Made by a program: the position numbers and the translations under genes
From: a virus
Virus record (IMG/VR): IMGVR_UViG_3300025767_000082
Location: 1 to 31,401 of that record
Strand: one strand, 5' to 3'
Length of the DNA stretch: 31,401 nucleotides
Shown: positions 1 through 31,401 of the stretch, piece by piece
Position numbering within the stretch: position 1 is the first letter of the stretch
Layout of the letters: each line of letters begins with the position of its first letter
The notes under the pieces: generated by a model
Database searches by the model: none
The model's input: the letters and a program-made list of their open reading frames with translations, nothing else
Told to the model about the DNA's origin: nothing

Positions 1-463
1 CGTTTACCAGATCGTGCTCAACGTCACGGCGGAGTTCGGTACCACGCTTCTTCAGCTGGTATGCATACTCGTCAGCAACGCCAGCCTGATCTACTGCACG
101 GCGAGTGCCGGAGACAGCAATAGTCTTACCGTTGATCTGAGTGTAGTTACCCAGACGGGTACGCTCAGGGCCAACAGGGTTGAAGCCAGTGCCGCCTTCA
201 GTTTGAGAAGCACCGGGTGAAGCAAAGTCAGCGCCGTCAACCAGCTTAGAGTTGCCGGGTGCAGCCAGTGAGTCGGTTTGCCACTCGTGGTAAATAGCAG
301 TAGCCTTGCTCTTACCGATAGAGGAGATGAAAGGGGTCTCGTCACGAGTGATCAGAGAGATGAAGTTAGCAAGATCTTCACGTTGTGAAACATTGCTGTT
401 AGAAGTACCAGAAGCAACGCCTCCAGCAGGACCAGTGGTCGCTCGACCGCCAATTGTAGCCAT
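1..463 (-). CDS. Major capsid protein, SU10/DUF5309-type, N-terminal part (cut by window edge)
   Basis: Reading the minus strand from an ATG at 463-461 gives 154 uninterrupted codons running off the left edge. The start has an AAGGA ribosome site 7-8 bases upstream. The product begins MATIGGRATTGPAGG, and around residues 33-65 has the pattern ISLITRDETPFISSIGKSKA followed by YHEWQTDSL, which I recognise from the DUF5309/SU10 major head protein family (HK97-fold capsid proteins). It would form the icosahedral shell in the host cytoplasm. It follows the scaffold gene by 21 bases, the usual scaffold-capsid order in podoviruses. The C-terminal half is missing because the window ends, not because the gene is broken. 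Family assignment is from memory of the motif; the position after the scaffold supports it independently. Confidence 0.85.
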   Translation of the reverse strand, partial: MATIGGRATTGPAGGVASGTSNSNVSQREDLANFISLITRDETPFISSIGKSKATAIYHEWQTDSLAAPGNSKLVDGADFASPGASQTEGGTGFNPVGPERTRLGNYTQINGKTIAVSGTRRAVDQAGVADEYAYQLKKRGTELRRDVEHDLVN

Positions 464-484
464 AATATATTCCTTTTAATTAAA

Positions 485-1579
485 TTAAAGTTTCAGAGAG
501 TTTGCTGCATAATCTCTTAGGAATGCCATTTGATCATCAGGGGATGCATCTTCACGGAAAGCTCTTGCTTTCGTCATTTTGGATTTATCCTGTTTCTGAG
601 TAATTTGAGACTTTCCTTTCTTTGTGGGAACTGCCTTTTTGGTAGGGGCAGCTTTTCGCTTAGCTTGACCCTTAGAAACACCTTGCTTTAACACACGGTA
701 TTCATTTAAGAGTCTCACAACATGGGGGCTTGTAATACTATCAACAAGCTCCTCAGGGATACCTTCTTCGATGGCAAAGGTACGAATATCCAATGCAACT
801 TCGTTATTAAATCCGGGGACGATCTCTTCAATGACTTCATTAAAGTTAGCAATCTGTTCATCCCAAAGTTCAGCTTGGACTTTTTCTTGTTGTTCTTTAA
901 GTTGTTCTTGAAGACCTTCACGTTGTTTACGAGCGTTCCAGTATTTCTTCTGGGCTTGTTCTCGTTTATCCTTGAGGTCTTGAACCTCATAGGTATCACC
1001 AGCTTCACGGGCTTTATCAATTGCAGCCTCGATGTCGTGGTATTCTTTAGCTAAGTGCTGCTCAGTTCCCATGAGAATAGCAGCGGAAGCTTGACCAAGT
1101 TCTTGCACTTCAGCGAGCATAGTATTACGCTCTGCCTCAAGTGCTTTCTTAGCCTCGCCTAGTTCACGACCCTTTTTACTAAGTGAGCTGTCAGTTTGAT
1201 AGCCTTTCAGGAGATCCGCAAAGGATACATCCAATTCTTTACCATCAATCTTAACACGGACTTTAGCGTCCAAATCTAAGTCGTCAGCAGTAAACACATC
1301 AGCTTCTTGGGTAGGGGAATCTTCTTCGCCATCCTCATCTGTTGTCTCTTCAACCTCTTCCTCATCTTCCTCTTCAGTAACGGTTTCATCAGAGTCTTCA
1401 GGGTCTTCTATCTCTGAGTCCACCGGGTCAACCTCTGGAACTTCCTCTATTGGTAGCGGTTCTTTATCCAGAAAATCTGAATTTCTTAGAACGGCATCTA
1501 GGAGGTCCTGTTCGGTCTGACCAGCATTTGACGTTGGTACCGAGTCATCCATAGTGGGTAGAGTGGTCTTGTCTGTCAT
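485..1579 (-). CDS. Capsid scaffolding protein
   Basis: 364 aa. Residues about 42-92 are extremely acidic (runs of Glu/Asp such as EEEDEEEVEETTDEDGEED); residues about 140-260 are charged and heptad-like, consistent with a long coiled coil (KKALEAERN, REQAQKKYWNARKQ, LQEQLKEQQEKVQAEL); the C-terminus after about 305 is Lys-rich (KRKAAPTKKAVPTKKGK). An acidic, coiled-coil, low-complexity protein just before the capsid gene is the standard profile of a podovirus scaffold, which directs capsid assembly and is lost before or during DNA packaging. The basic tail would contact the capsid protein, as in P22 and phi29 scaffolds. AAAGGA lies about 8 bases before the ATG. Sequence similarity to one known scaffold is not claimed; the call rests on composition and position. 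Confidence 0.8.
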   Translation of the reverse strand: MTDKTTLPTMDDSVPTSNAGQTEQDLLDAVLRNSDFLDKEPLPIEEVPEVDPVDSEIEDPEDSDETVTEEEDEEEVEETTDEDGEEDSPTQEADVFTADDLDLDAKVRVKIDGKELDVSFADLLKGYQTDSSLSKKGRELGEAKKALEAERNTMLAEVQELGQASAAILMGTEQHLAKEYHDIEAAIDKAREAGDTYEVQDLKDKREQAQKKYWNARKQREGLQEQLKEQQEKVQAELWDEQIANFNEVIEEIVPGFNNEVALDIRTFAIEEGIPEELVDSITSPHVVRLLNEYRVLKQGVSKGQAKRKAAPTKKAVPTKKGKSQITQKQDKSKMTKARAFREDASPDDQMAFLRDYAANSLKL

Positions 1580-1590
1580 ATAATTATCCT

Positions 1591-1818
1591 TTATTTAGTT
1601 TTAGCGTTTGGTTTGCGTTGGGGAATCTCAGGCACTTCTTTAGTCCCTGCTTCTTTTATAAAGCCTTCATAGCGATCTTTAATTTGGTAAAGATCATGTA
1701 GGCTGCCAGCATTAAGCTTGGCCTTTCCAGCGCTACGCATTGCATCAAACTCTAAAAGCTTGATCATGTCGTTAACATTGCTTAACAGCATGTCGTATTT
1801 AATTTCTCTATTGTCCAT
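1591..1818 (-). CDS. Small protein of the head gene cluster, function unknown
   Basis: 75 aa starting MDNREIKYDMLLSNV. The frame stays open further upstream to 1881, but the ATG at 1818 is preferred: GAGGA/GAGG lies just before it and it overlaps the end of the preceding gene by 11 bases, a typical translational-coupling arrangement. The product is mostly helical in appearance (SNVNDMIKLLEFDAMRSAGKAKL), with a basic Pro/Lys-rich tail (IPQRKPNAKTK). I do not recognise a family. It lies between portal and scaffold, so a head-assembly or morphogenesis accessory role is possible but not shown. Confidence 0.7.
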   Translation of the reverse strand: MDNREIKYDMLLSNVNDMIKLLEFDAMRSAGKAKLNAGSLHDLYQIKDRYEGFIKEAGTKEVPEIPQRKPNAKTK

Positions 1819-2125
1819 TATCCTCGTCCTCATTGGTTTGTAGATGTGGTACGTTCCGCCCATACATTTCGTATTGGGCAAGCTTAGCCTTTACGTCACC
1901 AAGAGCTAAGACACAGGAATATATAAACTCCCGTGTCTTGTTCTCGTGAGGTTCTGACCGGAGAAACTGCAAGTAGTAATCTACCATTAGCTCCCCATAA
2001 GCCCCAGTGAAAAACTCTTCCCGCTCACGTTGAGCGAACTGGGCATTCACTAGGGCTTCTTTTGCTTTCACATCTGGGTGGATATTCTTCAACCGCTTCT
2101 CGGCTGTCTTCTTATACTTATCCAT
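1808..2125 (-). CDS. Small protein between portal and scaffold, function unknown
   Basis: 105 aa. GAGG lies 5 bases before the ATG (GAGGTAATA-ATG). It is charged and helix-rich: a Lys-rich N-terminus (MDKYKKTAEKRLKNIHPDVK), a central aromatic stretch (FFTGAYGELMVDYYLQFLRSE) and an acidic C-terminus (NEDEDNGQ). It begins 14 bases after the portal stop and overlaps the next gene by 11 bases, so all three appear co-translated. No family was recognised. Position in the head module suggests a structural or assembly accessory protein. Confidence 0.7.
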   Translation of the reverse strand: MDKYKKTAEKRLKNIHPDVKAKEALVNAQFAQREREEFFTGAYGELMVDYYLQFLRSEPHENKTREFIYSCVLALGDVKAKLAQYEMYGRNVPHLQTNEDEDNGQ

Positions 2126-2139
2126 TATTACCTCTTATG

Positions 2140-4359
2140 TTACTGCGGTCCCATCTGGGACATCAAACTCATCATGTCTTCAGCAGACATTTGTGCTCCC
2201 TCTGGTTGAGGGGCTGTTGGCTGCATAGGAGCCGCAGGGGTCGATGGACCCATTATTTGTTGTACCATTTGTACGATCTGACTGTACTCTGGGTGCGGAG
2301 GAATACTAACCCCTTCCTTCTGAGCCTTGATAGCAAGGTCAGCCCACTCTTGGTAATGACGATCAATCGCTACAGCAAGCTGCTTTGAATTGTCTTGAAT
2401 TGTGTTAGCACTCTGTGCATCAGTGAACTTAACGTTAGCTTCGGCAAGAGCAACATCCGCTTGTTCTTTACGCTTAGCCATTTCCTGTTGGGCCTTGGCC
2501 GCCTCACTTTGTGAGTTAACTGCTTCGATAGCTTTCTCTTTAAACTCATCAGTAGTATAGTCTTCTAGGAAATCATTACTAGAAAGACCCATCGCTTCTA
2601 ACATTTTAGTGGCCAGAATTGCAGGGGCCTCTGGACGAATAATACCTCCAGCACCTGCTGCATTCAACGCTGGTAAGATAGACTGGCCAACGGATTGCAG
2701 TTTAGTGATAAGATTAGAGTTACTGTTCTCACCGATATCCAGAATTACATCACAATCCATACGGTCTGGTAGGTTATCAATATCAATAGTTTCAATGATA
2801 CCACCAAGGCTTACAGTCATAGAACCTGCTTGCTTACGGAGAGTAGAGTAAACACCTTCACAAAGGCGCTTGAAACCAGTCTCAGCAAATCTACGTGCGA
2901 TGTGTTGGATACGTTTCTGGGAAGCTGACTGTACAGCTGCAAGCTTTTGTTCACTGTTACCAGAGACATACAGTGTATCGTTAAGACCTTGAGCGGCCTT
3001 TGACATACCTGTTGCTTGTTCTTTAATTGTTTGTAAATGTTGAAGCAGAGGTACCGTACCTGTAGAGATTGTCTCAGGTGCCAAAGCTGCAACAGCACCA
3101 TTAGGGTTACCGTTAGTTGGGATGATCTGCTTAGGCTTCATGTTCTGCAATGCAGAGAAGTCCACCACATTGGGGTCAGCAAGCTTAGGGCTATAGTTAG
3201 TGAGGTAAGTGTTCTCAACAAAACCACGCAGGATAGCAGTAGCTGCCAAGGTAGACGAACGGGTAAAGTCTGCAATAGACAAACCATAGAACTCATAGGG
3301 TATGTCAATTGGAGATAAGACAGCCATTGGCTTCATGTCGCAATCTTCTTCATCGAGCACCTTAGGTCCAGCCATGATGAAACGCTTAAGCTCAGCGACA
3401 CCGTCACCATCCCGGTCAACATTCATCCAGCATTCAGTTACAGTCAACTCACGATTAGCCTCAAGGGGATTGGCACTTTCACCATTCTGCCAGTAAGACA
3501 TGCCGATAACTTCTTTACGTGAAGCTACATCGGAACTGTATCGGTTACTACCAGCCCACTCGTTACCGGCAAGCTCATCCCACTCGTCATCACTAATGTT
3601 GCTTGCAACGTCAGGCCAGTACTTACGGATCTCACTGCGGGTCATGGTGGTCTGGATGCCCACGAAGGAAGCATCATCGATAGACGTAGCATCACGGGAG
3701 ATACGGAAGTTCTCAGGGGGTACATTCTCAATGCGTACTTTAGAGCGGTCAGTGGTTCGCTTAATGCGTACATTCACATAGACAAGCTCTGCTTCACCAT
3801 TGAGGTCTACTTCATTTTCATACTGGAGATCTCCAACGATCTCAACAGTCTCATCAGAGAGGAGTTCATCCAGCTTGGATTGAGAGATTGAATCATACTC
3901 TTCAAAGCTGATGTGGTAATCTTCCACGAAGTCCCATCGGATGATAGCATTCTTCCAGAGGAGAGATGACTTGATCCAAGTCTGTAAAGTCTCCCATCCT
4001 TTATTCTGTTTAAATATACAATAGTTAGTTATTAAGGATGCATCATGCGCTTGCTTAAATGCTCCGGGGGTATTTGCGTAAGGTGTGAACTTTGCGATTT
4101 TACCATTGTTTAAGAAGAGATCACAAAGGACTGCGGTATAAGCCTCTACTGTTTCAGTTGTTGATGTATCAACGATAGTGCTGACACCCTGAGGTAGGAG
4201 GTGTCCATTGGGAACCCCTGCGTACTCATAAGTACTCTTCTGCCGCTCTTTGGTCAGGTCAGATGAGTTTAACCAGTCTCCTGCACTATTAGCAATACCA
4301 GAAGATACAAGCTCTGCTACCTGTTCATCTGTTACTTTTTCCTTATATCCGTAATTCAT
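2140..4359 (-). CDS. Portal (head-tail connector) protein
   Basis: 739 aa, forming the dodecameric ring at one capsid vertex through which DNA is pumped and ejected. Portal-like features: an N-terminal segment typical of long podovirus portals (KERQKSTYEYAGVPNGHLLP, then TSTTETVEAYTAVLCDLF), a wing/clip region with VENVPPEN-type text (RIENVPPENFRISRDAT, about residues 210-230), and a long C-terminal helical region from about 600 (Ala/Gln/Lys-rich, QSEAAKAQQEMAKRKEQAD), ending in a Pro/Gln/Met-rich tail (about 700-739). It is about 200 residues longer than the T7 portal and nearer in size to P22-type portals, which carry a long C-terminal barrel. GGAGGA precedes the ATG. It begins directly after the stop of the 44-aa gene. 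Portal class is solid; the P22-like subclass is inference. Confidence 0.85.
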   Translation of the reverse strand: MNYGYKEKVTDEQVAELVSSGIANSAGDWLNSSDLTKERQKSTYEYAGVPNGHLLPQGVSTIVDTSTTETVEAYTAVLCDLFLNNGKIAKFTPYANTPGAFKQAHDASLITNYCIFKQNKGWETLQTWIKSSLLWKNAIIRWDFVEDYHISFEEYDSISQSKLDELLSDETVEIVGDLQYENEVDLNGEAELVYVNVRIKRTTDRSKVRIENVPPENFRISRDATSIDDASFVGIQTTMTRSEIRKYWPDVASNISDDEWDELAGNEWAGSNRYSSDVASRKEVIGMSYWQNGESANPLEANRELTVTECWMNVDRDGDGVAELKRFIMAGPKVLDEEDCDMKPMAVLSPIDIPYEFYGLSIADFTRSSTLAATAILRGFVENTYLTNYSPKLADPNVVDFSALQNMKPKQIIPTNGNPNGAVAALAPETISTGTVPLLQHLQTIKEQATGMSKAAQGLNDTLYVSGNSEQKLAAVQSASQKRIQHIARRFAETGFKRLCEGVYSTLRKQAGSMTVSLGGIIETIDIDNLPDRMDCDVILDIGENSNSNLITKLQSVGQSILPALNAAGAGGIIRPEAPAILATKMLEAMGLSSNDFLEDYTTDEFKEKAIEAVNSQSEAAKAQQEMAKRKEQADVALAEANVKFTDAQSANTIQDNSKQLAVAIDRHYQEWADLAIKAQKEGVSIPPHPEYSQIVQMVQQIMGPSTPAAPMQPTAPQPEGAQMSAEDMMSLMSQMGPQ

Positions 4360-4494
4360 TTACTTCCTCCAAGGGATGTCTTTAGATTTTTCTAGTTGTT
4401 GACTATTGTAGCTACCCGCCTTGGGTAACTCCCTTGGCTTTTTTGTTTCTTTCTTTGCAGTCTTGGTGCTTTGTACTTGTTCATTAAATCGCAT
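4360..4494 (-). CDS. 44-aa basic protein upstream of portal
   Basis: The frame is open from 4569, but the ATG at 4494 has a strong ribosome site (AGGAGGG, 5 bases before), so I use it. The protein is 44 aa, starts MRFNEQVQSTK and is Lys/Arg-rich (KTAKKETKKPRELPK). No membrane segment or family was recognised. Its stop directly abuts the portal start, so it is probably translated with portal. The upstream 75 bases lie after a terminator and probably hold a promoter or the mRNA leader of the portal operon. Confidence 0.6.
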   Translation of the reverse strand: MRFNEQVQSTKTAKKETKKPRELPKAGSYNSQQLEKSKDIPWRK

Positions 4495-4495
4495 C

Positions 4496-4595
4496 TGTTC
4501 CCTCCTAGGGTCTCTCAAGCTAACTATAAAGGAGACTATTGCTACTTGCCCATATTGATGTACATACAATGTTAGTAGGTACGGTCTCCTAATAT
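4496..4595 (-). promoter_or_regulatory. Leader or possible promoter of the portal-capsid operon
   Basis: A terminator (4596-4630) separates terminase from the portal group, so transcripts for the latter either read through or begin here. On the minus strand the segment contains TAGTCTCCTTTATAG (near 4540-4525), which resembles the TAGTCCCTATAGG motif found elsewhere in this window only if two small gaps are allowed. No convincing -35/-10 pair was seen. Low-confidence promoter call. Confidence 0.25.
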
Positions 4596-4630
4596 AAAAA
4601 AGGTATCGTTACTTTCCCCGAGCGATACCA
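4596..4630 (-). terminator. Intrinsic terminator between terminase and the portal operon
   Basis: Read on the minus strand, GGTATCG (4629-4623) pairs perfectly with CGATACC (4608-4602) around a 14-base loop, followed at once by six T (4601-4596). It lies 55 bases after the terminase stop in the direction of transcription. Confidence 0.7.
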
Positions 4631-4684
4631 GACTCGGCGAGGACTAATGGAAATCGTTAGTAGTCGTTCCACTACTCTTTTTAA

Positions 4685-6337
4685 TCATAACCAGCTAGTG
4701 TTGTCCTGTTCATACTGAGACACTCTGGTTGACCACGGCACATTAGTATTCTGTAGTTTATCCCAATGGGTTCTAAGGACTTCACAGGCAATTGCTAATC
4801 CAATCACTGTGTCATCATTACAACCGGGTGCTGCTTCAGTCTTACCTGTGGCTGTGGATATATAATCTTTTAATTCTTGTATCATAATGTTAGAGGGTAT
4901 GTTCACCTCTTCGTTCTCAATAAGAGACTTAAGGTTACCAATTATGGCTGGTTTGGAAGCTGAAGTGGTCCTAAAGCCTACACGAGAACTTTCTGTACTA
5001 GAGACATTAGCGGTCTTCTGTTGCTTGTACAGGTTAACATAGTTCATTGATTCTAGCTTTTGTATTGTAGCAACACCCATGGAGTTACTCTCTGGGCACA
5101 GAAGTGCGTTGTTGTAGTAACGTCCAAGGTAGAATAACAACTCTCCAAACAAAGAGGGGTCTATCCGGTTATCCCTGTAGAGGGCCATAACCTTTCGTTC
5201 ATTGTTTAAGACAACAGCAACTGAATAATCTAGACCTACGCCTAATGCGACATCAGCAGAGATAACGTAACTGGTATCCCACTGGGGGTACTCAAAGATA
5301 TGCAGCTTACCTTCTCGGTTATCTTCGAATTGTTTACTATTAATGTCCCAAGCACGGATACTCTCCGGGGCTTCAGGGATTAGTTTTTCTAGCTTCTCTG
5401 TATCAAAGACGTTAGAGCCGGAGACAATAAATGCCTCATCGGGGGTGGATGGGTATTCCTGACGGAACTTTAACTCACCACTCTCAGCTATCTTAAGTCT
5501 TCTCCAGTATAGTTGATCATTGTCTAATTCAAACCTTTCAACTAAAGACTCTTCATCAGCCGTTAGTATCATACCCTCAGGGGCTTCTCTACGGTATTCC
5601 TTTGTGAGGAACCATGGTAGGAAGATTGGTATGTATTCATTCTCTCCAGCTACTGCACCTTTCCACAGACGATAGAACTCACCTTGAGCGCCATTCGCCG
5701 TACTCTCAAGTATAACCTCAGTACCTTCCGCTTGAGATATACCTTGGAATAAACCTGCGAGGATCTTCTCATCATGGTTCCAAAAGGCAACCTCAGACAA
5801 GTGAGCAATCGTTGGAGTTGTACCCCTACCAGCTTCAGGTGAGCCAGCAGTGTAAAGACGGTAGCTAGCTTTAGCTTCCTTATCCTTAAAGTAAGGTGAG
5901 GATATAATGATTTCTTTTGCATTACTACGTTCCTCTTTGGGGGCTAAGTCTTCAGTCATATTCCTAATGAGGTTCTTTGACATACTGAAGAGAGCATCTG
6001 AAGTGGCACTGTCGTGGGCCATTACAACTGATCTAGAGTGTGGGGAGAAGTATGACTTCCAGTACACCCTACCTACACAGTACGTAGAGATACCCATCTG
6101 TCTTGCCTTAAGGATAATAGCCCTGACCTTACCAGTCTCTTTAGCTTGTGCAGCCAATGCATCAGTTATTCTTTGTTGGGCTTCATTCAAGACAAAAGGG
6201 ACAAAGCCCTTACTAGAGTCTTTAGTGACAATCCGTATTTGTTCCTGTGAGAACTTCTTGAAGTCTTCAGAATACTCTTTGAGTTTCTGTCTCTTCTCCT
6301 TTTCCTTCACAAGCTTTATTAATTCTTTCTTATCCAT
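4685..6337 (-). CDS. Terminase large subunit (packaging ATPase-nuclease)
   Basis: 550 aa; pumps DNA into the procapsid through the portal and cuts concatemers. The ATPase domain shows a variant Walker A KARQMGIST (residues 77-85), Walker B with catalytic Glu in IAHLSEVAFW (E182), and coupling motif ESTANG (211-216). The RNase H-like nuclease domain shows ISADVALG (D362) with D370, an acidic CPESNSMG (E416) and CNDDTVIG (D508/D509). All expected catalytic acids are present. GAGG precedes the ATG by 8 bases. It is the first minus-strand gene leaving the divergent control region, and is followed by a terminator, so its expression may be set apart from the structural genes. A candidate small subunit lies at 11452-11850 in the opposite block. 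Confidence 0.93.
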   Translation of the reverse strand: MDKKELIKLVKEKEKRQKLKEYSEDFKKFSQEQIRIVTKDSSKGFVPFVLNEAQQRITDALAAQAKETGKVRAIILKARQMGISTYCVGRVYWKSYFSPHSRSVVMAHDSATSDALFSMSKNLIRNMTEDLAPKEERSNAKEIIISSPYFKDKEAKASYRLYTAGSPEAGRGTTPTIAHLSEVAFWNHDEKILAGLFQGISQAEGTEVILESTANGAQGEFYRLWKGAVAGENEYIPIFLPWFLTKEYRREAPEGMILTADEESLVERFELDNDQLYWRRLKIAESGELKFRQEYPSTPDEAFIVSGSNVFDTEKLEKLIPEAPESIRAWDINSKQFEDNREGKLHIFEYPQWDTSYVISADVALGVGLDYSVAVVLNNERKVMALYRDNRIDPSLFGELLFYLGRYYNNALLCPESNSMGVATIQKLESMNYVNLYKQQKTANVSSTESSRVGFRTTSASKPAIIGNLKSLIENEEVNIPSNIMIQELKDYISTATGKTEAAPGCNDDTVIGLAIACEVLRTHWDKLQNTNVPWSTRVSQYEQDNTSWL

Positions 6338-6462
6338 ATCATAGTCCTCGTTGACTAATCTGTTGGGGTTTCTGTGGGGAGAAGGTACTTACCCCAATAT
6401 AACTTTGGGACCCCCCCTTGATGTCTTTGAGGGAAGCTCTCAAGCCTGTGTGAGAGAGACAG

Positions 6463-6483
6463 GATATATATGTACCCCTAATA
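6463..6483 (-). promoter_or_regulatory. Possible leftward promoter box (TTAGGGGTAC + alternating AT)
   Basis: On the minus strand the text reads ATTAGGGGTAC directly followed by ATATATATC, about 125 bases upstream of the terminase start. The same box followed by a TA-run occurs in mirror image at 6776-6806 before the first plus-strand gene. The symmetry suggests paired divergent promoters. Confidence 0.4.
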
Positions 6484-6504
6484 TATTTCCACACCCCCCT
6501 TAGT

Positions 6505-6526
6505 CTTCTCAGAGGCTTCTCAGAGG
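6505..6526 (+). repeat. Tandem 11-bp repeat CTTCTCAGAGG x2
   Basis: Two perfect head-to-tail copies, 6505-6515 and 6516-6526, directly abutting the CCACGCAAGCGTG element. Possibly a protein-binding site or replication slippage product. Confidence 0.7.
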
Positions 6527-6541
6527 CCACGCAAGCGTGTC
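6527..6541 (+). repeat. Hairpin element copy 1 (CCACGCAAGCGTGTC)
   Basis: The core CACGC-AA-GCGTG is an inverted repeat. This copy matches the other three over 15 bases but lacks their flanking ACG and terminal G. It is followed by the pyrimidine-rich TCTTTT. See copies 2-4 at 8037, 11405 and 18784. Confidence 0.75.
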
Positions 6542-6623
6542 TCTTTTGCAGGAGTGCTTACACCCCCTGACGTCTACTAAAGGGTCCTACGGGGTCCTGT
6601 GGGGCTTTAAAGCATACTCTCTT

Positions 6624-6636
6624 CCTATAGGGACTA
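6624..6636. promoter_or_regulatory. TAGTCCCTATAGG-type motif, inverted copy
   Basis: The plus strand reads CCTATAGGGACTA, the exact reverse complement of the motif at 11379-11391. CTATAGGGA is the start-site core of T7-family promoters, so this could be a site for a phage RNA polymerase, but the CCTATAGG core is palindromic and its direction is unclear. Confidence 0.35.
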
Positions 6637-6762
6637 CCGAAGCTCCTAATAGCACAGGTACTTACGGGAATACTGTGGGGTTCTGTGGGGATCTAGGGGA
6701 ACCGAAGGGCTATGCTACAAGAGATTCCCAAAGACCTCTCCAAGCACTCAATTGCGGGAATT

Positions 6763-6806
6763 CTCGTTAGTCCCTTTAGGGGTACCCCCGGTACTATATA
6801 TATATC
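6763..6806 (+). promoter_or_regulatory. Possible rightward promoter region before the first plus-strand gene
   Basis: CTCGTTAGTCCCTTTAGG (6763-6780) matches the 18-mer CTCGCTAGTCCCTATAGG at 11374-11391 with two changes. It overlaps the TTAGGGGTAC box (6776-6785), a perfect GGGGTACCCC palindrome (6779-6788) and a TATATATATATC tract (6795-6806). The first start codon is 32 bases further on. Confidence 0.4.
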
Positions 6807-6837
6807 TATACTTAACCAATGACACTAGGAGACCACT

Positions 6838-7149
6838 ATGTCATACACTTACTACAGAGCTATGTCCCGAGAGGAATACAGTAGTATCCTTGAGGACAAC
6901 TATGGTATGCATGATCCTAGAGAAACCTACTGGGCTGATTGTGTATCAGTTGCTAAGCGTTACCTTAATCCTGAGAGGGTTCTGGTAGAGCTTACTTTGG
7001 ATAGACCAATCAACCCTGATTACCTTAGGGTAGCTGAGTACGTCTCTAGTAATGGAGACAACAACAACCATTACGAGTACTGTATGGCTCGTGATTACTT
7101 CTGGAGGGTTGTCCTCCCATCAACATTAGATATTGGAGTAGTAGCATGA
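6838..7149 (+). CDS. First plus-strand gene, unknown 103-aa protein
   Basis: Starts MSYTYYRAMSREEY; AGGAG lies 6 bases before the ATG. It is acidic to neutral and rich in Tyr/Asn/Glu, soluble in appearance, with no transmembrane segment (ends in LDIGVVA). No family recognised. As the first gene rightward from the control region it should be among the earliest expressed, where phages often put host-takeover proteins; that role is inference from position only. Its end overlaps the next gene by 4 bases (ATGA). Confidence 0.7.
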   Translation: MSYTYYRAMSREEYSSILEDNYGMHDPRETYWADCVSVAKRYLNPERVLVELTLDRPINPDYLRVAEYVSSNGDNNNHYEYCMARDYFWRVVLPSTLDIGVVA

Positions 7150-7496
7150 AGCCAGTAGAGATAGCTAATACAATCTTAAAGCAAATACAACATAGTAGGG
7201 TTGGTGATAACTCAGGGGCTCTACTAATGATGTGTTGGGGTGTTCACAACATCAGCACAGTTGGTAAAGATAAGTACCATTATGGTGGTGTTCAGTTCAT
7301 GGTTAATGGTTTCAAACACAAAGGTTGGGTAAGTATAAAACTACACTACAACGACTCATACACCGTTACGTTCTTAAACAAGTACGATAAGTTCTGTGAG
7401 GGTCCCGATGTGTACGAGTATATCTTATACCCAGAGTTAGCTGAGTTCCTAGACAAACACATAGAGACAGGTATCAAAGAAGAAGAGGTGTTGTAA
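7146..7496 (+). CDS. Unknown 116-aa early protein
   Basis: Starts MKPVEIANTILKQIQHSR, with GGAG upstream and a 4-base ATGA overlap with the gene before it. The middle is beta-rich in appearance (YHYGGVQFMVNGFKHKGWV, then VSIKLHYNDSYTVTFL) and the C-terminus is acidic (IETGIKEEEVL). Cytoplasmic, no recognised family. Its stop overlaps the next start (TAATG). Confidence 0.7.
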   Translation: MKPVEIANTILKQIQHSRVGDNSGALLMMCWGVHNISTVGKDKYHYGGVQFMVNGFKHKGWVSIKLHYNDSYTVTFLNKYDKFCEGPDVYEYILYPELAEFLDKHIETGIKEEEVL

Positions 7497-7612
7497 TGAC
7501 TAATCAAGAAATAATAGAGCTGTTTGATTCTAGTAATATAACACTGACCGAGCTATCAGCAATAACTGGTAAAACTGTTAAGCAACTAAAAACAATTTTA
7601 ATGGGGTTTTAA
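7496..7612 (+). CDS. 38-aa helix-turn-helix-like peptide
   Basis: Coupled by TAATG to the gene before, with GAGG-type Shine-Dalgarno text (AGAGGTGTTGTA) upstream. The peptide starts MTNQEIIELFDSSN; ITLTELSAITGKTVKQLKTI resembles a minimal helix-turn-helix. It resembles in layout the small product at 18268-18405. It could be a mini DNA-binding protein; function unknown. Confidence 0.5.
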   Translation: MTNQEIIELFDSSNITLTELSAITGKTVKQLKTILMGF

Positions 7613-7615
7613 GTA

Positions 7616-7783
7616 ATGGATACATATACTTGTTGGAACTGTGGTCGTATTGACCGCAACGATGTAAACCGAATTGACACACCAACACTAGTTCCCTACG
7701 GAGATCAGATGGTTGATCTTGTGTCTTGTGAATATGTATGTAACAATTGCGGATCAGATGTAGAGTATGAGCCGATATACTAA
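7616..7783 (+). CDS. 55-aa zinc-ribbon protein
   Basis: Starts MDTYTCWNCGRIDRN. Two CxxC pairs (C6/C9 and C42/C45, with a further C38) make a probable four-cysteine zinc ribbon. The middle is acidic. Such tiny ribbons in phages often bind host polymerase or nucleic acid; I cannot tell which here. It begins 3 bases after the previous stop and overlies no other strong frame. Confidence 0.65.
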   Translation: MDTYTCWNCGRIDRNDVNRIDTPTLVPYGDQMVDLVSCEYVCNNCGSDVEYEPIY

Positions 7784-7819
7784 GCCCTGATCCAAACTAA
7801 TCTTTATAGAGGAAATACC

Positions 7820-7994
7820 ATGGATATCTTAAACGTTTCATTGATGGTCGTCAAACGATCTTCAGTATTTACATGATAAGAACGACCCACAAGACTGGGA
7901 ACGTGGATTACAAAGGCTTCGGGTTAAATACTTTGGCATCGACACATCAAACACATGTGACGAAAAAACAGCAATTGATCGACATAACAACTAG
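7820..7994 (+). pseudogene. Small gene apparently broken by a frameshift
   Basis: A good ribosome site (AGAGGA, then ATG at 7820) starts MDILNVSLM but the frame stops at 7874-7876. In the +1 frame, entered near 7845, the text reads SSNDLQYLHDKNDPQDW and continues to RLRVKYFGIDTS and TAIDRHNN before TAG at 7992-7994. This continuation looks like real soluble protein but has no start codon of its own. Joining both frames would give a protein of about 57 aa. Explanations: loss or gain of one base, a sequencing error, or programmed frameshifting (no classic slippery site seen). Confidence 0.5.
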
Positions 7995-8036
7995 CAAACA
8001 GACGGTGGTTTGAACGATAAAAGGAACAAGAGTACA

Positions 8037-8055
8037 ACGCCACGCAAGCGTGTCG
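8037..8055 (+). repeat. Hairpin element copy 2
   Basis: ACGCCACGCAAGCGTGTCG, identical over these 19 bases to copies 3 and 4, followed by CTTTATAG. It lies 53 bases before the ssDNA-binding protein start, in the 325-bp stretch 7784-8108, which otherwise holds only the broken gene and a weak CCC-AATTTC-GGG hairpin near 8070. Confidence 0.8.
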
Positions 8056-8108
8056 CTTTATAGCAATTCCCAATTTCGGGACAAACAACATAGAGGAAGG
8101 TAGCAATC

Positions 8109-8594
8109 ATGTTAGAATCTCCACGTAATTATTTCATCAAAGAAGCAGAAATTAACTGGGCACGTCTAGACACACCAGTATCTCCGTTCGGAACTCCACA
8201 GTACGAACTGCAAGCTGCAACTGACAATAAGGCTACGGCTAAAGAATGGAAGGAAAACCATCTAAACGTAAAAGAGAAAGACGGTAAGTTCATTGTGTCT
8301 CTCAAGCGTAAAGCCCGTAAGGCCAACGGTGAAGACAATGGCGCTCCAAAAGTAGTCAATGCCGATCTGTCTCCATTCGATAAAACAGTGATGATCGGTA
8401 ACGGATCAACTGCAAACGTTAAGATCTACCAGTACCCATACGATGTAAATGGTAAGAAGGGTGTTGGCTCATCATTAACAGCTGTGCAATTGGTAAACCT
8501 TGTAGAGTACAAGGGTGGCACTAATGACGACTTCGTAGCTTACGAGTCAGAAGGTGCAGAGCCAGCTGCTAATAAGTCAGACGACTTGTTCTAA
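8109..8594 (+). CDS. Single-stranded DNA-binding protein, T7 gp2.5-like
   Basis: 161 aa starting MLESPRNYFIKEAEINWARL, with AGAGGAAGG upstream. It has the size, beta-rich composition and very acidic C-terminal tail ending in an aromatic residue (SDDLF) that mark phage ssDNA-binding proteins of the gp2.5 type; the tail docks polymerase and helicase. The middle has basic clusters (SLKRKARKANGEDNG) and aromatic residues (KIYQYPYD) suited to DNA contact. It would coat single strands during replication and aid annealing. It is followed directly by a terminator and preceded by hairpin copy 2, so it looks like a single highly expressed unit. The call rests on tail, size and general pattern, not on an alignment. 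Confidence 0.75.
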   Translation: MLESPRNYFIKEAEINWARLDTPVSPFGTPQYELQAATDNKATAKEWKENHLNVKEKDGKFIVSLKRKARKANGEDNGAPKVVNADLSPFDKTVMIGNGSTANVKIYQYPYDVNGKKGVGSSLTAVQLVNLVEYKGGTNDDFVAYESEGAEPAANKSDDLF

Positions 8595-8600
8595 ACCATT

Positions 8601-8630
8601 GGGGGACTCTTCGGGGTCTCCCTTATTCTT
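8601..8630 (+). terminator. Intrinsic terminator after the SSB gene
   Basis: GGGGGACTC (8601-8609) pairs with GGGTCTCCC (8614-8622; includes GU pairs) closing a TTCG tetraloop, followed by TTATTCTTT. It lies 6 bases after the stop codon. Confidence 0.85.
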
Positions 8631-8632
8631 TG

Positions 8633-8650
8633 AGTAACCGACAAAGGCAA
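8633..8650 (+). promoter_or_regulatory. GTAACCGACAAA box after terminator (copy 1)
   Basis: GAGTAACCGACAAAGGCA directly follows the SSB terminator. The 12-mer GTAACCGACAAA recurs right after the terminator at 11282-11322. A site just after a terminator and before the next gene is where a promoter is needed; no other evidence. Confidence 0.35.
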
Positions 8651-8665
8651 GAATGAGATAGACTT

Positions 8666-8815
8666 ATGAATAGATATACAGTTTGGGTTGGTGGTGTTGA
8701 AGTAAATGAATACTACATCACCAAAGATGAAGCAGAAAAACTGGCCGCTGTTTATAGGGCTGAAGGGTACGAAGACGTTTACATTGAAAATGTCCTCATT
8801 GTAACAACGAGGTAG
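8666..8815 (+). CDS. 49-aa unknown protein
   Basis: Starts MNRYTVWVGGVEVNEYYI and reads as a compact beta-hairpin then helix (TKDEAEKLAAVYRAEGY) then strand (DVYIENVLIVTT). The pattern resembles many tiny phage proteins that carry a YTVWVGG-type opening. Ribosome site weak (GAGAT). Function unknown. Confidence 0.6.
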   Translation: MNRYTVWVGGVEVNEYYITKDEAEKLAAVYRAEGYEDVYIENVLIVTTR

Positions 8816-8893
8816 ATGGTGATGAGTGATTTACATTTATTATTCGTAACATCAGTAGCACTTTATATATACCTCGATCTAACCAAGGATTAA
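8816..8893 (+). CDS. Small hydrophobic peptide (possible membrane protein)
   Basis: 25 codons starting MVMSDLHLLF; GAGG lies 3 bases before this ATG and 9 before the next ATG at 8822, which may be the true start. One hydrophobic stretch (LLFVTSVALYIYL) could span the membrane. Fills the gap exactly between its neighbours. Function unknown. Confidence 0.4.
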   Translation: MVMSDLHLLFVTSVALYIYLDLTKD

Positions 8894-8895
8894 TC

Positions 8896-9618
8896 ATGAA
8901 ACTATTAGATAGAAGTGGTGGTAACACTAAACTAAGGAAGACTAATAACAAAGAAATGAAGCTACACTTTGCAGGTCTGTCAATGCACCCAGATGATGCT
9001 ATATGTGCTGGTGCTAAAGCTGCTGGTTGTATGGATGATTGTCTTAAGGAGTCCGGTCTTGGTGGTGTTTACCCCAGTGTCAACATTGCACGTAGAGCAA
9101 AGACAGACTTCTATCTATCAGATCAGGAAGGCTTCCTTAAGCAGTTACGTAGAGAACTTACCAACTACGTTAAATGGTGTGCTAAGAAAGGACTGCACGG
9201 TGTGGTTCGCTTAAACGTACTGTCAGACATCCCTTGGGAAACCCATAACATCCCACAGGACTTCCCGGAGCTTAGCTTCTATGACTATACCAAAGTCGCT
9301 AAGAGGTTCCACAAGGGTATGCCTAGCAACTACCAGTTGATGTTCAGCTACAGTGGTAAGCCTACGTACAAGAAGCAGGTGCTTAGCTTCCTTAAGTCTG
9401 GTAGTGATTCCTCTGTTGCTGTTGTCTTCAACCGTAGACCATTCCCAGCTACATTCATGGGTCGTGATGTTATAGACGGAGATGCAAGTGATTGGGTCAA
9501 TGTCAACAACAAGGGTGTAGTTGTAGGTCTGACAGCTAAAGGACCAGCTAAGGGTAACGATAATGGGTTTGTTGTAGATGTATCATCAATTCCTGTAATA
9601 GCTATTGGAGGTATGTAA
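8896..9618 (+). CDS. GP88-like phage protein (conserved, function unknown)
   Basis: 240 aa. It matches what I recall of the phage GP88 family: N-terminal SGGNTKLRKT then LHFAGLSMHPDD, a cysteine cluster CAGAKAAGCMDDCL (about residues 37-50), an ARRAKTDFYL segment, then RLNVLSDIPWE (about 105-115), FPELSFYDYTK (about 123-133) and LMFSYSG. Three cysteines and conserved Asp/Arg suggest a metal-binding or enzymatic core, but no activity is known to me. AAGGA lies 8 bases before the ATG. The stop overlaps the next start. Expressed with small early genes, so a role in DNA or host metabolism is possible. Confidence 0.7.
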   Translation: MKLLDRSGGNTKLRKTNNKEMKLHFAGLSMHPDDAICAGAKAAGCMDDCLKESGLGGVYPSVNIARRAKTDFYLSDQEGFLKQLRRELTNYVKWCAKKGLHGVVRLNVLSDIPWETHNIPQDFPELSFYDYTKVAKRFHKGMPSNYQLMFSYSGKPTYKKQVLSFLKSGSDSSVAVVFNRRPFPATFMGRDVIDGDASDWVNVNNKGVVVGLTAKGPAKGNDNGFVVDVSSIPVIAIGGM

Positions 9619-9869
9619 TGAACGGTAAGGGTGACAAGGCAAGACCTTTCGCAGTGTCCCGTGATGAGTACGAGAATAGGTTCGATGCCATATTCAGAAA
9701 GAAAGAAGTAGAGACTACTGTAGACAATGATGAAACACTGTACCAAAGTGACCCTCATCCTTTCGCAGAGTGGCTTAAGAAGTGCCCTGTAGAGTTCACT
9801 GAAGACTACACAGACAATCATGGTACCCGTGCAGGGTACACCTTTTGGCTTAAAAGTAACACTAATTAA
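9618..9869 (+). CDS. Small conserved phage protein (GKGDKxRPxxVSxxEYxxRFD type)
   Basis: 83 aa. The opening MNGKGDKARPFAVSRDEYEN followed by RFDAIF is a motif I have seen at the N-terminus of many small phage proteins of unknown function. The rest is acidic, with no membrane span. Start overlaps the GP88-like stop (TAATG). Function unknown. Confidence 0.65.
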   Translation: MNGKGDKARPFAVSRDEYENRFDAIFRKKEVETTVDNDETLYQSDPHPFAEWLKKCPVEFTEDYTDNHGTRAGYTFWLKSNTN

Positions 9870-9884
9870 AACTTGGAGAAGTAT

Positions 9885-10112
9885 ATGTTTAAAGCAAAGC
9901 GTTTGTTCAAATTCCGTGTATCTAAGAAGTCCAACGGTCGTATCCGATTCACTGCCCTAGGTTTCTCAGGTTTCATTGCTTTACGTAAAAAGAAGTCTCG
10001 TGGCTATGGACTACAACGTCAATCTACATTCACTCAACTACACATTGGACGCACCTCTATTGCTCTTGAGCACAACCGTCCAGCTAAACAAGTGTGGAAT
10101 TTTGCCGGTTAA
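9885..10112 (+). CDS. 75-aa highly basic protein
   Basis: The frame is open from 9873 but the ATG at 9885 has GGAG 7 bases before it and is preferred. Starts MFKAKRLFKFRVSKKSNGR; strongly basic with several Arg/Lys clusters (ALRKKKSRGYGLQRQ), which suggests nucleic-acid binding. No family recognised. A second frame on the same strand overlaps it (9976 onward), but that frame's real start is downstream. Confidence 0.6.
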   Translation: MFKAKRLFKFRVSKKSNGRIRFTALGFSGFIALRKKKSRGYGLQRQSTFTQLHIGRTSIALEHNRPAKQVWNFAG

Positions 10113-10116
10113 TACT

Positions 10117-10479
10117 ATGAAAGTCTTCGTCTATTATAACTTACGTAAGAAGTGTTTCAGCGTGAAGGCATTAGAAGGTGCTGACAAAGGGCGTGTGGTC
10201 AAACATGCGTCCTCTGTCATCCTCACTAATGTAACCTTCAAGGTATCAGAAGCAGGTAGACAAAGGGTTCTCAGAGACAAGCAGAAGAATGTACATGCAG
10301 GTGCTCAAGGCACATTATGCTCAACTGACATTCCATTCGCTTGGGTAACAGCGAGACCTAGATCAGCCACATACAATCCTTATGATAACAAGACTTTCAT
10401 TGATGTAGAAACTAAACAACCGGTACTGTCATCTGACATGGTTGAGTTGACCAATCGTAAAGTATTCTATAAGGGCTAA
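10117..10479 (+). CDS. Conserved phage protein of unknown function, 120 aa
   Basis: The frame is open from 9976, but residues before MKVFVYYNLRKK look unlike protein and overlap the previous gene, so the ATG at 10117 is chosen; its ribosome site is weak. Text such as YYNLRKKCFSVKAL, then VILTNVTFKVSEAGRQRVLR and KNVHAGAQG, resembles a conserved phage/bacterial hypothetical family I recall but cannot name. Basic, soluble, no cysteine motif. Function unknown. Confidence 0.65.
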   Translation: MKVFVYYNLRKKCFSVKALEGADKGRVVKHASSVILTNVTFKVSEAGRQRVLRDKQKNVHAGAQGTLCSTDIPFAWVTARPRSATYNPYDNKTFIDVETKQPVLSSDMVELTNRKVFYKG

Positions 10480-10480
10480 C

Positions 10481-10555
10481 ATGCTTGTAATAGCGACCGC
10501 AATCTTCATCATAGTATTACACTTAGTAATAATAACATCAATATTAAGAGGCTAA
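10481..10555 (+). CDS. 24-aa hydrophobic peptide
   Basis: MLVIATAIFIIVLHLVIITS is almost entirely one membrane helix, ending in LRG. It starts 1 base after the previous stop and ends 1 base before the next ATG. Too small to classify; tiny membrane peptides of this kind occur in T7-like early regions. Confidence 0.45.
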   Translation: MLVIATAIFIIVLHLVIITSILRG

Positions 10556-10556
10556 T

Positions 10557-10727
10557 ATGAGTAAAGACGAATCAATAATCGACATATTGTTAGACAGGGG
10601 TATAATCCAAGACTTACGAAACGACATGGAAGACATCAACGATATGTACTTCGCACAACTGATTATGGAAGCTGTCCGAGACGCAGAAGAAGCACTCAAC
10701 TCTTTCAACGGTGATGAAGACTTCTAA
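10557..10727 (+). CDS. 56-aa acidic protein
   Basis: Starts MSKDESIIDILLDRG and is strongly acidic and helical (DLRNDMEDINDMYFAQLIM), ending NGDEDF. AAGAGG precedes the start. Acidic small phage proteins often act as inhibitors by mimicking DNA; here that is only a possibility. Confidence 0.55.
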   Translation: MSKDESIIDILLDRGIIQDLRNDMEDINDMYFAQLIMEAVRDAEEALNSFNGDEDF

Positions 10728-10736
10728 GAGGTGTAC

Positions 10737-10883
10737 ATGAAATATGTAAAAAGAGTGGTGCGATACCTCGTCTTGATACCGCTGGCATTTGGATTAGATC
10801 TAGTTTACTCAGTTCTAAAGCAAATAGATGGTGCCATAGAGAAAATATTTGATACCTTAAATCAGTGGACTACGGAGGACTAA
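10737..10883 (+). CDS. 48-aa single-span membrane protein
   Basis: GAGG lies just before the ATG. MKYVKRVVRY (basic, inside) is followed by LVLIPLAFGLDLVYSVL (membrane helix) and an acidic tail. Topology should be N-in. Its tail overlaps the ribosome site of the next gene (ACGGAGGAC). Function unknown; could be a holin-like or envelope-interfering peptide, not established. Confidence 0.5.
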   Translation: MKYVKRVVRYLVLIPLAFGLDLVYSVLKQIDGAIEKIFDTLNQWTTED

Positions 10884-10885
10884 TC

Positions 10886-11149
10886 ATGAATGACGAATCA
10901 TTACCTTACGAGTACAAAGAAGAACTCCGGCAGCTATGCACAGATGCCTATCGTGAAGCAGCAATGATCGCTAAGGATTACACGGAGTCACTGGCAGCCT
11001 CCTTGCTTGACTATTATATAAAAGAGTCAGAATCAATAACATCAAAATACGTAGATGAAATACCCTCAGGAGAGCTAGCGTTAATCCTGAAGACAATACG
11101 TGAAGAGTTAAAGAACGATATCGATGAAGGAATCCGTGACAATGTATAG
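10886..11149 (+). CDS. 87-aa acidic helical protein
   Basis: GGAGG 7 bases before the ATG at 10886 sets the start (the frame is open from 10865). Starts MNDESLPYEYKEELRQLC; almost all helix, rich in Glu/Asp/Lys with heptad-like spacing. No recognised family. Ends by overlapping the start of the next small membrane protein. Confidence 0.6.
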   Translation: MNDESLPYEYKEELRQLCTDAYREAAMIAKDYTESLAASLLDYYIKESESITSKYVDEIPSGELALILKTIREELKNDIDEGIRDNV

Positions 11150-11276
11150 TATCCTATTAGGTTTATGCGTGATCTGTGGTGTAACCTTTATCCTCACAGG
11201 GTCTAATGCAGCGCTAATGGGTTGGTCTATGACCGGCCTAGCATTGATCTCTGGTTCAATACTAATCAGTTTGTAG
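11142..11276 (+). CDS. 44-aa two-span membrane protein
   Basis: MYSILLGLCVICGVTFIL and MGWSMTGLALISGSILI form two hydrophobic helices joined by TGSNAAL. It overlaps the previous gene by 8 bases and is followed at once by a terminator. Probably the last gene of the small-protein operon. Function unknown; the ribosome site is poor, so translation would depend on coupling. Confidence 0.5.
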   Translation: MYSILLGLCVICGVTFILTGSNAALMGWSMTGLALISGSILISL

Positions 11277-11281
11277 CCCCC

Positions 11282-11322
11282 AAGGGAGTCCCTAGGTTTT
11301 TCCTAGTGGCTCCCTTATTTTT
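11282..11322 (+). terminator. Intrinsic terminator of the small-protein operon
   Basis: AAGGGAG (11282-11288) with CTCCCTT (11310-11316) and an inner CCTAGG/CCTAG arm form a long hairpin with a TTTTT loop, followed by ATTTTT. It lies 5 bases after the previous stop. Confidence 0.85.
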
Positions 11323-11391
11323 AGGTAACCGACAAAAAGCATTGCGGCTTTCCCCCGCAGATCTCCTAAAGATCTCGCTAGTCCCTATAGG
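11323..11391 (+). promoter_or_regulatory. Promoter-like segment: GTAACCGACAAA box and CTCGCTAGTCCCTATAGG
   Basis: AGGTAACCGACAAA (copy 2 of the box at 8633) follows the terminator, and CTCGCTAGTCCCTATAGG (11374-11391) repeats the 6763-6780 element. Hairpin copy 3 follows at 11405. Three different repeated elements in one 100-bp gap just after a terminator and before a well-started gene make this the best promoter region outside 6338-6837. Confidence 0.45.
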
Positions 11392-11404
11392 ACAACATTA
11401 GACC

Positions 11405-11424
11405 TACGCCACGCAAGCGTGTCG
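11405..11424 (+). repeat. Hairpin element copy 3
   Basis: TACGCCACGCAAGCGTGTCG, identical to copy 4 over 20 bases, followed by TTATTAAG. It lies 27 bases before the next start codon. Confidence 0.8.
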
Positions 11425-11451
11425 TTATTAAGAGATTACAAAGGAGACTTT

Positions 11452-11850
11452 ATGACAGCAAGAAAGATACACCCTAATAGTTTACTTAACTTAGCACCTA
11501 GATTTAATGAGGAAAGCGCTAAGCAGGCTCAGGCTGCATCTGTAGCAGCCCGTAAGGTAAACACAGAAGCACGTAAGCGTCTTGCGTTAACAGCCGCAGA
11601 ACTCAAAATGGACGTGCAAGAACTAATGCAGGCCAACAACCTGACTGCGCTGGATGTACTTCGTCTTTCCATGGTTAAGGCTATGGCTAATAACGATATA
11701 GACCAAGCTGTTGATATCGCAAAAGCACTAGCAGAGTTTGAGACTCCAAAGCTTGGCCGTGTAGAACAGACCAACCTAGAACTCTCAACAGAAGATATGT
11801 CTGATGAAGAGCTTAACAAAAGACTTCAAGAACTTCTTAAAAAGGACTAA
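11452..11850 (+). CDS. Terminase small subunit-like protein
   Basis: The ATG at 11452 has a near-perfect AAAGGAG 5-6 bases upstream, so the open frame from 11419 is not used. 132 aa: an N-terminal basic part with PNSLLNLAPRFNEESAKQA, which is like the opening of many phage small terminases, a helical middle (TAAELKMDVQELMQ, ALDVLRLSMVKAMANND) and a tail (PKLGRVEQTNLELS, then DMSDEELNKRLQELLKK) common in small-terminase proteins. If right, it binds pac/cos DNA and guides the large subunit, although it is encoded in the opposite block. Alternatively it is a DNA-binding regulator. Confidence 0.5.
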   Translation: MTARKIHPNSLLNLAPRFNEESAKQAQAASVAARKVNTEARKRLALTAAELKMDVQELMQANNLTALDVLRLSMVKAMANNDIDQAVDIAKALAEFETPKLGRVEQTNLELSTEDMSDEELNKRLQELLKKD

Positions 11851-11852
11851 TT

Positions 11853-12098
11853 ATGTACTACAAGGTTTATGGTAAGAATGGCTGTGAGTACTGCACGTTA
11901 GCCGTTGAGTTACTGGAAGTACTACGTAAGGATTACATATACTTGGTGTTAGATGAGGACTTTCCTCTCTCAGACTTCAAGAGTATCTTCCCAGATGCTA
12001 CAACAGTGCCTCAGATAATCACAGTTAGCAACACCGAGGTCACCAAGATAGGTGGCTATGATCAACTTAGAGAACTACTAGTAGGGCCAACAGCATGA
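11853..12098 (+). CDS. Glutaredoxin
   Basis: 81 aa, thioredoxin-fold. The redox motif CEYC lies at residues 11-14 after YKVYGKNG; a TVPQI cis-proline loop (about residue 52) and a GGYDQL C-terminal helix complete the fold. It would reduce the disulfide of ribonucleotide reductase encoded about 4 kb downstream. It starts 3 bases after the previous stop and overlaps the next start by 4 bases, so it belongs to the nucleotide-replication operon. Confidence 0.88.
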   Translation: MYYKVYGKNGCEYCTLAVELLEVLRKDYIYLVLDEDFPLSDFKSIFPDATTVPQIITVSNTEVTKIGGYDQLRELLVGPTA

Positions 12099-12469
12099 GC
12101 ATAAACGATGCAACACCATCAGATTGGAACAAAGCAGCAGAAGCTGTAAAGTCCCAAGAGCTTAAAGAAAGAGAACGACTACGTGGTAAGTGGTCACGTT
12201 GGTGTGTAACTGAAGAGGAAATAACTGATATGATGCCAGACACACCCATTGTGAAGAAGGAGGACGTTGTTAACAGCCCGTCACACTACAATACAGGTGG
12301 TATCGAGGCAATCCAAGCTATCGAAGCCAGCATGTCTAAGGACGCCTTCCAAGGGTACCTCAAGGGCAACTGTATGAAATACCTTTGGCGTATGTCATAC
12401 AAAGGTAAGGCTAAAGAGGACCTCCTCAAAGCCCAGTGGTACCTCAACAGATTGATTGAGACAATCTAA
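12095..12469 (+). CDS. DUF3310 protein, T7 gp1.7-like (nucleotide kinase family)
   Basis: 124 aa. The C-terminal half shows the DUF3310 signature: VNSPSHYNTGGIEAIQAIEA, then GYLKGNCMKYLWRMSYKGK and LLKAQWYLNRLI. In T7, gp1.7 carries this domain and is a nucleotide kinase; the same role here is family inference. The N-terminal 50 residues are charged and unassigned. ATGA-overlap with the glutaredoxin and TAATG-overlap with the HNH gene show tight coupling. Confidence 0.8.
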   Translation: MSINDATPSDWNKAAEAVKSQELKERERLRGKWSRWCVTEEEITDMMPDTPIVKKEDVVNSPSHYNTGGIEAIQAIEASMSKDAFQGYLKGNCMKYLWRMSYKGKAKEDLLKAQWYLNRLIETI

Positions 12470-12783
12470 TGGATAAGTCCAGCCATGAGTACAAGTCTCA
12501 GTACGATAGAGCATTCCGGAGGAAAAGATGGAGAATGATCTTTAAGTACTTTGGTGGTAAGAAATGTCAAGATTGTGGTGTTGAATCCGAGCATCCAATC
12601 TATGACCTCCACCATAGAGAGCCCTCGGCTAAAGACTTCTCTATTGGTGCACTAATACGTAGAAAGTGGGAAGTATTGGAGCCTGAGATAGCTAAATGTG
12701 ACCTGTTATGCTCTAATTGTCACAGAATTAGGCATGATATCGAGAGAAAACAACAACGAGAGGTATCAAATGGAAGTAATTAA
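12469..12783 (+). CDS. HNH endonuclease
   Basis: 104 aa. A zinc knuckle CQDCG (about residues 33-37), then YDLHHREP with the catalytic His, then CDLLCSNCHRIRHD supplies the second cysteine pair and final His of the beta-beta-alpha metal motif. The N-terminus is basic (RAFRRKRWRM). Could be a free-standing homing-type nuclease or a phage DNA-processing enzyme; the short, operon-embedded, coupled arrangement does not distinguish these. Its start overlaps the previous stop, and the next gene starts inside its C-terminus. Confidence 0.85.
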   Translation: MDKSSHEYKSQYDRAFRRKRWRMIFKYFGGKKCQDCGVESEHPIYDLHHREPSAKDFSIGALIRRKWEVLEPEIAKCDLLCSNCHRIRHDIERKQQREVSNGSN

Positions 12784-13006
12784 GGGTGATTTCGGTAAGA
12801 CTCCTGAAGCAGAGCCAAAGAAACTGCTTGACTTACTACATGAAGCACTAGCAAGTGCTGGTATTGATGAAAATACAGTGGGTAAGTTCATACTAATTGC
12901 AGAAGTTGAAGGTGATGATGATGATTTCAAGATAATGACTGCTTATGACACCATGGAAACCAATTACATCATGGATGTAAGCAAATTCTCCTTCTTAGGG
13001 TACTAA
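12770..13006 (+). CDS. 78-aa acidic protein, function unknown
   Basis: Start at 12770 (MEVIKGDFGKTPEAE) with AGAGG 7 bases upstream; the open frame from 12698 overlaps the HNH gene and is not used. Text such as GIDENTVGKFILIAEVEGDD, then FKIMTAYDTMETNY, looks like a small beta protein. No family recognised. A GGTACT-AAT-AGTACC hairpin covers its stop codon. Confidence 0.6.
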   Translation: MEVIKGDFGKTPEAEPKKLLDLLHEALASAGIDENTVGKFILIAEVEGDDDDFKIMTAYDTMETNYIMDVSKFSFLGY

Positions 13007-13053
13007 TAGTACCACAACAACCTACAAACTAAGCTAAGCCTAACCCAATAATG
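12999..13053 (+). other. Two small hairpins before the DNA polymerase gene
   Basis: GGTACT-AAT-AGTACC (12999-13013) spans the previous stop and ACCCA-ATAA-TGGGT lies about 30 bases on. Neither has a T-run. Possible mRNA processing or translation control of the polymerase; function unproven. Confidence 0.35.
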
Positions 13054-13075
13054 GGTGGCACTCAAAGGAATTTAC

Positions 13076-14908
13076 ATGAAACTTGTATTTGATATAGAAA
13101 GTAACGGTTTACTGGAAGAAATCTCTACCATTTGGTGTATCGTATGCCAGAATGTGGACACTAAAGAGGTTATTTCCTTCTCAGACCATGATGATTCACT
13201 ACAAAGTATCCAAGCTGGCCTTGATTATCTTCAGGCAGCTGACATTCTCATCGGTCACAACATCATTGGCTACGATATACCTGCAATAAAGATAGTTACA
13301 GGGGTTGACTTGCTAGATAAGAAGTGCTACGACACACTGATCATGTCCCAAATGTTACGCTATAAGCGTACCCACCGCCATGGTTTGAGAGGCTGGGGTG
13401 AAAAACTTGGGGATAACAAGATAGACTACAACGACTGGACAAAGTATACAAAGGAAATGCTTGAGTACTGCATTCAAGATGTCAGTTTGAACGTTAAAGT
13501 GTACGAGAAACTAGTCGAAGAGTTCCAAGTGTTACACGCACCCTTCCCACTGATAGCTAAAGGTCTAGAAGTAGAGCATGACGTTGCTAAATTCAACACA
13601 ATTGTTAGGGAACAAGGTTGGAACTTTGACACTGTCAAGGCTAAGGCCACCTTAAAGATGCTCAAGGACAGAGCAAAAGAGATTGAAGACACCATTGAAC
13701 CCCAGCTTGGGACCCATAAGCAGTACATCGATAAAGAACCGAAGACTGCAAAGTTCAAGAAGGACGGTACTTTCACTACGGTAACTGTAAGGTTACTGTC
13801 AGAATACTTTGGTCGTGAGATATTACCAACTGACACACACGTGATCAACGTAGGTCAAACCTTCCAACGATCTATTGTAAAACAAACTAAGCTAGGTCAG
13901 CTAGATATGGTTAAGGACTGGCTGTTAAGTATTGGTTGGAAACCAGATGATTACACCCGTAAGAAAACCCCAAATGGTTGGGTTAATGTTGGACCTAAGT
14001 TCACAGAAACTTCCCTTAGTAAACTAGGAGAGGTTGGCACCATGCTCGGTGAGTACTACACCCTGAGGAACAGAATCAGTGTTATTGAAAGCTGGATCGA
14101 GGGCCTTAAGGATGGTCGTATACATGGTAACATGTGGACTATCGGCACCCCCTCCTTCAGGGCACGCCATGAGGTTATCGTGAACCTCCCCGGGGTCCAT
14201 GCAACATACGGCAGGGAGCTTCGTGAATTGTTTGCTGCTGATGAGGGTGATCTTATTGTGGGTGCAGACTCAAGCGGTAACCAGCTTAGGGGCCTGTGTC
14301 ATTACGTAAACAACAAAGAGTTTACCCAAGAGGTTATTTATGGTGATCAACATCAACGTAACGCAGATGCCCTTGGGTGTTCTCGTTCAGTTGCAAAGTC
14401 TTTCCTATATGCATACCTCTTTGGTGCCGGTGATGCTAAGCTTGGTCAGGTGCTAACAGGTAAGTCGAATGCTAACGTTGGTAAGAAAGCACGGGATGAC
14501 TTTAGTAGTGCAATCCAAGGGTTGTCTATGATCAAGAACAAAGTGGAGGGTGAGTGGAATAGGAAGAACGCTACTCAAGGTGCTGGATGGGTACATGGTC
14601 TAGATGGTAGACCAGTGTTTATCAACTCAGAACATCAGTGTCTGAACTACTTACTGCAATCCGCAGAAGGTATCACTTGTAAGGCAGCAGTGTCCTATCA
14701 AATGAAAAAGATTAAAGAGGAAGGTCTCCGGGCTAAACCTAGAATCTTCTATCATGATGAGACGGCGTGGTCTGTACACCCAGATGATGCTGAAAGGGTT
14801 GGTCAGATACTTAAGGATAGCTTTAAAGAAGCACCTAAGTGGTTTGGCATTGAGTGCATGGATGGTGGTGATCCAATGATCGGTACAACCTATGCAGACG
14901 TACACTAG
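13076..14908 (+). CDS. Family A DNA polymerase with 3'-5' exonuclease (T7 gp5-like)
   Basis: 610 aa from the ATG at 13076 (AAGGA 7 bases upstream). Exonuclease: FDIESNG (D6, E8), HNIIGYD (N62, D67), YCIQD (Y131, D135). Polymerase: motif A VGADSSGNQL (D398), motif B RSVAKSFLYAYLFGAG (R437, K441, Y445), motif C FYHDETAW (H560, D561). These match T7 gp5 order and spacing. Y445 is the residue that in T7 (Y526) allows dideoxynucleotide use. It is about 94 residues shorter than T7 gp5, and the thumb region between about 270 and 340 has little room for the thioredoxin-binding loop, so processivity may rely on another partner. Exonuclease follows after 9 bases. Confidence 0.95.
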   Translation: MKLVFDIESNGLLEEISTIWCIVCQNVDTKEVISFSDHDDSLQSIQAGLDYLQAADILIGHNIIGYDIPAIKIVTGVDLLDKKCYDTLIMSQMLRYKRTHRHGLRGWGEKLGDNKIDYNDWTKYTKEMLEYCIQDVSLNVKVYEKLVEEFQVLHAPFPLIAKGLEVEHDVAKFNTIVREQGWNFDTVKAKATLKMLKDRAKEIEDTIEPQLGTHKQYIDKEPKTAKFKKDGTFTTVTVRLLSEYFGREILPTDTHVINVGQTFQRSIVKQTKLGQLDMVKDWLLSIGWKPDDYTRKKTPNGWVNVGPKFTETSLSKLGEVGTMLGEYYTLRNRISVIESWIEGLKDGRIHGNMWTIGTPSFRARHEVIVNLPGVHATYGRELRELFAADEGDLIVGADSSGNQLRGLCHYVNNKEFTQEVIYGDQHQRNADALGCSRSVAKSFLYAYLFGAGDAKLGQVLTGKSNANVGKKARDDFSSAIQGLSMIKNKVEGEWNRKNATQGAGWVHGLDGRPVFINSEHQCLNYLLQSAEGITCKAAVSYQMKKIKEEGLRAKPRIFYHDETAWSVHPDDAERVGQILKDSFKEAPKWFGIECMDGGDPMIGTTYADVH

Positions 14909-14917
14909 GAGAGTGTT

Positions 14918-15847
14918 ATGAATGATAAACCATTACAAATATTAATTGATGCCGACTCGATATACTTCAGGATAGCCATGGCCACAAAGAAAGAAAAGGA
15001 CATGCGTGTTAATATCAAGAAATCCCTGATGACTATCGAGAACGAGTGTGCTCTGTTCGGTGATACCCTGTTACGGATAGCTGTTAAAGGGAAGGGGAAC
15101 TTCCGACACAACATTGCGGAAAACTATAAGGGTAACCGTAAGCGTGAGTTAGATCCCTCTGAAAAGAAAGCACTGGCTTACGGGCATAGGCACATGGTAG
15201 AGCACCATGGTGCAATTATGGCAGACGACATGGAGGCTGATGATCTAGTCTCTATCTGGGCGTGGGAGTGTATAGCTAACGGGGATCCATACGTTGTTGT
15301 GCACATCGATAAAGATCTTAATATGATTCCCGGACAACACTATAACTTTGTTAAGAATGATTATTACTTTGTTTCTTTTGAAGAAGCACACTTGAACTTT
15401 ATGCTTCAGTGTCTTACAGGAGATGCTATTGACAACATTCCCGGGGTTAAGGGGATTGGACCTAAGAAGTCCCAAAAGTTACTAGAGAACTGTCCCTTTG
15501 ATAGACGATGGCAAACTGTAAGAAACAAATGGAAAGATAAGAAACAATTAGAAACATCTGCAAGACTTTTGTGGATGGCGACATCCTTTGAGGAAGCCGA
15601 GGGTGCCAATGCATCCTTAATGGAGTACATAGGCAACAACTCTGTAGAGTCCTTCTGGGGTCTCTCTAAGAACAAGGAGGCTAGTGTAGATGAAGAACAA
15701 ACACATGGTGAAACCCCTGAGTGCGAACAAGATGTTTGCGAAGAAGGGGAAGACGACATTCAAGACAGCGGATTACAAGAGGTATCAGGAGGAGATCCGG
15801 GACGATATGATGGGGGTAGTGTGGCCATTCGGAGAGAACCAAGTTGA
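14918..15847 (+). CDS. 5'-3' exonuclease / flap endonuclease (T7 gp6-like)
   Basis: 309 aa. N-terminal metal site LIDADS (D11, D13), later DDMEADDLVSIWA, then VVVHIDKDL, and a helix-hairpin-helix GDAIDNIPGVKGIGPKKSQK (about residues 168-187). Removes RNA primers and creates recombination ends beside DNA polymerase and SSB. AGGAG precedes the start by 7 bases. The domain appears to end near SFWGLSK (about residue 250); the last about 55 residues are acidic low-complexity text read from DNA that also encodes the RusA N-terminus in another frame. Confidence 0.92.
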   Translation: MNDKPLQILIDADSIYFRIAMATKKEKDMRVNIKKSLMTIENECALFGDTLLRIAVKGKGNFRHNIAENYKGNRKRELDPSEKKALAYGHRHMVEHHGAIMADDMEADDLVSIWAWECIANGDPYVVVHIDKDLNMIPGQHYNFVKNDYYFVSFEEAHLNFMLQCLTGDAIDNIPGVKGIGPKKSQKLLENCPFDRRWQTVRNKWKDKKQLETSARLLWMATSFEEAEGANASLMEYIGNNSVESFWGLSKNKEASVDEEQTHGETPECEQDVCEEGEDDIQDSGLQEVSGGDPGRYDGGSVAIRREPS

Positions 15848-16046
15848 GTTCACCATCGAGGGTGGTATGTCTAACAGAGGTGCTGACCTTGACAATATAA
15901 TCAAACCAATCTTAGATACCTACCAAGGTATCTTTGAGGAGTTCAATGACAACAAAGTGTACCACATAGAACTCACCAAGAAAATCGTTAAGAAAGGTGA
16001 GGAGTACATCAGCGTACATATCAAAGAACTAGAGAGTGTTACATGA
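15690..16046 (+). CDS. RusA-like Holliday junction resolvase
   Basis: 118 aa from the ATG at 15690 (strong AAGGAGG about 10 bases upstream; an internal ATG at 15705 is possible). It shows the RusA pattern: VKPLSANKMF, TADYKRYQEEI, then DLDNIIKPILDTYQG (conserved Asp residues D about 72, 74, 81) and FNDNKVYHIELTK. Cuts branched DNA before packaging; it would replace T7 endonuclease I (gp3), for which I see no gene. Its first 158 bases overlap the exonuclease gene in another frame, and its stop overlaps the next start (ATGA). Confidence 0.88.
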   Translation: MKNKHMVKPLSANKMFAKKGKTTFKTADYKRYQEEIRDDMMGVVWPFGENQVEFTIEGGMSNRGADLDNIIKPILDTYQGIFEEFNDNKVYHIELTKKIVKKGEEYISVHIKELESVT

Positions 16047-16207
16047 AAAGAATAAAGCTTAAGGGTGGTGATGAGTATGATGTCCACACTAGTTGGAGGA
16101 AACTCATCAGACCATCCAAGGGCATGATCAAACGTGCAAAGAGAACCTATAACAAACGGTTCCGCAAGGAATGTAATGATCAAACCATTAAGGGTTTGGA
16201 GGAATGA
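16043..16207 (+). CDS. 54-aa very basic protein
   Basis: Starts MKRIKLKGGDEYDVHTSWRK; Lys/Arg-rich (KGMIKRAKRTYNKRFRK), so likely binds nucleic acid. ATGA overlap with RusA. No family recognised. Ends in GGAGGA, which serves as the ribosome site of the next gene. Confidence 0.6.
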   Translation: MKRIKLKGGDEYDVHTSWRKLIRPSKGMIKRAKRTYNKRFRKECNDQTIKGLEE

Positions 16208-16212
16208 TCGAT

Positions 16213-16392
16213 ATGAGAGTTAAAATGTATAAACTAGTACAAGAGATAGTCGAATCGGGTATTGAGTCTGGGTACAATCGGGCACATAAGCACACCGACA
16301 GCCCTTGTGATGAAACAATTAAACAGTGCATTGAACAATACATAATGAATGGCTTTGATGAAGCATTTGAATTTAATAAAGAGGATATATAA
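16213..16392 (+). CDS. 59-aa helical protein, function unknown
   Basis: The ATG at 16204 is too close to GGAGG (no spacing); the ATG at 16213 is 10 bases away and is chosen. Starts MRVKMYKLVQEIVESGIESG; helical, with an acidic end (MNGFDEAFEFNKEDI). Adjacent to ribonucleotide reductase (2-base gap), perhaps translated with it. No function known. Confidence 0.6.
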   Translation: MRVKMYKLVQEIVESGIESGYNRAHKHTDSPCDETIKQCIEQYIMNGFDEAFEFNKEDI

Positions 16393-16394
16393 TA

Positions 16395-18281
16395 ATGGAT
16401 CAGTATCAACAGTTTATACACAAGAGCCGCTATGCACGTTGGATGCCAGAGTTAGGCCGTAGAGAAACATGGGCAGAAACAGTTAACCGTTACGTTGGTT
16501 TCTGGGAAGGACGGGGGCAAATAGATAAGGAGACAGCGGCTCAAATGTTTGATGCTATCCATGACCTAAAGGTTATGCCATCTATGCGGTGCATGATGAC
16601 AGCAGGTACTGCCTTAGCTAAGGATAACGTAGCTGGATTTAATTGTAGTTACTTACACATTGATTCACCACGTAGCTTTGATGAGTTGATGTACGTGTTG
16701 ATGTGCGGTACAGGTGTAGGGTTCAGTGTCGAGCGTAACTTCATCAACAAACTACCAATAGTATCAGAAGAGTTCCACCCTACAGACACTGTGATTGTTG
16801 TTGCTGATAGCAAGATCGGTTGGGCCTCAGCATTCCGTGAGTTAATCGCTATGCTGTATGCAGGTAAGGTCCCCAAGTGGGATGTAAGTAAAGTACGTAA
16901 AGCTGGTGAGCGCCTTAAGACATTCGGAGGTCGTGCATCTGGTCCTGAGCCACTAGTAGATCTCTTCAATTTCTGTGTGCAACTCTTTCAGAAAGCTAGG
17001 GGTCGTAAGTTATCTAGCATCGAGTGCCATGATATTTGTTGTAAGATCGCTGACATCGTTGTTGTAGGTGGTGTCAGACGCTCAGCATTGATCAGTCTCT
17101 CTAACCTATCAGACCAACGCATGGCGAAGGCTAAGTCAGGACAGTGGTGGCTGGACGAAGGTCAACGTAGGCTCGCTAACAACTCTGTGGCGTACACTGA
17201 GAAGCCAGACTTCGAGGCGTTCCTCAGTGAGATGCAGAGCATGTACGAATCTAAAGCTGGTGAGCGTGGTATCTTCAGTCGTATTGCAGCCCAGAAGATT
17301 GCTGCCCGTAACGGACGAAGAGATGCCACTTACGAGTTTGGAACTAATCCATGTTCCGAGATCATCCTTCGAAGCAACCAGTTCTGTAACCTCTCAGAGG
17401 TAGTAGTGCGTGCAGAAGATACCCTTGAAGATCTTAAAGAAAAGATCGAGATGGCAGCTATCATCGGTACCTTGCAAGCAACCCTCACTGACTTCCGTTA
17501 CCTACGTAAGTCTTGGAAAACTAATACAGAAGAAGAAGCATTACTTGGTGTCAGCCTTACAGGTATCATGGATCACTCAGTTCTGAATGCAAGGGGTGGT
17601 GTGAATGGTGAACTACAAGAGTGGCTTGAGGCAATGCGGGACACTGCTATCAAAGCTAATGAGAAGTGGGCTAAGAAACTTGGCATTGCTCAGGCTGCTG
17701 CTATTACAGCTGTTAAGCCAAGTGGTACTGTATCTCAGCTTGTCGATTCTGCTAGCGGCATTCACCCTCGCTTTTCTAAGCATTACATTCGTCGTGTACG
17801 TTCAGACAAGAAAGACCCACTGGCAGTCTTCATGCAAGAGAACGGATTTCCAGTAGAGCAGGACACCTTTAGTGAATCCTCACTGGTGTTTAGCTTCCCT
17901 GTCAAGGCACCAGAAGCTAGTGTGACTGTCAAAGAGGTAGGTGCAATGGCTCAGCTTGAGCAATGGAAAGCCTATCAGAACTTCTATTGTGAACACAAGC
18001 CAAGCATCACTGTCTACTATACAGATGATGAGTTCTTACAGGTATGTCAATGGATCTGGGACAACTTCGATATGTGCTCAGGGATCTCCCTGCTGCCCGT
18101 AAGTGACCACGTATACCAACAGGCACCCTATGAGGACATCACCCCTGAGAAGTACGCTGAGTTGCTTGAGGCTATGCCTAAGAACATTGACTGGGCTGAC
18201 CTAGGTAACTTCGAAGTAGAGGATAACACCACGGGTTCTCAGGAACTAGCCTGTGTGGGTGGAGCATGTGAGATTGTCTAA
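16395..18281 (+). CDS. Class II (adenosylcobalamin-dependent) ribonucleotide reductase, monomeric type
   Basis: 628 aa. Reduces ribonucleotides to deoxyribonucleotides with vitamin B12 as radical source. Active-site residues match the Lactobacillus RTPR pattern in spacing: C320-x-E322 (NPCSEI) and C331 (FCNLSEV) correspond to C408, E410, C419; C84 (FNCSYLHID) corresponds to C119. The C-terminal CVGGAC (C620, C625) is the redox relay pair, fed by glutaredoxin at 11853. Other signatures: MCGTGVGFSVE, VVVGGVRRSALI, AVKPSGTVSQL. No separate small subunit is needed. The host must supply or import cobalamin. A tiny ORF starts inside its last codons. Confidence 0.95.
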   Translation: MDQYQQFIHKSRYARWMPELGRRETWAETVNRYVGFWEGRGQIDKETAAQMFDAIHDLKVMPSMRCMMTAGTALAKDNVAGFNCSYLHIDSPRSFDELMYVLMCGTGVGFSVERNFINKLPIVSEEFHPTDTVIVVADSKIGWASAFRELIAMLYAGKVPKWDVSKVRKAGERLKTFGGRASGPEPLVDLFNFCVQLFQKARGRKLSSIECHDICCKIADIVVVGGVRRSALISLSNLSDQRMAKAKSGQWWLDEGQRRLANNSVAYTEKPDFEAFLSEMQSMYESKAGERGIFSRIAAQKIAARNGRRDATYEFGTNPCSEIILRSNQFCNLSEVVVRAEDTLEDLKEKIEMAAIIGTLQATLTDFRYLRKSWKTNTEEEALLGVSLTGIMDHSVLNARGGVNGELQEWLEAMRDTAIKANEKWAKKLGIAQAAAITAVKPSGTVSQLVDSASGIHPRFSKHYIRRVRSDKKDPLAVFMQENGFPVEQDTFSESSLVFSFPVKAPEASVTVKEVGAMAQLEQWKAYQNFYCEHKPSITVYYTDDEFLQVCQWIWDNFDMCSGISLLPVSDHVYQQAPYEDITPEKYAELLEAMPKNIDWADLGNFEVEDNTTGSQELACVGGACEIV

Positions 18282-18405
18282 ACAACATGCAGCCGATGAT
18301 GTGGTGTTGGGTGTGTTATCTTTGAGACAAGCCTGCGCTAAATACAACTTAACCAAAGAAGAAATCTTGGAGGTCATCTCTAAGATTCTAGATGTTGAAG
18401 AATAA
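18268..18405 (+). CDS. Possible small helix-turn-helix-like protein with non-ATG start
   Basis: An open frame runs from a GTG at 18268 or TTG at 18274 (GGTGGAG upstream, better spaced for the TTG) to 18405. Text after the start is SKQHAADDVVLGVLSLRQAC, then AKYNLTKEEILEVISKIL, a helix-turn-helix-like pattern similar in layout to the 38-aa product at 7496. No ATG is available in frame. Possibly a regulator; the start is uncertain. Confidence 0.5.
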   Translation: MRLSKQHAADDVVLGVLSLRQACAKYNLTKEEILEVISKILDVEE

Positions 18406-18415
18406 ATAAACCAAA

Positions 18416-18445
18416 GTAACCCCATAGGAATCCCTGTGGGGTTAC
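18416..18445 (+). other. Strong 13-bp hairpin between RNR and MazG-like genes
   Basis: GTAACCCCATAGG (18416-18428) pairs with CCTGTGGGGTTAC (18433-18445; one GU) around AATC. The T-tract after it is weak (AACATTT), so it may be a partial terminator or a processing or stabilising hairpin rather than an efficient terminator. Confidence 0.6.
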
Positions 18446-18464
18446 AACATTTAAGGAAATGATT

Positions 18465-18782
18465 ATGACAACAGTAGTTAGCTACACACTTGATGAACTG
18501 GAGAACAAAGTAATATTCTGGGCACACGAGAAAGGTATCCTCCCCAATGGTCAAGCGAGTAAGCAGTTCAGTAAGACACTAGAAGAAGTCTCCGAGTTAT
18601 GTACTGCTATCGAGAACACCGACCACGATGAAGTGGTAGATGCTATTGGTGATATTGTAGTGACATTAATTATGCAAGCAAACATCTGGGGTGTTGATCT
18701 CAAAACCTGCTTAGGCTCTGCGTATGATGTGATCTCTAAGCGTACTGGTAAAATGGTAAACGGTGTATTTGTTAAAGACTAA
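18465..18782 (+). CDS. MazG-like nucleotide pyrophosphohydrolase
   Basis: 105 aa from the ATG at 18465 (AAGGA about 7 bases before; an ATG at 18459 is too close). The MazG metal site is visible: EEVSE (E40, E41, E44) and EVVDAIGD (E56, D59, D63), four-helix topology. Hydrolyses nucleoside triphosphates (dNTPs or alarmone ppGpp in related phage enzymes); substrate cannot be told from sequence. Lies between RNR and primase-helicase in the nucleotide module. Hairpin copy 4 follows two bases after the stop. Confidence 0.85.
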   Translation: MTTVVSYTLDELENKVIFWAHEKGILPNGQASKQFSKTLEEVSELCTAIENTDHDEVVDAIGDIVVTLIMQANIWGVDLKTCLGSAYDVISKRTGKMVNGVFVKD

Positions 18783-18783
18783 G

Positions 18784-18803
18784 TACGCCACGCAAGCGTG
18801 TCG
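18784..18803 (+). repeat. Hairpin element copy 4
   Basis: TACGCCACGCAAGCGTGTCG, followed by TTTTTTAAGG. Immediately after the MazG-like stop and 18 bases before the next start. The T-run after this copy would also suit a terminator. Confidence 0.8.
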
Positions 18804-18821
18804 TTTTTTAAGGAAAGGATA

Positions 18822-18956
18822 ATGAAAAAGACTACAGAGACTGAAACAGTAGAGTATGTAAAGTCAGATAAGAAAGCTGTGCGGAAAGAGAAGAGTGATA
18901 AGAAACGAAAGAAAAGAATATCTAGGGAAGAGCTATACGAAAAGCGTTGGAACTAA
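18822..18956 (+). CDS. 44-aa very charged basic protein
   Basis: Starts MKKTTETETVEYVKSDKK and is Lys/Glu/Arg-rich (KSDKKRKKRISREELYEK). AAGGAAAGGA ribosome site. Almost no hydrophobic residues; probably unstructured or RNA/DNA-associated. No family recognised. Precedes the primase-helicase by 12 bases. Confidence 0.55.
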   Translation: MKKTTETETVEYVKSDKKAVRKEKSDKKRKKRISREELYEKRWN

Positions 18957-18968
18957 TCAGAGGCAACA

Positions 18969-20609
18969 ATGAAAAGAGACTTTACAGAATCTCCGTTAAT
19001 CAAGAAGCACATCCCATGCGATAAGTGTGGATCATCAGATGCTAAATCTATCAGGGCTGATGGCTCTGGGTACTGCTTTAGTTGCGGTACAAACTTCAGA
19101 ACAGTAGAACAAACTCACATCGAGGACATCCAAGAGATGACTAGTCAAGCCCCAGTAAATATGTTTGAAATTGAATCATTCCCAACTTACCCCCTGACAT
19201 CACGGGGGATCTCAAAGGAAGTCGTAGAACATTTCGGTGTCAAGATGTCTGTGGATATTGATGGACGCCCTGACTCACACTACTACCCATATACAAAAGC
19301 TAACAAGACTGTAGCCTACAAGATACGTAAGCTGCCTAAGTCCTTCAGCACCTTGGGTGACTTCAAGGATCTGGAACTCTTCGGCCAGTCCAGCGCAGTG
19401 CAAGGTAAGACCCTTGTGATTACCGAGGGAGAGCTGGATGCAATGGCAGTAGCTCAAGCACACTTCGACAAGTACAAGCGGTTCTTCGCTGTCGTCTCCC
19501 TACCGAACGGTGCCAAGTCTGTCCAGTCAATCCTCGCAAATCGATCTTGGATTCGACAGTTCAGTGACATTATCTTGATGTTTGATATGGATGATCCCGG
19601 TAAGGAAGCTGTGGCTGTAGCTGCAAAAATGATTGGTGTTGGTAGAGTACGTGTCGCTAAGCTCCAAGAGAAAGATCCCTGTGATCAACTCAGAGAGCAC
19701 GGATCTTTCAGCTTACTCCAAGCTATTTGGGATGCACAGACGTGGTCCCCTGCTGGTATCTTATCTGGTGAGCAGATCTGGGATAAGTTCTTAGAGCGTA
19801 AGAACGTAACCAGTATACCCTACCCAGACTGCCTTGGCGGTCTCAATGAGAAGCTTGGTGGTATCCGTCAAGGGGAGATCACACTGTTCACAAGCGGCAC
19901 CGGTAGCGGTAAGAGTACAGTAATCAAAGAGATTGTATTGGATCTCCTAGAGAACACTGATGAGAAGATCGGCCTTATCTCCTTAGAGGAATCTATCGGG
20001 GACACCGCCGAGAAGTTCATCAGCATGTCCATGAGACGGCCACTTACAGGGCACCCTCCACTGACTGAGGAAGAACTTCGTGTTGGTTTCGACAATGTGT
20101 TTAAGGATCAGCGTCTTGTACTCTTAGATCACCAAGGCTCTGTGTCAGATGAATCCCTTGTGGATAAGATCGAGTACATGGCACTGATGGGTTGTAAGTA
20201 TCTTGTACTAGACCACATCACGATTGCTGTATCTGAAGGTTCCAATGGACTCTCTGGTAACGAAGCCGTGGATAAGTTAATGTCTGATCTACTCAAGCTT
20301 GTTAAACAACACAACGTTTGGTTGGGCCTGATCAGTCACCTTCGTAAGTCTCAAGGGGTATCCTTTGAGGAAGGTGTACTGCCATCAATCGATGACATCA
20401 AAGGTTCTGGTAGTATCAAGCAGATTAGCTTTGACATTATTGCGTTTGCGAGGAACCTTGTAGCCGAGGAAGACTACGTCAGGAACAGGATTAAACTTCG
20501 TGTTCTCAAGTCAAGATTCACAGGTAAGACTGGTAATGCTGGTTGTGCAGTATATGACACGAACACAACAAGACTCTCCGCAGAAGCAGAGGGGTTTGAA
20601 ATTATATAA
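18969..20609 (+). CDS. Primase-helicase (T7 gp4-like)
   Basis: 546 aa, close to T7 gp4 (566). Zinc ribbon: C17, C20, C36, C39 (IPCDKCGS, GYCFSCGT). Toprim primase: VITEGELDAMA (E153) and LMFDMDDPGKEA (D206, D208). DnaB-type helicase: Walker A TSGTGSGKST (about 308-317), LISLEESIGD, Walker B KYLVLDHITIAVS, ISHLRKS and IKGSGSIKQI. It opens the fork and primes lagging strands with the polymerase and SSB encoded nearby. AGAGG precedes the ATG by 6 bases. Confidence 0.95.
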   Translation: MKRDFTESPLIKKHIPCDKCGSSDAKSIRADGSGYCFSCGTNFRTVEQTHIEDIQEMTSQAPVNMFEIESFPTYPLTSRGISKEVVEHFGVKMSVDIDGRPDSHYYPYTKANKTVAYKIRKLPKSFSTLGDFKDLELFGQSSAVQGKTLVITEGELDAMAVAQAHFDKYKRFFAVVSLPNGAKSVQSILANRSWIRQFSDIILMFDMDDPGKEAVAVAAKMIGVGRVRVAKLQEKDPCDQLREHGSFSLLQAIWDAQTWSPAGILSGEQIWDKFLERKNVTSIPYPDCLGGLNEKLGGIRQGEITLFTSGTGSGKSTVIKEIVLDLLENTDEKIGLISLEESIGDTAEKFISMSMRRPLTGHPPLTEEELRVGFDNVFKDQRLVLLDHQGSVSDESLVDKIEYMALMGCKYLVLDHITIAVSEGSNGLSGNEAVDKLMSDLLKLVKQHNVWLGLISHLRKSQGVSFEEGVLPSIDDIKGSGSIKQISFDIIAFARNLVAEEDYVRNRIKLRVLKSRFTGKTGNAGCAVYDTNTTRLSAEAEGFEII

Positions 20610-20624
20610 CAGATAGGTAATCTA

Positions 20625-22709
20625 ATGAACTGGTTAGAAAACGTAGAGCTATACCTAAGATTAAAACTAACAGGGAATCCCACTCGGGATTCCTTCGGGG
20701 TAACCCTCCTCAAGAAGTATCCCGAATCTATGGATAGGCTCCAAGAGTATGGGCAAATAGCACACCTTGTTATCAGTCGGCAAGCTAAGAATGTAAGCGG
20801 TAATATACATTGTAAACTAACAGTAACAAGTATCGCTATTGGCAAGAGCATCCTCTCCACTCTAACCAAATCTAAAAGAAATGATTGGAAAGATGAGGTG
20901 CGCCTTGGTGACCTCTTCATCGAAGCATTCTACCGGCTAGGTTTTATTGATATTGTTAAACCTGAGTTCAGATCAACACGGCCCGTGGAGATTATACTCT
21001 TGGGTACATTCCCATCAGAACTCCCAGAGCCTGTCGTCAAGATGGCACTGCATGGTGTGTGGAATCAAAAGCCTAAAGATATTAATAGGGCTGAACAAAT
21101 AATCCAGTTCAACATTGATAGTCTCAAGTACACTGTACCTATCGTGAAGCGCTGGGATGAAGTCCTCGATGGACCCTTCAAGGATCTGTTAAAGACTAAA
21201 GCAATCAAGGCCGTTAACAAACTACAACAAGTGGGTTGGACTATCAACAAGGATGTACTAGCAGCTGTCGAGAGCAACCCGTATATGTTCTACAAAGAGC
21301 ACGACAAGTCTAGTGAGAACCTGTCAAAGAAGATTGACTACGCTTACACTGTAACAAAGGCCAAGGTCTTATCCAAAGAGGACAGCTTCTACTACGCACT
21401 GGATGTAGATTACCGTGGTCGTGTTTACTATGTTGAGAGCTACATGAACTTCCAAGGATCGGACCTAGCAAGGGGGCTTCTGTGCTTCTCTGAGGAGGCT
21501 TTAGTTACCCCCAGTGGGTTACGCTGGCTTAAGATACATTGTGCCTCCTCGTACAACGAGAGCTATTCTAAGGACAATATACCAGCGTGGTGTACATCGG
21601 ATTACAGATCACACCTAGATGCTGAAGGATTGGATGATATCTCTGTGGACAAGATGACCTTGAGGGACAGGGAGCTGTGGGTAGACAACAACATACTTGA
21701 AGTTTACAAAACAGCATTAACAAAAACACTACACAGCTGTGAGAAACCAGTGGCATATCTGGCAGCTTGTATAGAACTACTTAAATATAAGGAAGCCAAT
21801 GGTAATTATTACTCTCGTATGCCTGTACCAATTGATGGTAGCAACAATGGATGGCAACACCTAGGGGCGATCTCTAAGGATGTACAAACAGCTGAGCTTG
21901 TTGGTCTTGTTCCAGTCGATATTCAGAATGACTTCTATGTGCAGACAGCAAAGAAGCTAATCGAGATTACAAAGGATGTAACTCGAAGTTCAATACTGCA
22001 AGAGATGCCCATGAAGAAAATCCGAAAGGGTATCAGTAAGCGTGGGAGCATGACAAGAGCTTACTCCGCAGGCGCTCAGAAGATCGCAGAGAATATGTAT
22101 CAGGACTGTAAGGGGTATGGTTACTGTGCCGAGTATGGTATCACTGAAGAGATCTGCAAAGGTCTTGCAAGAGATCTAGTCAAGGCTATTCAGTTAGTCT
22201 GTCCCGGTCCTCTTCAAACCATGAAGTACCTACAACAACTAGCTAATGATAGGTTAGACCAAGGCTATGGTTACATGACATGGACTTCACCCTCAGGGTT
22301 CCCTGTGATCTATACCTGCAACCATCAACGCTCAGAGAAACAACGAGGGACTATTAGTGGCATCGGCCAGATCAACCACGTAGCTAAGGTAGATACCAAC
22401 GTGTCTGACCGTAGGGGTTTTATGTGTGGGATCTCACCTAACTTTATCCACTCACAAGATGCAGCGCACATGAGTTTAGTCATCGATGAATTTGATGGTG
22501 TCTTTGGGGCTGTCCACGATAGCTTCAGTACCCATGCATCGAAAGTCGATGAGCTACTTAAGATAACCAAACGAGTCTTTGTTGAGATATACAATGAAGA
22601 TAACTACTTTGATAACATCCAGAATAGGATTGAAGCAACAGCTGATCAACCAATAACTGGTAGTTTAAACATACAAGATGTGGAGAAGTCAGATTACTTC
22701 TTCGCCTAA
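20625..22709 (+). CDS. Single-subunit phage RNA polymerase, T7-like (intracellular)
   Basis: 694 aa. Motifs in order: DYRGRVYYVESYMNFQG (DxxGR, 262-266), motif A PIDGSNNGWQHLGA (D404), motif B KGISKRGSMTRAYSAG (K472, Y480), FIHSQDAAHMS (about 607-617) and motif C VHDSFSTHA (D632), equivalent to T7 D537, K631, Y639 and D812. T7's G640 is a Ser here (S481). It is about 190 residues shorter than T7 RNA polymerase, mainly N-terminal, where T7 contacts promoter DNA. It lies after primase-helicase, so it is probably made mid-infection and drives late genes. A strong hairpin lies in its 5' coding part. Confidence 0.93.
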   Translation: MNWLENVELYLRLKLTGNPTRDSFGVTLLKKYPESMDRLQEYGQIAHLVISRQAKNVSGNIHCKLTVTSIAIGKSILSTLTKSKRNDWKDEVRLGDLFIEAFYRLGFIDIVKPEFRSTRPVEIILLGTFPSELPEPVVKMALHGVWNQKPKDINRAEQIIQFNIDSLKYTVPIVKRWDEVLDGPFKDLLKTKAIKAVNKLQQVGWTINKDVLAAVESNPYMFYKEHDKSSENLSKKIDYAYTVTKAKVLSKEDSFYYALDVDYRGRVYYVESYMNFQGSDLARGLLCFSEEALVTPSGLRWLKIHCASSYNESYSKDNIPAWCTSDYRSHLDAEGLDDISVDKMTLRDRELWVDNNILEVYKTALTKTLHSCEKPVAYLAACIELLKYKEANGNYYSRMPVPIDGSNNGWQHLGAISKDVQTAELVGLVPVDIQNDFYVQTAKKLIEITKDVTRSSILQEMPMKKIRKGISKRGSMTRAYSAGAQKIAENMYQDCKGYGYCAEYGITEEICKGLARDLVKAIQLVCPGPLQTMKYLQQLANDRLDQGYGYMTWTSPSGFPVIYTCNHQRSEKQRGTISGIGQINHVAKVDTNVSDRRGFMCGISPNFIHSQDAAHMSLVIDEFDGVFGAVHDSFSTHASKVDELLKITKRVFVEIYNEDNYFDNIQNRIEATADQPITGSLNIQDVEKSDYFFA
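20674..20693 (+). other. Hairpin within the start of the RNA polymerase gene
   Basis: GGAATCCC (20674-20681) pairs perfectly with GGGATTCC (20686-20693) around ACTC, about 50 bases into the coding region. Could slow translation or be a cleavage site; it encodes ordinary text, so chance cannot be excluded. Confidence 0.4.
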
Positions 22710-22719
22710 GGAGATTATT

Positions 22720-22986
22720 ATGTCACAGAATAAAAACTATAACATGTTAGCATTGCGTGGTCTCGATATAGATGACATGGATTACGTTGAAGAGCTTGGG
22801 ATTGACCCCAAGGTAGCCTACACACCAGCAATCAATGATGCCATCCTTGATAAAGTGTACCAACAAAACTTGGAGTACTACCGCAGGGAGGGTATTGATG
22901 AGAAGCAAGCAGTCAAACAAGCTGACCAGTACCGAGCAACCGCTAAAGAAACTGTCAACAAACTCATGGCCAAAGTCTTAAACTAA
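22720..22986 (+). CDS. 88-aa protein between RNA polymerase and ThyX, function unknown
   Basis: Start at 22720 (AAGGAG 6-7 bases upstream); the open frame from 22678 overlaps the polymerase gene and is not used. Starts MSQNKNYNMLALRGLDIDD, then DYVEELGIDPKVAYTPA; the C-terminal half is a basic helical segment (EYYRREGIDEKQAVKQA). No recognised family. Operon position with late-middle genes is the only clue. Confidence 0.65.
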   Translation: MSQNKNYNMLALRGLDIDDMDYVEELGIDPKVAYTPAINDAILDKVYQQNLEYYRREGIDEKQAVKQADQYRATAKETVNKLMAKVLN

Positions 22987-22996
22987 GGGTAACTTA

Positions 22997-23665
22997 ATGT
23001 CTAACGTAAACTTGATCTCTATGTCTAAGCCCTCAGCAATTACAGGGTGCCATACAGCTAATGATTTAATTGCATACACAGCCCGGATAAGTAATCCAAC
23101 TAATCAGAATAACTCAGAGACAGCACCTAAGCTGATCCAGTATCTGATCCGAGAAAACCATTGGTCTCCTTTTGAAATGGTACACATGACACTGGAGATT
23201 AAAACAACAAGGGATATAGCAAGACAGATAATTCGACATCGATCCTTTGCATTCCAAGAGTTCAGCCAGAGGTACGCTCTGAGTGAGAACTTCAGTGCTC
23301 GGGAAGCAAGACTACAGGACACTAAGAACAGGCAGAACTCAGTGGACATTGATAAGAGTGATCCAGTGCAAGCAAGGCTGGCAGAAGAGTGGAGTATCAA
23401 ACAACACAAACTGATGAGGGACGTGAAGGAAATTTACAAGTGGGCAGTACAGAATGGCATCGCAAAGGAACAGGCACGAGCCGTCTTACCGGAGGGGAAT
23501 ACTGAAACTACTTTGTACATGTCGGGAACATTGAGATCATGGATTCACTACTGTGAACTTAGGATGGGTAATGGTACTCAGAAAGAGCACAGGGAGGTTG
23601 CGGAAGGTTGCTGGGATATTATCACCCACCACTTTCCAGATGTTAAGAAAGCACTAGTTAAATAA
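22997..23665 (+). CDS. thyX: Flavin-dependent thymidylate synthase ThyX
   Basis: 222 aa. The ThyX signature RHRx7S is present as RHRSFAFQEFSQRY (R80, H81, R82, S90, R92). HWSPFEMVHMTLEI and ARAVLPEGNTETTLYMSG are also typical. Converts dUMP to dTMP using FAD and methylene-tetrahydrofolate. It completes the dNTP module with RNR, the gp1.7-like protein and MazG. Last gene of the plus-strand block; a bidirectional terminator follows directly. Confidence 0.95.
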   Translation: MSNVNLISMSKPSAITGCHTANDLIAYTARISNPTNQNNSETAPKLIQYLIRENHWSPFEMVHMTLEIKTTRDIARQIIRHRSFAFQEFSQRYALSENFSAREARLQDTKNRQNSVDIDKSDPVQARLAEEWSIKQHKLMRDVKEIYKWAVQNGIAKEQARAVLPEGNTETTLYMSGTLRSWIHYCELRMGNGTQKEHREVAEGCWDIITHHFPDVKKALVK

Positions 23666-23668
23666 AAT

Positions 23669-23710
23669 AAGGGGAACCTCGGGCATTGCGCCTTGGGTTC
23701 CCCTTTTTTT
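23669..23710. terminator. Bidirectional terminator between convergent blocks
   Basis: AAGGGGAACC (23669-23678) pairs with GGTTCCCCTT (23696-23705). A run of T follows on the plus strand (23704-23712) and, read from the other side, TTATTTTATTT follows on the minus strand. It stops both ThyX-side and late-gene transcription. Confidence 0.92.
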
Positions 23711-26700
23711 TTAATGCATGTAATACTGAAACACAGACTTACCAGCGGCGTTAATATCTGACCGCAATGCTTTCTTATTATGGTTTACTTTATTACGAAG
23801 TTGAGTCAGTCTCTGATTGAGAGCCATCTCTTTGTTGAGCAACTTATGGAAGTGCCTCACCTGCTTAACAGTAGCCTGTGTCGGGTTAGTGCTAAACTTA
23901 TAACCAACATCACGCATACCCTTTTGGATGTTAGCCAGTGATTGATCCACGTTCAACACATCAACATTCTCAAGGTGTCTCTTCAAAGCTACAGGGGTTG
24001 CATCACCATACGCATCCACCTCAAGGCCAGTCAAAGATCCCATCATCTGGTGGACCTCGTTCAGACCAACATTAACTACAGAGTCTGGTGAGAGTCCCTT
24101 CAGTGTTTCTTCAAATGCTAACTCGGCTCTCTTGTTAGTATCTATAATCTCCTGCATGAAGTCCCAGTCCATGGTGGCGTTCACCCAGTTCTCATTAACA
24201 TCGTTCAACACAATATCATAACCATTAGCATCCATCTTAAAGGCATCGTAGATCTGGTAAAGATACGGATCACCACGGGAAGCATCATTAAGCCTACGCC
24301 AAGTGTTACCAGTAAATGTCAAAGCAGCAGTTGCTGCATCGATAGACTGTACCGAAGCTACAACAGAACGGTTCATTGTCTTAACACCAACCATGGGCTT
24401 GCCATTAACCAACTCAGCAGCTGCCGCAGATCGTCTAAGGGAACCATACCTTTCGATAGAACGCTGAGACCTCTCTCCCTTAGTGAACTCTGTCCACTTA
24501 ACCTCACCGACCTTACCACTTACAGAACCCCCAAGAGAGATCTCCATGCCAGTAGCAGTTGTCATTGTGAATGGTATATCTGCAAGAGCTGCATTAGCTG
24601 CCACACCTTTCAAGATTGATCTTGTTTGGATTGCCTCGTTAGACAGGACCTCGTGCAGACCAGTCGTGTACGTTGGTAATAGCAGCGCTGACAGTGATTT
24701 ATTATCTGTCACTGACTGCAATGCAGCAAACGCTTCCTGATAACCAACAAGGTTGTTACTCTCAAGTTCCTCTTGGGACATAAGGGCAGCTTCTTCGTTG
24801 ACACGGAACATAGCGTCTGAGATATCACTAACAAAAGATTTAATATCACGGCCATAACCAAAGGTCATTGTCGTGTATTTGTTGAGTGCTCTGTTGTTGA
24901 AGACCGCTCTAGCTACTGTGTAAACGTGAGGTGCAGCATCCCCCAAGAGGGACTCACTGCCGGCAATGCCGTCCACATCTATCACATCAGCTAAGGTCTC
25001 GGCGAGCTGATCCCTGATGTCACCCTTATCTAGGAGGACTTTATCCTGACTCCTCAACACACCAGTCATAAAGGCCATTGCCTTAGACCCCATGAGCATA
25101 CCCCATGCAGCCAAACCGTTAGTCTTACCATCGATGTATGCGTTAAAGAAGGAACTATGCCCAGCTGGGTTGTTGTCAACGATCACAGCTTTGTGGAACT
25201 TAACAAAGTCTAAGAGACCATCTATGTACAGAGGACCATCCTCACCCGCCTTGGCAATAGCTGCAATCAACGCACCGTCAATCTCTGGATCTAAAGCTAG
25301 TCCAGAAAACTTCGGGAAGTTTGGATCTAACAAGGACACACCGTCCTCGATGGCTTGGTATATCTCATCCGCTTTCTCAGGAGAGATCGCCTCGTCAAGT
25401 AATGCTTGTAGCCGTTTACCCCAAGAGAGAAGCTGGGGTGTTGCCCTGAGGAGCATTGCAGGTCTCTCTGAGGGTAATGCTTCTGACCCACCATCAACTA
25501 AGTGTAGTGCATACATCTGCTCCAAGTTACGATGGACCCGGTTACCACGTTTAGCAACAGCCGGTTGAGCACCTCTTGTAACAAAACGAACAAGCTTCGA
25601 GGAACTGGGATCAAACAAAGATTGCTGTGGTGCAGTACGTCCGTTAAAGCCCTGCATGTAATACGTCAAGTAGTTAATACCCTTGCGTTCTTTTGCGATA
25701 CCAAACAGGTGCTGAGCTGTTGATGTTTTGATTGATTCAAGAACAACGTTAGCACTGTACTCCGTCTGCTCTGGGTTCTCAGCGAGGGCTGCTTTCTCTT
25801 GAGCAATAAGGGCGGACATCTTTTTAGGACCAATGTTGTGCATGTTAGCAAACAAATCAACGACAGGCTGGCCACTACCGGGCTGACTAAGGAGTGCTGG
25901 CAGCAAGGTCGCTAGTGCAACCCGGCTTCTAGTACGGTCAACAATGTGGCCTACCGTGCTTTGGTTACGCATCGCTTGGTCAATCAGCCTAGTGTTTACA
26001 CGTTTCACTGGAGAACGTACAAGGGTTTTGAACTCACCAACTAGCTTACCATTAACTGGTTTAGTTTTAAGCGGGGATACTAGATTCTTACCGAAAGCCT
26101 TCTTCCGTAAAGCATCTGCTTGCTTAAAAACAATAGCACCTTCTGGGGTTAGCTGGTATACCTTTGGCTTCTTAGCATCACCGGCACTAACCACATCCTC
26201 GCTTTCACGGATAAGATCTGGGTTAACCTTGACATAGTTTGAGAGCATGGCAGCACCAAGTGCTGTCGCCTGCTCAGAGGTCAGATCAGCAGAGACCGTG
26301 GCATTGTTGTTGCGTTGGTACTCACGGCTTATCGCTTGCCCCACACGCTCAGCTACCTTAGCAGCAGGTACTTGAGTCACGAGGGCCATCTCTGGTTCTG
26401 TGACTGGTTCACCAGCAGCCTTGAGAACTACATCCTGAGTCTCAGGGATTCCCTGTAGGTAATCAGAAAGCGTGTTCTCAATGGTAGCCGAAGCTACAGT
26501 TAAGAAGGTAGGTGATAGTTTCTTATCTACCTTGCTTGGATCTAAAACACTCTGAGTTGTTTCAATAGCACTCCAAGGACCTACTTCATTAGTCCCTGTC
26601 AGAAGGTCAAGGGCAGCCACAAGTGGTCTTGCCTGCACATCAGGTGATCCTGCAAGAACCCGTGGATCTTGGTACAGACCAACACCAACTGCCCCTGAGT

Positions 26701-27097
26701 CAAAGGCATCACGTAGCGCCCTCGCTCTAACGAACAGACCGTTATTGCCTTCTGTTGCAGATCTCTTAGAGTCTGCTTTGTACTTGTAAATGTTTGAGGG
26801 ACCTCCCGGCGCAGCTAAGTTTTCCCTAATACCGGGAAGCGCTTCTGCTTCTTGCTGAGCTTTTATTGCCGCCGCTCTCTCAGCTTCTGCGGCGATACCT
26901 TCAAGCACCCCCGCTTCAACAAGAGGCTCTGTCCCTACGGTAGGCGCTGTGGCAACTGAGGGTTGCTGTACAGGCGCTTCTGCTTCTTGTATTGGGGTTA
27001 CCTCAGGGGTAACACCAAGTGTCTCTACGGGTGTTTCAAAGCCCTCAGAGGGCACCGGCATACCGGGCCTCCCCTGAGCTGTAATTATCTTACCCAT
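23711..27097 (-). CDS. Putative virion RNA polymerase (single-subunit, N4 vRNAP-like in concept)
   Basis: 1128 aa. Residues about 20-95 are Ala/Pro/Glu/Val-rich and probably disordered. From about 475 the single-subunit RNA polymerase landmarks appear in order: FNGRTAPQQSLFDPSSSKL (R487; T7 R425 context), motif A FFNAYIDGKTNGLAAWG (D656), motif B RALNKYTTMTFGYG (R736, K740, Y748, G749; T7 R627, K631, Y639, G640 with identical internal spacing), SVQSIDAATAALTF (D920; T7 HSQD box), and motif C YQIYDAFKMD (D951; T7 D812). It is encoded with late giant proteins, not with replication genes, so I infer it is packaged and ejected to transcribe first genes. The C-terminus is basic and helical. AAGGAG precedes the ATG and overlaps the end of the gene before it. 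Overall similarity is low; function needs biochemical proof. Confidence 0.75.
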   Translation of the reverse strand: MGKIITAQGRPGMPVPSEGFETPVETLGVTPEVTPIQEAEAPVQQPSVATAPTVGTEPLVEAGVLEGIAAEAERAAAIKAQQEAEALPGIRENLAAPGGPSNIYKYKADSKRSATEGNNGLFVRARALRDAFDSGAVGVGLYQDPRVLAGSPDVQARPLVAALDLLTGTNEVGPWSAIETTQSVLDPSKVDKKLSPTFLTVASATIENTLSDYLQGIPETQDVVLKAAGEPVTEPEMALVTQVPAAKVAERVGQAISREYQRNNNATVSADLTSEQATALGAAMLSNYVKVNPDLIRESEDVVSAGDAKKPKVYQLTPEGAIVFKQADALRKKAFGKNLVSPLKTKPVNGKLVGEFKTLVRSPVKRVNTRLIDQAMRNQSTVGHIVDRTRSRVALATLLPALLSQPGSGQPVVDLFANMHNIGPKKMSALIAQEKAALAENPEQTEYSANVVLESIKTSTAQHLFGIAKERKGINYLTYYMQGFNGRTAPQQSLFDPSSSKLVRFVTRGAQPAVAKRGNRVHRNLEQMYALHLVDGGSEALPSERPAMLLRATPQLLSWGKRLQALLDEAISPEKADEIYQAIEDGVSLLDPNFPKFSGLALDPEIDGALIAAIAKAGEDGPLYIDGLLDFVKFHKAVIVDNNPAGHSSFFNAYIDGKTNGLAAWGMLMGSKAMAFMTGVLRSQDKVLLDKGDIRDQLAETLADVIDVDGIAGSESLLGDAAPHVYTVARAVFNNRALNKYTTMTFGYGRDIKSFVSDISDAMFRVNEEAALMSQEELESNNLVGYQEAFAALQSVTDNKSLSALLLPTYTTGLHEVLSNEAIQTRSILKGVAANAALADIPFTMTTATGMEISLGGSVSGKVGEVKWTEFTKGERSQRSIERYGSLRRSAAAAELVNGKPMVGVKTMNRSVVASVQSIDAATAALTFTGNTWRRLNDASRGDPYLYQIYDAFKMDANGYDIVLNDVNENWVNATMDWDFMQEIIDTNKRAELAFEETLKGLSPDSVVNVGLNEVHQMMGSLTGLEVDAYGDATPVALKRHLENVDVLNVDQSLANIQKGMRDVGYKFSTNPTQATVKQVRHFHKLLNKEMALNQRLTQLRNKVNHNKKALRSDINAAGKSVFQYYMH

Positions 27098-27099
27098 GT

Positions 27100-30000
27100 T
27101 TACTCCTTATTATATCCCCATTCATCAGCTGGTTGAGTTATATTCTCAACAAGTGTATCACGTAGCTTTGGTAGGCTACCGAGAGGTGTTAGTTTAGCAG
27201 CAGCCTTAGCTGCCTTGGTGTAGTCACCCTCGATGAGGGAACCTGTTGCTGTCATAAGTTTATCTAAAGTACCAAGAGCTGGTGCTTCCCCAGATGTTTT
27301 ATTCCAAGCCCAGTCAGCATAACCCTGAGATCGAGACTCATACATTGGTGCTATAAAATCAATAACACGCTGGCCAGTACCGAGAAGACCAGATGAAGAC
27401 ACAGCCCTCCGGGCTTTCTCCATATCGTCAAGGTATGGGTTTTCTGTACCCCACTTCATCCTATCCTTTAATTCCTGAGAGGCATACCCCATAGCAATCA
27501 TGAGGACCATCATAGAAAATGCATGGTATTTCATTTGAGGACTACCACGTTTGACATACTCTCCCCAAAGCTTAGGGATAAATGTAGATTGGAAAACAGC
27601 AATAAAGCCTGAGAACTGAGTGAACATTGCAAACCGAGGATCATGATAGATCATAGGTCGGTTAGCAGTTGTTGGCATCATGATGGCATCATTGATAAAT
27701 GCAAAGGTACCATTAGTTATTTCATTTCTCAGCTGCTCTGCCTCTACTTCTGTCAAGGGATAGTTAAACGCTTGTTTCTTAGCTAGCTCTGTAAACAACT
27801 CAACATTAATGTGCAGGTTGCGTAAGTGCTCCTCAGCTTCCTCAACAGCTTTAGTCTTGGGAGTGCTGCTATCCCACAGGTAGATTGTCTCTGCGTGGTT
27901 CAGCATATAGTCCCAAGCAATAGATGCACGGACTGCCCTTGTCATTTGGGTCCAACCTTGCAAACCGTTCCACTTAAAGAACTGAGAGATTAGGTTTTGT
28001 TTCAATGCATTGGTTTCAGTCACACCTGTTTTAGATGCAGCTCCAGCTTCTTGCTCGTTGTAACCAAGCTCTTGGATAATACGCTGACCGTTAGTTTCAG
28101 TTTTGGCTAGCTCTACCCTAGTGATTGTGGAGAATATCTCCTTACCACCATTATAGAACATAGTCCCAAGTTCAACACCGGCTGCCTTCAAACCACCCTT
28201 ACCGAATATCTGTTGGTTAGTTAATCCTTTAAACAAAAGCATAAGCTCTACGGTAGAACTAACAGTTGCTGTACTCAAGGCTCCAAGAATCGTAAAGGTT
28301 AAGAAGTTCTTTTGGATCTTCTGTGCCAACTTACCAGCGTCTGTGGTTGCCCTCTTGTAGTTACCTGACTCAGCATCAAGGTAATCCTTCATCTTCTTAG
28401 CGATCCTAATAAGATCAGCTTCAGATACGCCCTCCGCCCTTGCCTTCTCTAGCTGTGCTGCGATAACACTACCGTTAATACCTACATACTTTTGATATGC
28501 AACAAAACGTGCAGCAGACTTAATAGCGTAGTTGACATTTGTGAAGATGTCCTGCTCTAAGAACTTATCAAATGCAGGATTCTCAGAGAGCCCCAAGGTC
28601 CTTGCCCTATGTGAGCCGGGTATTGGGGTACCGTCTGTTACCGAGAATGCCTTATCATCAGGTAATAAACCATCGATGTCATTCTTGTTAGGGTTCTCAA
28701 TAATGTTAGTTGCAATATCATTAGCCATTGCTTCAGTCATCCCGTGGGACTCACCATACTCTGACATTAAGGCGGTTATAAAACCAGCCCTGTCACCGGC
28801 AACAGCGTTCTTGTTAAGTGATTTAAACTTAGAGAAGTAGTTACTAATCTCACCAACATCACCATACTTTTGTTGTTCCTTCAACATACTATCAGACAAT
28901 CGTTGTAGTCTTTCAATCTCCTTAATATAGAGTTCCCTGTTGGGCATCTCTGGTATCTTAGATGTATCGAGAACACCCTTGTCGTTAACAGCGTCCCGCC
29001 AGATATTGTAGAACTGACGGCTTAAGAGTTCCCTTTTCTTACGGCTAGGTCTGATACCCCCATTAATGGTTGAATAAAACTCTGTTGGTTTTGTGTAGGC
29101 GTTCTCCCACTTTGCAACTAACAAGTGTTTAAAAGATTCAAAATCATTACCACTGTATGTTGTTTGAAGACCACCACCAAACGATGCAGCTAACTTACGA
29201 ATAGATGGAGAGATATTTTTCAACCGATCTAAGAATATGAAACGAGTAGATCCACGCCAGAAGCGAGTGCTTGAGACAGCCACATCAAACACGGTGTCCG
29301 CCTTTGTACGTTCGCCTTTAGGCTCTTCTTTCTCAGCAAGCTCATTAAAGATATTCTTATCAGGAGATACAGCAGCTGCCCTTCGAGCTTCCTCTAGGTT
29401 CTCATCTATTGTAGGTATGAACCCATTGTTAGTTCTCCTTTCTTCTTCGGCCCACTTACCAGAGTCGGACAAACCACTACCGTCTGCTTCAGTACCTCCC
29501 CAAATAGCTGCCTCCCACTGGGCTTGGTTGGTCACACCACTGGCTGTCCCTAAAGAACCACCAAGGGCAGCACCAGCCACAGCAGCTTGGGTCATACGGT
29601 TTAACGCCTCATTAAAGTCAAATGAAGAATCCTCAATGTGAGCCGCAGTATAACCAATCAGTTCCTGAACCGCTTCAGTAGCGCCCTCAGTTACAGTACC
29701 AGCAGCACCACTCTTTAAGATATCTTTAATGGCATCACGACTTCTTAGTTGATCTTTAAGAATACGTGAAGCGTCTGTGGAGATACCTGCAAGCTGTGAC
29801 TTAGACATTTGAATAACATCTTTCAGTGCAGCCTGAGTCATTCCTTCAGTGACTTCAATCCCAAGCTCTTTAGCTTTCTTAATTGCTAATTGCTCAGCAG
29901 CAGCGTTAAGCATTTTCTGTGGGGTATCAAGCTTACCAAAACCACCAATAAGTTTAGTAACACCAAACAAATCTAAAGCACCTTGGATTGCACCACCACC

Positions 30001-31059
30001 AACAGCAAGTGCCCAGTTCTTAGCATTATCTGCTTGTTCGTTCCAGATAGACCCAGCATACACGCTTGCAGGAACCAGTAAAGAAAGACCACCTGTATAC
30101 GGGGCTGCTACCAAGGAAGCTGTTGACATAGCCATGTACGGTAATGACATACCTGCGTTATTACTTACAAACTCCCAAGCATCTCCAGCGCTATCTACAT
30201 CCTGATAGTCCAAAAGAACTTGAGCACGGTTAGCCATCTCGGTACCTTTGCGGTAGACTCCGTTTTCACCAAACTCCTTAACAGAATCAAGACCTAAAGT
30301 GTCTCCAAGCATTTCAGCAACACCGTATGAAGCCTCAGCAAAACCAACCATCGCAGCCCCTACGGAACTAGAGAAAGGATTGTACGCTTGGTTCTTTAAG
30401 TTCCTATCCTTGTGCCGGAACATAACTGTATCCGTTAAGTACTTGCTTGGGTTAGCAGCGTACTGTTGTTCGTTGAGTGCTAGTTCTTTAAACTTAGTTG
30501 CATCGTAACCCTCAGCTTCTCGTGCTGCATTAACTTGAGCGGCTAGCTCATCAAACAAAACTTGATCTTCACCTCTAGGAACAGTGTCCCCCATCCACTT
30601 AGATACTGCAATAGCTGTAAGGTCTTCCTTCGTCACCCCCTCGACAGGTTCAAACACACCAGACGTCAGTAGCTTTGTGATGAAGTCTTCACCTTTGTGA
30701 TTGACAAGACGTCCTGTCCTGCGCCCAAATGCTGCATCAATACCAGTATCTTTAATTTCTGTATAGCCATGCTTAGTTGCAAAATCCTTAACAGCCCCTA
30801 AGGCTGCTAAACCTCCTGCGGTTCCAGTTTTCTCTACCCATTCTCCAGATCTATCTTGTACCCACTTAGCTACCTCAGGTGCATCAAACCCTTGAAGACG
30901 TACATTGGGGCCCCCATCGGAGGCCACAACAGTATCTGCATCTAACCAATCGGAAACCACTAAGGGTTCCTCGATTGGCGCTTTTTTAATAGAGAGGTCT
31001 TGGCTAGCTTGTACTTGTTGGGCTTCTTGAAGAATCCCTTGTAATACATTATCAACCAT
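27100..31059 (-). CDS. Giant ejection protein with N-terminal staphylococcal-nuclease domain
   Basis: 1319 aa. Residues about 33-140 form an SNase-like domain: LDADTV (D40, D42), VRLQGFDAPE (R54, D59, E62) and FGRRTGRLV (R113), matching the nuclease residues D21, R35, D40, E43 and R87. Several hydrophobic helices follow (about 303-337, 349-372, and later GAALGGSLGTASGV, FTILGALSTATVSST and AFSMMVLMIAMGYAS). This size, layout and position fit T7 gp16-type internal virion proteins that form an envelope-crossing channel, but T7 gp16 begins with a lytic transglycosylase whereas this starts with a nuclease-like domain. GAGG precedes the start by 8 bases; the stop overlaps the next gene's ribosome site. 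Confidence 0.75.
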   Translation of the reverse strand: MVDNVLQGILQEAQQVQASQDLSIKKAPIEEPLVVSDWLDADTVVASDGGPNVRLQGFDAPEVAKWVQDRSGEWVEKTGTAGGLAALGAVKDFATKHGYTEIKDTGIDAAFGRRTGRLVNHKGEDFITKLLTSGVFEPVEGVTKEDLTAIAVSKWMGDTVPRGEDQVLFDELAAQVNAAREAEGYDATKFKELALNEQQYAANPSKYLTDTVMFRHKDRNLKNQAYNPFSSSVGAAMVGFAEASYGVAEMLGDTLGLDSVKEFGENGVYRKGTEMANRAQVLLDYQDVDSAGDAWEFVSNNAGMSLPYMAMSTASLVAAPYTGGLSLLVPASVYAGSIWNEQADNAKNWALAVGGGAIQGALDLFGVTKLIGGFGKLDTPQKMLNAAAEQLAIKKAKELGIEVTEGMTQAALKDVIQMSKSQLAGISTDASRILKDQLRSRDAIKDILKSGAAGTVTEGATEAVQELIGYTAAHIEDSSFDFNEALNRMTQAAVAGAALGGSLGTASGVTNQAQWEAAIWGGTEADGSGLSDSGKWAEEERRTNNGFIPTIDENLEEARRAAAVSPDKNIFNELAEKEEPKGERTKADTVFDVAVSSTRFWRGSTRFIFLDRLKNISPSIRKLAASFGGGLQTTYSGNDFESFKHLLVAKWENAYTKPTEFYSTINGGIRPSRKKRELLSRQFYNIWRDAVNDKGVLDTSKIPEMPNRELYIKEIERLQRLSDSMLKEQQKYGDVGEISNYFSKFKSLNKNAVAGDRAGFITALMSEYGESHGMTEAMANDIATNIIENPNKNDIDGLLPDDKAFSVTDGTPIPGSHRARTLGLSENPAFDKFLEQDIFTNVNYAIKSAARFVAYQKYVGINGSVIAAQLEKARAEGVSEADLIRIAKKMKDYLDAESGNYKRATTDAGKLAQKIQKNFLTFTILGALSTATVSSTVELMLLFKGLTNQQIFGKGGLKAAGVELGTMFYNGGKEIFSTITRVELAKTETNGQRIIQELGYNEQEAGAASKTGVTETNALKQNLISQFFKWNGLQGWTQMTRAVRASIAWDYMLNHAETIYLWDSSTPKTKAVEEAEEHLRNLHINVELFTELAKKQAFNYPLTEVEAEQLRNEITNGTFAFINDAIMMPTTANRPMIYHDPRFAMFTQFSGFIAVFQSTFIPKLWGEYVKRGSPQMKYHAFSMMVLMIAMGYASQELKDRMKWGTENPYLDDMEKARRAVSSSGLLGTGQRVIDFIAPMYESRSQGYADWAWNKTSGEAPALGTLDKLMTATGSLIEGDYTKAAKAAAKLTPLGSLPKLRDTLVENITQPADEWGYNKE

Positions 31060-31070
31060 GTTGTTGTCCT

Positions 31071-31401
31071 CTATGTTTGTTTATTCAATCTATCAATTGA
31101 CCAAGTTAAGAATGCGTTAGATCCCTCTATGGCTTTACCTTCCCAGTTTGCTCTTTCAGCATCACTTAAGCTTTTCCAAATTATAGCAAGGTTGTTTAAA
31201 ACGACCTGTTGGTCTACTCCACGCCTTGCTCCCTTTTGGCTCAATGTATTATACAAAGTGCTTACTTGTTCGGGGTTTGGGTTTCCAGCATACAAAGTGT
31301 CCTTTAACTGAGGAGAAATGTCTTGAGCTACAAGATCCCGAAGAACCATCTTAATTACTTGAGGATCTTCCAGATTAACATCAGGACTTCTTGCCCTGAG
31401 C
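31071..31401 (-). CDS. C-terminal part of a late protein cut by the right edge
   Basis: The frame is open from the right edge (31401) to the stop at 31071-31073. An ATG at 31349 lacks a ribosome site and the upstream residues RARSPDVNLEDPQVIK read as natural protein, so the true start is probably outside the window. About 109 residues are seen: soluble, helical, with VSTLYNTLSQKGARRG and NNLAIIWKSLSDAERANWEG. Lies 11 bases before the giant ejection protein; probably another virion protein. No family recognised. Confidence 0.6.
   Translation of the reverse strand, partial: LRARSPDVNLEDPQVIKMVLRDLVAQDISPQLKDTLYAGNPNPEQVSTLYNTLSQKGARRGVDQQVVLNNLAIIWKSLSDAERANWEGKAIEGSNAFLTWSIDRLNKQT

Follow-up and report, generated by a model that had tools for sequence, protein, structure and literature searches.

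The phiKZ-type jumbo phages transcribe with a packaged and a newly made RNA polymerase (RNAP) and do without the host enzyme. Their polymerases are multisubunit, whereas both polymerases of the marine phage described here are single chains. N4-like phages normally carry a heterodimeric second RNAP, and the late genes of N4 need host RNAP (PMC4496689). The virion RNAP (vRNAP) of N4, gp50, has 3500 aa and belongs to a Schitoviridae family of giant proteins (~2,000-3,800 aa) with N- and C-terminal domains and usually a fused metallopeptidase. Alteromonas phage V19 (OP751378) is an exception to the N4-like heterodimer rule. It encodes a 2,082-aa vRNAP (L083, 32493-38741; phrog_2206, E 1e-19) and a 670-aa RNAP in one ORF (L084, 25979-27991; phrog_2051, E 1.5e-15). 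Alteromonas phage R22Y is also reported to have two RNAPs, one of them a 2,083-aa vRNAP (PMC11705849). For the cultured Roseobacter phage CRP-7 (MK613349, 58.1 kb), whose host is the Rhodobacteraceae strain FZCC0042, the available part of the 2019 description reports only one RNAP (PMC6918029).

Analyzed here is a virus record of 31,401 bp (the window), a fragment with both cuts inside late genes. A 55,423-bp contig (loci L066/L067) matches it at 99.9-100% identity and has 153-bp end repeats (99.3% identical), thus the full genome is probably ~55 kb. A sequence-only reading had described a small podovirus with a T7-sized genome, a size that does not hold for a genome of ~55 kb. The early arm covers about 6.8-23.7 kb of the window, with its genes on the plus strand. 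The late arm, on the minus strand, encodes the capsid, scaffold, SU10-type portal, terminase and tail proteins, as well as two giant proteins, and the gene for a 1128-aa protein comes last. The ~55 kb genome and SU10-type portal distinguish this phage from N4. Separating the convergent blocks is a strong bidirectional terminator, whose fold z is -4.9 on the plus strand and -3.9 on the minus strand (about 23669-23710). As first read, two RNAP genes face each other across it, with a small orf (22678-22986) and thyX (22997-23665) between the plus-strand RNAP gene and the terminator.

Close to where the early block ends, the plus-strand gene (20625-22709) encodes a 694-aa protein that matches RNA_pol PF00940 (E 4e-57, 194 bits against a cut-off of 22) and phrog_414 (E 1e-105). 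Every catalytic motif is present (DYRGR, PIDGSNNG, KRGSMTRAY with K472 to Y480, and HDS), and from its sequence the protein is a T7-type single-subunit RNAP (ssRNAP), about 23-24% identical to the enzymes of T7-type phages. A heterodimeric RNAPII (gp15/gp16-like), a trait of the Schitoviridae, was not identified; the single chain holds all of the motifs. In a tree of T7-type enzymes, in which branches are long, the window's phage group falls on the T7 side as a single clade (100/100), and the V19 670-aa enzyme is on the N4 side, grouping with N4 RNAPII. The phage shares with T7 and other Autographiviridae the motifs of this enzyme and a CTATAGG promoter core, but it differs in genome layout (~55 kb, bidirectional, with two arms that converge) and in carrying the enzyme where the early block ends. 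The sequence-only reading considered a one-chain second enzyme to be a different design from that of N4. This holds against the heterodimer normal for N4-like phages, but not against V19, which already pairs a 670-aa RNAP with a vRNAP. V19 resembles the window phage in this combination and differs in its 71 kb N4-like genome and larger vRNAP; BLASTP of the V19 vRNAP against the 1128-aa protein returned no match.

The 1128-aa protein is encoded on the minus strand (23711-27097). It has no match in a Pfam search, and tblastn with it and CRP-7 gp33 against 50,697 phage records recovered only CRP-7 itself. A weak match to phrog_414 'RNA polymerase' (E 3e-7) covers residues 636-853, and one member of the family (L020) matches phrog_2206 'virion RNA polymerase' (E 4e-11). 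We aligned 32 homologous proteins and scored the catalytic columns in each row. Homologues are mostly 12-36% identical to the window's protein (21-row set), and the sequence evolves fast overall. Nevertheless, D656, Y748, G749 and D951 are invariant (32/32), position 740 is K or R in all 32, and R487 is kept in 30 (the remaining two are gapped there). R695 and two glycines are likewise conserved. The catalytic residues fall in a T/DxxGR-type motif (FNGR, R487; 25637-25648), motif A (YIDGKTNG, D656; 25115-25138), motif B (KYTTMTFGYG, K740, Y748 and G749; 24851-24880) and motif C (IYDAFK, D951; 24236-24253), all on the minus strand. The first of these (GFNGR) has the conserved Arg and lacks the T/D.

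The catalytic columns are in register with R424, D559, K670, Y678 and D951, which are invariant in nine N4-family enzymes: R487 is equivalent to R424, D656 to D559, K740 and Y748 to K670 and Y678, and D951 to N4 D951. Motif C even has the same distance from D to N (D951-N968) in the 1128-aa protein and in the N4 family. A four-sequence profile of the window's clade aligned with the N4 family in the correct register using hhalign (E 0.0013, with a probability of only 18.8%). As a yardstick, the N4 family scores no better (0.023) against T7-type enzymes, which are known relatives. The profile of CRP-7-type partners alone gave no useful match to the N4 family. At the sequence level, then, the protein has apparent homology to the N4 polymerase domain, detectable for the family and weak for the window's protein taken singly.

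It is conceivable that the 1128-aa protein is an RNAP-derived structural internal virion protein that is no longer catalytic. Its fast overall evolution and its late-block neighbor would fit such a role. This neighbor (27100-31059, minus strand) lies directly upstream of the second RNAP gene, an order kept in relatives, and encodes a 1319-aa candidate internal or ejection protein that matches phrog_6958, a virion structural protein. We consider loss of catalysis very improbable, because both catalytic Asp and the Tyr-Gly of motif B are invariant in 32/32 homologues and would be expected to be lost in a dead enzyme.

Comparison of folds was required because phmmer of the 1128-aa protein against PDB sequences found no match. 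An AlphaFold2 model based on the family alignment has a well predicted core (pLDDT 69, pTM 0.67); the first ~170 aa, for which confidence is very low, are probably disordered. Foldseek matched the model to T7 and mitochondrial RNAPs (E down to 2e-16, for T7 RNAP). With VIA, the Z score is 25.9 for T7 RNAP and 24.7 for the N4 mini-vRNAP (3c46), the latter giving the longest alignment (718 residues, rmsd 10.6). The predicted model thus has the cupped-hand polymerase fold (Z about 25), which covers residues 151-1128, compared with 85-1063 in the mini-vRNAP. A CRP-7-type partner (L059, residues 101-1231) was modelled separately (pLDDT 63) and has Z scores of 18 to T7 and 16 to N4. This partner is 13% identical to the window's protein and still has the predicted ssRNAP fold, at lower confidence.

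It is near certain that this phage encodes two ssRNAPs, given the sequence match of the 694-aa protein (PF00940, E 4e-57) and, for the 1128-aa protein, the predicted fold and invariant catalytic residues. The sequence-only reading had proposed as much, calling the latter a divergent putative polymerase. That call was fair but unproven, and fold and the catalytic columns of 32 homologues now agree with it.

Sequence register and predicted fold support assignment of the 1128-aa enzyme to the N4 virion type. It resembles gp50 in its ssRNAP fold, in catalytic residues that are in register and in being encoded by the last minus-strand late gene. Unlike the giant multidomain gp50 proteins, it is a stand-alone enzyme of 1128 aa, too short to accommodate the N-terminal membrane domain or the C-terminal metalloprotease-type domain of gp50. 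Also lacking are the four N4-specific Pfam domains (helical, dom, dom_2 and plug), which had no matches in the 1128-aa protein and all match N4. As it has neither the giant multidomain size nor these domains, we file it as a related, stand-alone variant of gp50. By analogy with N4, it would be a newly recognized form of virion-type RNAP, consisting of only the polymerase domain and occurring outside of the N4-like phages. A census of N4-like phages discarded homologues <2,500 aa and required the motif ExDGxxxG (PMC10654107), criteria that would miss this family given a length of 1128 aa and the motif YIDGKTNG.

With the 694-aa protein and its homologue in CRP-7 as queries, we fetched 60 viral loci. 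In each of the 33 loci whose DNA extends far enough past the RNAP gene, the next large ORF encodes a convergent minus-strand protein. When complete, these partners have about 1100-1330 aa and are followed by another giant late protein. CRP-7 has the same gene order as the window: DNA polymerase, primase, one-chain RNAP (gp30) and the convergent gp33 (1235 aa, QBQ72826.1), which is annotated as a hypothetical protein. Judging from the predicted fold of a close relative, gp33 (L001, 17859-21566) is with high probability another ssRNAP, and its annotation could be changed accordingly. CRP-7's vRNAP-type protein is only 13% identical to the window's, and BLASTP between the two found no significant match; what links the partners is confined to their position, motifs and fold. 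Two contigs from metagenome-assembled genomes (MAGs) also hold the convergent pair. One is a binned SAR11 contig (L091, MAG Candidatus Pelagibacter MED605) with the RNAP and its convergent partner at 37-6879; the label is possibly a host hint or the result of mis-binning.

We identified a 15-nt sequence, CCACGCAAGCGTGTC, in four exact copies, all on the plus strand (6527, 8040, 11409 and 18788). None of 100 shuffled sequences reached four copies, even with three mismatches permitted. Each copy is part of a short hairpin, considered here as a candidate promoter of the virion-type RNAP. The hairpins are at 6524-6543, 8037-8056 (upstream of an ssb-like gene), 11406-11425 (upstream of a terS-like gene, assigned by position only) and 18785-18804 (upstream of a small orf, the primase/helicase and the RNAP). 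In each unit, a pyrimidine mismatch separates a 5-bp stem from an outer stem of 3 bp. The loop is 2 nt in the window and in row G004, and 3 nt in rows L004-L007. At orthologous sites in relatives the stems differ yet stay paired (CACAC/GTGTG, CTCGC/GCGAG, ACCGC/GCGGT). There are 19 double-change cells versus 5.3 in shuffles, and 0/500 shuffles reach this number; some alignment rows were picked by a script that requires pairing, and pair counts lean that way, while rows L004-L007 and two L071 rows were located by position first. A short hairpin that covaries, is present four times and precedes early genes in the early direction alone is a new observation.

The vRNAP promoters of N4 are short hairpins, in which the non-conserved bases of the stem matter only for pairing (PMC4496689). 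N4-type hairpin promoters have a 5-7 bp stem and a 3-nt loop and precede early genes; the elements found here have 5-bp stems with 2- or 3-nt loops. Stem covariation also fits RNA, and a short T-rich stretch follows each hairpin. The hairpins could instead be RNA elements, serving in processing, stabilization of mRNA 5' ends or as weak terminators. The covariance model identified the element in the early direction only and in the window's own clade only; in other clades nothing was above noise (best 15 bits, E 1). Confinement to one clade would also suit RNA elements. The exact repetition of 15 nt within one genome suggests sequence recognition instead, in most copies the T run is shorter than a normal terminator requires, and the restriction to the early direction likewise favors promoters. 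We give the RNA-element reading an appreciable chance, though well short of even. It overlaps with the explanation preferred below and competes with it on the promoter step only, leaving the enzyme cascade intact. Repeated hairpins were not identified in the early intergenic DNA of CRP-7. One similar hairpin occurs there as a single copy in the first intergenic region (374-394; GTG.T.GCGTC.ATA.GACGC.T.CAC).

A second class of candidate promoters is 19 nt long and T7-like. One site, TTCGGTAGTCCCTATAGGA (6623-6641, minus strand), faces the late (terL) arm, and another, CTCGCTAGTCCCTATAGGA (11374-11392, plus strand), is upstream of the terS-like gene; the latter has CTATAGG and flanking bases in common with the T7 promoter. 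A weaker candidate with three mismatches is at 6763-6781 on the plus strand. On the 55-kb contig, such a site also precedes a tail-gene block (42934, minus strand). Similar sites were identified in three related genomes, before terS and terL in the one for which both genes are available, which gives four genomes with the T7-like promoter at late and early sites. We regard this sequence as a new candidate promoter upstream of late operons. In a contig near whose terminase gene tandem 12-13-nt repeats occur (L069, IMGVR 3300020595_000061, 3101-3424), AACCTATAGGGAT is present three times; the repeats resemble tandem T7-like promoters.

The explanation that we favor, and consider probable, is that two diverged ssRNAPs are used in sequence, the packaged enzyme first and the T7-type enzyme second. 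The 1128-aa enzyme, the last product of the late operon, would be packaged and enter the cell with the DNA, acting as a stand-alone version of the polymerase domain of the N4 mini-vRNAP. It would start the plus-strand early and replication block, most likely at the short hairpin promoters. The 694-aa T7-type enzyme would then be made from near the end of this block and would read the minus-strand late genes, and at least one plus-strand site, from the T7-like 19-nt CTATAGG promoter. Late transcription would yield the next packaged enzyme. A two-stage cascade had been suggested by the sequence-only reading. The anatomy fits, and there are two candidate promoter classes; the enzymes' roles in it we can only infer. 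Packaging of the 1128-aa protein is suggested by its late-block position and the analogy with N4, and the pairing of each polymerase with a promoter element, as well as independence from host RNAP, is likewise inferred. Counting against the model, the hairpin class was found only in the window's clade and not in CRP-7-type genomes, the window's loops have 2 nt where those of N4 have 3, the hhalign probability for the N4 family is low, and none of the N4-specific Pfam domains matches.

Alternatively, the second ssRNAP could be active but unpackaged, functioning in very late transcription or in priming of replication, with host RNAP starting the early genes. T7-type phages begin with host RNAP, and the late-block location of the 1128-aa gene would allow this reading. 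We consider it unlikely. The gene occupies the position of N4 gp50, as the last gene of a minus-strand late block, and hairpins precede early genes only. Sigma-70-like sites are not enriched in the early block (24 found versus 34 expected). If the two enzymes are used in sequence, the late genes of the window phage may be transcribed with no need for host RNAP, unlike those of N4.

More broadly, and with somewhat less than even confidence, we suggest that a podovirus lineage widespread in marine waters, one of whose members is in culture, transcribes its genome without host RNAP, using a packaged, hairpin-reading, stand-alone mini-vRNAP and a T7-type late enzyme. If this is true, the lineage combines a vRNAP with a one-chain enzyme, as would be expected had virion RNAPs arisen before the N4 heterodimer. 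The occurrence of a bare polymerase domain and a one-chain T7-type enzyme in one family bears on the order in which vRNAP and heterodimer arose. As CRP-7 is in culture, the question of two RNAPs is open to experiment. The 1128-aa enzyme is also a candidate small hairpin-promoter RNAP.

Other features of these genomes were noted. By eye, the N-terminus of the 1319-aa late protein has a staphylococcal-nuclease-type motif (DADTVV...RLQGFDAPE); a Pfam search with its first 150 residues gave no match. In the late arm outside of the window, the 55-kb contig encodes a 2279-aa repetitive, tail-fibre-like protein rich in Ala, Ser and Thr (45805-52644). The B12-dependent ribonucleotide reductase of CRP-7 (35552-38170) is annotated in two pieces (gp44 and gp46) with a small ORF between them, which suggests insertion of an intron, intein or homing gene. 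The window encodes this reductase in a single uninterrupted gene, which is on the early arm, opposite to that of CRP-7.

Follow-up and report, generated by a model that had tools for sequence, protein, structure and literature searches.

Phage N4 carries a giant RNA polymerase (~3500 aa) in its particle and injects the enzyme together with its DNA, and this polymerase is self-inhibited. The virion RNA polymerases (vRNAPs) described as N4-like are giant (2842-3820 aa), with N- and C-terminal domains fused to the core, and the hallmark vRNAP of the Schitoviridae has at least 2500 aa and is encoded in a genome of ~70 kb. In published work, these enzymes have been tied to N4-like phages and fusions (PMC5512222), and a survey for hidden virion RNAPs, which used ExDGxxxG as motif A, discarded everything below 2500 aa (PMC10654107). 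For the N4 enzyme, K437 and R440 are described to hold the initiating NTP, and the early N4 hairpins have stems of 5-7 bp and loops of 3 bases (PMC4496689).

The DNA analysed here (the window) is a stretch of 31,401 nucleotides from IMG/VR record IMGVR_UViG_3300025767_000082 and contains no ORF of Schitoviridae vRNAP size. On the minus strand, at 23711-27097, it encodes a 1128-aa protein without cysteines which, as judged from the ORF, profiles and predicted fold, is a compact virion-type single-subunit RNA polymerase, unfused and a third of the ~3500 aa of its N4 counterpart. A large cysteine-free protein has likewise been proposed as putative vRNAP of Stenotrophomonas phage StenR_269, but in the part of that report considered here the arguments are how large the protein is and what it is composed of, and neither motifs nor a profile match nor a confident fold is offered (PMC10747016).

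The initial annotation had read a polymerase core from positions 24218-25660, which encode residues 480-960 of the protein, and translation of the ORF revealed the named residues to be where it had placed them, all on the minus strand: the GR-motif arginine R487 (25637-25639), motif A, D656-G-K-x-N-G661 (25115-25132), motif B or O helix, R736-x3-K740-x7-Y748-G749 (24851-24892), D920 of the SIDAA box (24338-24340) and D951 of motif C (24245-24247). The proposed T7-like spacing was also found, with 84 residues from D656 to K740 versus 94 from D537 to K631 in T7 RNAP, and with identical gaps in motif B. In a profile alignment blind to this assignment, each residue fell on the expected catalytic residue, namely R487 on N4 R424 and T7 R425, D656 on N4 D559 and T7 D537, the four motif B residues on N4 R666, K670, Y678 and G679 and T7 R627, K631, Y639 and G640, D920 on N4 D929 and T7 D787, and D951 on N4 D951 and T7 D812. 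Two residues without mention in the initial annotation, K501 and R504 (25586-25597, minus strand), aligned with K437 and R440 of N4, the pair involved in initiating-NTP binding; in T7 RNAP, D438 stands opposite K501 and K441 opposite R504.

For profile comparison by hhalign, the polymerase family was represented by a 52-sequence alignment. The N4 mini-vRNAP was matched at 98.9% (E 1.2e-17) over 813 columns, with residues 186-1091 lying on 139-1095, and T7 RNAP at 97.8% (E 7.7e-13) over 640 columns. The core is thus aligned nearly end to end with N4 gp50/mini-vRNAP, R424, K437, R440, D559, R666, K670, Y678, D929 and D951 of which are all matched, and cysteine is absent from both proteins. All controls scored below 3%, and six other protein families of the phage group, DNA polymerase included, together with reversed profiles, did not exceed 0.7%. 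DNA polymerase A as a closer family was ruled out (0.4%). Among the PHROGs, the RNA polymerase family phrog_414 matched residues 636-853 (E 3e-7), and for one relative the matching PHROG was 'virion RNA polymerase' itself, with an E value of 3.9e-11. The better and longer alignment to the N4 mini-vRNAP than to T7 RNAP, along with the shared K437/R440 pair, bears out the earlier proposal of an N4-type enzyme of much smaller size. The GR motif, motifs A, B and C and the overall fold are shared with T7 RNAP and the PF00940 single-subunit RNAPs. The window protein nevertheless gave no Pfam match, no meaningful PDB sequence match and nothing useful by tblastn in phage GenBank records, which would explain the label 'hypothetical' on such proteins.

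Structure prediction from the single sequence gave an unusable model (pLDDT 37). With the family alignment, AlphaFold2 returned a model with a pLDDT of 79.1 and a pTM of 0.79, and a Foldseek search with it revealed the right-hand polymerase fold, with yeast mitochondrial RNAP (8e-17) and T7 RNAP (1e-16) being matched at prob 1.00; at the level of the fold, the model thus passes the structural check by which the initial annotation would have been refuted. The N4 mini-vRNAP promoter complex 3c3l was found with an E value of 1e-13 and a query TM-score of 0.46, the highest among the best 50 matches listed, and the viral models found include N4-like vRNAPs. With moderate TM-scores and high RMSDs over long range, the match in domain arrangement is only a rough one.

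Family-wide conservation was evaluated on loci collected from two scans, one with the neighbouring T7-like RNAP (60 loci) and one with the polymerase family (71 loci). R487, K501, R504, D656, G657, G661, Y748, G749, D920 and D951 were invariant in 65 non-identical IMG/VR homologues, while K740 was kept in 62 and N660 in 64 of these; R736 is variable (37 R, 14 K and 1 S in 52 sequences). Motif A differs from that of N4 in that the glutamate of ExDG, E557, is replaced by Y654, so that the window protein does not conform to the motif A of the published survey. Complete relatives span 1116-1385 aa, nearly all being free of cysteine, and dozens of podophages that are not N4-like encode the compact polymerase. 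The longest relatives reach ~60 kb, and the nearest contig, of 55.4 kb, is near-identical to the window, differing from it at 19 positions within the 19.7 kb compared from its start. The identification as RNA polymerase made in the initial annotation is strongly supported by the profile matches, by the predicted structure with its fold search and by the conservation across the family. We conclude that, by homology and modelled fold, this large late protein is a divergent single-subunit RNA polymerase whose nearest relative is the N4 virion enzyme; DNA-templated RNA synthesis is its predicted activity.

The early promoters of N4 are template-strand hairpins, and elements resembling these hairpins precede early genes of the window. 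A 16-base element, GCCACGCAAGCGTGTC, occurs in four exact copies at 6526, 8039, 11408 and 18787, all of them intergenic and on the early strand; searching the late strand of this DNA turned up none. The candidate hairpin promoters, CACGC-AA-GCGTG, lie on the plus strand at 6528-6539, at 8041-8052 upstream of the gene for an ssDNA-binding protein (8109-8594), at 11410-11421 upstream of a gene at 11452-11850, and at 18789-18800 ahead of the genes for the primase/helicase and the T7-like RNAP. A sister genome (G002) has three repeats, collected by sequence alone, of the forms CACAC-TAC-GTGTG, CACAC-TTC-GTGTG and CACGC-TAT-GCGTG; TCTCTTTAA comes after every one of them, and one stem pair is altered on both sides; two more genomes, G003 and G004, carry additional stem variants. 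Such paired changes between genomes fit recognition of a folded strand. The count of co-variation over 14 elements is partly circular because the elements of G003 and G004 were picked as hairpins; independent support comes from the repeats of the window and G002, from the excess over shuffles and from an IMG/VR scan. Hairpin counts on the early strand were above all 100 shuffles in these four genomes, and the complementary strand over the regions counted had 0-1. A blind scan of 2.9 million viral contigs for the 16-mer located it, followed by T-rich sequence like TCTCTTTA, in contigs with terL, portal or DNA polymerase genes of this group; matches in unrelated contigs were flanked differently. 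The full element is restricted to the phages of this group. No hairpin set of this type was seen in eight further genomes from the wider group, and the stability of the window elements alone, folded as single-stranded DNA, was not unusual.

It is slightly more likely than not that these elements are promoters of the virion RNAP. A serious alternative, somewhat less likely than not, is that they serve the T7-like RNAP or act as RNA leaders or as terminators, which would concern the promoter part only and be compatible with a virion RNAP. Two copies score as weak terminators, and short repeated promoters are also used by T7-like RNAPs; yet the copies are situated just upstream of genes and a steady T tract is absent, and the paired changes between genomes, together with the failure to find any late-strand copy in the window, also speak against this explanation. 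Compared to N4 early promoters, the spacer from hairpin to purine looks longer and the loops are often AA instead of three bases. The hairpin-reading region of N4 (W129/K114/R119) is not covered by the alignment, and D901/R904 lack conserved counterparts, so that promoter recognition must differ in detail. As a separate observation, GTTGCTTCGCAAC, which is the hairpin at phage N4 position 90, is repeated four times almost in tandem in the early region of G004 (L165/L166), at ~1106-1264 of the two loci joined. Matches to sigma-70-like promoters numbered 25 between positions 6300 and 24500 of the window, fewer than the 34.5 in shuffles, a deficit that is weakly suggestive of little host-promoter use there.

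A second RNA polymerase, a canonical T7-like enzyme of 694 aa (20625-22709, plus strand; PF00940, E 4e-57), is encoded convergently to the virion-type gene, and an inverted repeat with a T tract read from the sequence between the two gene blocks (23670-23713) is a likely terminator. This convergent pair was present in every family locus spanning the junction. Starting with terL (6337), the late block extends to the left over portal, scaffold and capsid genes and, as it seems, past the contig end as far as the polymerase, its last gene; as for the N4 vRNAP, it is the final gene of the late block and convergent with the early/middle genes. N4 differs in its second RNAP, a gp15/gp16 heterodimer, whereas a one-chain T7-like RNAP is found here, in a genome of ~55-60 kb. 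Next to the polymerase gene, a cysteine-free virion-type protein of 1319 aa (27100-31059, minus strand) matches the virion structural protein family phrog_6958 (E 6e-28) and is likely co-ejected. Neither in the polymerase nor in this neighbour were the NTD, the CTD or gp51 of N4 found with a single-sequence N4 query. The start of the 1319-aa protein (DADTV...VRLQGFDAPEV) resembles by eye a staphylococcal-nuclease motif, for which Pfam gave no match (E up to 1). Phages tf and KIT05 have the neighbouring virion protein in common; compared by annotation only, they have no vRNAP-like gene annotated.

Packaging of the polymerase in the virion is likely, given its position as the last late gene, the lack of cysteine, the cysteine-free virion-type neighbours and the second, canonical RNAP for later transcription. 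That it is an active single-subunit RNAP made during infection for late transcription and left unpackaged is unlikely: a phage RNAP is in use in this genome anyway, and fold and residues are silent on timing, but the gene closes the late virion block, its product is cysteine-free like the ejection-type neighbours and the N4 vRNAP, and its nearest relative is a known virion enzyme. We consider a compact, unfused N4-type virion RNAP outside the Schitoviridae to be the probable reading with good confidence. The enzyme would be produced late, packaged with the neighbouring cysteine-free ejection-type proteins and delivered into the host together with the phage DNA, where it would begin early transcription at the hairpin promoters before the early genes. 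One of these hairpins precedes the operon in which the canonical T7-like RNAP is encoded, and this second enzyme would then serve the later genes. In three relatives (L089, L092 and L199), the T7-like RNAP gene is seemingly present as two ORFs (342 + 388 aa) with a gap of ~330 bases, possibly due to an intron or inserted element.

A related branch is represented by the cultured Roseobacter phage CRP-7 (MK613349), whose gp33, a 'hypothetical protein', occupies the same gene position and was matched by profile at 99.3% (E 4e-20). The published description of CRP-7 names one RNAP, ORF30 (PMC6918029). In gp33, the motif A Asp, YG and the motif C Asp are retained, whereas the GR arginine and the equivalents of K501/R504 are gone and K and R of motif B are swapped. 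The CRP-7-type set comprises L003 (17859-21566) and its relatives L035-L064, and in L044, L048 and L051 the motif C Asp is changed to N. Taken alone, the branch matches the N4 and T7 profiles poorly (10% and 23%), and the alignment there is less certain. The active site looks partly degenerate and this branch may be losing catalysis; the motif losses in L003 and L035-L064 suggest that a polymerase in decay has been retained for a place in the virion. Given these losses, a role other than catalysis is also conceivable for the protein. For the window protein itself, it is quite improbable that an ejection or structural protein has retained the polymerase fold and lost polymerisation: the CRP-7-type homologues without GR arginine and K/R pair, three of them with N for the motif C Asp, set a precedent, but the window's own clade keeps every catalytic residue, all being invariant over 15-37% identity. 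That an alpha-helical virion protein of unrelated origin shows the motifs by chance, as the missing Pfam and meaningful PDB sequence matches might suggest, is refuted by the invariance in 65 sequences, the profile and fold matches and the negative controls, and its probability is negligible.

Returning to the N4-type virion RNAP, its compact, unfused form in phages of ~55-60 kb appears to be undescribed in the literature that can be searched without subscription. It is an evenly balanced proposition that such enzymes are widespread among two-polymerase podophages of a large group outside the Schitoviridae, with one clade having co-varying hairpin promoters and the CRP-7 side branch having decayed to a non-catalytic ejection protein. 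A stand-alone enzyme of ~1100 aa would reveal the parts needed for injection and hairpin recognition and would bear on why the polymerase of N4 is giant and self-inhibited. The small natural polymerase and its candidate promoters make up a testable pair and, if the reading is true, a natural 'mini-vRNAP'.

The contigs of the relatives L198 and L199 had been assigned to MAGs of Bacteroidetes and Dehalococcoidia; these are probably phage contigs, and the bins are no proof of hosts. Two longer relatives, L122 (9152-13309) and L114 (9353-13453), showed a weak match to the NADAR domain at approximately residues 965-1074 (E 1e-4 and 1e-3, below the Pfam cut-off), possibly reflecting a domain inserted into the polymerase.

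Follow-up and report, generated by a model that had tools for sequence, protein, structure and literature searches.

A staphylococcal nuclease-like domain at the N-terminus of a giant putative ejection protein in CRP-7-type podoviruses

The stretch of DNA analysed here (the window) is a podovirus-type phage genome fragment of 31,401 bases, and a viral contig of 55,423 bases (G001) is 99.9-100% identical to it over the parts compared. The closest isolate is Roseobacter phage CRP-7, with a terminase identity of 61% and the same gene order around the locus; the relatives of the window phage are CRP-7-type podoviruses. CRP-7 is a marine podovirus with a host of the RCA lineage and represents a "CRP-7-type" group of its own (PMC6918029). 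Three large adjacent genes lie on the minus strand at one end of the window. The first is cut by the window edge and contributes only its 3' end (31071..31400). The second, an open reading frame at 27100..31059, encodes a protein of 1319 aa, putatively an ejection (internal virion) protein, that begins with a staphylococcal-nuclease (SNase) domain, and the third encodes a 1128-aa single-subunit RNA polymerase, a putative virion RNA polymerase (23711..27097). A second, T7-like early RNA polymerase is encoded on the plus strand at 20625-22709 (phrog_414, E 1e-105); the two single-subunit polymerases are distinct and their genes convergent, and the layout in CRP-7 is alike. Elsewhere in CRP-7 (MK613349, 35552-38170), the annotation splits the ribonucleotide reductase into two pieces, gp44 and gp46, that flank gp45, possibly owing to an intron, intein or homing insertion.

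The SNase domain comprises residues 31-157 of the 1319-aa protein (30589..30969, minus strand), the range of its AlphaFold2 (AF2) model that aligns to residues 10-136 of 1SNC. The preliminary description of the locus, made from the sequence, had likened about the first 140 residues to the SNase core and had named the span 30640-30963, which is equivalent to residues 33-140. No single family sequence matched the Pfam SNase family (PF00565), a search with PF00565 over six phage records was also negative, and a phmmer search of PDB sequences that used only the window sequence returned no nuclease. Likewise, tblastn with the SNase domain alone gave zero matches in 50,697 phage records. Because the single-sequence searches showed no nuclease, a family of relatives was gathered, comprising CRP-7 gp34, its close kin and, through iterated alignment search, 16 viral contigs beyond G001. 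A profile built from six sequences ranked SNase at the top with a non-significant E of 0.36. When the profile held 17 family sequences, the best match among 177,635 PDB sequences was staphylococcal nuclease with an E of 4.7e-5, and the catalytic residues were aligned. A profile-profile comparison by hhalign between the family and the free-standing phage SNase R4C gp30 yielded a P of 1.6e-8, with D-x-D-T, R-L-x-G-x-D-A-P-E and G-R all in register. R4C gp30 has been listed as matching a thermonuclease family protein (PMC11981692). A full-length alignment of the 1319-aa protein found no relative in 84,980 prokaryote genomes, and therefore there is no sign of prophages or of a host origin.

The predicted structure leads to the same family. 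The template-free AF2 model of the domain has a pLDDT of 73, with values of about 70-90 over most of residues 31-157. Its secondary structure (E33-40, E43-46, E53-55, H81-96, E101-107, E114-119, H126-133 and H144-159) presents the elements of an SNase-type OB fold, i.e., strands, helix 1, strands and helices 2-3, in the proper order, and an extra β-hairpin formed by residues 64-78 is predicted ahead of helix 1. SNase structures were the top matches of the model in Foldseek (E 7.7e-5), and VIA-align superposed it on 1SNC with a Z of 10.0 and an rmsd of 4.1 over 116 residues. Given the pLDDT of 73 and an rmsd of about 4 Å to SNase, the confidence to be placed in the model is only moderate. Taken together, the family profile, hhalign, the AF2 fold and the residue conservation described below bear out the proposed resemblance to the SNase core, and the N-terminal domain almost certainly belongs to the SNase family.

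The preliminary description had further named five residues, D42, R54, D59, E62 and R113, as a retained catalytic set. All five are present in the window protein at these positions (..LDADTVV..VRLQGFDAPE..AAFGRRTGRLV..). With the register taken from the alignment to solved SNases, they are equivalent to SNase D21, R35, D40, E43 and R87, respectively, and window D40 and T43 are equivalent to SNase D19 and T22. We take the roles of these residues to be those assigned in SNase, namely D21 and D40 as Ca2+ ligands, R35 as a phosphate contact and E43 as the general base. The SNase catalytic site needs Ca2+. Conservation was assessed over 108 positions in 18 homologous N-terminal domains, which form 11 clusters at 70% identity. 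Both Asp residues of the D40-A-D42 element (30934..30942, minus strand) are invariant in the 18 sequences. In the element R54-LQGF-D59-AP-E62 (30874..30900, minus strand), R54 and E62 are invariant, whereas D59 is Asp in 16 of 18 and Asn in the other two; R113 (30721..30723, minus strand) is invariant in 18/18. The catalytic set thus holds in the relatives for D42, R54, E62 and R113, while the claim does not extend to D59 in every lineage. The replacement D59N, at the position of a Ca2+ ligand, was noted among the N-terminal domains of L116, L118 and L125 and occurs in L116 and L118, and the two lineages with Asn offer a natural test of the need for full activity.

Only eight of the 108 positions are invariant (D40, D42, T43, R54, E62, G98, R113 and G123), and four of the five positions named in advance are among them (hypergeometric P of 6e-5 for four or more). 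A chance or convergent resemblance to SNase could account for the empty Pfam and single-sequence searches. We consider it extremely improbable and reject it on the basis of these pre-named positions falling in invariant columns; moreover, the profile, profile-profile, fold and conservation tests are independent and concordant. Within the domain, dN/dS was 0.05-0.44 in eight pairs, which are rough values given that certain pairs approach saturation or cover little sequence. As judged from the sequences, the domain is under purifying selection.

Conservation also bears on whether the domain still cuts. Alternatively, it may be an OB-fold module without catalytic activity whose role is to bind DNA, for instance to tether an end of the genome within the head or conduit. 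OB folds do bind nucleic acid, the Asn at D59 in two lineages would be tolerated by such a module, and the paradox of self-digestion taken up below would vanish. On the other hand, the equivalents of D19, D21, R35, E43 and R87 are invariant in all 18 sequences even though identity to the window domain drops to 22-39%, and mere binding would need neither the general base E43 nor the Ca2+ ligands. An idle module is thus unlikely. From its sequence, the domain is most likely a catalytically competent OB fold with a predicted Ca2+-dependent Asp/Arg/Glu phosphodiesterase centre, and there is good reason to expect an active nuclease.

In 21 of 21 records searched, the domain was found as a single copy, and that copy invariably opens the giant reading frame. 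In every relative with N-terminal sequence, the domain opens one uninterrupted reading frame, the exception being the frameshifted L119. In the contig that carries it (G043, one of the 21 records), the frame is broken after the SNase domain, between the domain and the remainder of the giant protein, at about 7900-8800 of L119. Since the L119 domain sequence equals that of L117/L124, the break may be an assembly error.

Beyond the SNase domain, the protein has relatives among virion structural proteins. Residues 845-1206 (27442..28527, minus strand) match phrog_6958, "virion structural protein", with an E of 5.7e-28, and the match is also present in 12 of 14 relatives. tblastn matches to this C-terminal region came from Roseobacter phage CRP-7, from Pseudomonas phages tf, NV1 and UFV-P2 and from Vibrio phage KIT05, those to particle proteins of LUZ24-like and Vibrio podoviruses being weak. 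The homologues tf_51 and KIT05_21 are annotated as particle proteins. In LUZ24, nine virion proteins were identified by ESI-MS/MS, seven of which have tf homologues (PMC3517423). A full-length profile of the 1319-aa protein gave only chance matches to PDB sequences and retrieved no solved ejection protein, including those of T7. An SNase domain was not found in tf_51 or KIT05_21, the homologues from LUZ24-like and Vibrio podoviruses; because these proteins are without it, the nuclease appears to have been gained in the CRP-7 group or lost outside it. The proposed fusion of a nuclease domain to a giant virion-type protein is therefore upheld by the C-terminal homology to phrog_6958 and by the presence of the fusion in every relative found. 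Packaging and ejection we infer from homology, gene order and the parallel with T7 and N4, and on these grounds the 1319-aa protein is most likely an ejected virion protein.

These observations also speak to the timing of nuclease action. A nuclease acting late instead of at entry, either in breaking down host DNA before packaging or in degrading released DNA after lysis, would suit the late-gene strand and the position of the gene, and once the cell has lysed, the Ca2+ of seawater would switch it on. Such a role is improbable, as a free late enzyme would have no need of the fusion to a virion-type protein that is seen in every relative, and as cytosolic Ca2+ is far below what SNase needs. The sequence also shows neither a signal peptide nor any other sign of export, which counts against late action. 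Transmembrane segments were not detected, no 19-residue window exceeding a KD value of 1.6.

The downstream gene had been described as a putative virion polymerase directly beside the nuclease protein, and both its motifs and its fold agree with an RNA polymerase of the T7/N4 vRNAP type. The 1128-aa protein matches phrog_414 with an E of 3e-7. In an alignment of 11 relatives, motif A (D656 in D-G-K-T), motif B (K740, Y748 and G749) and motif C (D951) are invariant; motifs A and B are found in every relative with sequence for the downstream gene, and the corresponding motifs are present in CRP-7 gp33 and its kin. A full-length profile gave only chance matches to PDB sequences, the fold being recognised via structure prediction. 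The AF2 model matched T7 RNA polymerase in Foldseek (E 6e-14) and superposed on N4 mini-vRNAP with a Z of 16.0 and an rmsd of 5.0 over 589 residues. Wherever a relative has sequence for this region, the polymerase gene adjoins the nuclease gene. Judging from the late strand and its position in the cassette only, the polymerase is probably packaged in the virion.

The gene preceding the nuclease gene is complete in G001 (99.9% identical; L104:8418-10736, minus strand). In most relatives examined, the start of this gene carries a peptidoglycan-hydrolase domain whose type varies by lineage: SLT (E 1.3e-13), Phage_lysozyme2 (3.5e-21) or Phage_lysozyme (about 3e-32, in two lineages), with a Pesticin domain (E 3.6e-6) opening the gene in CRP-7 and its kin. 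The hydrolase-bearing genes are L124:4191-7934, L123:4213-7917, L126:4191-7916, L115:4681-7908, L007:4872-8450 and CRP-7 gp35 (L005:1163-4834). No wall-hydrolase domain was detected in this gene either in the lineage of the window phage or in the CRP-7 relative L010. A motif near the start of the preceding protein, GTDTVPAWLTPGEFVMNAEATRM, is kept across lineages (L104:8418-10736 and homologues). The hydrolase type swaps between lineages, or none is found, whereas no relative examined is without the nuclease. The T7 protein gp16 carries a transglycosylase at its N-terminus, and the preliminary description had set the 1319-aa protein beside it. The comparison stands insofar as an enzymatic domain occupies this end of the protein; it fails as a one-for-one swap with the wall-degrading domain of gp16, as most relatives examined have the hydrolase in the preceding gene. 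For the same reason we rejected, as a general rule, the idea that SNase replaces a wall hydrolase. Because a wall hydrolase starts the preceding gene in most relatives examined, the nuclease is better regarded as an added activity.

The nuclease might act on the phage's own nucleic acid at entry, nicking or trimming the leading end or clearing an intermediate to let the DNA or polymerase proceed. Its gene adjoins that of the polymerase in all relatives with sequence, which would put both products near the leading DNA end, and the domain is maintained while the wall-hydrolase types change. Yet SNase enzymes show low sequence specificity, which would make self-trimming hazardous; the analysis revealed no particular site or end structure, and the LUZ24-like relatives do without a nuclease. 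Overall, we regard this self-directed role as rather unlikely. The reading we prefer is one in which the three adjacent genes would constitute an ejection cassette made up of a wall opener, a nuclease-bearing channel protein and a virion polymerase. The wall-hydrolase protein would open the host envelope. The 1319-aa protein would help to build or line a conduit and deliver its nuclease to the envelope or cytoplasm of the host, after which the single-subunit RNA polymerase would enter and start early transcription. In N4, the ejected channel and the polymerase are the products of three neighbouring genes (PMC12633501).

How could a virion carry such an enzyme beside its own genome? In an engineered T4 with SNase fused to an internal protein, external Ca2+ activates the nuclease, the phage DNA is fragmented and infectivity is lost within minutes (PMC9026906; PMC3012670). 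Because SNase packaged in T4 destroys the phage DNA when Ca2+ is supplied, a marine virion must hold a natural SNase inactive until ejection, unless the domain is catalytically dead, and the conserved active site argues against a dead domain. GFP packaged in the T4 head can be non-fluorescent there yet fluoresce once it has been ejected (PMC9026906), and fusions to foreign proteins are believed to unfold as they are injected (PMC8402733). The nuclease of the window phage may be silent in the capsid, either unfolded or inactive, and be turned on after ejection through refolding and available Ca2+. It would then attack host nucleic acid at entry, so that the host is disarmed and nucleotides are supplied. 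Host nucleic acid as the main target is a serious candidate to which we would give slightly less than even confidence. Extracellular DNA is an unlikely target if the protein stays internal until ejection. The ejection-cassette explanation as a whole, including the joining of a bona fide SNase to a giant internal protein of the virion, is likely. The fullest version, in which a virion-packaged, Ca2+-gated SNase stays latent in Ca2+-rich seawater, is ejected with the polymerase and destroys host nucleic acid in the first moments of infection, is offered tentatively. If true, it would provide a handle on how an enzyme that cuts DNA generally can be kept in a virion beside the phage genome, and on how a polymerase-carrying phage attacks host nucleic acid before phage gene expression; both questions are testable because the isolate CRP-7 exists.

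Compared with staphylococcal nuclease or thermonuclease (PF00565; 1SNC), the window domain shares the OB-fold topology and the catalytic and Ca2+-ligand residues in register, with about 20% identity over 116 residues. It differs in being the N-terminal part of a phage protein of 1.3-1.5 kaa, neither secreted nor free-standing, and its family has the extra hairpin 64-78, usually Ala instead of Thr at position 41, and a divergence too great for Pfam. CRP-7 gp34 (QBQ72827.1) is the syntenic homologue; it shares the SNase domain and catalytic residues and adjoins the polymerase gene gp33, but it is only about 20% identical to the window protein over its full length and is annotated as "hypothetical protein". 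The word "nuclease" does not occur in the 2019 CRP-7 paper (PMC6918029). Another giant phage protein, A0A6J5NQ80 in UniProt (1342 aa, uncultured Caudovirales phage), is a structural match named "Staphylococcal nuclease (SNase-like), OB-fold", a label that comes from automatic annotation only.

With T7 gp14, gp15 and gp16, the window locus would have in common a giant internal protein, an N-terminal enzymatic domain and a late three-gene cassette. The difference from gp16 is that the N-terminus of the window protein is an SNase and that wall hydrolases reside in the neighbouring gene of other lineages. The N4 gp50-51-52 cassette likewise includes a single-subunit RNA polymerase (PMC12633501), although N4 gp50 is 3.5 kaa whereas the CRP-7-type polymerase is 1.1-1.3 kaa, and the window phage has its second, T7-like early polymerase in addition; "nuclease" has no occurrence in that N4 paper. 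Among the enzymatic domains known to be carried by ejection proteins are those of wall hydrolases, an RNA polymerase, an ADP-ribosyltransferase and anti-restriction proteins (PMC8402733 and, in part, general knowledge). Literature searches gave no pertinent account of an ejection protein with an SNase or other nuclease domain, and no description of a natural SNase-type virion nuclease was found. Each half of the combination of a nuclease with a giant virion protein is known, and the combination itself appears to be undescribed in searchable papers. The only packaged SNase that we met is the engineered T4 IPIII-staphylococcal nuclease (PMC9026906, PMC3012670), in which SNase is also fused to an internal protein and packaged, as we propose for the window protein; whereas the T4 fusion is man-made, the arrangement in the window is natural and occurs in marine-type phages.
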